NCBI GenBank assembly: GCA_030762175.1
Contig: CM060846.1
Location: 182,192,541-182,256,540 of the forward strand
DNA from: Metallyticus violacea
Taxonomy: Eukaryota; Arthropoda; Insecta; Mantodea; Metallyticidae
Reading direction: 5' to 3'
Length of the DNA stretch: 64,000 nucleotides
In this document: one piece after another, positions 1-64,000 of the stretch
How the letters are laid out: every line of letters begins with the position of its first letter
Numbering within the stretch: the first letter of the stretch is position 1
Notes under the pieces: model-generated
What the model was told of the DNA's origin: nothing
Seen by the model: the letters and a program-made list of their open reading frames with translations, nothing else
The model's database searches: none
Position numbers and translations under genes: made by a program

Positions 1-221
1 TTGATCGAGTGTTGGATTTAAATCTCCCGAAAAAAGTGTGTGTGATCAATTAATTACGTTGTAAAAAAATGGAGAGCCCTTCCGCCACTGCGTTGGCAGT
101 TCGCCACTGCTCGCTCCCCCCACCGCTCGCTTTCGCCGCCCGCCTCGCTTTGTTCGCCGCCCGCCTTGTGTCCCTCGCTTTGTTCGCCGCCCGCACAATG
201 CTTTTGCGTGAATTCGGTCTT

Positions 222-781
222 CAATGGGTGGTTTCTTATTCGTTTGTATATATTCTTTTTAACAAAAACTCTGTATTTTCTCACACAGGGTTAGAAAAGT
301 CAAAAACAATATGTGTGGGTTTTTCTTTACAGAGCCAACTAAAAGTTTCTTCTTTGTTCATGCGTGTTTATATTCGGGGGGCATCTTTTCTTCTTCAATG
401 TGTGGTTTCTTATTCGTTTGTATGTATTCTTTTTAACAAAAACTCTGTATTTTTCTCACACAGGGTTAGAAAGTCAAAAACAATATGTGGGTATTTTAAA
501 AGTTCTTTTTTCTTACTAACACGTTGGCTCTCTCTGTATTTCTAAAAATCTATTATTTTCACAAGGAAACAAAACCTGTATACGTTTGCTTTTGTTCTTT
601 TTCATGCGTGTTTTTAAAAAAGAATTCGGGGCATCTTTTCTTCTAGCAAAAACTCCCTCCGCACACATTTCTAAAACCGACCCAATGGGTGATTTCTTTT
701 CTTATAAATTCGATTGTATATATTCTTTTTAACAAAACTCTGTATTTTCTCACACAGTGACAGAAAAAAAGTCAAAAACAA
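222..781 (+). repeat. Three degenerate 95-base repeats with acceptor-like CTCACACAG
   Basis: Copies lie at 222-316, 396-489 and 684-781. Each contains ATTCTTTTTAACAAAA, then CTCTGTATTTT and CTCACACAG, and ends near GTCAAAAACAA. The pyrimidine-rich run before CACAG looks like a 3' splice site, but no downstream reading frame supports an exon. Mirror copies are at about 8422-8981, and element 2 has the same series at 9959-10518. Confidence 0.7.
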
Positions 782-849
782 GGGGATTCTTTTTTCTTCT
801 TCTAGCAAACTCCCACCGCGTACCCGATGGAAGATTAAAAAAATGAATA

Positions 850-1135
850 TACCTTCCCCCACCATTTGTACGACGATTGGCTGTAGGGTTATGCATGCGC
901 CGTAGAAACCTCCCATTCCACCTCAGTTCATTCCGTTGATTCTGTTACAGAGTCGAAAGTGCCACACAACCAATGAGAACGGGTGGTGTGTGAAACCTGT
1001 GACGACGTTGATGTTCCTCTGTTCACTTCTGCACCAAAGGCAAGCTGTATGCGTTCAGCGCCGGTTTCATGTATGCAGCAATGAAATTCCGGACACATTC
1101 CGCAACGATGTGCTTATGAGCGGTACATAAATAGC
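850..1135 (+). promoter_or_regulatory. Promoter-like segment in the arm (speculative)
   Basis: This segment is richer in GC than its surroundings. It contains CGATTGGCTG (an inverted CCAAT box) near 874, CCAATGAGAA near 970 and a TATA-like ACATAAATAG near 1125. The mirror copy is at 8068-8353 and a direct copy in element 2 at 10587-10872. The match is to generic words only; transcription is unproven. Confidence 0.2.
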
Positions 1136-1489
1136 ACACGTACTTCATAGCTTCTCACAGCTTTGCTACTTCGATATCTCTCCAACGAGAAAATTTACAG
1201 AATTACCCGAGCATTTGGTCTGAGAAAAGATTATGTGTGTTACTGGCCTTTTTATTCTAATTCAGACCAGTAAGAAGGTTCTGAAAAACCCCATATTCCC
1301 TTGGGTCACTCTGTATTTACAACGATTAATAGTCTCACAAAGTCAATCCGGTAACTTCCCAAAATTTTATCCACCTAGCAACGCATTCTTTTAAAATGCC
1401 GTAATTGATATTTTTGACCAAATGCTGTAGCCTTTTTTTTTTGTTCTTTTACAACAACCATTACAAATCTTTTAACATTGAGCAATTTT

Positions 1490-1630
1490 TCAACCGAACG
1501 ACTCGATCTTAGATTTCGGTATACCTGTGGCCTTGCGAAGTTTGTCTGCAGTGCCAAAACCAGCATAGTGTTCAGGATTGAAATAGATTTTCTTCAGTGC
1601 GTTCATAGTTGTTCCCTGATATTTTGTAAG
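1490..1630 (-). pseudogene. Integrase N-terminus-like remnant (Maverick/Polinton type?), copy a
   Basis: The minus strand encodes about 46 residues ending in TGA: KYQGTTMNALKKIYFNPEHY, followed by GFGTADKLRKATGIPKSKIE. From family knowledge, the block (L)KKIYF(N/D)P.H..(G/S)F.(T)..KL followed by a basic helix resembles the N-terminal region of Maverick/Polinton integrases. The downstream part of that family (the YTLHKP-like block and the catalytic core) is not recognisable. The match is by eye; a chance resemblance or another integrase family remains possible. Confidence 0.4.
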
Positions 1631-1963
1631 CAGCAACGCATTCTTTTAAAATGCCGTAATTGATATTTTTGACCAAATGATGTAGCTTTTTTTTTTTTGT
1701 TCTTTACAACTACCATTACAAATCTTTAAACATTGGAGCAGCAACGCATTCTTTTAAAATGCCGTAATTGATATTTTTGACCAAATGCTGTAGCCTTTTT
1801 TTTTTTTTTTTGTTCTTTACAACAACCGTTACAAATCTTTTAACATTGGAGCAGCAACGCATTCTTTTAAAATGCCGTAATTGATATTTTTGACCAAATG
1901 CTGTAGCCTTTTTTTTTGTTCTTTACAACAACCGTTACAAATCTTTTAACATTGAGCAATTTT

Positions 1964-2104
1964 TCAACCGAACGACTCGATCTTAGATTTCGGTATACCT
2001 GTGGCCTTGCGAAGTTTGTCTGCAGTGCCAAAACCAGCATAGTGTTCAGGATTGAAATAGATTTTCTTCAGTGCGTTCATAGTTGTTCCCTGATATTTTG
2101 TAAG
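1964..2104 (-). pseudogene. Integrase N-terminus-like remnant, copy b
   Basis: This is the same unit as at 1490-1630, with the same stop. Upstream on the minus strand lies an ATG that opens MTERGISSDENSSE but is out of frame with the KKIYFNPEHY block, so a frameshift near 2105 separates a possible start from the domain. Confidence 0.4.
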
Positions 2105-2838
2105 CTCTACTCTGATGAATTTTCATCACTAGAAATGCCACGTTCAGTCATATTTTCTCTTGGTCTGAGAAAAGATTATGTGTGTTACTGGCCTTTTTAT
2201 TCTAATTCAGACCAGAAACTTTCAAAATGACTTGTGGTATGACATTGAGTGCAAAAAAATCAGATCTCTTTTCAAAGCATTCACTGAAATTCATATTTGA
2301 GTATCGTAAAACAGCACTGTCAGTTAATTCACTGCAGGAATTGAACGCCATATGACTCTAGATCCGGTAGATGTTCCATCACTTAGCGGCTTGACTGATT
2401 GCTGAACTGGCACAGAATCATCCAGTGTGTAGGCGATGTGACCCTTTCTCAACAATACAGTAATCTTGGACTTTTGCTACCGGATCTATTAGCTAGACAA
2501 TTTCCATGTGGTAATTGGTTCCTATGGTTCCTACTGAAGACTTCATCCACTATTGGTATCTTGTGGTTCGATGAGAATAAGTGATACCTACCCACTCAGC
2601 AACAAGCCAAGCCACTGCGATGTCTTTGTATGTTGTCCATGCTGTCGCTAATTGCAATTCTTGTACCATTGCATGAATAATGTTCGCTTTGTATCGCGAA
2701 CAAAGCAATTTGTAATATGCCAACATCACATCCAAGGCCAGGTCTCCCTAGGACTATTATAGTTTATTATTATCACATCACATCATATTTGTGACAAAAA
2801 ACTGTGTTGTTTTCTTAATTTTTATCGCAAAAGTCACT

Positions 2839-2941
2839 CTATTTTGAGTTTAGGAGGCAAGTAGGTTACTACTACACCACTAGCACCAATTTACAGTTTT
2901 TGTAATCAGTGATGATATTATTATTTTCAATACTACAAAAA
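2839..2941 (-). repeat. SINE-derived segment in arm, first copy
   Basis: The stretch from CTATTTTGAGTTTAGGAGGC to ACTACAAAA also occurs at about 3340-3446. On the minus strand it carries TAGTGGTGTAGTAGTAACC, the A-box region of the tRNA-derived SINE seen intact at 50.0-50.3 kb. The mirror is at about 6260-6362. Confidence 0.6.
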
Positions 2942-3262
2942 CTTCACTTTAGACACAGAAAATAGTTTGTATAAATATATTTTTTATTTAAATTAAATAA
3001 AATGTGACGAGAGTATACATTTTTACCGTTATATCTTATCTTTATTAGCCTGCTGATAATGTTTTTGAGAAATTAACAACAAAACTGCAAACATTGTAAT
3101 TTAATATATTTTCTTGAACAAACTTAATTACAATAATCCTTTAGAATGTTTAATGTGTCAGGTAGTAATTAACAATTCGTGACATTAGATTTCGGAGTCA
3201 AAGCTGATTTAAAACAAACTAAAAACTGTTAATATCAAAATATTTTAAACAAAAACATACCT

Positions 3263-3446
3263 TCCGAAGGAAGCCATACTTAGGATTTTTACGCCCGAAA
3301 AAAAAAAGAAATCCATTCATCATGGCCGGGATCGAACCCTCTATTTTGAGTTTAGGAGGCAAGTAGGTTACTACTACACCACTAGCACCAATTTACAGTT
3401 TTTGTAATCAGTGATGATATTATTATTTTCAATACTACAAAACTTT
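3263..3446 (-). repeat. SINE-derived segment in arm, second copy
   Basis: On the minus strand it reads A-box TAGTGGTGTAGTAGTAACC, B-box GGTTCGATCCC, then GAAATCC...TAAGTATGGCTTCCTTCGG, matching the head and core of the SINE family at 27.3, 41.4 and 50.0 kb. It is decayed: the acceptor-stem bases differ from the family. The mirror is at 5755-5938. The sequence has no anticodon arm that would make it a working tRNA gene. Confidence 0.65.
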
Positions 3447-3785
3447 TTTCCTGCTTGTTTAAATGACAACGTATTAAAGAAAAATAAAACTAATTAAATG
3501 TAAAGGCATTGTGCATACACGCTAAAGCAGTGGATTTTATACTTTAGCATTCGTTTTTCTCTGAAGTTTGTTATTTGAACTCTCATCGTTCTCCCCGCCA
3601 ACTCTTCGTATGTGTCTTTTTAAAAATAATATTTTATTGTTCAAAGTAAATATTAACAACAGTTTCATTGCACACATTTAAATGGGAGTAAGTTTTCTGA
3701 AATATGTATGTTTTATGTTGTTTTCAGAAAAATCCACATTGCTTTAACTGTTTATTAATAGTCCGCATGACTGAACATTTTATAT

Positions 3786-4323
3786 ACAGAGGGTGTCAAA
3801 AATGTATGCACACTTTCACAGTAGATATCTATTTAATATATTTCAAAGTTGGACCGAAAAACAACAGTAATGTATAGTATGATGTTCTGTAAATAGAATG
3901 AAGCCAAGATTATCTCGTATGATATTCTGTAAACAGATGTGACTCGCATTACGTTGTTACAACAAAATGGAACCAAGATTATCGTTTGAACAGCGGAAAG
4001 TGGTTTTGGAAAACCGAGAATGTTGAAGTTCCAAGCCAATGGAGACGTGTGTACAGAACGGAACCGTCAACGCGATAACAATTGCACACATTCAAGACAA
4101 ATTTGAGATTCATGGTACCGTATGCGATGTTCACTAGGGCAGATCTGGAGACCTCGCACAGCAACAACCCCCGCGTCCTCGGCTATGATTTTGAACACCC
4201 ACCGCAGAAATCTACAAAGCAATGTGTACGTGAGACTGTTGCCTAACGGAACAGCGACCAATGCAGCTAGCCAGCGTATAAAAATAAAACGAAGCTCAAG
4301 CTCAATGAGGATCGCTGCAGGAT
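3786..4323 (+). pseudogene. Mariner-like element remnant (DUF4817-type HTH) in arm
   Basis: The remnant begins with an inverted-repeat-like end, ACAGAGGGTGTCAAAAATGT (3786). A broken transposase N-terminus follows: RLSFEQRKVVLE in one frame near 3975-4015, then KTENV and RTEPST-like residues in another, and GRPRTAT/RPRTATTPASSAM near 4155. From family knowledge, FEQRKVVL-(W)KTENV-EVQR(R)W-TEPPTR-GRPRT is the DUF4817 DNA-binding region of insect mariner-like transposases. The catalytic domain is absent and several frameshifts are present. Confidence 0.7.
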
Positions 4324-4564
4324 GAGTCGACATCGTATCGTATTTCTACCTTAGTATGACACTTGTAAAATATATCGCGTATATATATGTGATCTTAGGG
4401 TAAGATTTTTTCATCAAATCTAGAGAAATTTTCCCGCAGAAGTGTCATTATTTTAATGTTTCATAAAGAGATGTCAATAATTTTAATTTATTTGGTTTGC
4501 AAGGTAATTAATCACAGATCAAACTGCACAATAAAATATATGCAGTGATAGTGATTTAAAATGC

Positions 4565-4636
4565 ATATATTTTAAACGTGTGTTGTTGCTTATGTATGTT
4601 TTATAATTTTATGTTTCCATCTTCTGCAACTAAATA
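4565..4636. other. 72-base loop at the centre of element 1
   Basis: This is unpaired sequence between the two arms; pairing ends at ATGC (4561-4564) and resumes at GCAT (4637-4640). A nearly identical stretch lies at about 14300-14373 inside the 781-base loop of element 2, so the short loop looks like a shortened form of the longer one. Confidence 0.8.
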
Positions 4637-4877
4637 GCATTTTAAATCACTATCACTGCATATATTTTATTGTGCAGTTTGATCTGTGATTAATTACCTT
4701 GCAAACCAAATAAATTAAAATTATTGACATCTCTTTATGAAACATTAAAATAATGACACTTCTGCGGGAAAATTTCTCTAGATTTGATGAAAAAATCTTA
4801 CCCTAAGATCACATATATATACGCGATATATTTTACAAGTGTCATACTAAGGTAGAAATACGATACGATGTCGACTC

Positions 4878-5415
4878 ATCCTGCAGCGATCCTCATTGAG
4901 CTTGAGCTTCGTTTTATTTTTATACGCTGGCTAGCTGCATTGGTCGCTGTTCCGTTAGGCAACAGTCTCACGTACACATTGCTTTGTAGATTTCTGCGGT
5001 GGGTGTTCAAAATCATAGCCGAGGACGCGGGGGTTGTTGCTGTGCGAGGTCTCCAGATCTGCCCTAGTGAACATCGCATACGGTACCATGAATCTCAAAT
5101 TTGTCTTGAATGTGTGCAATTGTTATCGCGTTGACGGTTCCGTTCTGTACACACGTCTCCATTGGCTTGGAACTTCAACATTCTCGGTTTTCCAAAACCA
5201 CTTTCCGCTGTTCAAACGATAATCTTGGTTCCATTTTGTTGTAACAACGTAATGCGAGTCACATCTGTTTACAGAATATCATACGAGATAATCTTGGCTT
5301 CATTCTATTTACAGAACATCATACTATACATTACTGTTGTTTTTCGGTCCAACTTTGAAATATATTAAATAGATATCTACTGTGAAAGTGTGCATACATT
5401 TTTGACACCCTCTGT
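4878..5415 (-). pseudogene. Mariner-like remnant, right-arm mirror of element 1
   Basis: Exact reverse complement of 3786-4323, so it shares the same frameshifts and truncation. The inverted-repeat-like end lies at 5396-5415. Confidence 0.7.
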
Positions 5416-5754
5416 ATATAAAATGTTCAGTCATGCGGACTATTAATAAACAGTTAAAGCAATGTGGATTTTTCTGAAAACAACATAAAACATACATATT
5501 TCAGAAAACTTACTCCCATTTAAATGTGTGCAATGAAACTGTTGTTAATATTTACTTTGAACAATAAAATATTATTTTTAAAAAGACACATACGAAGAGT
5601 TGGCGGGGAGAACGATGAGAGTTCAAATAACAAACTTCAGAGAAAAACGAATGCTAAAGTATAAAATCCACTGCTTTAGCGTGTATGCACAATGCCTTTA
5701 CATTTAATTAGTTTTATTTTTCTTTAATACGTTGTCATTTAAACAAGCAGGAAA

Positions 5755-5938
5755 AAAGTTTTGTAGTATTGAAAATAATAATATCATCACTGATTACAAA
5801 AACTGTAAATTGGTGCTAGTGGTGTAGTAGTAACCTACTTGCCTCCTAAACTCAAAATAGAGGGTTCGATCCCGGCCATGATGAATGGATTTCTTTTTTT
5901 TTTCGGGCGTAAAAATCCTAAGTATGGCTTCCTTCGGA
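5755..5938 (+). repeat. SINE-derived segment, right-arm mirror
   Basis: Mirror of 3263-3446, with A-box near 5815-5835 and B-box GGTTCGATCCC near 5863. A second A-box-only copy is at 6260-6362. Confidence 0.65.
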
Positions 5939-7096
5939 AGGTATGTTTTTGTTTAAAATATTTTGATATTAACAGTTTTTAGTTTGTTTTAAATCAGCTT
6001 TGACTCCGAAATCTAATGTCACGAATTGTTAATTACTACCTGACACATTAAACATTCTAAAGGATTATTGTAATTAAGTTTGTTCAAGAAAATATATTAA
6101 ATTACAATGTTTGCAGTTTTGTTGTTAATTTCTCAAAAACATTATCAGCAGGCTAATAAAGATAAGATATAACGGTAAAAATGTATACTCTCGTCACATT
6201 TTATTTAATTTAAATAAAAAATATATTTATACAAACTATTTTCTGTGTCTAAAGTGAAGTTTTTGTAGTATTGAAAATAATAATATCATCACTGATTACA
6301 AAAACTGTAAATTGGTGCTAGTGGTGTAGTAGTAACCTACTTGCCTCCTAAACTCAAAATAGAGTGACTTTTGCGATAAAAATTAAGAAAACAACACAGT
6401 TTTTTGTCACAAATATGATGTGATGTGATAATAATAAACTATAATAGTCCTAGGGAGACCTGGCCTTGGATGTGATGTTGGCATATTACAAATTGCTTTG
6501 TTCGCGATACAAAGCGAACATTATTCATGCAATGGTACAAGAATTGCAATTAGCGACAGCATGGACAACATACAAAGACATCGCAGTGGCTTGGCTTGTT
6601 GCTGAGTGGGTAGGTATCACTTATTCTCATCGAACCACAAGATACCAATAGTGGATGAAGTCTTCAGTAGGAACCATAGGAACCAATTACCACATGGAAA
6701 TTGTCTAGCTAATAGATCCGGTAGCAAAAGTCCAAGATTACTGTATTGTTGAGAAAGGGTCACATCGCCTACACACTGGATGATTCTGTGCCAGTTCAGC
6801 AATCAGTCAAGCCGCTAAGTGATGGAACATCTACCGGATCTAGAGTCATATGGCGTTCAATTCCTGCAGTGAATTAACTGACAGTGCTGTTTTACGATAC
6901 TCAAATATGAATTTCAGTGAATGCTTTGAAAAGAGATCTGATTTTTTTGCACTCAATGTCATACCACAAGTCATTTTGAAAGTTTCTGGTCTGAATTAGA
7001 ATAAAAAGGCCAGTAACACACATAATCTTTTCTCAGACCAAGAGAAAATATGACTGAACGTGGCATTTCTAGTGATGAAAATTCATCAGAGTAGAG

Positions 7097-7237
7097 CTTA
7101 CAAAATATCAGGGAACAACTATGAACGCACTGAAGAAAATCTATTTCAATCCTGAACACTATGCTGGTTTTGGCACTGCAGACAAACTTCGCAAGGCCAC
7201 AGGTATACCGAAATCTAAGATCGAGTCGTTCGGTTGA
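7097..7237 (+). pseudogene. Integrase N-terminus-like remnant, mirror of copy b
   Basis: Exact mirror of 1964-2104 on the right arm; same reading frame and same terminal TGA. Confidence 0.4.
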
Positions 7238-7571
7238 AAAATTGCTCAATGTTAAAAGATTTGTAACGGTTGTTGTAAAGAACAAAAAAAAAGGCTACAG
7301 CATTTGGTCAAAAATATCAATTACGGCATTTTAAAAGAATGCGTTGCTGCTCCAATGTTAAAAGATTTGTAACGGTTGTTGTAAAGAACAAAAAAAAAAA
7401 AAAAAAGGCTACAGCATTTGGTCAAAAATATCAATTACGGCATTTTAAAAGAATGCGTTGCTGCTCCAATGTTTAAAGATTTGTAATGGTAGTTGTAAAG
7501 AACAAAAAAAAAAAAGCTACATCATTTGGTCAAAAATATCAATTACGGCATTTTAAAAGAATGCGTTGCTG

Positions 7572-7712
7572 CTTACAAAATATCAGGGAACAACTATGAA
7601 CGCACTGAAGAAAATCTATTTCAATCCTGAACACTATGCTGGTTTTGGCACTGCAGACAAACTTCGCAAGGCCACAGGTATACCGAAATCTAAGATCGAG
7701 TCGTTCGGTTGA
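7572..7712 (+). pseudogene. Integrase N-terminus-like remnant, mirror of copy a
   Basis: Mirror of 1490-1630. The array around it (7097-7825) mirrors 1378-2104 with one-base differences in A/T runs. Confidence 0.4.
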
Positions 7713-9271
7713 AAAATTGCTCAATGTTAAAAGATTTGTAATGGTTGTTGTAAAAGAACAAAAAAAAAAAGGCTACAGCATTTGGTCAAAAATATCAATT
7801 ACGGCATTTTAAAAGAATGCGTTGCTAGGTGGATAAAATTTTGGGAAGTTACCGGATTGACTTTGTGAGACTATTAATCGTTGTAAATACAGAGTGACCC
7901 AAGGGAATATGGGGTTTTTCAGAACCTTCTTACTGGTCTGAATTAGAATAAAAAGGCCAGTAACACACATAATCTTTTCTCAGACCAAATGCTCGGGTAA
8001 TTCTGTAAATTTTCTCGTTGGAGAGATATCGAAGTAGCAAAGCTGTGAGAAGCTATGAAGTACGTGTGCTATTTATGTACCGCTCATAAGCACATCGTTG
8101 CGGAATGTGTCCGGAATTTCATTGCTGCATACATGAAACCGGCGCTGAACGCATACAGCTTGCCTTTGGTGCAGAAGTGAACAGAGGAACATCAACGTCG
8201 TCACAGGTTTCACACACCACCCGTTCTCATTGGTTGTGTGGCACTTTCGACTCTGTAACAGAATCAACGGAATGAACTGAGGTGGAATGGGAGGTTTCTA
8301 CGGCGCATGCATAACCCTACAGCCAATCGTCGTACAAATGGTGGGGGAAGGTATATTCATTTTTTTAATCTTCCATCGGGTACGCGGTGGGAGTTTGCTA
8401 GAAGAAGAAAAAAGAATCCCCTTGTTTTTGACTTTTTTTCTGTCACTGTGTGAGAAAATACAGAGTTTTGTTAAAAAGAATATATACAATCGAATTTATA
8501 AGAAAAGAAATCACCCATTGGGTCGGTTTTAGAAATGTGTGCGGAGGGAGTTTTTGCTAGAAGAAAAGATGCCCCGAATTCTTTTTTAAAAACACGCATG
8601 AAAAAGAACAAAAGCAAACGTATACAGGTTTTGTTTCCTTGTGAAAATAATAGATTTTTAGAAATACAGAGAGAGCCAACGTGTTAGTAAGAAAAAAGAA
8701 CTTTTAAAATACCCACATATTGTTTTTGACTTTCTAACCCTGTGTGAGAAAAATACAGAGTTTTTGTTAAAAAGAATACATACAAACGAATAAGAAACCA
8801 CACATTGAAGAAGAAAAGATGCCCCCCGAATATAAACACGCATGAACAAAGAAGAAACTTTTAGTTGGCTCTGTAAAGAAAAACCCACACATATTGTTTT
8901 TGACTTTTCTAACCCTGTGTGAGAAAATACAGAGTTTTTGTTAAAAAGAATATATACAAACGAATAAGAAACCACCCATTGAAGACCGAATTCACGCAAA
9001 AGCATTGTGCGGGCGGCGAACAAAGCGAGGGACACAAGGCGGGCGGCGAACAAAGCGAGGCGGGCGGCGAAAGCGAGCGGTGGGGGGAGCGAGCAGTGGC
9101 GAACTGCCAACGCAGTGGCGGAAGGGCTCTCCATTTTTTTACAACGTAATTAATTGATCACACACACTTTTTTCGGGAGATTTAAATCCAACACTCGATC
9201 AAACAGAGATTTTCCTATCGCTTAATCAAACAGAAATTTTGATATCAATTCAAATTGAGATTTTGATATCA

Positions 9272-9410
9272 ACACCCCACCCCCACAACACCCACACCAC
9301 CACCACCACCACCCCCACCACCACCACCCCCACCACCACCACCACCACCTCCCACCACCACCACCTCCCACCACCACCACCACCACCTCCCACCCCCACC
9401 TCCCACCACT
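9272..9410. repeat. C-rich minisatellite (CCACCA/CCACCCCCA) near the right end of element 1
   Basis: About 139 bases are made almost only of C and A in CCACCA, CCTCCCA and CCACCCCCA units. The complementary strand is G-rich and could form G-quadruplexes. It is flanked by TTGATATC motifs on both sides. Confidence 0.9.
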
Positions 9411-9460
9411 TTTGATATCACCCCCCACCCCTTTTGATATCAATTTGATATAAAAATCAC

Positions 9461-9492
9461 GCGAGGAGGGATATATACTACTCCCTCCTCGC
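9461..9492. other. Junction of elements 1 and 2: inverted repeat with 12-base spacer
   Basis: GCGAGGAGGG (9461-9470) faces CCCTCCTCGC (9483-9492) across ATATATACTACT. Element 1 ends with its full terminus (ACTACT), whereas element 2 lacks the expected AGTAGTATATAT and begins directly at CCCTCC. No target duplication separates the two elements. Confidence 0.8.
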
Positions 9493-9509
9493 GTGATTTT
9501 TATATCAAA

Positions 9510-9703
9510 TTGATATCAAAAGGGGTGGGGGGTGATATCAAAAGTGGTGGGAGGTGGGGGTGGGAGGTGGGGGTGGTGGTGGTGGGAGGTGGTGGTGGTG
9601 GTGGTGGTGGTGGGGGTGGTGGTGGTGGGGGTGGTGGTGGTGGTGTGGGTGTTGTGGGGGTGGGGTGTTGATATCAAAATCTCAATTTGAATTGATATCA
9701 AAA
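9510..9703. promoter_or_regulatory. Subterminal TTGATATCAAAA motif cluster
   Basis: Motifs lie at 9510-9521 (TTGATATCAAAA), 9532-9543 (GTGATATCAAAA), 9668-9679 and 9692-9703 (both TTGATATCAAAA). Two pairs flank the minisatellite. Matching motifs lie on the other side of the junction (about 9238-9280 and 9410-9445), and two are kept in the short right end of element 2 (15957-15990). Subterminal repeated palindromes are often transposase-binding sites; binding here is inferred only. Confidence 0.45.
9544..9667. repeat. G-rich minisatellite (GGTGGT/GGTGGGGGT) near the left end of element 2
   Basis: This is the mirror-type array to 9272-9410 but about 13-15 bases shorter, with a different order of GGTGGT and GGTGGGGGT units. 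It therefore is not a simple copy of its neighbour. Confidence 0.9.
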
Positions 9704-11115
9704 TTTCTGTTTGATTAAGCGATAGGAAAATCTCTGTTTGATCGAGTGTTGGATTTAAATCTCCCGAAAAAAGTGTGTGTGATCAATTAATTACGTTGTA
9801 AAAAAATGGAGAGCCCTTCCGCCACTGCGTTGGCAGTTCGCCACTGCTCGCTCCCCCCACCGCTCGCTTTCGCCGCCCGCCTCGCTTTGTTCGCCGCCCG
9901 CCTTGTGTCCCTCGCTTTGTTCGCCGCCCGCACAATGCTTTTGCGTGAATTCGGTCTTCAATGGGTGGTTTCTTATTCGTTTGTATATATTCTTTTTAAC
10001 AAAAACTCTGTATTTTCTCACACAGGGTTAGAAAAGTCAAAAACAATATGTGTGGGTTTTTCTTTACAGAGCCAACTAAAAGTTTCTTCTTTGTTCATGC
10101 GTGTTTATATTCGGGGGGCATCTTTTCTTCTTCAATGTGTGGTTTCTTATTCGTTTGTATGTATTCTTTTTAACAAAAACTCTGTATTTTTCTCACACAG
10201 GGTTAGAAAGTCAAAAACAATATGTGGGTATTTTAAAAGTTCTTTTTTCTTACTAACACGTTGGCTCTCTCTGTATTTCTAAAAATCTATTATTTTCACA
10301 AGGAAACAAAACCTGTATACGTTTGCTTTTGTTCTTTTTCATGCGTGTTTTTAAAAAAGAATTCGGGGCATCTTTTCTTCTAGCAAAAACTCCCTCCGCA
10401 CACATTTCTAAAACCGACCCAATGGGTGATTTCTTTTCTTATAAATTCGATTGTATATATTCTTTTTAACAAAACTCTGTATTTTCTCACACAGTGACAG
10501 AAAAAAAGTCAAAAACAAGGGGATTCTTTTTTCTTCTTCTAGCAAACTCCCACCGCGTACCCGATGGAAGATTAAAAAAATGAATATACCTTCCCCCACC
10601 ATTTGTACGACGATTGGCTGTAGGGTTATGCATGCGCCGTAGAAACCTCCCATTCCACCTCAGTTCATTCCGTTGATTCTGTTACAGAGTCGAAAGTGCC
10701 ACACAACCAATGAGAACGGGTGGTGTGTGAAACCTGTGACGACGTTGATGTTCCTCTGTTCACTTCTGCACCAAAGGCAAGCTGTATGCGTTCAGCGCCG
10801 GTTTCATGTATGCAGCAATGAAATTCCGGACACATTCCGCAACGATGTGCTTATGAGCGGTACATAAATAGCACACGTACTTCATAGCTTCTCACAGCTT
10901 TGCTACTTCGATATCTCTCCAACGAGAAAATTTACAGAATTACCCGAGCATTTGGTCTGAGAAAAGATTATGTGTGTTACTGGCCTTTTTTATTCTAATT
11001 CAGACCAGTAAGAAGGTTCTGAAAAACCCCATATTCCCTTGGGTCACTCTGTATTTACAACGATTAATAGTCTCACAAAGTCAATCCGGTAACTTCCCAA
11101 AATTTTATCCACCTA

Positions 11116-11328
11116 GCAACGCATTCTTTTAAAATGCCGTAATTGATATTTTTGACCAAATGCTGTAGCCTTTTTTTTTTTTTGTTCTTTACAACAATCA
11201 TTACAAATCTTTTAACATTGGAGCAGCAACGCATTCTTTTAAAATGCCGTAATTGATATTTTTGACCAAATGCTGTAGCCTTTTTTTTTTGTTCTTTACA
11301 ACAACCATTACAAATCTTTTAACATTGA
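11116..11328. repeat. Tandem array in element 2 (two units)
   Basis: Only two of the GCAACGCATTCTTTT units are present (11116 and 11226), against four in each arm of element 1. The integrase-like 150-base units are absent. Confidence 0.8.
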
Positions 11329-11339
11329 GCAATTTTTCA

Positions 11340-11530
11340 ACTGAATTTATGTAAATTTATATAATTATGCATCTCAAATACATCCGATAAAGGGACCGTG
11401 AATCATAAATTATCATATCTACTTTTTCAGTGATCTTGAATCATTGTTTCTTGCACTTATAATCTTCACCAGGCATAGCTCATAGCCCAAATAAACCTAT
11501 CAGCATTAGTAAGTCTACCTTCTTTTTTAT
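11340..11530. other. Element-2-specific segment replacing the integrase-like unit
   Basis: After CAATTTTTCAAC the sequence leaves the element 1 arm for about 190 bases and returns at ATATTTTGTAAGCTCTAC. The inserted stretch has no reading frame or known motif that I recognise. Confidence 0.7.
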
Positions 11531-12179
11531 ATTTTGTAAGCTCTACTCTGATGAATTTTCATCACTAGAAATGCCACGTTCAGTCATATTTTCTCTTGGT
11601 CTGAGAAAAGATTATGTGTGTTACTGGCCTTTTTATTCTAATTCAGACCAGAAACTTTCAAAATGACTTGTGGTATGACATTGAGTGCAAAAAATCAGAT
11701 CTCTTTTCAAAGCATTCACTGAAATTCATTGGTTCCTATGGTTCCTACTGAAGACTTCATCCACTATTGGTATCTTGTGGTTCGATGAGAATAAGTGATA
11801 CCTACCCACTCAGCAACAAGCCAAGCCACTGCGATGTCTTTGTATGTTGTGATGATATTATTATTTTCAATACTACAAAACTTCACTTTAGACACAGAAA
11901 ATAGTTTGTATAAATATATTTTTTATTTAAATTAAATAAAATGTGACGAGAGTTTACATTTTTACCGTTATATCTTATCTTTATTAGCCTGCTGATAATG
12001 TTTTTGAGAAAATTAACAACCAAAAACTGCAAAACATTGTAATTTAATATATTTCTTGAACAAACTGAATTACAATAATCCTTTAGAAAGTTTAATGTGT
12101 CAGGTAGTAATTAACAATTCGTGACATTAGATTTCGGAGTCAAAGCTGATTTAAAACAAACTAAAAACTAAAAAACATA

Positions 12180-12363
12180 CCTTCCGAAGGAAGCCATACT
12201 TAGGATTTTTACGCCCGAAAAAAAAAAAAAAGAAATCCATTGATCATGCCCGGGATCGAACCCTCTATTTTGAGTTTAGGAGGCAAGTAGGTTACTACTA
12301 CACCACTAGCACCAATTTACAGTTTTTGTAATCAGTGATGATATTATTATTTTCAATACTACA
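12180..12363 (-). repeat. SINE-derived segment in left arm of element 2
   Basis: Same segment as 3263-3446, with B-box GGTTCGATCCCGGGC and an A-box on the minus strand and a longer A-run (A14). The second copy seen in element 1 is missing here. Confidence 0.65.
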
Positions 12364-12708
12364 AAACTTTTTTCCTGCTTGTTTAAATGACAACGTATTA
12401 AAGAAAAATAAAACTAATTAAATGTAAAGGCATTGTGCATACACGCTAAAGCAGTGGATTTTATACTTTAGCATTCGTTTTTCTCTGAAGTTTGTTATTT
12501 GAACTCTCATCGTTCTTCCCGCCAACTCTTCGTATGTGTCTTTTAAAAATAATATTTTATTGTTCAAAGTAAATATTAACAACAGTTTCATTGCACACAT
12601 TTAAATGGGAGTAAGTTTTCTGAAATATGTATGTTTTATGTTGTTTTCAGAAAAATCCACATTGCTTTAACTGTTTATTAATAGTCCGCATGACTGAACA
12701 TTTTATAT

Positions 12709-13303
12709 ACAGAGGGTGCCAAAAATGTATGCACACTTTCACAGTAGATATCTATTTAATATATTTCAAAGTTGGACCGAAAAACAACAGTAATGTATAG
12801 TATAATGTTCTGTAAATAGATGTGATTCACATTTTAATAGCGTTGCTACGTGACAGGTACATGAACAATGAACAAATGAAGCCAAGATTATCTCGTATGA
12901 TATTCTGTAAACAGATGTGACTCGCATTACGTTGTTACAACAAAATGGAACCAAGATTATCGTTTGAACAGTGGAAAGTGGTTTTGGAAAACCGAGAATG
13001 TTGAAGTTCCAAGGCAATGGAGACGTGTGTACAGAACGGAACCGTCAACGCGATATCAATTGTACACATTCAAGACAAATTTGAGATTCATGGTACCGTA
13101 TGCGATGTTCACAAAGGCAGATCTGGAGACCTCGCACAGCAACAAGCCCCGCGTCCTCGGCTATGATTTTGAACACCCACCGCAGAAATCTACAAAGCAA
13201 TGTGTACGTGAGACTGTTGCCTAACGGAACAGCGCCCAATGCAGCTAGCCAGCGTATAAAAATAAAACGAAGCTCAAGCTCAATGAGGATCGCTGCAGGA
13301 TGA
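12709..13303 (+). pseudogene. Mariner-like remnant (DUF4817-type) in left arm of element 2
   Basis: This is longer by about 57 bases than the copy in element 1 and less broken in the HTH region. One frame reads KWFWKTENVEVPRQWRRVYR followed by TEPSTR, the characteristic DUF4817 block, then shifts to GRPRTATSPASSA-like residues near 13125. The terminal repeat begins at 12709. The catalytic domain is absent. Confidence 0.75.
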
Positions 13304-13601
13304 GTCGACAAGTATTTGTACATTACTTAACATAATATTTTAATTTATGTAATTTCTTTCCTTATTTGCATCAGATTTATAACAGATTATTGCAACCAAA
13401 GTATATTTATTAATTTTTTTCATCAAATCTAGAGAAATTTTCCCGCAGAAGTGTCATTATTTTAATGTTTCTTTTGAGATTTACTTTGTCTACTACCATT
13501 TTTTCACAAAACTTTCTGGTGTTCTACGTGAACCTGCACTAAGTGTAAATTGTCATCTCAGAGTGAATATTTTTTGTGTTTTTATTAACTTTTCGAGTAA
13601 T

Positions 13602-14382
13602 TTTTCTTCTATATTATTCCAAAGTATTTCGGGGGCCAAGTTTATATATATACATACACATTATGTTCCAGAATCGCCGTATAATTTTCCGGAATTGGCC
13701 ATACAATAGCGCCATAAAAGGCTAGTTCAACAACCTTCAATACCTGACTACTGAGAACGTGTTAGATACTTTGTACATACACTCGTGTTTTCTTTGCAAA
13801 GTGTTGCCTTTGTTTCACTAACTAACGTTAAATTTAGAAATTCAGAATCACTAATAGATCAAATATATCGTAATTAATTTAGGTACCAAAGTAGAGAGTA
13901 AAATAAACGTACATTAATAACTGTGTAACATTGAATACTAGTTTTGTAATTTATTCGGTAATAGGAAAGTTAAAGAAAATTTTAAAAATACACCTAACGT
14001 GTAACTTTGTTCATCCCCAAAACCCCTGCATGTGCAACCAATATGTTATGCATGCCATGAAAGTTCATGAGGGTATAACAAAAGGCACGTCAATTCTGGA
14101 ACACAGTGTATATGTAGGTGTGTTTATATAACTTTTTCTCTCTCCTAATTCCATATCCCTAAATTTCTCTGTTTCTCAGTTTGTGTTTTTTTTCAATCGT
14201 TTTGCCTTTATTATGGTTTAATTTGATTTCTCATTCTAAATTAACATCTGTTGGTGTTTTAAAAGTTTTTCATGCTGCTGCTGCTGCTACTTTAAGTTCA
14301 TATATTTTAAACGTGTGTTGTTGTTTATGTATGTTTTATAATTTTATGTTTCCATCTTCTGCAAACTAAATAGCTAAATAGC
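13602..14382. other. 781-base loop of element 2
   Basis: This is unpaired sequence between arms that pair up to GAGTAAT (13595-13601) and ATTACTC (14383-14389). It includes a CTGCTGCTGCTGCT run near 14273 and, at about 14300-14373, the near-identical counterpart of the whole 72-base loop of element 1. Two short open frames (13931-14131, 14181-14369) have no recognisable domain and are unsupported as genes. Confidence 0.75.
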
Positions 14383-14680
14383 ATTACTCGAAAAGTTAAT
14401 AAAAACACAAAAAATATTCACTCTGAGATGACAATTTACACTTAGTGCAGGTTCACGTAGAACACCAGAAAGTTTTGTGAAAAAATGGTAGTAGACAAAG
14501 TAAATCTCAAAAGAAACATTAAAATAATGACACTTCTGCGGGAAAATTTCTCTAGATTTGATGAAAAAAATTAATAAATATACTTTGGTTGCAATAATCT
14601 GTTATAAATCTGATGCAAATAAGGAAAGAAATTACATAAATTAAAATATTATGTTAAGTAATGTACAAATACTTGTCGAC

Positions 14681-15275
14681 TCATCCTGCAGCGATCCTCA
14701 TTGAGCTTGAGCTTCGTTTTATTTTTATACGCTGGCTAGCTGCATTGGGCGCTGTTCCGTTAGGCAACAGTCTCACGTACACATTGCTTTGTAGATTTCT
14801 GCGGTGGGTGTTCAAAATCATAGCCGAGGACGCGGGGCTTGTTGCTGTGCGAGGTCTCCAGATCTGCCTTTGTGAACATCGCATACGGTACCATGAATCT
14901 CAAATTTGTCTTGAATGTGTACAATTGATATCGCGTTGACGGTTCCGTTCTGTACACACGTCTCCATTGCCTTGGAACTTCAACATTCTCGGTTTTCCAA
15001 AACCACTTTCCACTGTTCAAACGATAATCTTGGTTCCATTTTGTTGTAACAACGTAATGCGAGTCACATCTGTTTACAGAATATCATACGAGATAATCTT
15101 GGCTTCATTTGTTCATTGTTCATGTACCTGTCACGTAGCAACGCTATTAAAATGTGAATCACATCTATTTACAGAACATTATACTATACATTACTGTTGT
15201 TTTTCGGTCCAACTTTGAAATATATTAAATAGATATCTACTGTGAAAGTGTGCATACATTTTTGGCACCCTCTGT
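14681..15275 (-). pseudogene. Mariner-like remnant in right arm of element 2
   Basis: Reverse complement of 12709-13303 with the same frame breaks; the inverted-repeat-like end is at 15256-15275. Confidence 0.75.
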
Positions 15276-15620
15276 ATATAAAATGTTCAGTCATGCGGAC
15301 TATTAATAAACAGTTAAAGCAATGTGGATTTTTCTGAAAACAACATAAAACATACATATTTCAGAAAACTTACTCCCATTTAAATGTGTGCAATGAAACT
15401 GTTGTTAATATTTACTTTGAACAATAAAATATTATTTTTAAAAGACACATACGAAGAGTTGGCGGGAAGAACGATGAGAGTTCAAATAACAAACTTCAGA
15501 GAAAAACGAATGCTAAAGTATAAAATCCACTGCTTTAGCGTGTATGCACAATGCCTTTACATTTAATTAGTTTTATTTTTCTTTAATACGTTGTCATTTA
15601 AACAAGCAGGAAAAAAGTTT

Positions 15621-15804
15621 TGTAGTATTGAAAATAATAATATCATCACTGATTACAAAAACTGTAAATTGGTGCTAGTGGTGTAGTAGTAACCTACTTG
15701 CCTCCTAAACTCAAAATAGAGGGTTCGATCCCGGGCATGATCAATGGATTTCTTTTTTTTTTTTTTCGGGCGTAAAAATCCTAAGTATGGCTTCCTTCGG
15801 AAGG
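15621..15804 (+). repeat. SINE-derived segment in right arm of element 2
   Basis: Mirror of 12180-12363; A-box near 15675-15700 and B-box near 15723. Confidence 0.65.
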
Positions 15805-15956
15805 TATGTTTTTTAGTTTTTAGTTTGTTTTAAATCAGCTTTGACTCCGAAATCTAATGTCACGAATTGTTAATTACTACCTGACACATTAAACATTCTA
15901 AAGGATTATTGTAATTCAGTTTGTTCAAGAAATATATTAAATTACAATGTTTTGCA

Positions 15957-16025
15957 GATATCACCCCCCACCCCTTTTGATATCAATTTGATATAAAAAT
16001 CACGCGAGGAGGGATATATACTACT
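15957..16025. repeat. Right terminus of element 2 (69 bases)
   Basis: It matches the outermost bases of element 1 (about 9414-9482), including TTGATATCAATTTGATAT and CACGCGAGGAGGGATATATA, and ends CTACT. The following GGTATC (16026-16031) is a candidate 6-base target duplication; its partner would lie left of this window. Confidence 0.8.
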
Positions 16026-16960
16026 GGTATCATACATCAGTTTCCTTATCTGTGATCCAAAAGGTTTCCTCTTGAACTTTCGCATCAGACATTCCAGGGA
16101 GCCTCTTACATATGCATTTGTAACAGTTGTCATCCTTGTTTTAAAGCTTTACGAATGGTTTCATTAAACCTAATATTATATTTTTATAAAAGGCTATAGG
16201 ACATTTTTTGGGCTCACACGTCTTTCGTGATTTACGTTTTTCATTACTGGCGAGAGACTGTCTCTTTGCTTTCAATGTTTTCTTGCTCAATGATCCGATC
16301 GGGTTCTGCTATCCCATTCACATACAAAACTTGTCACTTTAATATAGCCTGATGTTGACCTAGCGGCATGCCAATAACTTTTAAATTTCCACACAACTGC
16401 CATATTATGTTCTTTGTATTTGACTTTATCTAGGAATAATTTTAAGTCCTGATATGTGTCCTTGAAGTGAACTAAACTGTAACTGGATCTACAATTGGAA
16501 TCACGCATATTTGTTTCTTTGATACAACAGTACTCCTATCAGGTGTTATTTTTGTGGAGTCTATAATATGTTTCCAATCAGCCGGCATGTATTCTGCAGC
16601 TCTCAGGCAATCACTAAACCAGAAATATTATGACAGTATGTAAGATACTCCACCTAAGAGAAATATGAAGCAAATTTCTCTTCACGGTGTCTGACCAAGA
16701 AAATTATGTTCCCGAAGTAAGGAATTTTTTTTTTCATTTTGCCTGAATCCCAATGTTTCAACAGAAATCTTTGGAAGATTTAAGCTCCTAACCATATCAT
16801 TAATTTCTGTCTGCTTGAACTCTTGAGATTGATTAAAATTCTATTCTTGAACTCTTATCGAAATCACTGCCACTCTCTTGAGAATTCGTTTCAGAATTTC
16901 CTGATTATTTTTTCAAAGGTTTCTGGTATAAAAGGCTGAAAAATACCAGGACCATGTAGT
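16026..16960 (-). pseudogene. Decayed repetitive insect protein interrupted by foldback elements
   Basis: Minus-strand frames read LKLFLDKVKYKEHNMAV, then WKFKSYWHAARSTSGYIKV and FVCEWDSRTRSDH (16287-16508), then WKQRDSLSP, MKNVNHE and, at 16026-16110, LMRKFKRKPFGSQIRKLMYDT. From memory of the family, these blocks in this order (LLGQQ.GYTKYPCFLC.WDSR, LPPLHIKLGLMK and GPQIRKLM.D) occur in a widespread uncharacterised repetitive protein of insects and other animals, probably carried by a transposon. Frames are broken by stops and frameshifts. The alignment stops exactly at the foldback terminus at 16025, so the C-terminal part should lie beyond the left end of element 1. Confidence 0.6.
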
Positions 16961-16984
16961 ATAGGTCTTTTTGCTAACAACAGA

Positions 16985-17210
16985 TCATTTTTTTTTGAAT
17001 GGTGTTTAACACCCGATTTCACTACTGAGGCACCATAGGCGGTGGACACTGATAATACATGAAATGAAATGATACATTGGAAAAAGATTTTTTTAAGGAA
17101 GGAAACGTTCCAGGCCTAAGTTTAGGGTGCCCCGCGGCATTTGCCAATTATGAGGACTGCGGAAAATCTGGAAAAAGCCTCAGTCAGGGAAAACGGTCCC
17201 TGATCTGGAT
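16985..17210 (-). repeat. SINE, Leu/Ser-tRNA-like family, 5' truncated
   Basis: Minus strand: CCCTGACTGAGGCTTTTTCC, GGCAAATGCCGCGGGG, CCTGGAACGTTTCCTTCC and GGTGTTAAACACCATTC, matching the body and tail of the SINEs at 44.9, 55.1 and 60.4 kb. The tRNA-like head is missing. Confidence 0.8.
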
Positions 17211-18379
17211 AAGTGATTTCTTTCATGTTTGTAGCCTGCAACATCGCGTACACAAAAATAGCAATCATCCACATGGTTTCGAGGTGCATGCCAAATCATC
17301 GAAATAGAAGGGCATATATATGCTATACATTTTTGGATCCATTTTTGTCCAGGTCTCAAAGTTCAAATTAAAAATAAGTTTATAAAGTTTTTAACAAATT
17401 TTATAATGTTCCGTTTTCTCTTTTAAATAACGAAATTACTACATTTATGGCAAAATATATCAGGGTTATTTTTACACTTTCTAGAAGACATATTACTTCA
17501 AATAAAATAAATCTATGAAATGCAACTGCCACTCACAAAAACATTTGCCCGGTATTTGAGCACCAACTACAAGCTCAACTCCAGGAATTGAAATGAAAAC
17601 AAGAAAAATGTTTTTGTATGTTAGATTGGTGCCATTGTTGTCAAACAATGAAATTCATAGTGTTCCTTTGCTTCAAGCAAGCACTATACACACAACTGCT
17701 TTGAAAACATTATAGATAAAATTGCTAATAGTAAGAAATTTGATCGTGTTAGGAAAAAAGGAATTGCAGGTTTGAAATCAGCATATCTGATTTAGCAATT
17801 GAGACATAGGAACCCCAGAATTATGCATACCAGCCTTATTTGAAACCTTAAAATACACATTTTTACATGAAGAAAGCCAAAAGAATTTACTTCTCTCTTA
17901 GAAATATTAATTTAATTAATTTATGACGAAACACTAATTCATCACCGAGGTTTAACTAGCATTTAGCTTTTCAGGCCTATAGAAATTTTTCTAAAAGTCC
18001 CAATCACAAAACAGTTCTTTATTCACCAAAATAATACAGACAGTTACTTGTTCCTGAACCACTGTGGTGGACAAAGTCCTAATTGAAATTCTGCTCTCTA
18101 ATGTATTTATGAGTAGAAAATTACATGGTCTTCATTAGAAAATGAAAAGAACATAATCTTTTTCTTCCGTGGACAACACATTTGAAGGATTCAATTTTAC
18201 CATCCTTGATTTTAGTATTGCTTACACACGTCGGAAAATAATTAAAAAAGCGAGAAGTCTCGTGTTTCTCCTAATTGGCAGATTATAAATCTCTGTTGAT
18301 ATTAGCAGCATCAAGCGCTTGAGTAAGAATATGGACATAGCGCTTTGTTGCACAACAAATCCTAAGAGCAAGTGCCTGC

Positions 18380-18720
18380 CTGACTGCCGATTCTAGGAGA
18401 GTTTGTGGCGGCAAAGGACGTGAACAAATGTTGCGTCATTGTCGTGTGCCAGGCTCATCCCATTCCACAGGCCTTTCCCCCAAAACCCGTTACCACCGCT
18501 TGTGGTTCCTGCATCTCTTGTTGTATGCCGACATACATCAAAATTCCAGCAAAGAGGGAAATCATTAATCCCATAGTGCGGATTCCAGTGCAGGCCATTT
18601 TTCATACCAATCATCCCAGCTACGTATAGAAGCTCCGAGCTGTGGGCAAGAGGAAAGGAAGCAAACACCCACGGCCCACTGCTGAGGAATGGGTGGACTA
18701 AAGGCTTACCCCGTCCCCTA
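18380..18720 (-). repeat. Unclassified GC-richer repeat-like segment
   Basis: This segment stands out from AT-rich flanks. On the minus strand it reads CCCATTCCTCAGCAGTGGGC at its start and carries a 91-codon open frame (18393-18668) with no known domain. Composition suggests an old interspersed repeat rather than a gene; no target duplication is visible. Confidence 0.3.
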
Positions 18721-19810
18721 TTTCTAAGCTGCTACATTCCGCCAAAATATTCAGACAAGCAGATAGATGCAATTCATAACGGCGGAAATAGCAAATATCT
18801 AGTCATCATCACGTCTTCAGAGAAGAAATACAAATCCTCAAGATTAATAGCAAGGTAGATACCACATACCACAACAGGACAAATGCTGGGGTCACGAGGA
18901 AGGTTTTAGGCGGAAATGGGTAGACATGTAATGCATGTACCTATTGTGACACTTTCCGTATTGTTACAAGGTTTTCCATAGAAACTCATTTTAACGGACA
19001 AACGGACGCTAAATCTGTTCATTTTTCAAGACAAGAGACATGCGAGTTCCTTTTATAGATGTTTTCGAAGGAATGGCGGCTTACAACACACCATCTGCAA
19101 AATGGGGATAAAAGGAGACTATGTGGTTTCTAGTTAGCGCTAAGGCATTTTAGTGTAGTAAGTGCTTCTGTTTTAAGTACCTTCATTTGGACGCGTGGCT
19201 GGCTAAACGGAGATTTGTCTGCCCTGTTTCTAACAGATTCGGTTACCTCCTCAATTTTCCCGCCTCCCCGTGTGCTGACGTTAAGTCTCTGCTGTATAGG
19301 ATTTGAAGCGTTTTGAGACCACGTGTTTCAGTGTTATAGAGAGTTAATGCTGTTATAATACCAAAAAGTTCGTATACGTTAGCACAAAGAATCTTCATGT
19401 ATAATTCCTATGTGAAAACATACTAAACTCATGTAGAGAAGTGAGACGGGATTTATAGACAAATTCCCGCTTTTCGTGTGCCTCACAGAAAAAACGGTAC
19501 GTAATCTTGTGAATAGATTTAATGAAACGGGGTCTACCCTTGATAAGAAATCGAAACCAAAACGCCATGTTCTTACAGAGTAAAATCTCGATGACATAGA
19601 GGAAAAGTTAGAACGAAGTCTAAAGAAATCTCTGAGAAAGCATGCACAGGAATTTTGCAAACCTCGGTTTGGAATGCCACTAAACTTTTAAAATTAAAAA
19701 CCTATAAAATAACTGTAGTTCAGGAATTGTAACCACGCGATAATGTAGTGAGTAGAGTTAATATCTGCATTGGTGGCTGAATAATGATAATGTGCACTCT
19801 GTTGGCCAGC

Positions 19811-19841
<31 letters not shown>
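19811..19841. repeat. Poly-T tract
   Basis: About 30 consecutive T. It could be the reverse-strand tail of a retroposed sequence, but nothing recognisable adjoins it. Confidence 0.9.
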
Positions 19842-19844
<3 letters not shown>

Positions 19845-22104
19845 GGGCAAAGCATAGCTTCATTTATATGGCCAAGTAGCGCAAAAACAAAAAATACTGG
19901 AGTGGATAAAAACAGATCTGGACACGAAATGTCATTGTATGACCATAAAATTTGTGTTTTGTGTGCTGTAGAAAAATTTGCCTTTTAATTTAAGGGCTAT
20001 AACATGCGATTCCGTAGGCTGTGTGCTTCCGGGTGGCAAGCAAATCTCCGTTAAGCCGGCCACGCGGACAAGCAAGGGTTCTCTATTTGGTATAATAATA
20101 TTTGCTGCGACTTCAGTTGATCATTCCATCTCTTCTTAGTCGCCCTTTGGCTTTAACGTTTGTTGGTTTATATTTCCAAAAATATTTTGTAAGTTTCTTC
20201 TTCGTTCTCATCATATCATCTTGCTATTATATATGTTTTTTACAAGTCTTTAAGACCTTTAACTTAATATTTAAATACATATCTTTAACATTATCTGTAA
20301 TAGAACTGTGGATACTATTATTTATAAAATATAGTTTCTCCAAATTATAGTATATGCTGTCCAGTTCTCTTACAATCCAACTTTCACAATTTTAAAACAC
20401 GTGCCATTTATAAAACACGTTATATAAAAATTATTCTTTTTCATTGCTTGTTTTAGTCATTAATGTGCTTTTAACACTTAATAAAATGTTAAGTCTTCAT
20501 GCTTTATTACTAAAAGCTCGGAATCCAAAACAATTACATCTTTTGTATAATATAATTTTAAGTTTCAACAACATTTTTTCCTTTCACAATATAGTTCCAA
20601 TAAATTAAATACAGAATAATTATAGTTTTCAGAAATAGTATTTCATTTCTATAAAGCTCCATGTAATAGCTTTTCCGTTTTAATTATATCATCTTGTGGT
20701 GAGCGAGTAAAATGTATAATAAACAATTTAGTTCAGATTAATACAGAATTATTCATCTTTTTAGAAATGTATCTTGTATATAAATAAGATAAAATAAAAT
20801 ATGTAAAAGATTACACTCGTTACTTAAACCGTAGTTTTCCATAGTTCATTACTTTGGTGATTTTTATATTTGAATAGTTATATAATGATAATCATAATTA
20901 AATGAAGGGAGTAATATGTCGAGTAATATGTTAATCAAACGCTTTGAAGTAATCTATGTTTTTCAGTAATTTGATTTATAGCAAACACATTACTATATGA
21001 ATTTTTTATTCTAAATCCCATTTGTTCTTCCGTTGACAATACTACTTTCCATAAAAATTTAGTAATAATGCTATCATAAATTCAATAGGAGCTATTAAGT
21101 AAATGTATTCCTCAATAGTTTTAACAAGAACTTCATCTTAGCTCTTTAAAATTCTTAATGCTCTTTTTCGTTTTTAGGCATTTCTTTCTGTGCACATAAT
21201 GTATCATTTATAATATCTTTGCTTTGTTATATGTATATGTTATTATATGATATCAGTTTAACGAACATTTTGTTCTCTTTTTCTTTCTGTTTTTTCTTTA
21301 AAATGCCGTTTATATTTGAATTGTTCAATGTAATCTATTATTTGTAGTAATGAGAAAAATTAAACTTTTCCTGTTCTTTATGATTTGTTCATATATTGCA
21401 GGACTATCGTCTCTATTGTTTATTAGATATTAAATTTAGTAATAATGGAACCGTTCCTATCTTTGTTCAAATGCGTTATTGCTTTATACGCAAAATCTTA
21501 TCGTCCACGAACAGCATCTTCAAACTTGATATACATATATATTGTTAACCTAGTGACATTAATTATGGACACTTTTCGTAACATTTTTATCATTTTTAAA
21601 CCTTACAACATATACAAAAAATGGTGTTGTGCTAAATAAACAAATGGCGTTTTTTATTTTGTCTGTGATGTTTCTATGGCATATTTATTAAGAAAGATGG
21701 ATTGTGTTACATTCTGTATAGATATTAGAAACAAGTTTAATGTCGTTCAGTAGTTTCAATAGTTAACAGCAATATAATTGTTAGTAATTATTGTATTTTA
21801 AACAAACAGACCTCTTATATTGTTATTGTATTCTCTCAGTGTCTAAGTAAAGTATGATCATCATTATTGTATTAAAGTTGAGTTTCAATAATTCCATATT
21901 ATTGCAACAGCAATGTAATTTATGTGTAATAATTGTATTTTCAACCAAAAGAGCTCCTACATTGTTGTTATATTCTCTTAGTATCTAAGTAAAGTGTGAT
22001 CATCATTGCTGCATTGACGTTGGCAACTAATTTTGTGAAGTGATCATCTTTCAGAGTAATTTGAAAAGTGATCCTATAGTTTAAAATAAAGGATCCTAAG
22101 ACAA

Positions 22105-22585
22105 AACGCGCTGATGGTTACCAAGTAAAGGGAGTAAGGCAGTAACATTTCGTGAAGAAGGCTATTCCTCTGAAGAAATAACCAAAAAGTTGGACAGTGG
22201 AACTACAAAATCAGGCATTAGGAAAGTTTGCAACGTTTCGAGCAGAAGAACGTCTCTAAGAAGTGGCAGTGCTCCAGACTACTGCAAAGTCTGCCGCCTT
22301 GCTCTACAAGATCGCCAATGTGCGACAAAAGACATAATGTCATCTTGAGAACTTCTGGGCTACAAATCTCGAACTGAAGAATCCGACAAATCAATTTACG
22401 AAAATGGTTCACGACCAAGGAGCCCAAGAAAGAAGTCTTATTTCAACCGAAACCAGAGGCAAAAGCATGTAGAGTGGGCTTTAGCACACGGGGACTGAGC
22501 GTATGAGGACTGGAGTACAGGCATTTGAAGAGATGAAATGAAGATCAACATCTTTAGAAATGATTGCATCACGTTTTTGCATTGT
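22105..22585 (+). pseudogene. Tc1-like transposase remnant (N-terminal half)
   Basis: Plus-strand residues, with stops and frame changes, include TFREEGYSSEEITKKLD (helix-turn-helix start), RLALQDRQCATKDIMSS, LGYKSRT, RNQRQKHVEWALAHGD, YEDWSTG and FRNDCITF. From family knowledge, these follow the Tc1 order of DNA-binding region, R.L..DR.ATT..I, RK.RLEWA..H..W and the start of the catalytic DE region. The remaining catalytic part is absent. Confidence 0.7.
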
Positions 22586-22684
22586 CGAACAGTTTAGGAC
22601 AAATTACTTGAGTGCACCACCGTAAGTTTCGGTCCTCGCAGTTATCATTCTCCTGATCCCATCCATTGCTATTAGCACCGACAT

Positions 22685-22815
22685 AGGTAGCCGAAGTCGT
22701 TAAGATATGGACTCGTGAGTTGGATGTTTAGGGTTCTATTTCTGCCAAGATCCGTCCTGCCTAACTAAACTTTTTTCTGATTTTCCTTAAACAGTATATC
22801 CGGCGTTAAGCCTTT
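22685..22815 (+). repeat. SINE fragment, Leu/Ser-tRNA-like head
   Basis: GGTAGCCGAAGTCGTTAAGA (A-box region) and ACTCGTGAG are followed by GATCCGTCCTGCCTAACT and a degenerate TTCTGATTTTCCTTAA. It is decayed and lacks the 3' half. Confidence 0.65.
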
Positions 22816-23239
22816 TTTATAAAAAAAAAAGGCTTTATCTATACTAATGTTGCACCGAATCAAAGAGTTCTACCCAAAAAGAGTTCTATAATGGAAATCT
22901 ATCTGATAGCAAAATATGTTGGTCTAATTAAGATACACTCTGTATAAGCATGAGAAGTTCGTTACAAACATGCGATCGGCTGCTCTCAGCAAAGATTTGA
23001 CTTCTGGCGATTATTGTATGTATATACCAGTATCTATCGAAATGTTATATTGGCTGTATACATGCACGTGCGCATACATGCTGGAACGGTATTATTGGGG
23101 TTCCACTGTGTTCGTTAATTTGCTGTAGGTTAATATAGTTGTTCCAATGTAGGGGGATTGATGGGTTCTCAGGGTAAATTTGGACTGTTTTTAACGACTT
23201 GAAAGCCGTTAGGGGGGGAAGGAGATTGTTCACTGTATT

Positions 23240-24365
23240 AATAAGTCCGGCACTGTTTGAACATTTGATTTATTTAACAACTTGGCAGGTTACTTCCTGA
23301 CGGCTCGTAGCTGACCTCACTACACACTTAGACTGACCTTAGAAATGACTTACACTGCCCTCAACTGAACTTTAGATATGACCTAGACTGATTACTTTCG
23401 GATGACTCAGACTGCTTGATTCCGTATATTTCTTTCGTGTCTCTCATATGATGTCCTCTGTTTCTCCTGAATGATTGTCTGAATGTATTTCTACTGAGTG
23501 TCTGAATGTATTTCTACTGAGTGTCTGAATGTGCGAGTGTGTGAATGTCTCCGTGAATGACCCTCTGACTTCTGTACTCCAGTTTTTCTACCACATCGCC
23601 ACGCCTCTCGCTAAATTAAATTCCCTCGTATGTTATCCTATTTCCGTGTCATATGTTCCTCATTGGCTATCCTACAAATATTTATTTGTAACTAAGTTTT
23701 CCTTATTGGTTGCCTTTTATCCGAAGACCATTGGCTAGAATTATTCTTTCCCCCCTGATCTAATGTCTTCCCACTAACTTGAATTTTCCCAGAACAGCCT
23801 GTCATAAATTTCGGCCCTTTCCTTACATTCTGATTTCTATTGATAATCTTTTGCCTTCCTTAGTTTGTAGATTTCCAAATGTTCTCAGAGATAATGCACG
23901 TGTTTATGGCTGTTTTCGGCTTTCCTGTAATAAAACATTTTCGTCTCCGTTCTGACATTTTTATTTTCTCTCAAATTATGGCTACCTCTGACTTTGTTAA
24001 ATACTGTCCCGTTACGGCCACATGTTTCTCTTATTGTCAACTCCTAAGTATTTCCTGGGCAGAAAGTTCGTGACCTAACAAAAGATAGTTTACCCTTTCC
24101 TCAGCCTTGTCTAAGGAGTGGTCAGTGGACGAGTCGTCAGGTACACGTCTGTCTCTTTCTAACATCTTAACTACAAAATGTATACAAAACCTTTTGTAAG
24201 TTACTAGTTACAAATTATTTCAATTTCTGTTATACCTATCTCTAAAATGTTTCCTTATACATATATTACAATTACCCTTATCAAATCTCATGCCTTTATA
24301 AATATAACTCTGTAGCCTTTAGTTATTAAATTAATAAAGGCAGCATTATTTCCTGCTTCAATGCA
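23240..24365 (+). other. Possible solo LTR (unproven)
   Basis: The segment is more CT-rich than its flanks and ends with TATAAATATAACTC (24297), a TTAATAAAGGCAGC polyadenylation-like word (24331) and a C/T-rich tail. It contains a 23-base direct duplication (CTGAATGTATTTCTACTGAG at about 23478 and 23501). I see no gag-pol remnant, primer-binding site or flanking duplication, so LTR status is only a suspicion. Confidence 0.25.
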
Positions 24366-27293
24366 CACATATGCTTTTGGAAAAATAAGCGAACATTTTC
24401 CCATTGGTTCAATGAAGTACTTTTAGCTGATTGATCAACTAAGTTCAAGAGGAGTTTTGTATACCATTGACCCTGATGACATTTAAGCGCCCGATAGGTT
24501 TACTGTTCACAGCTTTGAAAGTAGAACATCTTTATATTCATTATACATCTAAGTGCGTAGGTAAGCGCGTTCGTTATAAGTAAAATTTTCCAGTATTCCA
24601 AATTTTGCACAGTGACTTACGGCTAATTACAATTTATTCTTTGAAACAATATTGCCTTCATGTTATTCTTCCCTCTGCCAGTGTAGAGGTACACATAAAA
24701 GTCTGTATTTTTTTCTGAGATTGATCATGGAATTCAGTTTTCTATTATACAGATATTAGAATCTGTAAAAAAATTAAAATAAAAAAAAACATATTGAAAT
24801 AATCCTGCTGAACAGAAAACACATTGGAAGAATATAGAATCTGGTATGTGCATTATTGACACTGAGTAAAATAAAGAGAAAGGCCTAATTACATATAAAA
24901 TAAGAATTTTTATTATTTCTTATAAAATAACAGATTACATTGTTATATGTTAAGCTGTTACATGTTACATGTTACATAGTTACATGTTAAGCTGTTCTAA
25001 TAAATTTGTCGATAGGAATTTGTGAATAGTTGTTGAGAAAAGTCCATGGTGATGAGTTTAATTACCCATTAGTAAAGTTTAAGATAAGGAATCGTAAAAC
25101 GTATGTTAGTTTACAAACTTGAAAATGTCCTCTTATAATTAAAAAAATGTGCCCTCGCAATTTAAAAGCTTGTACATGATATTCATGTAATCACCCCGAT
25201 TTTCAAATAATGCAACAACGTACAACCGCCATAATTAAATTTTATTTTTATAAAATACTAAATTATTATGCGCTTTCAACTGGACTCTTCAGACTAACAT
25301 TAAACATGTGCAATTTATTCTCTTATTCCTAACGTTAATAATAACTGAGTAAATCCAGTCACAGCTACCACGCCTATGTTTAAAATCTTGGATTTTTTAT
25401 TGAATCGGCAGAACCAAAATGTACCTGGAGCTGTAATTACAGTAAATATACCGACTGATAGGGTAAGATCTGTACGCAATCTCTTACTAAATGCGTAAAA
25501 GCCGTACAACCTTCCTGCAACAGTTTCAATACATGGCTGCATTTTTGCGTACAGTAAGACTTGTGTATTATTAAGTACCAAGTTTAATCTTCTTTTTTCA
25601 AGTGAACTCTTTTCTAGAATACGTGACTTTCTGACATTGTCTTGAAAACCTTAGTCTCCTTCATTGAATTGCTTACATCATTATCATTTCCTCTATTAAA
25701 CATATTTCTTCAAATTTTCTTTTTGATCTTCACTTTTTTTCTGAAAAAAATATAGAGCTACTGAAAATGCGATTATGTCGTCACACATTTAATAGCAAAT
25801 TTAAAATTATTTGCACTAATATTGAAAATTGGATATTCTTTTAAATTCTGCTTGAAATGTGTTTCAAAATAATGCTGGTATCAGGCGTAAGCCATTTGCC
25901 CAGCAAAAAAAGCACTAATAAATAGGATATTAATAGGAAAAGATTTTTGAGATCACTAGTAATTTCAAGAACTTTTGCACTGTTTCAAAATGTACCTTCC
26001 AAGTTTATGCAGCTGGAGCAAGAAACACTAGAGTTAACCGGACATATAAATAATCCATGCCTACGATTCTCAAGAATGTATGCACGCAAGGAAATACGTT
26101 GCTTTGAGGGGCTGTAATTAATCAGTTGCAGTCCTATAAACCCAATTTTATGAAAATGAATGATTATACGATCATACTTTCACCAGCGAGTTATTTGCTT
26201 TTTCAAACATTTAACTTAATTGCATTCACGCATTTGCATGAAATCTGATTTCAATCCTTTCTGCTGTAATGCCAGTTAAAATATTTAAAACAAAAGTTTT
26301 GCTTCCTGTTACTCGTAATCAAATATCAGTACTGCTGAATAGATGAAGAGAAAGTTAAAAATACACCATTTTGTGCTAAATAAATAGCACATTCATAATC
26401 ATTCTTAAATAAATATAATTCTTAATGACAAGAAATTAATGAATAAAGGTTGCCAGAATAAATCAAACATTCTACGAGTCTAACTCCACCTTAAAACGAA
26501 CTGTAATAGGAAGATAGAGATGATGTACGATCCTGAAGAGTTCATGACAGAGACCTACATATGTGCGTCATATCCAATGCCAGAACGAATATGAAAATAC
26601 ACAAAGATCATGCGCTACATTTCTCGTACGGTCATAAATAATGGGTATTCAATAATGAGCAGACAAAAATTAAATATATATGAAGGATATCGGCAATTAA
26701 CGCTATATATTGCTGTTTAATGCGATAAGACAAACCAAAATTTGGAATTCATTCACTATCTACACCATAATGGTTTTCTGATTGCGGGTCACAGTATGCT
26801 GAGTCGTAGCATGCTCATGGATGTTGTTTAAAGAGAATCACGACTTGATTGGCGACATGGTAAACAGTGACATATTAGATGTAATCTATTCGAGAAGATG
26901 CTGATATACAGATTCGTCTTCTGCATCATGCAAACGGAATACCAAACGTTTCAGATGATTCATTCGAGAGCAAATGGAACAACAATAAAAATAATTCTTC
27001 TGCTGGAAACGCCACAATGGTTTGAAATTCTAACAAAACATAATGAAACCAGACATATTCATTTCAAACAAAGGCTTCAACTATAAATATAATAATTATA
27101 GATACTACAGAAGGAGTTTGACGTATTTGTTGGTGTCGCCACCCATGATTTTAATCTAGAATACGAATATAGTATAGTTGAAATTCACGTTCATGCAGAC
27201 AAAAATTGGTATTAAAATTTTATAAACTGTCGCAGCGCGTAGATACAGCACGTATGCAGTCTTACAGGAAACAGTCAACACATTGGATTTATG
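24366..27293. other. No gene recognised
   Basis: AT-rich. A short ATGTTACATGTTACAT-type tandem repeat lies at about 24950-24990. The open frames at 25315-25581 (minus) and 26898-27086 (plus) lack any recognisable domain. Confidence 0.5.
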
Positions 27294-27302
27294 ACATACT
27301 AA

Positions 27303-27602
27303 TGATTTGATTCGCTTTATTTAAGGACGCTCTTTAACATTTCAGGTCATCATCGTCCCATTCAATTCAGGGCGTGAAATGACCGACAAATTTTTGCTCA
27401 GAGGCCTCTTCTTTCAAGCTTCAGGTTCTTCATGGTGCCGTAAATGTACGACACGGACCCACGGCTTTACTTTCCTTCCGAAGGAAGCCATACTTAGGAC
27501 TTTTACGCCTGAAAAATCCATCAATCCTAGGCGGGTTTGAGCCCGCGAACTTGGGTTTAGAAGGCAACTATGGTTACCACTACACCACCAGAACCGACAC
27601 AC
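27303..27602 (-). repeat. SINE, GGTCCTG-head tRNA-derived family, with 9-bp target duplication
   Basis: Minus strand: tRNA-like head (GGTTCTGGTGGTGTAGTGGT, B-box GGGTTTGAGCCCGC), then AAGTATGGCTTCCTTCGG, the AAATGTACGACAC region reversed, and AATGGGACGATGATGACCTG near the 3' end. ACATACTAA flanks it at 27294-27302 and 27603-27611. A copy of this class is transcribed by RNA polymerase III and mobilised by LINE machinery (family knowledge). Confidence 0.9.
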
Positions 27603-27611
27603 ACATACTAA

Positions 27612-29850
27612 CAAGAAAAGAGTTATGCATATTTATTACAACTGCGATATTATGTTGCACCACCAGTCATATTGGGCAAATAAACTTTTTATCAGACGCT
27701 GGTTTGCATTGCCTTACCAAAAATTGTTTTGTAAGCATGTAAACAGTTGACACCGTACAGCAACTGTATAAAGGAAGTTACTCTAATAAATATCTGAGCA
27801 TTTTAACAGGGAATATCACAGTTACATTATACAAAACTAGTTCAGCTTTTTCCTGGCAATTTCAATAAGATATTACATTGTGTATATTAAACACTCAATG
27901 GCAAATTTATGTTGGTTGTGCATCGCACAATATATGATTAAGTATTCAGATTTGAGCCTCTTGTACGTTTATTTAAATTCGTTTGCAAACTTGGGCTTCT
28001 CCATTTGCGTTGAAATAAATCCAGTGGTTAATTCTTATACTGGTCACTTTTACATGTACTTCATAGAGGATGGTTACATCAAAATAAACAAATTGTCTTT
28101 TAAGGAAAAATATCAAAACAGTTGAGCATGCGCATTTCAGGAAGATAGATGATCATAAAGTCGTCTTTCAGGTAGACAAACGAATCGATTTAATACTTTA
28201 AGAATAGACAAATTTAAAATACAACAAATATACGAATAAATCAAACCCATCCGGTTAAAATGATCTATGTACATTCACAATGATTTGTTTACGTGCAAAT
28301 AGGCCCAAATAATAAATAATACATTGTGAACAATTGAATAAGTAAGTAGAGGGTGGTATAAGTACACGTAGAGAAAAATTGCATTAAAATACTTACAGAG
28401 AGAATAATTAATTATATTCATCCACTATCAATTACAATAACCTTTGTCTGTGTCTTCATCAGAGGCGGTTCTACCATAAAGTCACAGGAACAAGTGCCCC
28501 CCATATGAAAGTTAAGAATATATCACTTAATATTTTCTTCATTCTCTTTTGAAAAGCGCACCTATTTTTCAAACACTACTATGTAGCACTACTAGAAGTC
28601 TGGCGATAACTGCAACATACGCATCGTCACAAGTCTTTTGCTCACCATCCATTTGTTCTGTACTTGTCTTCAACAATGACAAATGGTAGACACATCTTTA
28701 TGCGCTCGAGGATCACAATGAGTTTGCGATCGCATATCTAAAAAAGTAGTCACTTTAGGAACCAGAAGGAACCACCTTACAATTAGGAGTAGCATTGAGA
28801 AAAATGACTTACCGCTGTCAGCTCGGGGTGTTAGAGAAGTTAACAGGAATGTGCCGTTAAAAGGGGATTATTGCAAATTTCCGTTGCGAACACGCTTTTA
28901 CTTTCTGAATTCTCTAAAGTACTGATGTGGAACACGTAGTCTGTTGTAATAGCTTATAACTTAGAGTGAAATTTTATTTTGTCTCTGTGTGATAAACGTG
29001 TACGTCAATATCTGCAGATTCGTTTCAATTACCGCGTGAAATAATAAAGAAAATGCTTGAGCAAACTCTGTCCAATGCGCACAAGTGAAATGCGGGAAGA
29101 TTGATCTTCTCTACAGGAAAGTAAATGTTTTATACTAAGTTCAAGTTTGTAGCACCGTGCATGATCTCTATAACCCATACACATATGTAATTCAGAAAAT
29201 GACATTTACAGTTAACGGAATTACATGGTATCTTATGGAAATATGCACACTTTCTCCCTTTATGGTGTAAAATCTGTGCCGATTACAGGAATTATGGCTT
29301 GTGATTGTGAGTTGAAAGGGCATAGATAAAACAGACAGATGACCCCAAGTTAAAGGTTTGCAACGAGGTTTATGAGGTTCATCCATAGCACCATGGAATT
29401 AATTTTAAAAGTCAATGTGTTCCACTTATTTTAGTGACCGTGAGATGCCACTGAGCTCAAGATTTAGAAATGGTAGTGCTTACAATTTTTTGTGTTTAAA
29501 AATGTTCATGCTCATTTCACTTTTTTCTTTCCTGTTCTATGAAATCAATCCCAATTAGGTAAACATGGTTGAATTATGATACATAGTTATGGGACTATTT
29601 TTGTGTTTCCCAACATGCATTCAAATGAAGCGTGCTTAACATATGACCGCACAAGGCTTTCTTTGCTTCTGTACTTCAATTGCATGTCACTGGATAATGT
29701 TGCCTAATGAGAGGGCAGATAGTTTATGCAACTAATCGCAATGCAAACAACGAGCATAGTGTCATGGACACACAAGTGAGCTATGGGAAAGCAGGAATCT
29801 GTGCTTTGTTTCTAAACAATGGTAAAAATAACAGGCAACGATTAGATGAT
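27612..29850. other. No gene recognised
   Basis: AT-rich; the 81-codon frame at 27880-28125 has a hydrophobic start but no domain, and I do not support it. Confidence 0.5.
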
Positions 29851-29854
29851 TTTA

Positions 29855-30110
29855 ATGGTGTTTAACGTTCGTTTTCACTGATGGTGAACAATGTTTATAT
29901 GTGATACATTGGAAAGAAACAATTTATTTTTTGGGAAGGTGTTTCAGATCTAATTTTAAGGTGCCTCCTCAGCTTTTACCATTAAATTTGACTGAATAAA
30001 ATCAGGAAAAACCTGTCAGAGAGGACAATCGTGGCAGGGTTCAAGCCGCTGGTCCCCCGTACAAGAGTATCTACCTTGGCAATTTCGACCATTCCTTGTC
30101 GGTCTACAGA
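29855..30110 (-). repeat. SINE, Leu/Ser-tRNA-like family, decayed
   Basis: Minus strand: degenerate B-box GGCTTGAACCCTGCC near 30040, then GATTGTCCTCTCTGACAGG, a diverged body and AAACACCATTAAAA at the 3' end. More diverged than the other copies, so an older insertion. Confidence 0.7.
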
Positions 30111-30324
30111 CATATTAACGCTCTCATAAGGAAAGGAGAATGAATAGATTTGGGCAACATACAGAATGACACTGCGTCCGATATATTTCTAAAGCGCAAA
30201 TATTGCCATAAATGCCAATTTTATTTATGTGCTCATAAAGTTAAGCAAACATAGCCAAAATCAGTTTTCAGGTCATTAAAATAATATAATGCAAGTTTTA
30301 TACCTTCTACAAATGCCTTTGACC

Positions 30325-30663
30325 ATCTGCTTGTCCTAGTGGTCAGCGCTGCTGGCTGCTGTCCGGAAGACCCCGGGTTAAACCTCCTGTATCTGCTTAG
30401 AAATTTTCTAAACTAATCAATCTGGAACGGAGTTCACCCAGTATCGTGAGGATAAGTGAGGAGCTACCTGATAGAAATGTGGCGTTCTTCGATCTCGGAA
30501 GCCGCATGACGGCGACCAGGAGTATCTGTGTGGTAATCACATGCACCCTGCAATATTGCTCTTTGCCGATGGTGTCACAAGGTAAAAGACGGAGCGTGCG
30601 CTGCGGTGGGCAAAGGCGCGACATCAGCCTGTTGCTTCATTGAGGATGAGGAGAAGAAAAAAT
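30325..30663 (+). repeat. SINE-like element, third tRNA-derived type
   Basis: CCTAGTGGTCAGCGCTGCTG resembles an A-box region and CCCCGGGTTAAACCTCC a B-box. The GC-richer body runs to an A-rich end (GAGGAGAAGAAAAAATG). No second copy is in the window and no target duplication was found. Confidence 0.55.
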
Positions 30664-33600
30664 GACTTTCTTTGAGGTTAGCACCTATTTTTATAATAAG
30701 GGCTTATAAATGCCTACTTTTCCTTCATTATGTCAGCGATACATTATTTATTAATAAAACAAAATCGCTACTACTACATAGTTCTACATGATATTGCTTT
30801 TCTCCAATAACTTGTTCCAGTGCCAACAATGAAAATGTTACTGATTGTAGACTGACAATGAAAATTTTCATAAAGAAACAAGCAGGAAAACTTAAAAAGG
30901 ATGTTCTTTAGGCTTCTCACTACATATTATTATGCCATTGAAAAAGTTGCAGATATTCAAGCACAGGTGAATCACCTTACAATTTATATGTTTCCTGAAA
31001 CTATAACAAGAGCTGTAGCTGCTGCGGTAAAATGAGGCTGCACTTTGTTATTCACAACACTTGTGTAGGATTTTAAAAAGGAGAGAAATATTTATTAAAT
31101 ATAAACCAGTTGTATAGTTAGCTGTCAGGTAAAAAAAGAGCATCTTAAATGTTAAAAATAAGGTTGCATTAAAATGCTAAAAATATTATGTTTCTTCTTC
31201 TTAACTTAATTGTTTTTAAAATAATATTCTTCGGTGCTATATCAATGTTTAAGTATAAAAAGCGTTTCTAACAATTTAAAGAGAATATAAGCTGGACCGC
31301 CTTCTGTCTTTGACATGCAACAAAGAAAAATTAACAAACTGTTAAAAAGTATCACTGCAGTATCTATGCATTTACTATGATTAATTTTAATGATTTTTGT
31401 ACTATTGCAGGAATGTATTTCGTTGTTTTTTCGTTGTAGTTCAGGTTGTGAATCATTTTGATAGTGGTGCACTGGGGTTATCTACGAAGCAAAAGAAGCA
31501 ATGTCTTCTGAAACTTTGCAGTTTGACCTTGCTTTCATGTAGGTTCATTTTGTACAACTGCCAACAGCGCTGAAGAAACTTGAAAGCAGAGGAATTTAGC
31601 TTACGAAGGCATTAAAATAGTCAAAATTTAAAGGATTAGCTAGATAAAGTACTGAAGGGTAGGCAAGTTAGCTGTTTCCTAATTTGCAGGTACGTTGAAA
31701 AGAAATTCTGGATGAAGTTAATGGTTCGAATGGGCGATACTCTGTTAAGAGAAGATCAAAAGAGAGGTGAATTGACCCTTTTATGCATCGTCAACTTTAA
31801 ATATGTTCCAATAACTTCTTGTGAAAATTGAAATAATCTTCTCTAGGTGCAAGGTCCAGGCGAACATCCTTCACTTCTGAAAATGTGGAGGATATTATAA
31901 TTTTTCATTACAATTTTGGACTGTATAATTGAAGGTATTTCATAAGAAGCCGTTTATCAATATATGCTCTTACATTTTTGTCACATTAGATGTAGTTTGT
32001 ATAAAAATCGCTCCCTTAATATATTTGATTCATTTTTAAAGAATATAATCTTATATGGAACTGTAATAATTAGGCAATAAGCTATTTTACTTATTCTTGC
32101 ATGAGAAATACGAGTATGACAATTTTAATTGAAGGCCCACAAAATTCACCCCTTATTGTCATTTCATTACAAAAATGAGCTTTCATGAGCAAAATCATGA
32201 CTTTTCTGTATGTCTTTTATCCAGGAAATATTTCTACATTTAGTTTTTTAATAAAGGAAATAATTGTAATGATATTGAATTTATAAATGATGAAGTGTGG
32301 TCCTGTTGACTCCACTGATGGTTTTTCCATCTGTTAGAATTTTTCTTTGCAAACTTTCATGTACTTTTCTGGCGTGTGCCCATTCTTTTGTATACATGCT
32401 CAATACATTATAACTTAGGCAACTTCTCCGTTTCCTTCACTGCATAAAATGCTTTTATGTTACTATCATCTAATTCCATATATAGTAATTTACAATCAAT
32501 CTCCTGAATATCTGTTTTACTCTCTCAACCCTCCATTCCTCCGCTCACTCCATGAGAGTTTCTAATGCAATCACTTTTATGTATATCTTTTAATTGTCTT
32601 CACGTTTAAAATATTTACAAAGAATAGCAACATGTAAAAGTTTGCTAAAATATATGCTAATAACTGTTACCACACATGTACTAGATTTAAACCTCTAATT
32701 TGCCAGTGCCATCCAGAGCTACAGACAGTCTCAATTCCCATTATTCATGTGAACAGCTTCTCCTACAGTCTCCTTCATGATGCTCATGCTCACATTTTCT
32801 ACAGCACTATCAATGACAGCTAAGCTACTAGAACGTCCTGAGGAAAATTCATTACACCACACACATAACGTTGGAACTGATTTGTCCCTTTCCAATAGTA
32901 CGCAAACCATATATATATCATACAAACCAAATTCTTTATTTTCACAATGAAAAGACATTTTATCTGAATTGTAAAATCAAATATTGTCAGAGGAGTTACA
33001 ATGTAGAGTAATTTCAGGGGCAAGTCTAGCATGACTTGTGGAAAAGTTACTTTCACAGTTTTCTGCAAACAGCAATCCAAGATACTTTTCTAGTTATATG
33101 GATGTATTAATTATTTCATTTGTGTCACTCATAATTATTTTATAATTTTTACAGAGGTAAAAAGTTGTTACCAACTTTTTTTCCCCAAGAAGCTGTATTT
33201 TTGGCATACTTATTCATATTATGGACTGTTTCGCCTTTTTCGTTAGCACATATCTTTTTGAAGTAAGAATTGCTTTCAGTGAGATTTGTAGAAGTTATAG
33301 TCTCCAGTCTCTTTTTGTGTTTTGTATTTTCCTTTCTATGAGTTTTTCTCTATTTAAGCGCTGAGTCATGGGTATTTTACTGACGTCAAATATTTACTTC
33401 CAAAACAACGAAAAAAAAAATCATGCACTAAAACCAGGCAACGTAATGTATCTATATATTGTAGAAGAAACAATTGGTTTTTAAGCATAACATACACAAC
33501 ACCAAAAAATAGGGAAAAATTGTAACTAATTCTGAAAAATCCCATCTCTCTCTCTATCTGTGTCTCTCTCTTCCTCTCTTTCCCTTTATGTAAAATAAAA

Positions 33601-34150
33601 TGTAAAATAAAGCTAAGCCATAATAACATTTTCGCAAATATATAATTTTTTCTTCTAATTGTCTTCGACATCATACGATTAAAATGCATATTAGCACTAT
33701 TTATGAAATAAAACACATAACACTTGAATATACACCATTTGAAAGATCAGATTTTATAAATTATGAAACGCACATTACCAAACATTTAAATTTTTAATGA
33801 AGTTTGCAATTCAAACCCCCATCCTGAGAGAAAACCGTAGCTCCATAACTTTACATTCCGGTATGAAATGCTAAGGCCTTTCTTTGGAGTTTTATAAGAA
33901 TGGAACTCCCTCTTAGGTACTAGCCTGTGTCACATGCATGCAGTTTCCGATTAAATGGTTTATTCAGCATAAAATATTAGATATTTAATTTGCGCAATGA
34001 TAAAGTTCTTTATTAACTCTACACGATATATATTGATACTTTCTCACCTTTTAATTCTAATGGGTATTTCATTCACTTTCTGTCCCTGACTTTCCTTTAT
34101 AATTTTAAAGTTGACAGATGAAATTTAGTGGAATTTGACAGGGACATACT
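30664..34150. other. No gene recognised
   Basis: AT-rich. A CT-repeat tract lies at about 33543-33590. The open frame at 33366-33716 (minus, 116 codons) reads across that low-complexity tract and is not convincing. Confidence 0.5.
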
Positions 34151-34355
34151 TTGAGGATGATAAGCATGGTGATTAAAGAACCCTAGCTGTGACGCTAATC
34201 CCTAGTACGTGTGTCGCACATGCGCCTGAAGGCCGATTACTGTTCGGTGTTCTGAGCTGCAGTGTGATGCATCTGCTCTACTATTATTACGGAATCTCAA
34301 ATATATTAGTCCCTGTGTGTTATACTTATGAGTAATTCATTACTTTTAGTTCAGT

Positions 34356-34562
34356 ATGAACCAGTATACAGCGAAATATTTTATGTTTGTTATTCACAAG
34401 GAAGGAAAAACTGCGTCTACAAAGAAGTACCAAAGAAAACTTGTTGCGCAGTTTGAAATTCGGAAACCACCAGCCAAAGCCTCCATTCAATATCTGGTGA
34501 AGAAACTAGAAGAAACCACGTTAAGTTATCGAATGACCACTAAGGATGTCCGAAATTGCTAG
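34356..34562 (+). pseudogene. Mariner-type transposase HTH fragment (first of two)
   Basis: The frame starts MNQYTAKYFMFVIHKEGK and continues with QRKLVAQFEIRKPPAKASIQ and LVKKLEETTLS, a pattern (M..YTA.....V, Y...F.IRK.P....I..LVKK.EET) typical of the DUF4817-like N-terminal domain of insect mariner-family transposases. It ends at a stop and does not join the next fragment, which starts its own HTH domain; the pair therefore looks like two adjacent or nested elements. Confidence 0.6.
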
Positions 34563-34689
34563 AAGCAGCGCTGCACAAGGTGAGTGGATAACCAGTACTC
34601 TTTTTCAAATATTTCACCCTATATACACATATATTTTTTTCAATGTATATATACATTTCAATGTACATATATATTCCGCATACCCACCG

Positions 34690-35742
34690 CTTTGAAAGCG
34701 AAATTTCTATTATGCAACAAGATTTTCTGCATTTGTGAGTTCTGCGAGTGTGTGACTGAGGTGCAGCGTGCATTTTGGCATAAGTTTATTATTGAACCTC
34801 CAACGAGGAAGAACATTTATATGGGAATTAACAATTTGATGAAACAGGCTCTGTGTAAAGATAAAAGCCCAGGCCGACCTCTTGTATCGAAAGAGAACGT
34901 GGAGCGCATTCAAGCGTGCTTTGCATGTAGCCCAATGAAATCAAGTCGTAGAGCTAGTAAGGAACTTACACTACCGCAAACAACTGTCTGGCATGTATTG
35001 AGGCGCCGGTTAGTGTACAAACCGTACCATCTATAACTGGTACGGGCTCTTCACGAAAGCGATAAGGTAAAGCGTGCAGAATTTTGTGACCGTATGCTCC
35101 GAACATGAAAGATGAATTGTTTCTGCCTCGTATAATTTTAGTGATGAAGCTACTTTTCACCTAAGTGGGACAGTCAACAGGCACAACGTTCGGATATGGG
35201 GGCTACAAAATCCCCATGTAACATTGGAACATGTGTGGAAAAATCCTAAAGTTAATGTATTTTGCCCCCCATCGTTGACTAAGATTTATGGAAATTTCTT
35301 CTTTGACGAAAAGACGGTTACTGGAGGAAGATATCTTGGCACGATGCAAAACTGACTTGTTGTTCAAATGAATGAAGATTCAGGATATTACATTTTCCAG
35401 TAAAACGGGGATCCACCTCATTGGCATCGGAAATTTCCACGTTTCCTGAATGAATGTCTGCCTCAACGATGAATGGGTCGCATGGGGAAGGAGGACTTGG
35501 CACTTTTGTTCTGACCATCGAGATCTCCTGATCTCACACCCTGCGATTTCTACTTGCGGGGCTTCGTGAAAGATATAGTTTACGTAGCACCTCTTCCCAC
35601 TAATTTGAATGGCCTAAGAAACCGTATCACAGCTGCGGTGATCTCAGTGACGTAAGACATTCTTCATCGAGTGTGGGATGAATTCAGCTACCTTCTAGAT
35701 ATTATCCGTGAAGCCGTAGGGGGGCATATTAAAAATTTGTAA
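34690..35742 (+). pseudogene. Mariner-like transposase, nearly full length but broken
   Basis: DNA-binding part: CVTEVQRAFWHKFIIEPPTR, SPGRPLVSKENVERIQACF and VWHVLRRRL (34740-35020). An in-frame TAA follows PYHL at 35034, where the sequence continues LVRALHESDKVKRAEFCDRM. The catalytic region follows: FLPRIIFSDEATFHLSG near 35118, HNVRIWG, NPKVNVFC, YGNFFFDEKTVTGGRYLG, DPPHWHRKFPRFLNECLP, SRSPDLTPCDFYLRGFVKD (35522-35580) and VGGHIKNL at the end (35742). The order and the SPDLTPCDF motif identify a mariner-family transposase; several stops and frame changes make it inactive. Confidence 0.8.
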
Positions 35743-35850
35743 ACCTCCATGTATGTGTAATTATATGTAATTTACAGAATTAAATACAACATATAGTTCT
35801 GGAAATATAGCTTAATGAGTGTGTCCATTATTTTGAATCATTCTATAAAT
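35743..35850 (+). repeat. 3' flank / possible terminal repeat of the mariner remnant
   Basis: ATAGCTTAATGAGTGTGTCC is followed by ATTATTTTGAATCA about 100 bases after the transposase end, where a terminal repeat is expected. I found no matching inverted copy upstream near 34.2-34.7 kb, so the left end is lost or diverged. Confidence 0.3.
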
Positions 35851-38800
35851 ATTTCTCATGCCATTTTCCAAAGCTCAAGATGAAAATGAAATCAATGACG
35901 TCACCATTGTGGATGTAATTCATATTCGGATGATGAAAACTTCTGAGGTAAACCATATTCGATTTGTTTCAATCGGGATTTATTCCGAGTCCTTTAGAAG
36001 TACAAGAGTGTTCTTAATTTCTGGTTATATTCAAATTCAGATCATTTGTCTATTCTCATTATGGAGTATATTTCAGGATCATAGACTTCTGTGCATGTAT
36101 TATATTTATATTTTAAATTAATAAAGAATGAATACTGGTTGATAATTAAGAAGTTTGGAAAATATTTTAGTTATTACTTTCTGCACATTTTAATACGTAC
36201 TTCTTTGTTATTAGTCTAAAAAAAAACATGCTAAAGTATTCGGCTTGAACTTATTCTACAGAACGGATATATCAGCTTTCTCAACATTCATGATAAATAA
36301 CTGAACAAATGAAGCTAGGGAGAATACAGGTGTCATTTAATTTAAGCTTGTTCTCAGAAGTCAACAATCTACTCTACTGTTAAATTCCAAGATCGGCAAG
36401 AAGACAGAGCTAATACAATTAGTTTCCGATTGTTAAACAAATTGACAAATTCCTTTTGTTGCTAAGTAATCAGTAAAGTATTTGAGTGTCTAATGATTAT
36501 TATTTAAGCATTTCACAAAACTCTTAATTTTTTGTTTTAGTTGCATTTCATTGTAATTTTATCCGCAGAATACGGAAAGTATTCACCAAAGGAATCAATT
36601 CTCCATATAAATATAATTATGAATTTTGGAACTAAAATTAAAGAATATTTTAATATATAAGAAAAGAAAAAGCAATATTCTACCTTGGATAATAGGTTAA
36701 ATACAAAATATAAATATGTAACGTTTCTGTAATAGCAAGTAGCAAAATAACCAACTGATTTCTAATATCATATAAAGACTCCATGAACTAAAATTGTAAT
36801 AATCTCTAATTATATATAATATTCTGTATATACTATTCTATATATTATTCTACACACATTAAAATGTTATATAATTAATCCTCAAATATTAAATTTTTTG
36901 TAATGTATTATTGCATGCGCTATAATGCATTTGGCCGCACTTTGAGATCATTTCCATTTTCTTTTTGTAATTTTTCCATATCCCTAAGAATTTCCATAAA
37001 TATTAGGGTATATTCATTTAATAATATTTATAATGCAATAAATATGTACATTATGGCCCATATTCTAAAAACAATGAAGCTCTATTAACTTTTATTTGTT
37101 AATGTGGTAAATTTATTTAATTAAATTGTGTTCAACGTACACATTAACAGTTTATTTTTAGTTGGCTAATTTCATTTCGACGCAAGTTAAAAGATATAAG
37201 AAATCTAAATATTTTGTTTAAAGCTAGTGACTCTTAAATGTTTAAAGAAAAAACATTGCTCAATAAAGACTTTAGGTAAGTTAAATTCATCATCCATTCC
37301 GTTATTTATACGGATGGGTTAATTAAAAATGGAACATAAATTCAAATTTTTTTTTACAAAAAGAGACATATATTACTAATATATTGTTTGTAGACGACTA
37401 GATGATAAAAATAAAGGTAATGAATAAAGTCAGTATATGCATGTTGAAACCACAAATTCGTGTTTTTAAAACATAGTTTATAACGCTCAAGATAATGCCT
37501 TTTATTAATTGTATTAAAAGTATTACTTGAGAACAATAAAACATTATTATTACAGTTAACTTTTATATTAATATATTATACATTAATATTATCAATATTT
37601 TAATATTCATTTTCTAACTTGTAGGACCTTCATTTACTACAAGATTTCCACGAAATTTAGTTAAATGGGGAATTCGTAACAAATTACATTTTAAAATATT
37701 CAGTAACAATTATTCAATTTAGAGCAAGAGGAATCCCAACCAAACCCAGCCAATATTTAGCTTGCCACTTGCTAGCAACAGGCTGGTCAACACGTTCAAC
37801 TGTGGTAAGTTTCCATACATTTGCATGTACTAGCCAAGCTGCTACTCTTAGTTAACATCTCAAGACACTACCTTGAGTGCATTATTTAGGGAAAGCAAAT
37901 TAAATATATACACTGCCTTATAACACAATGTCTAGCAGTTTAACCTAAATCTCCTTCTCTGCTGCTCTATCTCGTTTACTCATGTCTAAACTTCTGCACA
38001 ATAAAGTACCGAGTATAAATTGTAACATATAATAAAGATGTGTAATAATATTATCTTGTATAATAAAGAAAACTGTGTTACAGGGCAGAACATAAATTGT
38101 TTTATAATCTATGTAAATGAATGAAAGTAATATAACTCATTTACAGTAAAACAATTATAAATTAATCTATTTCAAAAAAAGTTTAAATATATTCAGAGCA
38201 GCATACAATAAGACGAAGTTTGTTTCCCTAACGTGAGAGCAAAACGACAGAATGGATAAAATCTAATCTCAACCAAGAGACTTGCATCCTCTTACTGAAG
38301 GTAAGCTAAATTCTTCATCTTAACGAAGTGTGAAAGAATGTTCTTGAAGGCAGGAATTGGGAAGCGATGTGTGCATATCTTTAAAATACATAAGCATATA
38401 TGCTGGTGTTCCTTAACCAATGGAAGTGCTTTTATTGACATTTTTGCAGGTGATGTCTATAAAATTGCCCAAGCATGAAAACAATACGATTCAGCGATTA
38501 AATATTCAAGTTGGAATTTTAATGATCTGACAGCTCATGGCCATACAGTAAATTGATTCTTCATGAAAAAGAATAACGAAGCATACTCGTACCAATTACA
38601 AGGACAAGTATTTGTCTACCTTCGATTTACGAAAGTTCTTAAAGTACCACAAGCCAATAAACAATTTATATATATATTACAACCTTTACAAAACGATGAT
38701 ATTATCTTACTTAAACTTACTTAAAACTCACGAAAAACAAATTTTGCCCAAATAAATGGTAAATAAAAGTTAAATATAAATTGCAAAATGTTGAAGCCAA

Positions 38801-39250
38801 ACTGAAATACTAAGTACCTATTCTAAGCAAACTTATATAGACAACAGGGAGATCCCATGTTCACTCCCTGATCGTCCAGCGCAGAAAGAGCAGTTCTCAA
38901 ATCAGCACCGCCAGATAAATCTGGGCCTCTCGGAGAAACAAATGAAGAAGGGAAAAGCTTGCGGTTGAAGTAGGAGTCTTGGAGAGTGGCGTAGTATACC
39001 GTTACAATATACATCATTAATGAAGTTAATCTCTCTTCTAAACAGTGAGTATTTAATAGAAGACCGATGCTCAAGCTATTTAATATTAATTGGCTATATA
39101 CAAGGTGGCAATAAACAACATCGTAATAGTTTCATTTTATATAAAGACGTCGTAAACAAGTAATTTAAGATAGAGGAACTAACGTCACAGACGTAAAATA
39201 TCTTCCTATACAGTAGATTTACGGTACATTAAAAAAAAAAAACTCAATAA
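35851..39250. other. No gene recognised
   Basis: Very AT-rich, with many stops in all frames. No motif, repeat or domain that I can support. Confidence 0.5.
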
Positions 39251-39254
39251 TGAA

Positions 39255-39350
39255 GGAAGAGGCCTCTGGGAAAAATTAATGGACCATTTTACGCCCTGAA
39301 TTGAATGGGGTGCTAATGACCAAAGATGGTGAATGAGCGTCATTAAATAA
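39255..39350 (+). repeat. SINE 3'-end fragment (GGTCCTG-head family)
   Basis: GAAGAGGCCTCTGGG, TTTTACGCCCTGAATTGAAT and GAGCGTCATTAAATAAA match the 3' end of the family seen on the minus strand at 27.3, 41.4 and 50.0 kb. The tRNA-like head is absent. Confidence 0.75.
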
Positions 39351-41047
39351 AATATGGTTAGCCTAGTGTAAAATGCCAATGTTCATTGCTACCGAATTAG
39401 TTGTAATTTGTGTTTAAAATGCATATTAAAACTAAGTCCGTGAAAATGTATTAGAATTGCCTCATGCTTCCTTAATAATCGAAATATAAGAGATTGGTAA
39501 CAATCATGAACAACATTTTCATAATTTAGCTTTAAAATAGTCTGTAAAATATTAGCCTAGGCACGTGAGTACCCGCCACTACATTGGTATGTTAATAAAA
39601 TTGTAGCTAGAAACTAAGCTGCAACTCTAACGTTGCAAGATATCTGACAATTGCTTCACGTAACAGTTGGTTTTGTACAAAATAACTTACAAATTGAAGA
39701 GTCGTAGAACGGTTATTTTTTTCTGAATTTTCCTCCATATACCTGATTTACGAGAAAGCAAGAGACTGTACCGTAAGATCTGCTGAGATATACAAAGATA
39801 GATTTCTTCAGTCTCTATGTTTATAAAAAAAAAAAAACTACAGTGTCGAATCTTTGTTCCACATTCTATCGCAGTAAGTGTATTTGTTGAATATGAAATT
39901 ATTGTAATATTCATCACTTTATATGATGGAAAGTAAGAACTCAGAAATGAAAAGCACACGGCTTAAGTTAAATATAATTTTCTTTGTAGTTTATTCTTTT
40001 CATCTTTAAAGAAGAAGGTCACAGCTGATTTGAATATTATTGTTATTTATGTAGATTTTAGGAATGCCTGGCAAGCTTAGGCTACTTAGGCCACAAAGAC
40101 TACTGCACTCAACCGACAGAATTATATCTATCATTCTTCATCTAGTACAATTGATCTTAAGGTTGCAGTGCCATGATCAGAAAAACTATGTTTTAGCTTG
40201 GCCACAAATATACTTAGCTTAGGAGCAATCCTGTTGAAATATAACTATCTGAACTGATTTGAAACAAATTATAGGAAGCCTACAAGGTACAGAATTATGT
40301 TAACATAAACCTAAGTTGGTTATAGAGAAAGATATCTTGTTGATTCTCCCTTGAATATCCTATATTTGGATAAATATTTACTAGGTTTCATATTATTTTG
40401 TCTTTCACAATGATATGAAAACAATATCTGCTAAGAATGAAAGTTTATTCTCGTAGTAATGATGAGATAAGAGTATTGGTCCTCAAGAAATAATGTTCGT
40501 ACATTTGCTTAACCTTCCTTCATACATGTTTTTAATTTTATTTACAAAGGTATGCCGAAGAGATGGGAATCCTTTCAGATATAGGCATACTCCATAAACT
40601 CCATTAAAGCAGCAGAATTGCTTTTAAACTAAGTTTTTAAAAATGCTAATTTATGAATTTCCATCTAATTTAGAAAGTAAATGTATTAGTTTAAAATTAT
40701 AAATATTCTCTGGATCATACAGTTTAAAATACTTATATAACAAACAAAACAAACTTCGATATTTGATAAATGTGAATAAATTACAAAATATGTTTTAACC
40801 AATGTTAAAATGAATGTGAAATTCTCGCATAATGCAGTATAGCGGGTTCTTCTACAAACATTACAAGAAGAAAGTCAAACGTATTACATTTAAACATCTA
40901 TAGCAATGTATAAATAACATGTAAATTATGACATTATTCTTTTGAATATTATAAGCCAATAATTTTGAACAGAAAAAAATCATCAATTAAACAATGGCAG
41001 TTTTGAAGATGTGAATAGAAAGAGAAAACAAATTAAAACATTCTACT

Positions 41048-41079
<32 letters not shown>

Positions 41080-41410
41080 CTATATATGTATATTTTTGAG
41101 ATCAAGATATATAATACTTTTGCTGCAATAATGTCTAAATGGCTGACTGTACTACTAGATTAGATTAGACTGGATTAGATTAAAGATGCAGTTGGACTTG
41201 TTATATTCCCTAACACTGAAGTCTAAAGACTTATTTTATCATTCTTAATGCAATTGTTTTAGACACACCCAGTGACTATATCTAGATATTTAACTTGAGA
41301 GTTGTCTTGCATTAATTTATTGAAGGGGGATTTAATGTCCTCCTGATATCATGGAACAACATGGAAAACCTACTACTCTGAAACATTCTCACTTCTGCAA
41401 GGTATAAATA
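39351..41410. other. No gene recognised; (TA)n tract
   Basis: AT-rich with a TA microsatellite at about 41050-41081 and a GATTAGATTAGA-type short repeat near 41157-41183. Confidence 0.5.
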
Positions 41411-41411
41411 G

Positions 41412-41731
41412 CAGGTTTTTGTTTTTTTTGATTGATTGATTGATTGATTGATTTATGGACGCTCTTTAACATCTCAGGCCATCAGCGTCCCATTCAACTC
41501 AGGGCGTGAAACGGCCGACACATTTTGCTCAGGGGCCTCTCTTTCAGGCTTGAGGTTCTTTTTCGTGCCGTAAATGTACGACACGGGACCCACTGCTTTA
41601 CTTCCCTTCCGAAAGAATCCATACTTGGGATTTTTACCACCGAAAAAATCCATCGGTCCTGGCCGGGTTCGAACCCGCGTTCTTGAGTGTAGGAGGAAAG
41701 TATGGTAACCACTACACCACTAGGACCGACA
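41412..41731 (-). repeat. SINE, GGTCCTG-head family, with 9-bp target duplication
   Basis: Minus strand: head GGTCCTAGTGGTGTAGTGGT, B-box GGGTTCGAACCCGGCC, GGCCAGGACC closing the acceptor stem, body, 3' end TAAATCAATCAATCAATCAA (tetranucleotide tail) and A-run. TATAAATAG flanks it at 41403-41411 and 41732-41740. Confidence 0.9.
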
Positions 41732-44700
41732 TATAAATAGTAGTAGAGTAAAGGACTTTTATTGTAGCAGTTTTAAAATACACACAAGTAAGTACAAATG
41801 TTGCATGGGCCTTACTGCCGTACTTACTAATATCGTCCTTGTAACAATCAAAATATACTTAAATACACACATACATACATATCTAAATACATATAGGCCT
41901 ACATATACACACAAACATATATACACACACATTCAAACACATCTGTATACTTACATCCCACGTTTTCTATGAGTAATTTTTATATACATATACTTAAACA
42001 TGAATAGAACACTTTCTCCCGAGTCCCCTTCCCTTTACTCACCCCCCATCCCAAACTTCCTCCTCTTCTCTGTAGTAGTTAACCTTCTTTGTTTGGTCTT
42101 TGCTAGAAATATTTCCGAATTATGTGAGTATTTCTCATGCACCAACAATGTCCGCAGGTGTTCAAACTTCTTTTGGAATTCAAAAATTGCAGAGGTGAAA
42201 GCTCATTTCTTAAAATCCCCGTTTCCCTGCATTATATCAGAATATGCCTCCAGGTATCGTTTTCTCCTCATAGTGGGAAAACTCTTTCCCCGAGAGATTT
42301 AACTGTTTTATTTCCTTTTCAATCCCCTAATCTGAGCCATGCGAAATCACTTCTTTCTGCTCCACCACAGACATCTAGATAATTTCTCTTCCCCCACAAC
42401 TAATCTATTTGAACCTGCAGGTTAAGCGATACTTTTTTCTGCGCATTGAGTTTCATTATTTTGCCTGACTATATCTCGCAAATATCCGTTAACCATTTTG
42501 CAGTTATTTCACGTAATGTCCCCTTAACCAAATATACCGTAATACAATTTTGTCTAAAACTTTCCTTATTTATCATGCCCAATCCGTATTCCACCCTTCC
42601 CATATTTCCTCCCTCTGACAAACTGCTCGAAGAAGTGCTTGATCCTCCGTGTTATTCTTAGACAGTACTTAATTGTTTTTATTTTTAAATTCACATCTTC
42701 CTTAAAGATACCAAACCCTTTAAGAATTCCACAATTTGCTGTACCCCTTCCCACTTATACCAGCTGTTTTAGAAATTGCGTTTGTTCCTGATTCAATAAC
42801 TGAGTGATTTCTCACCTCCTGATTTCGGCCCCGTTCGTCATACTTGACCTCACAACAGCCCTGCACTACATCTACATATTTCTCAGCGCTCTTCACGATA
42901 TTTTTACTAAGATATTTAATGCCTCTATATTTTTAATCATGCACTTACGTTTTGTATTTTCTATGTGCCCAGCTCCCGTTCATAGCTAAAGTGACTCTAA
43001 ATTATGTAAATTCGTTTACGTTTTTTACTGCTTGACCTGTATACTCCCACCACTCTTTGCTGCTGTACACCACACCGATTTTGAAGTCATTGTTTTTGGT
43101 CTTTTCCTCATTAACTTATACATACCTATTCCTGAAAATATGCCGCTAAGCAGTCCAGTTGACTTTGCAGACCGTCAATTGTTGTGGAAATCAATATTAG
43201 ATCATTCGCTTAAAGGAGCACTGGTATGGATATACTTACTATATTAGGAGCATCAAATTCTGCCACACACATTTTCTCCGGTACGTCATCTACAAACAAA
43301 TTGAAAAGGAAGGGTGATAGCATACAGCCTTGCTCACTCCTCTCCTCTGTTACACTTTTTGAAACATTATAGTGATCATATTTTACACAGAACTGTAACT
43401 TACTATATATTGATTCTAATTCCTTGGTCATTTTACCCAAGATTCCTTTCGCCCATTAATTACTCTGTCATGCTTGTCTTTCCACGGAATCAAAATCTTT
43501 TTGAAAATCTATGAACACACAATGCAGTTATCCTTTCTTTGTTTCACTCTCAATGAGTCTATTACAAAAATATTGTCTATCGTACTGTATCCTTCCCTAA
43601 ACCCCTTTTGAAATTGTGTTGTATTCTATTATCCGTTGCCTTTTTTCCCATTACCGGAAGAAGTGACACCTCTATATAATTATCCGGTATTTTTGGACTT
43701 CCTTGGATATATAATTACCATTTTCCATTCATCTGGCTTTGTCCCCATTGAAAACTTCATTCATTATCTTCGTCATCACAACTATAAGTTTACCCATCTT
43801 AAACCCTCCTTAAATAGTTCAGACGGCAGTCCGTCGAGCCCAGATGCTTTGTTGTTCTTTAATTTTTTTATTGTTTTAATTACTCTGCCTATCATAATGT
43901 CTCACTCTACAATTTCAATTTTTGGTGTTCCAAATAGCTACATCTCATTTAGTGCTGGTCCCTGCTAGTTTTACCTTCCCCAAATATTTCTTAGAAATGA
44001 ATTCTCAACTGCTCCGGAGTTTTGTAGTTAGGAATATAACGTCCCTTCCTTCCTCTTTTCAAAGTTCTCCAAACGCCAGATTAGCGACCCATTTTGAGGT
44101 ATTTTATTTTCATCCCATTTTCCGCATTTTGTACTACAGATGTCATTAGCTGTACTGTAGCATCCTCGATGGCTCACATTCTCTTTGTAAGTCGTAACTG
44201 GTAAGTATCTCATTCTTCTACCCTTCAACGGTAACGCGGTATTAATGTTCCCACAACTGCTCTAACTCTATCGTCCCCCACCTCTTTGCTTACTGCTATT
44301 TGCCTAAAGGAAAATGACATGAATCTACCCTGTCCCCTACCCATAAATCTTTAATATGTGGTATCAGATCAGAAGTGTAAATTATATAATCTGTTACACT
44401 TCCCCCATTGACGTTTATAAATACTACCTCCCCATTTTGATCCTGTCCGTATTTACAATTAGAAATTTCCAAACGAAGAACAATACAAAACGCAAGTACC
44501 ACTCTGCCCTCAGCATTTATGACTTTAACATGACTTATTTTGCAGGCTCTTCTGCTTCCTTCACATTCCCTCTCCCCTTCCCCGATGGCCTAGTGAAAGA
44601 TCTTCCTTCATCATTCTTGCGTTGAAATCACCAAGTATTCCACCATAGCTGCGGGATATATTTCTGACAAGTCCACCACTCTTTCTGTTATGTCCTCAAG

Positions 44701-44892
44701 AAAACATGTTACAATATATAGAAGCCGTTTATGCATTATAGATATTCATCATTAAAAGCTCTAACCCTTCCTTCTATAACTAAATAACAGCAAAGTCCAT
44801 GTGTGCATCAACTTCCTTGACATCCCTCCCTATTTTTTCTTAATTAATATTGAAATCCCCCTGGCCATCTTCCCCTTATTCCTCTAACGCTA

Positions 44893-45170
44893 GCTACCGC
44901 CACCGGTGGCCGCGGTCGTTAAATCGCGGACTCGTGAGGGGAGGTCTGGGGTTAGAATCCCACCAGGACCGTTCTCCCTGACTGAGGTTTTTTCCAGGTT
45001 TTCCTCCGTCCTCATAAATGGCAAATGCCGGGAAGGTACCCTAAACGTAGGATTGGAACGTTTCCTTCCTTAAAAATAAATCCTTTCCCAATATATCATT
45101 TCATGTATCACCAGTGTCCATCGCCTGTGGTGCCTCTGTAGGAAAAACGGGCGTTAAACACCACTCATTC
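44893..45170 (+). repeat. SINE, Leu/Ser-tRNA-like family, with 15-bp target duplication
   Basis: Head CCGGTGGCCGCGGTCGTTAA, degenerate B-box GGTTAGAATCCCACC, CTGACTGAGGTTTTTTCC, AAATGCCGGGAAGGTACC and GGGCGTTAAACACC. ATTCCTCTAACGCTA is present at 44878-44892 and again at 45171-45185, which fixes both ends and shows insertion into the LINE remnant. Confidence 0.92.
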
Positions 45171-45468
45171 ATTCCTCTAACGCTACTGTTTTATTAAAAC
45201 GTGGAAGTTCTTAAAATCTAACTTATCAATGAGACCAAACCAAGTCTCTGACAGACACACTATATTAAATGTATTAACAAATCTTAAGAAGTCTACCTAC
45301 TATGTTTTCATCCTAGACCCTCCATCCTCCAACAACCAATTGTAAAGGGGATTTCCGCTTGTTACTTCCTTCTGCCACTCCTTTGCCCACCTGTTTCTGC
45401 TACTGAGAGCCGCTGAGATGACCTTCGTTGCACCCTCTTGGATGCTGTCACAGTTCCCTTACTATGTT

Positions 45469-45545
45469 ATTAAAACAATTAAATTCTCCCAGGCTGTTTT
45501 GCCGTGGTCCATGGTTTAAATTACTACCATAGCTTTCACCAACTA
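45469..45545 (-). repeat. Inverted terminal repeat of the Penelope element (3' side)
   Basis: 77 bases, reverse complement of 47928-48004 except A/G in CCC(A/G)GGC. Terminal repeats in direct or inverted arrangement are a known Penelope trait. Confidence 0.9.
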
Positions 45546-45571
45546 CTCCGGTTGGCATCTTCAGTGGACGA
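45507..45571 (-). ncRNA. Hammerhead-ribozyme-like motif in Penelope terminus (tentative)
   Basis: Minus strand shows CTGAAGA (fits the CUGANGA core; plus 45558-45564), a six-pair helix GCCAAC/GTTGGT around CGGAGTA, then GAAA (plus 45534-45537). GTCC before and GGAC after could form stem I. Penelope elements are known to carry hammerhead motifs. Against it: there is an extra U before stem II, and the expected UH cleavage triplet is not clear, so it may be degenerate and inactive. Confidence 0.35.
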
Positions 45572-45588
45572 AGAGTAACACCTAACTG

Positions 45589-45926
45589 TTAACACGACGA
45601 CAGTATTGATCCTTCTCTGTCTGGCTGTAGAGGACGTTCGATATGTGTGTGGCGGAAGTGGAGGGGAGGAGTATGTAGGGGAGGTAGTTGCTTGTTTTTA
45701 AGAACCGGTTTCCAAGTGCTACTTAGTTGATAACCGCCATCCCTATTAAAGTTGATAGGGTGTTGTTGTATTTCCAATGCTTCCCTCCTGGCTAGATTGA
45801 AAAAGCCTTGAATTTTTGCAACCACTTCTGTTTTGTTAAAGCATATACCATGGCATTCCTTTATTGCATGTTCTGCTACTGCGGAACGTTCGGGCTGATT
45901 AAGGCGCAAATGTCGTTGATGTTCTT
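45589..45926 (-). pseudogene. Penelope GIY-YIG nuclease, C-terminal part (frameshifted)
   Basis: Continues in another frame: RLNQPERSAVAEHAIKECHG, then ARREALEIQQHPINFNRDGG. The AVAEH and (R)EALEI-x-x-(H)P-x-N-x-N-R-D-G blocks are the usual end of Penelope GIY-YIG domains. A one-base-type shift near 45910-45927 disconnects it from KVYIGMTGRS. Confidence 0.85.
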
Positions 45927-46976
45927 CTAATTGTTTTTAATCGATCTTCCGGTCATGCCTATGTAAACTTTGCCACATTCACATGGTATTTTATAAATTC
46001 CCGTGGTGTCAAGGGGATGCCTAGGATCTTTTGCATTGTTTAACATTTGTCCTAATTTTGTAGTTGGTGTGAAGATCGATAGTATGCCTTTTCTCTTTAA
46101 TAAGCGTGCTATACGTACAGTAACATCTTCTATGTACGTTAGAACAGCTTTAGGTTTCTTGTTCGAATAGGTGTTAGATGCTGCAGTTTTCTTAGGGCGA
46201 GTGGCTCTGTCAATATCTTTGTTGCTGTATCCGTTGGGTTTGAAAACATCGCGGAGATGATTTAATTCTTGCTTAAGATATTCAGGTTCCGTGATGTTTT
46301 TTGCTCTGTGCACTAAAGTCTTGATTACAGTTCTTTTTTGTGCAGGATGATGATTCGATCTGGCATTGAGATATCTTTCCGTATGTGTGCTTTTTCTATA
46401 GACTTGATGACCAAGAGCTCCTGATGATTTTCTTCGAACTAAGACGTCTAAAAAGGGAAGCGTGTCATTACTTTCCTTTTCCATAGTAAATTTAATTTTT
46501 TCATGGAGACTATTTAGATGTTCCAAGAAGAGCCGTAGTTTATGATTTCCATGTGGCCAAATTACAAAGGTGTCGTCCACGTATCTTAACCAGAGTGAAG
46601 GTTTGTATACAGCAGTGTCTAGAGCTTTCTTTTCGAAGTGTTGCATAAAGAAGTTTGCTATTACAGGGCTTAGTGGACTTCCCATTGCTACTCCTTCTTT
46701 CTGTTGGTAGAATTTGGTTCTCCACAGAAAATAACTGGAAGTTAGGACGTGTTCAAATAATGTGATCTCTTCTGCTTTAAAGTGGACTTGTAGTAGTTCC
46801 AAGGTGTCTTTAATGGGTACATTTGTGTATAGAGATTCTACATCAAAACTCACCAGAATGTCATTTGGCTGTAAGTTGATCCTATCGATGATTTCCACAA
46901 AGTATTTCGAGTTCTTAATGTGGTGATCCGAGTGAGCTATTAACGGACGTAACAAGGATGCCAAGTAATGCGCCAA
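45927..46976 (-). pseudogene. Penelope reverse transcriptase with start of GIY-YIG domain
   Basis: An open stretch of 349 codons. RT motifs: LVSFDVESLYTNVP (catalytic Asp in FDVE, about residue 45), KEGVAMGSPLSPVIANFFMQ (about 93-112), LRYVDDTFVIW (catalytic YVDD, about 130) and LPFLDVLVRR (about 168). C-terminal GIYKIPCECGKVYIGMTGRS starts the GIY-YIG nuclease. Function in an intact element: target-primed reverse transcription of its own RNA. A frameshift near 47010 separates it from RT motif 1, and a frameshift near 45920 from the rest of the nuclease, so the element is not functional as it stands. Confidence 0.92.
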
Positions 46977-47072
46977 TTTGTATGTTGGTGAACCGATTGT
47001 GTTGACAATAGCCTTAAGGGAACACCCGGTTTGTGCACCTTCGGGAGTCCATACAGTCTAGGGGGTAGACTA

Positions 47073-47840
47073 TTAGTTGATCGTAGCTTTTTTATTTCCT
47101 CGGGTTTCCACTTGGTGTTTTTTTAGAAGAACGGCAGTTTTTCTTTCCACACTTGTAGTAGGATCCTTTGGTACTATTCTGTAGGTATCTGGTGTTAATA
47201 AGGAACCCATTTTTTCTTCATACTCGGATGTGTCCATCACTACCGTGGCATTGCCCTTATCAGCTGGCAGGATGGTGATATTGTCATTCTCACGTAGGTT
47301 TTTGAGTTGCGCTCTTTCCTTCCTATTAAGATTATACTTAGGAGGCTTTGCTTTCTTTAAAATTCTGCATGCTTCTGAGCGTACCTCTTCTGCATCAGCT
47401 GTTGGCACATCACAAATAGCGTTTTCCACTTGCGTAATGATGGTTTCCGTAGGAATCTTCTTGGGCACTAAGGCAAAGTTGTTTCCTTTAACTAGAAGTG
47501 AAACTGAATCTGGAGATAGCTGGTGGCTAGATAAATTCACAATTACCTTGTTGGGGTCCAAGTTTTGACTAGTTTCTTTTTGATGTAGCTGGTCGAATTT
47601 TTTCTTCTGGCGTTCTGTTGCTATGAAGCCATGATGTTCAGCACAGTTGAATGTAATAGAATCTATCTTGTTCCACATGTGTATTGATATTGACGATGCT
47701 AAGTGTATATGTAGCTTTAGAAGTTCCATGGAGACAGAGGCAAGTTGAGATCTCGTCGAATGTATCTGTTCTCGAGTAAGTGCTCGTCCGGCTCTATTAT
47801 AAATCCTATTTGCAACAGTGCTCTTTATGTTGTTACGCAT
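47073..47840 (-). pseudogene. Penelope polyprotein, N-terminal region
   Basis: This is an open stretch of 255 codons upstream of the reverse transcriptase in the same element. It includes LSPDSVSLLVKGNNFALVPK, ENAICDVP and LRENDNITILPADKGNATVV (about residues 195-215); the ADKG block is conserved ahead of the RT core in Penelope elements. The true frame leaves this one near 47120 at an A7 run (T7 on plus), where the adjoining frame continues PPRLYGLPKVHKPGVPLR (47010-47065), RT motif 1. Confidence 0.85.
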
Positions 47841-47927
47841 CTGTAGGTATTTAGGTATACAATTGTAGTCCCTGCATCGGCTTAAAAAGGCTAAACTTTA
47901 AAGTAACATAAAAAGTAAACTTGAAAG

Positions 47928-48004
47928 TAGTTGGTGAAAGCTATGGTAGTAATTTAAACCATGGACCACGGCAAAACAGCCCGGGAGAATTTAATTGTTT
48001 TAAT
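47928..48004 (+). repeat. Inverted terminal repeat of the Penelope element (5' side)
   Basis: Partner of 45469-45545. This copy starts at TAGTTGGTGAAAGC and so lacks the CTGAAGATGCC half present next to the other copy. Confidence 0.9.
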
Positions 48005-48640
48005 GACAACACCGGCCGTGAAAGCCTAAGAAGTATTACCCTTACTATGTTGTTTGTTGGCCGTTCCAACATCGTTAGGGGGAGGCTTCCTCTTGTTCTG
48101 CTCCAGGCCTTGTTGCCTGGGTTCGTCCTCTCCTCCTTCAGCTCCCTCCATCATTGCATTCCCTGATTTGACTCACCACGTTCCTGCTGGGTTCTACTTC
48201 CGCCGACTGCTCCATTTTCTGCAGCTCGTGCCGGCTTCAAACTCTCCCATCGATGATTAATTTATCTAAAAGAAGCACTGCACGACACCCTTGTCTTCTT
48301 GCCTCCAACAAGTGCAGTTTCAAGAAGTTGCGTTCTTTCCTCATTCGTCGGCTTAAAACTTCTGCTATGCTGATTCCCGTGCCACGGAGAAATCTGGTAT
48401 CTCCAAGTACACTTACCTTCAGTTGGTAGTGTGCTAATTTGCATACTTTACTTAACTCAATTTGCACACTATTGGCCTCTTTCCTCCCCCCATATTCGGA
48501 GAGCTCTTTTAATGTCAAAATTCCTCAGTTCGATGCCTATTTGGGCAACCACTGAACGCATAACTTATTCCCAGCTCTCGCTCTCCTCCTCTTGTATACC
48601 ATATAACACAATATTATTGCGCCGCGATTGATTTTCGAAA

Positions 48641-49704
48641 TAATCTAGGTCAAAATTTTATGAAGAAGTTCTTGATCCTGATATATGACTTCTTACTTTG
48701 GGAGGTGCTGTCCTACTAAACTCTAAAACTTAATAAATAATTGCATTTTTCCATGATATTATATTTTACAATAGACTGTGACCATTGCCGCTCTTCTAAA
48801 ACTTAAAGGTTACGTATGTTTAACGTTTAAAGTTCTACGTTGGCTTATTTTTTTATTATTACAATTAATTTAACAAATTATGACAAAGATCCTTTCTCAG
48901 TTCAGTTTTATAAACTTCCCTTTATGTGAATCCAGGTAAATAGTGTGTTATAACATTTTTGTGTATTGCAAAATTTGAAGTGAAGTAACTACACAATTTT
49001 AGCAAAGAAGTCAAGCATTGAAATTAGACATTAATTCTGAAAAGTTAATGCACTGATAAAACGAATATGGTACAAGAGTGAGTTAAGGAATCTGTGTAGA
49101 ATTATTTTAGTTTTTCACTCAACGACGGCAAGGAAAGGCAAACTATTACACAAACTCGTTAAAAATAGTTTAATGTATTATATTTCTTAATTTATTTACT
49201 GTAAGATGCAATGTTTCAAATTGTCGTAAACGCAATATGCGCTCAATGAAGCCTTAACCTCAATAATGCAAATCTGCTTTCCCAATTGCTCAAAGTAAAA
49301 ACAGTAAATCAAGAAATCCTATTTTAAAAAAATTATAACTCTTTGTTGTTTTGTTTCAATGGACAGATGAAATTTGTGTTTAGTAAAACGACAGTAGGAC
49401 ACCCAATTTCTGGGAATTTGAATAAGAAGGTTTTTTCTTTCAAAATAGGCAATAGTAAAAAAATCAACTACATTGTTTGTTAGGAGAGGTACCCTTTTCT
49501 GTTGAGGTTAGTACAAAAGAAAAATTACAAAGTCGTTCTTAGGCGGTAACCCCCTCTAATGGATACCTAACGCAGAACTGGTAGTTCTGCTTGTTCCGAA
49601 AATAAACAATGAAGTTAAAATATTCCAGCCAAGAGTGAATCCGGGCTCTATTAGTGAAAAGTAGGCACAAATACTGAGCCATCGAAAGTGGATATTTTAA
49701 CTTA
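48641..49704. other. No gene recognised
   Basis: AT-rich, no supported motif or repeat. Confidence 0.5.
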
Positions 49705-52260
49705 TCCAGATTATTTATTTATTTGTTTATTTATGTAACCTGGCAAGAGTTAAGGCCATTGGACCTTTTTTTCCATCTACCAGGCAAAGAGCCAGCAAAA
49801 AATACGGAAAACAATATACATAGCTATACATAGTTATGTACAAATATAGTTTATATTTATACATAAAACCAAATTATAGTGAAATGTAAATATTATTGTT
49901 TGAAAACATTACATGTTAGAAAGTTTGTGTTACAATTCCATTTGTCTCCAATAATTTTTTCCAGTGCAAGGGGGGAAACTGATAAGAAAGGGGAGGGGAA
50001 GGAAAAAAATGAGAGAAGATGATTTTTGGGGGGGGGGTTCGTTTTATTTAAGGACGTTCTGTAACATCTCAGGTTATCAGCGTCCCATTCAATTCCGGGC
50101 GTGAAACGGCCTACAAATTTTGCTCAGAGGTCTCTTCTTTCAGGCTTGAGGTTCTTTTCGTGACGTAAATGTACGACACGGGACCCACGGCTTTACTTCC
50201 CTTCCGAAGGAAGCCATACTACTTAGGATTTTTACGCCGGAAAAAATCCATCGGTCCTGGCCGGGATTGAACCCGCGATGTTGGGTTTAGAAGGCAAGTA
50301 TGGTTACCCCTACACCACCAGGACCGACTGAAGAAGAGGAGGGAGAGAGAAACTCCGTGAAGAATAAGGAAAGCAGGAAGAAGAATAAGAGAAAGCAATA
50401 GACTAACTATTGTGATTCATAGAGTTGAGATGGCAATTTAATCTGGATTGAAACAGTTTTATTGTCCTACAATCTCTGACCTCAAGAGGGAGAGAGTTTC
50501 AGATTCTGGGAGCATACACGCTGAATGAGGTTGAGTAGAAATGTGTTCGGTGACGAGAGACAGATAATAAAGTCGTGTTCGGAGTCGGAGATACAGACAG
50601 GTATACAAGGCAAGATGCGATGGGTTGGAGGTACGGAGAATTTTGAACAGAAGCATGAGAAAATGGAGATTCCTACATTCTTTTAGAGATAGCCAAGACA
50701 TTTGGTTGCGAAGGGGTGTTATATGATCAAATTTTCGAGAGTTGAAGTTGAAATGGATAGCATTATGAAAGCGTTGTAATCTGTTGATAGCTCAATATTC
50801 AGATTAGAGTACATAACATCACAATAATCAAAGCGGAGCATAACAATTACTTGAATGAAACTCTTTCTAAAACTGAAAGATAGATATTTTGCTACACGTT
50901 TTAATGTGTGAGTCAAAGAAAATATGTTGCATGTATGGTATGGATTACCTGGCTGTGCCATTCTAGATCGAGGTCCGTATAAACATCTAAGCTTTTTGCC
51001 ATTCTGGTACACTTAATCACATTGTCGTTTACCTTATTGGGCGGCGCATTGTATACATATATATTTTCTCTTGTGCAGGTTTATGTCCCATGAACATAAC
51101 CTGTGATTTAAGTGGACTCAGTTTTAGTTAAAAATTTGGTGCCCAAAGGGAGATGGAGGTGGATCTTCATTTGCAGCAGTTACGATCTCATGAAAAGAAC
51201 GAGGGGCGGTAGGAAAGTAGAGTTCTAAGTCGTCAACATCTAGGTGGTAATTGTAGTGTTTTATCTCTTTAGCGATGTTATTGACATATAGCATAAAAAT
51301 TTGCAGGCCAACTACTGAACCCTAGGGTACCCCTACCTTAATGAGACCCCAGGGGGAAAAGCAACTATCAGGTAATACACATTGTTGACGCTCACTAAGG
51401 TAGGATTCAAACCAGGTATTAACACAATTCGATTTTTTAAATTTATACATTAGGAGTTCGTGGTTGATATTTCCAAAAGCTTTACTGAAGTGTAGTAATA
51501 TAGGCAGAGTTAGTTTTTATTCGTCGCAGGCTTCACGGATATCGTCTGTCACTTTCAGTGGTGCCGTGGCGGTGTTATGACTTGCTCTGATACCACATTG
51601 ATGACTGTCAAAAATGCAACACACTTTAAGATAGGCTGTCAGCTCTTTGTGTACAATGCGTTCCAGTACTGTAGATAATGCAGGTAGGTTGATGATAGAC
51701 CTGAAATCTTGAGATGCGGGTTGCTTTATTTTTCGGCATAGGCCAGATAAAGGCTAGTTTCCACATTGCGGGGTAAGTACTAGTGATAAATGAACCGTTA
51801 AATAGGTGAGTTAATGATGGTAGTATTATGTATATAGTTTTCTGCAGTATCATCATGATAATATGAATTGCGTCTGCTCCTATCCTTTTAGTTGAGATTC
51901 TCTTTATGGTCTTGCGCACATCATCAGCTGAAATAAACGTGAAGTGGAATTTCTCTCTTACAGATAAAGCGACATTTGTTAGCTCTTCAATTACCTCTTC
52001 TCTTACCGTGGTTTTAGGGTCATTGGCTGCGTCATTACAAAAGCGTCATAAAGAGCGTCAAGTGTGAATGGTATGCTGCCTAACTGAATGTTGCTGCGTT
52101 ATGTCCTGTTTTTCCTAGGTCCTTCCACAGATATGTTGAGTTTGCGTCGGGGGAGATGAGGGACTGGAAGTGCCTAAGTTTCGCTTTTCGTATAGTATGG
52201 TTCGTTTTGTTCCTTAAATACTTATAATATTCAAAGTTAGTGTCTGTTTAATAGAGTAAG
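49705..52260 (-). pseudogene. Jockey/CR1-group LINE remnant, 5' truncated
   Basis: On the minus strand: YKYLRNKTNHTIRKAKLRHF near 52200 (linker before the RT), GADAIHIIMMILQ and LTHLFNGSF...YPAMWKLAFIWPMPK (51700-51890, RT start), GSVVGLQIFMLYVNNIAKEI with LDVDDLELY in place of YADD (51215-51320), FDYCDVMYSNLN (50800-50850), and a 3' end with TTAACTCTTGCCAGGTTACATAAATAAACAAATAAATAAATA (shown here only by its end pattern; 49705-49770), a tetranucleotide tail typical of such LINEs. Stops and frameshifts throughout; catalytic YADD is altered. A SINE sits in its 3' UTR. Confidence 0.75.
50036..50327 (-). repeat. SINE, GGTCCTG-head tRNA-derived family (best-preserved head)
   Basis: Minus strand begins GGTCCTGGTGGTGTAGGGGT and has a B-box GGGTTCAATCCCGGCC immediately followed by CAGGACC, so the 7-bp acceptor stem GGTCCTG/CAGGACC is perfect. 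The body follows with GGCTTCCTTCGGAAGGGAAG and ends near AAATAAAACGAAC. No clear target duplication. It lies in the 3' UTR of a LINE remnant. Confidence 0.9.
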
Positions 52261-52364
52261 AAAAACTTTATTGACTATCAACAACCGTTTACCAGGCAAT
52301 GTTAATATCAAAAGGCAAATAGCCTTACTGCAGTATCTTAACAGCAGCAACATTGAACATGGTG

Positions 52365-52850
52365 ACTGAGAAGGTAAGGTTTGAGACTCGCATTCGCGAG
52401 GTTCAAAGTTCAAATCCCTTTGGAACGGTCATTCTGATCTTGCGATTTTTCGTTGTTTCCCCTGGTCGACTGCTGAGATGCTTTTCCTTTCCACGAATTT
52501 GAGCGCTCTCATTTAATATCTTTTCCTTTCGTTGGTTCTGATACAGGGGTTAAAAGTGCCAGATGGATTGGTGCTGTGTGACCATGGCTTGGCTTTCAAA
52601 AGATTTCTGCCCCGGCATCTGGCATGGAAGCGGTCCTTCTGAGGGGCCCCAACATCTTATAGGGGCTCTGCCGGCATCTGGAAACAATGTAACGGACCCT
52701 CGTCAAAGTAGCTGCCTCATCCTGAATACTGCCGCCCAGTGTTCCACCTCATCCCTTCCTCACGGAGGTGCCCCCACGAGGTGCAGGTCAGACCTTGAGC
52801 AAAGCTGTAATATTCTTCTCGGTCCCTATTAACCTTATTCAATCCAATCC
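52365..52850 (+). repeat. SINE-like element with TCCAA-repeat tail
   Basis: GTTCAAAGTTCAAATCCC (B-box-like) lies near 52405, followed by a GC-richer body (52550-52830) and a tail CAATCCAATCCAACC (52840-52853). The open frame at 52563-52832 has no domain and lies wholly inside this body. A tRNA origin is uncertain. Confidence 0.5.
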
Positions 52851-52864
52851 AACCACAGCAGCAT

Positions 52865-53330
52865 TTTGTGCATAAGCGATACGTTATGCCTTAAACTTTA
52901 GACCTCCTTTCAACTTCTGAATATCTGGTATTTTTCGATTTTTGATTAGTGACTGTCTCAAAACTTGCTTCTTCTTTCCGTAAGCCTTGTTATTTATTGC
53001 ATTCTCGAGGCGCATGGTGTCATTTGTTCATTCATACCAGGTTAAATATCAGAACCTCATAATAGGCTAAGTTGAAACGCCGTATCTTCCATATTGACTT
53101 TTTATGAAAAAAATATTTCATGAATTATTAGTTTTATCCCAATATCTAACATAGAGCCCTGATGTCCTGTGGACTGGGCAGAAAGTCTTATTTCTACTTG
53201 GTTTAGAAAAATTTATTTATTATACAAAAAATAAAGTATGTTGAAAACTTCATTTATAACCTAATTATGAGCATAAGCAAACTAAGAGCGGGAGCAAAAA
53301 AATTGGAAACACTGCAAGAAATTTTTATGA
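52865..53330. other. No gene recognised
   Basis: AT-rich, no supported motif. Confidence 0.5.
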
Positions 53331-53339
53331 CTTGAGTGT

Positions 53340-54385
53340 TCTAGCATACTTCCAGTGTTCCAGTTATGAAGCACCTGATAGCGAAAGTTGCCTAAATTGG
53401 ACCAGTTTTATATTATTTTAAATTAAGTTTTTATTAAGTATATGATTGAAATTAACTTTTCTTTGAAAGATTCCTCATTGCAAATACTTCAAATATACCA
53501 TAGTACATATTAAAATACATGACTTCTTATATCTCAAAAATAGATAAACTATTACTAGGTAAACGGTCCAAGTTATGAAACCGGTTGCCTAATTTGGACT
53601 CCCGGTTGCTCAAATTGGACATTATTAAAAATTGCATATAGTATTAAATACATCAAATAATAATGTATTTAAATCATTAAATATCATACCTGCAGTCTGT
53701 ACAGAAATATATCCTTTATGCTGAGATTCAGTTTGGCACACCGATTATGAATCCATAATCTACAATGCATACGCTGGATCAGGTCTTCCTTTGCCTGCGC
53801 ACAAAGATTACAGAACAATTTGAGTGGTCTTCATCCTATCTTCGTTCTCTTATTAGGAAAATAAGTTTACTATTATTGTTTTTTCTTTCTGCATTTAACT
53901 GTTTCAATTTTAGTTTGTGTGAGCTGATTGTAAGTACAACTGTACTCTAAACTCCATTCCCCTTACCCCGAGCAAAAAATACTCTGGATTCTGTGGAGGT
54001 GGTAATAATTTATTCCCAATACTTTTAAACTTCTTACAGTTACTCACTCAATCGTCGTATAAATACCTGTGTTTTTTAATTAATTAGGTCCAAATTAGGC
54101 AAGTAGACATTATTAATACTGTAGAATGTTTTATTTCTTGTTCAGTAGCTTAGGGTCTATTGCACAAAAGTTATAACTCAAACAATTAAAACACAGTAAC
54201 ATGATCCTACTTTCTCAAACGCTGTACTCACAGTGAAGCAACGAACCACAAGCACACCTCTGAGTTGCCGGCATATACAGTACCAACTGAACTCTGTAAA
54301 ATACTCCTATATATTGAAAACAAAGGTAGTCCAAATTAGGCAACGGTCCAATTTCAGTTACCTTCCCCTTCAAGGCGCTTATCAG
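53340..54385. repeat. Region with repeated GTCCAAATTAGGCAA-type motifs in both orientations
   Basis: GTTGCCTAAATTGGACC (53389), GGTTGCCTAATTTGGAC (53583), GGTTGCTCAAATTGGAC (53604), GGTCCAAATTAGGCAAG (54087) and GTCCAAATTAGGCAACGGTC (54329). Two also carry AGTTATGAA(AC/GC) nearby. The outermost copies are inverted relative to each other, 1 kb apart, suggesting the ends of an unclassified DNA element or MITE cluster. Confidence 0.45.
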
Positions 54386-55111
54386 TTATCTTATCACAAA
54401 GCTCATAAAAAGTTAATGTCAACTAAACACTCTCCAGTTCAATGGAACTTTTAAGTTGTATAGATCATAAATATTTTCTATACTGTCATGTAGAGGATTA
54501 AAGGTTTAGAGCTTCCTTAAAAGAGAAATCTACCTTATAGTGATATTGCCAAAAATTCCTATTTTTAAACTTAAAGATAGGTAGACAAAATTGAAAACAT
54601 ATAACAACAAAACTTAGTTATGAATAGCAAAGTAAAGAAAAAGGGCCTTAAAAACAGACAAATTGGGAAAAATCAATCAAATAACTCCGTAACGTAGAAT
54701 ATATTGATGTAGAATATATTATAACTATGCAGTAATTGTACTTAAACAGCCATTGATCACAGGGACAAAAAATGCAATGATTATGAAAATGCTAATGTAG
54801 ATCAAGTTTGCAATATTAGATGAATTGTCCACAAATTATTCCAACGGCTTTGGTATGAACTATTTGATATCACTGTTTGAACGATGACATCGGATTTCAG
54901 AGTAGGTCTACCGCAAATGTCACAGTTTAGACATTCTTAAAGACACAATTTTTTTTTTTTTTTGGCAAATGTACATATATTTGGAAACATTTTGATCTTT
55001 AGGTACTTGTACAAGCGCGCCTATGGGAAAGCCTATGTTAGCTAATCTATGTACAAGCGACACTTCTGTCAACTCGTGGAAAACGATTGAAATGTTCACA
55101 CCCAAAGAATC
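54386..55111. other. No gene recognised
   Basis: AT-rich with a T14-type run near 54949-54963. Confidence 0.5.
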
Positions 55112-55118
55112 GAACAGA

Positions 55119-55402
55119 ACCGCCACGGGTGGCCGAGGTCGTTAAGGCGTGGACTAGTGAACGGGAGGTCTTGGGTTCGAATCCTACCAGGATTGTCCTC
55201 CCTGACTGAGGTTTATTCCAGGTTTTCCTTAGTCCTCATAAATGGCAAATGCCGGGGAGGTACCGTAAACTTAGACCTGGAACATTTCGTTCTTTAAATA
55301 AATCCTTTCCGAATTTATCCTTTCATCTCACGTATCATCAGTGCTCATCGCCTATGGTTCTCCAGTAGTGAAAACGGGCGTTGAATACCATTAAAAAAAA
55401 AA
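55119..55402 (+). repeat. SINE, Leu/Ser-tRNA-like family
   Basis: Head GCCACGGGTGGCCGAGGTCG, B-box GGGTTCGAATCCTACC, then CCCTGACTGAGGTTTATTCC, GGCAAATGCCGGGGAGGTAC, and GGGCGTTGAATACC with an A-tail. A short GAACAGA occurs on both sides (55112-55118, 55403-55409) and may be the target duplication. Confidence 0.9.
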
Positions 55403-55409
55403 GAACAGA

Positions 55410-58055
55410 TTGAAATTTCTTTGTAAGAGAAGTTTAATAGAAAAACCAGTATTTTATTATTTACGAGCTACTATTTACGATATTTTAAAGCTTTATAGAT
55501 TGGTTTCAAATAAAAATATTGTTTATTTTTTAATAAACAGCGAAGTTGTCATTGTTTTCCACTTTTATTTTGAGTAACTTATAATTCCATATACGTAAGA
55601 GAGTGGAGCTTTAAATGCTATTCTATGTACTTTTTACCTATCTCATAGTTTCAAATAACCCATTTAATATCATATGGAGCCACTATATGAATGGATGGAT
55701 GGATGGATGGATGACATAAATAAAGGCGTATCATATAAATAGACATTTTAATGCAATGAATCTTAAGAATGTTTATACTTGGTATTGGCTAAAAATTCGA
55801 TTAGAATAAGTACATCAAACGATAAATATCTCTTCATTGGTTTAGATGGTTTTAAAACTGTTACAGGAAAGCTATTTCAATAACATAGGATCCCATATAT
55901 TACACTTACTGGTACACTCCTATTCTAACCAAAGTACATTGCAGTAAGTGTTTGCTTTCTCTCTTCATTAGTGTCTTATATATTAACTGGCCACATTGCA
56001 GCTAGGTAACCGAAAGCCTGTGATACTGAACTGACTATATTAAATGCTTTTGGTAAGGACTGTGCTCTCGCCTCACTGCATGTGTTATGCATTGCTGCAC
56101 GGCGGTGTGACGCGACTCTGGACTGCTCTATAATTACAGGGGCTCCGTTGGGGATTTATAGGCAAGTGGAAACTACGGTAGCACGAGTAATCACCCTCTT
56201 CACCCGCTTCTTTCCCTCGACAACGTTGGAGCCCCTAAACCATCCATGCCAAAGTCTGGTATACGTTTGTTTTCGGAGAAGCACACAACAAAGAGTATGG
56301 ACTGGACTAAACGTGGGGCTTATCTTTTTTTTAAAAGTTTGCCTCGTTTCACGTAGGAGAAAGCTGCTAGTCTAGCCAACTTTCCCAGATAAGTGTGCAA
56401 AACTTACCACATGAAACTCATACGAAAATAATTCGGCATGTTTTATTCAAATAGAGGAAGTCATCAGATTGAACTATGTAGCAGTGGCATTTTATTACAA
56501 ATAATTTATCATAATAATGTAAGGAGCACAAGCTAAGTTTAAACATTGTGTATAGACAAAGTTAAAGTTTGAGTTTATGTAAAAATCTAACAATTCAGAT
56601 GACAGGTAAGATATAGCGAGACGTGAAATTGGAAGCGTTTCTATGCTTGAGCGTCCCTTACAGCATTCAAAATACACCAGAGATTTTACCTTCCCCCGTC
56701 CTAATAGGTTCAGACTCTCCCAGCCACTTCCAACACATAGGTTGAGAAACAATCTTAATAATTGGTTTGGTACCTAATTTTGACAGGAACAGGTATTTAT
56801 TATAGATATTAAGCATACTAAAATCTCTTTCAGATTATTGTCTGCAAACCCCTAATTGATATATCAAGACTTATTCCAGATTTATGTATACGAAGGATAA
56901 AACAGACGTGTTTAATTACCTGGAGGGGACTATTAACGAGACCCTTGAACCCCAACTTACATAAGTAAAGTGTCCCTTTTTTTGCCCCTATTAAAATAGC
57001 ATTTATGGCATTATTTATAAAGATCCACGCGACAGTTAACAGAATGCACAAAGACATAATCCATTCCTTGGTCTCTAATAGTCATATGTTACAACCTTCA
57101 AAGCACCCAAGTGACAGTTTCCGTGTCGTATCCCATAAAATATTCCTCTATATCATTTAATACAGAAAAAAAATGCTTAACACTTTTTGTTACATTTTTC
57201 CATATTACAACTTTGTGTTTAGTAGGCAATAAAATTCGTTAAACTGCATCGTAGTGCATAATAAGTATTCATCATACTGATGGCCATTCCTCTTCTTAAA
57301 TTACAGACAAGCGCTTACGGAAAATAATAGAACTAAAATGGTCAGAAAACAGAAAGGTTTAGTCATCTTAAACGCTCCCTTCAACATATTTTGCTGAAAT
57401 TTAGTATCTTTGACGTTTACAAATGAGTTTCTTCTGGGCATCTATAAAGCTATTTATATTTGAATAAAATACTCTCGATTGCTGACTGAATAAATATCTC
57501 TCCTTTCCTTTTCAGAAAGTTAATTTGGAACTAGACAGAGCCATCAGACGTAGAAAAAATATTTTATTCCGTTGTGTTTTCATTCCAAATAATATTAACA
57601 TATTCGTGTAACATACTCTCAGATTAAATACAAATATCACCTCCCAACATGAAATTTACCTCCGTGACATTCACACTTGCTTTTATTGAATTTCAGAACT
57701 ACGTTTCCGAAATATTACTTATAATTTCAAATATGCCTAGATTTTCAGACGTAGGCTGTCTTATGATTTTAAATAGCATATATGAATAAACTACTTTCTG
57801 TATCAGTGAGAATGTGAGAGAGGATATGAAATATTTCTTTAAAAAGACTCAGCCGTTGCTACAGGACTGTTTTCTACAGCCACTTTAATACACAAAGTTT
57901 TACGTACCATCTGCTGGAAATATATATGTTTTATAAACCAAAGTAACTATCTTTTTATTCAAAAAGTCAACAACCAAGTAGAGTGTGGATATTGTTTTAG
58001 TTTCTATTGATTGCACTAACATGCATACATACTTAACCACAATTACCCATGTGCC
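55410..58055. other. No gene recognised; (GGAT)n microsatellite
   Basis: AT-rich. A GATG/GGAT tetranucleotide repeat lies at about 55686-55713. Open frames at 56082-56375 (plus) and 56495-56752 (minus) have no recognisable domain. Confidence 0.5.
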
Positions 58056-58059
58056 AAAA

Positions 58060-58502
58060 ATCTTCCACGCTAGGATGGTCCCCCTCAGGGGCCCAATTTT
58101 TTGGGTACGGGGCGTAGCGACCCCGAGGCACCCGAGCTGCTCCCACAGGTCCGCGCTCAGCGTGTTTGACTCCTTTTTATTTTGCCTCCATTTTACTTTT
58201 ATCTTTTATACCTCCCTGCTTTTAGTCTGATGGATGCCCCCGTGTTTGACACGGATAAAATGTGACTGGGTAATGGCGTGACCCCCAGCACTGGGCCATC
58301 ATGTAGGGCAAGAGCGTATCCCCTGGTAAAGGCCAGGCCCGGGGAGGGGCCATTACATGCGCTGTAAACTTCCTGCAGGTGATTGGGTCCCTTTGTCTAT
58401 ACCCAGGAAGGTGTGACCCTTAGGTTACTTTGTCCAGGCCAGGGCAACTAACCTAAGCCGGGGTGGCGCCCAGGATGCAGCCTGCCATCGGAGACAGGTG
58501 TA
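58060..58502 (+). promoter_or_regulatory. 5' UTR of the I-group LINE
   Basis: GC-rich compared with the AT-rich upstream DNA. It contains GGGGCGTAGCGACCCCGAGG, CAGGCCCGGGGAGGGGCC and GCCGGGGTGGCGCCC. LINEs of this type usually carry an internal promoter here; promoter activity is inferred from position only. The exact 5' end could lie within about 30 bases of 58060. Confidence 0.6.
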
Positions 58503-59792
58503 ATGGTGGAGGATGAATGCGCTATGGTACATGAAAATGATTTTCATATTAAACGCAAAAGAGTGGATGTAAAGGAAGTGACCGAGCAGCCATTTGCTCG
58601 CTACTTGGTAATTACTCGTACGGAGGATGGTCAGTCATTCAGCAGAGTAAACCCGTTTGAGATTCAGAAGGGTAATGATGGTATTTCTGGACCAGTGAAG
58701 ACGTGTACACGTCTCCGTAATGGTTCTCTTTTGATAGAGACACTTGGAATAGCGCAAACTAACTCATTGCTCATGGCGGCGATTCTCCACGGGTATCCGA
58801 TCCGTGTAGAGCCACATAGAACTTTAAATTCGTCGCTAGGAATTATTACTACGACTGAGTTAGACGGGATGTCCGACTCGGAAATCCAGAGTTGTCTGGA
58901 AAACCAGGGAGTCATATCGGTCTATCGTGTACAGGCTAGGAAGGAAGGTGAAGCACAGCCCACCCGTACTCTCTTCCTCACCTTCAACCGGGTTGAGTTA
59001 CTACAGAGGATCAAAGCTGTATATGAGGCAATTGAGGTTCGTCCATATATTCCCAGTCCCATGCGATGCTTCCAATACCAACGTTTTGGCCACACTCGCG
59101 TGTCGTGCAAGAGTGCAAAGTCGATCTGTGCAACCTGTGGCACTGAAAGTCATGAGGGGGCTTGTGCAACTGCCCCTGTCTGCGTAAACTGTCAAGGAGA
59201 CCACCCGGCTTCGTCCCACGATTGTCCTCGTTTCCAGATCAGAGTTAAAGAGAAACTTACATTCAGTGAAGCGCGGAAGCGGTTCCAATCTCGCATACCC
59301 GTGTTGCCTAAAACCGGGACATACAGCGCTGTGGCTTCTTCTGCGGTCCAGAAGCGCACTATTAGCACGCAGACTTGCGATCTTGTTTTAACTCGGGTGC
59401 CTTGTGCCCCAACTTCCGCCACCCGTTCTACTGAGAAGCCGAAGCCTATTGTTTTTGATGCTCCATCTATTAAGTTTAAGACCGCTTACACCCGAACTGA
59501 CTTCCTTAAATCATCCACTGCGAGTAATACGAAGCAGAAATCGAGCCCTTTTGCTCCTCGGAGGTCGAGCTCCCACGATGGATACGGGAGCAAGCCCGCT
59601 AGGCGGTAGCCGTCACCGCCTCTCTCCACCTCCAACCGATTTCAGATTTTGGAATCGGTTGATTCTTCTCAGCGGGAGAGCCCTCCCTCTGAGGATATGA
59701 TGGAGCAGGATGTGCCTGCTCCATCAAACCCACCGAGTCCCACGCGATTAAAAAATGGGCGTCTTATTCGTCCTGGACCGTCCAAAAAGTAA
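58503..59792 (+). pseudogene. LINE ORF1 (gag-like, zinc knuckles) with in-frame TAG at 59607
   Basis: ATG at 58503 opens 368 codons to TAG (59607-59609); the same frame then continues without interruption to TAA at 59790-59792, giving 429 codons in total. Domains: an RNA-binding-like middle (LLIETLGIAQTNSLLMAAIL near residue 75-95), then cysteine-rich knuckles at about 195-240: CFQYQRFGHTRVSCKS, CATCGTESHEGAC and CVNCQGDHPASSHDC. The Pro/Ser-rich end includes RLKNGRLIRPGPSKK. The protein would bind element RNA in the retrotransposition particle. The TAG may be a recent mutation or a polymorphism; I treat it as a lesion. Confidence 0.85.
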
Positions 59793-59830
59793 GGTGGATA
59801 ATTTTTTATTTATTTTATATAATTTTAACA

Positions 59831-60416
59831 ATGGCTATCCTTTCGTGAAATGTGCGTGGTCTCCATAGTCGCAGACCTGACCTCGAGTTAATTTTACGTT
59901 CTACTGACTGTCCGCTAGTGTGTCTGCAAGAGACAAAACTTCGCCCACAGGATTCTTTTAATTTACCCGGATATTCTTCGGTGAGGTTTGATCTCCCTCC
60001 CGCAGATGGCACTCCCGATCACGGCGGAGTTCTAATTTTAATTAGAGATGACGTGTACAGTACTTCACTACAGCTCCAGACTCCTTTGAAAGCTGCTGCA
60101 GCTACAGTTCACTTTTCCGGCCTTAGTTTTTCTATCTGCACAGTTTATTTGCCTCCATCCGGCACTATTGCCATAGTTGATCTAGACAATCTTCTGTCTC
60201 AGGTACCACCCCCTGCCCTACTTTTGGGAGATTTTAATGCACACCATCCCATGTGGGGTTCCAACACGGAGTGTGCCAGGGGCAGCATGTTGGCAGAATT
60301 TCTCGACCGTCACCATCTCATTCTGCTCAACGCTGGTCAACCTACTTTTCTTTCTGGCAGCACTCACAGCTTTTCACACTTGGACTTATCCATTTGTTCT
60401 GCCTCACTTGCTGTAC
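59831..60416 (+). pseudogene. LINE ORF2, endonuclease domain, part 1 (before the SINE)
   Basis: ATG at 59831 gives MAILS followed by TGA where the family has Trp (W-N-x-R-G), then NVRGLHSRRPDLELIL. Endonuclease motifs: PLVCLQETKL (Mg-binding Glu), DHGGVLILIRDDV, CTVYLPPSG, LLLGDFNAHHPMWGS (near 60230) and SHLDLSIC. The frame is open from the TGA to the SINE insertion site, where the SDH end of the domain is cut away. An intact copy would nick target DNA. Confidence 0.9.
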
Positions 60417-60711
60417 ACCGCCACGGGTGGCCGAGGTCGTTAAGGCACGGACTCGTGAGCGGGAGGTCTGCGGTTCGAATCCCGCCGGGACCGTCCTCCC
60501 TGACTGGGGTTTTTTCCAGGTTTTCCTCAGTCTTCATAACTGGCAAATGCCGGGGAGGTACCTAAACTTAGGCCTGGAACGCTTCCTTCCTTAAAAAAAA
60601 AAAAATATCCTTTCCCAATTTATCATTTCATCTCAAGTATCATCAGTGTCCACCGCCTGTGGTGCCTCAGTAGTAAAAACGGGCGTTAAACACTACTCAA
60701 AAAAAAAAAAA
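60417..60711 (+). repeat. SINE, Leu/Ser-tRNA-like family, inserted in LINE ORF2, 9-bp target duplication
   Basis: Head GCCACGGGTGGCCGAGGTCG, B-box GGTTCGAATCCCGCC, CCCTGACTGGGGTTTTTTCC, GGCAAATGCCGGGGAGGTAC, an internal A-run, GGGCGTTAAACACTACTC and a final A-tail. TTGCTGTAC flanks it at 60408-60416 and 60712-60720. It is among the least decayed copies of this family here. Confidence 0.95.
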
Positions 60712-60720
60712 TTGCTGTAC

Positions 60721-63700
60721 ATTTCACCTGGAACGTTATCTGTGATTCATATTCCAGTGACCACTTTCCGTGTCAGATCCATGTACTCTCTTCAAACGCA
60801 CATTCACAGCGCGCACTTAAATGGCTCATTGAAAAGCGAATTGGCCTCTCATTCGATCTATGGCCGAATTTTCAGGGTTTGAATTTCCATCTATTGACGT
60901 CGCGATCGAGCACCTCTGTACAGTCATCATCACAGCCGCAGTCCAGGCTATTCCCCGGTCGTCTTGTCACCCTAGATGCTTGCCGGTTCCCTGGTGGACC
61001 GATGAATGCCGGGATGCGTTGCGTGCACGCCGAGGTGCTCTCCGAGTTTTTCGTCGCCTCCGTACTTCAGTAAATATGATTTGCTATCAACAACTTCGCG
61101 CCAACAGCCGCCGAGTCATTAAGGATAGCAAAAAGGCTTCTTGGATTTCTTTTACCTCTTCTTTAACCGCACAACGCCTTCATCTGTAGTTTGGGAACGG
61201 CTACGTCGCGTTGCTGGCAAACCAAGATTTACACCTATACCCGGTCTTCGGATTTTAAATGGGGTGCACACTACTCCGATTGAAGTGCCAATGTTTTAGG
61301 ACGAACTTTCGCTGCTATTTCGCTCCGCCAATTACCCTCCTTCGTTTCGTACTTTAAAGGAGCAGGTCGAGTCGAAGGGTTTCTGTTTTGCCTCCGACCA
61401 GCAGGAGAGTTATAATGTTCCATTTTCCTTCAGGGAATTGGAGCACCCCCTTACGAACTCTACACACTGCGCACCAGGGCCGGATAGCGTTCATGTTGCT
61501 ATGTTGCAGCATTTATCAGCGGAAGGCAAGGATTTTTTATTACGAACTTTTAATTTTATTTGATGTAATGGCACATTCCCTAGCGCTTGGCGAGTGGCCA
61601 CCGTCATTCCTATACCCAAGCCTAGAAAGAACCCACATCTTACTTCCAGTTACCGTCCTATTTCCCTCGCCAGTTGCGTCTGCAAGGTGATGGAGCGCAT
61701 GATAAACGGACGGCTTATGTGGTGGCTGTAGTCGAGACATCTATCGACGAACGCTCAGTGCGGTTTTCGTCGTCACCGTTCCTCTGTCGACCATCTTGTG
61801 TCTCTCTCGACCCACATAAAGGACGGTTTTTTTACGGAAGTGCCAAACGGTTTCTGTGTTTTTTGATCTAGAAAAAGCGTATGATACTTGCTGGACAGGC
61901 GGTATCCTCCGAACGCTTCACGATTGGCACATACGTGGGCGTATGTCTGTTTTTATTCAGGAATTTATGAAAGACCGGGTTTTTAATGTTCGTGTGGGAT
62001 CAGTTTTATCATCTAGTTTTATTCAAGAGAACGGTGTACCTCAGGGCTCGGTACTTAGTTGCACACTGTTTGCCATTGCTATTAACTCTATCACCGAGTG
62101 TTTACCGCCAGGAATACAATCGCCGTTGTTTGTAGACGATTTTGTCATCTATCTTTCCTCTCGGAGAACCTGTCTCTTGGAACGCCGCCTCCAATGCTGT
62201 CTCGACCGCCTTTACGCTTTTAGTGTATCTAACGGGTTCCGTTTCTCCGCAGAGAAGACCGACTGTATGAACTTCTGGCGCCACAAGGAGTATCCTCCAT
62301 CTTCGCTCCATCTTGGCCCAGACGCACTCTCTTTCGCAGACGAAGTTACGTTCCTTGGCTTGGTGTTTGATAGGAAATTATGCATCGCATATAGCACAAC
62401 TCAGAGGCAAGTGTGAACGTTCTCTTTGTATTTTACGTGTTTTAAGTGGCACATCTTGGGGAGCTGACCGGAGTGTTCTTTTACGCTTTTATCGCTCACT
62501 CATCCGCTCGAAACTGGATTATGGCTGTGTGGTTTACGGCTCAGTGCAACATTCTGTGCTTCGTCGCCTTAACCCGATTCATCAGCGGGGTATCCGTGTT
62601 GGCATTGGAGCATTCCCCACCAGTCCTGTGTTGAGTTTATGTGCCGAGTCTGGAGAACCTCCGTTGTTTTATCGTAGGGATGTTTCACTTTCTGCTTACG
62701 GTTGTCGCTTAGCTGCGCAACCTCGTCATCCCACGAATGGGCCATTTTTTAATGTGTCTTTTGATCGTTTTTATGCAGCTCGGTCTTTTTCTCCTAAGCC
62801 TGTTGGCTTTCGTTTTCGGGAGATTTTACGGACGTTGGACGTCGAGTTACCTGCTTTCTTCTTAGCCGAGGAAACTTCTTCTCCCCCTGGGCTTTTAGCA
62901 GAGACCCCCGTTCATTTTGGGCTTACGTCCTGTCCAAAATCTTGGACCGCAGCACATTTTATTCGTTGTTCTTTTAGTGGGATCAAGTCCTCTTTTAATG
63001 CCTGGAATTTTATATATACTGACGGCTCGAAATGTGACACAGGTGTGGGATGTTCTTTTGTTATTAATGGAGCAAGTTTTACGTATGGTCTTAACGTTAC
63101 GACATCTATTTTTATGGCGGAGCTTTATGCTATCTATCGGGTGGTTTTATTTATTTCTGATCAGGGGCTAGGGAACAGTGCTATATGTTCCGACTCTTTG
63201 AGTGCCATTGTAAGTTTTAGAAATCTGTACAACCTCCACCCTCTTGTACAGATGGTCCAGAATGTAGTGTTAACCCTTTTCGATGGTGGAGTCAGGGTAA
63301 CACTCTTATGGGTGCTTGGGCACGTCGGACTCCCAGGTAATGAGGCCGCAGATGTTGCAGCAAAATCCGCTCTTTTAGACCCTGCTGAGTACGAGCAACG
63401 TTTTTATTTCGGGGATTTTATACATTCTTCACGTAGAGCCATCATTTCGCGCTGGCGCGAGGAGTGGGAATTACTCCCAACTAATAAGCTCCGTGAATGT
63501 AAATCCGCCCCTTTTAACTGGTCGACTTCTTCTCGCGCTTTTCGTCGCGAAGAAGTAATTTTATCTCGTCTTAGAATTGGGCTTTGCCGTTTTAGTCACT
63601 CTCACCTTTTTAATGGGTAACCCGCTCCAGTTTGCCCTCACTGTGACCACCCCTTTACATTTTAATTGAATGCCATCATCTGGTGGCTTTTAGAAATAGC

Positions 63701-63805
63701 CTAGGTTTGCCCTCCTTTATTGAGGACCTCCTCGCAAATGATGGCGTCGCTGTTGAGCGAGTATTCCGTTTTATCCGTGTTTGTGTTTTTTGGAGCAAGG
63801 TGTGA
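60721..63805 (+). pseudogene. LINE ORF2, part 2: reverse transcriptase, RNase H, cysteine-rich end
   Basis: After the SINE, the endonuclease ends in shifted frames, with the linker PWWTDECRDALRARRGALRV (61000). RT in several frames: CAPGPDSVHVAMLQHL, ATVIPIPKPRKNP and SYRPISLASCVCKVMERMI (61470-61700), FDLEKAYDTCW (61862), ENGVPQGSVLSCTLFAIAIN (62030) and LFVDDFVIY (62126; FVDD in place of FADD). A frameshift near 62390 leads to an open 435-codon stretch ending at 63620. RNase H residues are all present: YTDGSK (63013), MAELYAI, CSDSLSAI and GNEAADVAAKSA (63343). The zinc-finger end CPHCDHPFT is cut by a stop at 63618-63620 and a shift. Dead by at least four lesions. Confidence 0.9.
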
Positions 63806-64000
63806 GGTTTTATCTTTTTACCATTGATGGCATTTTTAGACTCTTTTAATACTGTTGTTTTTTTCAGCTTTTGCCTAATCGTGTTAACTAGTCTTTCATT
63901 GTTGTTTTGCACATTACCCTTGTTATTTGTTTTGGGGTTTTATTGTTAGCATTTTAATCTTTTATAAGACTGGTTTGTCTTCAGCTCTTGCTGATTTGTT

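Follow-up and report, generated by a model that had tools for sequence, protein, structure and literature searches.

Two end-to-end foldback units in Metallyticus violacea with long arms probably kept identical by arm-to-arm copying

Organisation of the locus

The window analysed here, a continuous stretch of 64,000 nucleotides from Metallyticus violacea, carries mirrored sequence that stretches from left of the window to position 16025, in large part also across 9203-16025, and self-comparison places three mirror centres at 4600.5, 9476.5 and about 13992 (Table 1). This sequence consists of two abutting foldback units, with the arms of unit 1 complete as far as the window reaches. A sequence-only reading had described a 9.7-kb element at this locus. 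Its mirrored part stands, but as a self-standing element it does not, since it makes up the left portion of a ~16.3-kb double palindrome.

In a global alignment, 1-4563 and the reverse complement of 4638-9202 show no substitutions and two one-base gaps, each in a T run (close to 1433 and to 1796), and self-BLAST recovers the same arm pair with an E value of 0.0. By these two comparisons, the palindrome reported from the letters alone, with mirror sums of 9201-9203, no substitutions and about two homopolymer indels, is real, and its arms lie at 1-4564 and 4637-9202. The pair 4564/4637 adds one base pair beyond the aligned arms, and as 4565 and 4636 are unpaired, stem closure leaves a loop of 72 bases, the length first given for it. 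Position 1 pairs with 9202, meaning that unit 1 continues to the left of the window, and by symmetry with the right end at 9482, the ~280 outermost bases of its left arm fall there. In the contrast region at 16026-64000 (48 kb), exact inverted 24-mers are confined to one anti-diagonal.

Around centre 2, 7718-9482 is mirrored by 9483-11225. The innermost stem is exact over 88 bp, flanking the 12-base ATATATACTACT, and a 94-base piece from this centre folds in line with that stem. Here, the intact end of unit 1 is joined to the left end of unit 2, which lacks the 12 bases. Unit 2 spans 9483-16025, and its inner arms are 99.94% identical, as 12027-13601 mirrors 14383-15957 around centre 3 with one substitution in 1,575 positions. 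The 781-base spacer between them holds unit 1's loop sequence in unchanged orientation, with one substitution and one gap over 75 aligned bases, and the right edge of the loop is also common to the two units. At 15957, the right arm switches to a terminal segment of 69 bases that matches 9414-9482 exactly and whose last base is 16025. The deletion behind this switch amounts to 3.3 kb in unit 1 coordinates (6117-9413); measured on the left arm of unit 2 itself, it is ~2.5 kb.

The mirror structure of unit 1 is not a chance pattern, nor is it likely to be an artefact. A turned-back read, arising from a missed adapter or an amplification chimera and built into the contig, would explain why the unit 1 arms differ by homopolymer length only, as raw long-read errors do; moreover, the palindrome reaches the edge of the window and is judged here on assembled sequence. 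Such an origin is nevertheless very improbable, as an asymmetric 72-base loop exists and recurs in unit 2, unit 2 has mirrored indels of its own, the mirroring runs around three different centres, and the right end is asymmetric and continues into other DNA.

Table 1 Features of the double palindrome and its arms (positions are those of the window)
Feature	Positions	Strand	Basis or remark
Unit 1 left arm, outermost ~280 bases outside the window	1-4564	+	Arm alignment, stem closure
Loop of centre 1, 72 bases	4565-4636	.	4564-4638 versus 14299-14374: 1 substitution, 1 gap
Unit 1 right arm including terminus	4637-9482	-	Mirroring within the unit stops at 9202 because of the window start
Centre 2, GAGGAGGG / 12-base ATATATACTACT / CCCTCCTC	9463-9490	.	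Exact 88-bp stem, fold
Unit 2 left arm	9483-13601	+	Self-comparison, arm alignments
Unit 2 spacer (centre 3), with the unit 1 loop sequence at 14299-14374	13602-14382	.	Self-comparison, block comparison
Unit 2 right arm, inner part	14383-15957	-	1 substitution in 1,575 versus 12027-13601
Unit 2 right terminus, ending ACTACT and followed by GGTATC	15957-16025	+	69 bases identical to 9414-9482, after the outer-arm deletion
Internal repeats of the unit 1 arm	1377-2105	.	Self-comparison; mirrored at 7096-7826
Partial SINE-like passenger	3255-3389	+	Mirrored at 5812-5946, 12175-12313 and 15671-15809
(CAC)n-rich subterminal array	9273-9409	.	Mirrored at 9544-9667
37-codon helix-turn-helix-like peptide piece, stop soon after	1496-1606	-	Weak homeodomain-like match

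Contents of the arms

The arms carry repeats of their own and dead passengers, in agreement with what had been read from the letters. A tandem repeat of ~110 bp is present in 3.0 copies in unit 1 (1629-1958) and in 2.0 copies in unit 2 (11115-11331), and the unit 1 arm additionally contains a 255-bp direct repeat (1377-1631 and 1853-2105). Each of the four arms holds a SINE-like piece at the mirrored position; it matches three repeats elsewhere in the window (27311-27598, 41448-41730 and 50038-50328) at 76-79%; this mirrored partial repeat may be read as a SINE passenger. The CAC-rich subterminal arrays carry TTGATATCAA motifs. The helix-turn-helix-like peptide piece has identical copies at 1970-2080 (-), 7121-7231 (+) and 7596-7706 (+), so that each arm of unit 1 has a pair of them; unit 2 has none.

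No transposase or integrase was recognised in the libraries searched. Pfam yielded nothing above cut-off in ten of the ORF pieces of the arms (further pieces exist) or in six frames of 1-4638 with X at stops, a coverage that leaves out 9203-9482 and the unit 2 spacer at 13602-14382. Weak Pfam matches below the curated cut-offs (RapH_N, AppA_SCHIC, IL4, HCMV_UL139 and Relaxase_M) were taken as chance. Rfam at gathering thresholds and a tRNA search found nothing in the 64-kb window, and a mariner-like relic suspected by eye at 3897-4332 was left unconfirmed, the best tblastn match nearby having an E value of 0.95. The peptide piece beginning MNALKKIYFN may resemble the N-termini of Polinton integrases. 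It gave no homologue in a protein search or in viral contigs, NCBIfam and phages, and only weak homeodomain-like matches in the PDB. Elsewhere in the window, a reverse transcriptase is encoded at 45927-47057, with relatives, among the best 120 of 1,316 matches, in a lizard, ants, odonates, a termite, beetles, bees and a cockroach.

Substitution patterns within and between the units

Perfect 4.6-kb arms separated by 72 bases are expected to be unstable on a chromosome. Having two units side by side provides a direct test of how the arms stay identical, and the patterns found favour copying between arms over youth. Confident comparison of all four arms, here called A1 and A2 in unit 1 and B1 and B2 in unit 2, is confined to two inner homologous blocks of 788 and 436 sites. 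Across these 1,224 sites, A1 and A2 differ at none and B1 and B2 at one, against 16 differences between A1 and B1 and 15 between A2 and B2. All but one of the 16 substitutions between the units are common to both arms of each unit, the remaining one being peculiar to B1. An automatic alignment of the four arms gives the same picture, with 1,336 invariant columns, 97 in which A1 equals A2 and differs from a common state in B1 and B2, one in which B1 stands alone, and none that splits A1 from A2 or pairs one A arm with one B arm. Likewise, its 186 gapped columns form 12 runs, every one of them common to both arms of a unit. Some of the 97 columns and the last six of these runs fall in inner stretches (about 4333-4405 and 4463-4563 versus 13311-13414 and 13472-13601) for which homology between the units is improbable, so the block counts and the first six indel runs (1, 1, 22, 4, 1 and 55 bases) deserve more trust. 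The four-arm alignment does not include the two T-run indels of unit 1.

Arms evolving separately from a palindromic ancestor would give the reverse of this pattern. As the loop sequence and the loop edge are common to both units, their common ancestor was most likely already palindromic, with the arms homogenised later. The site patterns, drawn from two units without an outgroup, thus speak for arm-to-arm homogenisation over two fresh formations. The sequence-only reading had left the choice between very recent formation and arm-to-arm conversion; the substitutions and indels that the arms share within their own unit narrow it, by way of unit 2, towards homogenisation of one arm by the other.

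Part of the evidence points the other way. Over their innermost 100-130 bp, the arms of one unit are unrelated to those of the other, although this part is mirrored within each unit; a new palindrome arising close to the same loop would fit this as well. In addition, the left arm of unit 2 has not been used to restore the long stretch deleted from the right one, which counts against homogenisation. It could be proposed that each palindrome is recent and formed anew from a one-armed copy by snap-back or template switching, so that arm identity reflects youth. The perfect arms of unit 1 and the unlike but internally mirrored inner ends agree with this proposal, as does centre 2, which resembles self-priming of a complete 3' end, with ACTACT in the loop and a partner lacking 12 bases. 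However, the same loop sequence, right edge and orientation in both units would be an unlikely coincidence for independent turns, making recent formation an unlikely, if not negligible, explanation.

Arm-to-arm homogenisation may also have reached across centre 2. Divergence between A1 and B1 is 1 in 1,483 in the outer block (measured on the left arm of unit 1, which is identical to the right) and 17 in 1,399 in the inner blocks at 2909-4332 (9 in 963 plus 8 in 436; Fisher p 5e-5, with four short blocks of 2/120, 0/201, 0/123 and 0/57 excluded from the test). Arms of different units are therefore most alike near the axis of centre 2 and less so further in, and the (CAC)n array across this centre differs by one substitution and indels of 10 and 3 bases. 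Such a gradient would be as expected from conversion between adjacent inverted arms, although selection on the termini or recombination between copies could likewise keep the outer 1.5 kb similar.

Termini and a possible link to Polinton/Maverick elements

Positions 9482 and 16025 are the last common bases before the copies run into different sequence. Both ends read ACTACT and are fixed by this divergence, independently of any motif, and the six bases to the right of 16025 are GGTATC. Three published Polinton/Maverick end motifs were compared, namely (AGT)2//(ACT)2, (AG)3//(CT)3 and (AC)3A//T(GT)3, and the right ends of both units carry the first, which is the commonest in vertebrate Mavericks (PMC8097293). 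The chance of a fixed position fitting one of the three is ~7e-4 in this window, a figure to be read as a lead rather than a test because the motif was compared after the end had been seen. The terminal 18-mer of the element occurs in 0 viral contigs; its presence in four bacterial contigs was taken as chance, as ~7 are expected at the database size by estimate.

The termini also bear on whether the locus could be an ordinary inverted segmental duplication of host sequence rather than a mobile element. In favour of such a duplication, no mobility gene turned up in the regions searched, and no target site duplication is visible within the window, which excludes the left end. Still, two structurally equivalent units share one terminus that ends abruptly at the same base beside different neighbours (9482 and 16025), and the terminal motif is one published for a transposon superfamily, so that a plain duplication is improbable.

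A Polinton origin is a lead that the end sequence suggests but does not prove. Pfam found none of the Polinton core genes (polymerase B, integrase, ATPase and capsid) in 1-4638 or in the ten arm pieces, and the element would thus be at most a non-autonomous derivative. The arms, at about 4.8 kb, are also longer than the terminal inverted repeats given for Mavericks (46-1,447 bp; PMC8097293), which are themselves long and share the (AGT)2//(ACT)2 ends; the polymerase, capsid, ATPase and integrase of those elements went undetected here in the regions searched. If the insertion is of Polinton type, AGTAGTATATATCCC would be expected at about -280, with GGTATC before it.

Comparison with known foldback elements

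The kind of element is already known, as the locus looks like an extreme case of a foldback element: long inverted arms make up most of it, and the arms contain internal tandem repeats. A close anatomical precedent is Galileo of the P superfamily. Copy 112 of Drosophila willistoni measures 9,021 bp, with arms of 4,246 and 4,680 bp that carry ~140-bp tandem repeats and a passenger transposable element, and is described there as having no transposase segment (PMC4168063). The arm pair had been called unusual from the letters alone, which this precedent of 4.2/4.7 kb arms with tandem repeats and passengers makes only partly right. In D. mojavensis, the two arms of any one Galileo copy are stated in general to be 98-100% identical, while arm identity is 95.2% in the longest-armed copy (1,260/1,241 bp). 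It has also been proposed there that break repair in which one arm is copied from its partner is a source of arm extension (PMC3573991).

The present locus differs from Galileo in its perfect 4.56-kb arms, its 72-base loop and the joining of two units end to end. P-superfamily ends probably differ from the AGTAGT... terminus found here, and the likeness described is one of anatomy. No transposase match was found in the regions searched, and foldback copies often lack a transposase. Long modular arms with internal tandem repeats are also described for Tetris, with arms of up to 1,735 bp and copies reported to be without coding capacity (PMC4079207), and for Tm1, of which one group encodes a transposase and for which mean arm identity is 93.15%, with identical arms in 5 of 61 elements (PMC3169594). 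Outside mobile elements, paired substitutions keep the arms of inverted repeats identical in nematomorph mitochondrial genes, and inverted repeats that are actively maintained in other systems are cited alongside (PMC6649704); the nematomorph repeats reach 284 bp and lie in mitochondrial coding genes, not in a mobile element. Relative to the precedents above, the perfection of arms this long, the double palindrome, the clear homogenisation pattern and the possible Polinton link are new. Among the papers listed in searches of open-licence full texts, none was on a foldback Polinton.

Proposed mechanism

Taken at a probability of roughly 0.7, the locus represents a pair of non-autonomous foldback DNA transposons, abutting at their ends, whose arms are kept identical by arm-to-arm copying. 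Each unit would have long inverted arms on either side of a loop or spacer, without a recognised transposase gene, and would likely be moved by enzymes of a Polinton/Maverick-type parent. Passengers and indels arising in one arm would thereby reach its partner as well. The copying could be chromosomal gene conversion between inverted arms lying next to each other, or it could take place while a hairpin form is repaired or replicated. Pairing and conversion of chromosomal arms 72 bases apart would need the least machinery to produce the site patterns.

More tentatively, the element may be a foldback Polinton/Maverick derivative, in which a protein-primed linear element has given rise to a defective snap-back genome. 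A strand copying one end would turn back, leaving the 72-base loop, and the resulting self-complementary molecule, still bearing (AGT)2 ends, could be copied and integrated by a helper. If its complete 3' end then primed on itself, an end-to-end double palindrome would arise with the complete end in the 12-base loop of centre 2, and copying through the hairpin would maintain arm identity. Self-complementary, defective snapback genomes with a loop in an asymmetric form are known from AAV (PMC8235507), a parvovirus with another replication mode that serves as an analogy for mechanism only. Should the ends indeed mark a Polinton derivative, foldback elements would be linked to a protein-primed, virus-like element, and the locus would be a chromosomal counterpart of snap-back defective genomes. 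The snap-back and self-priming route alone would leave the inner differences between unit 1 and unit 2 unexplained, and a later exchange would still be needed.

Small structures within the foldback units

Within one mirror-image arm of the left foldback unit (unit 1), self-comparison of the window revealed an exact 56-bp repeat (1215-1270 and 2160-2215), which by eye appears to be a small foldback. Its ends are mutually inverted on visual inspection (GGTCTGA...TCAGACC), and the other arm carries the mirrored repeat. In the spacer of the right foldback unit (unit 2), the stretch 13664-14103, for which no counterpart was found in unit 1, is perhaps a separate small insertion; its borders, TGTTCCAGAATCG and CAATTCTGGAACA, look by eye like near-inverted ends.

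Other transposable elements

By eye, the non-LTR retrotransposon has endonuclease and reverse transcriptase ORFs along with gag-like and RNase H-like ones, and self-comparison placed a repeat inside it (60417-60707) also at 44896, 55119 and 16988-17200. We read the reverse-transcriptase element as Penelope-like; a protein search with its 376-aa ORF piece alone gave 61% identity to the top relative among the matches listed. The ORF at 34584-35036 resembles, by eye, the N-terminal part of a mariner-type transposase.

Transposable-element features in the window
Feature	Position	Strand	Remark
Non-LTR retrotransposon	58452-63620	+	ORFs recognised by eye
Reverse-transcriptase element	45589-47897	-	Three ORF pieces
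ORF, mariner-type transposase-like	34584-35036	+	By eye
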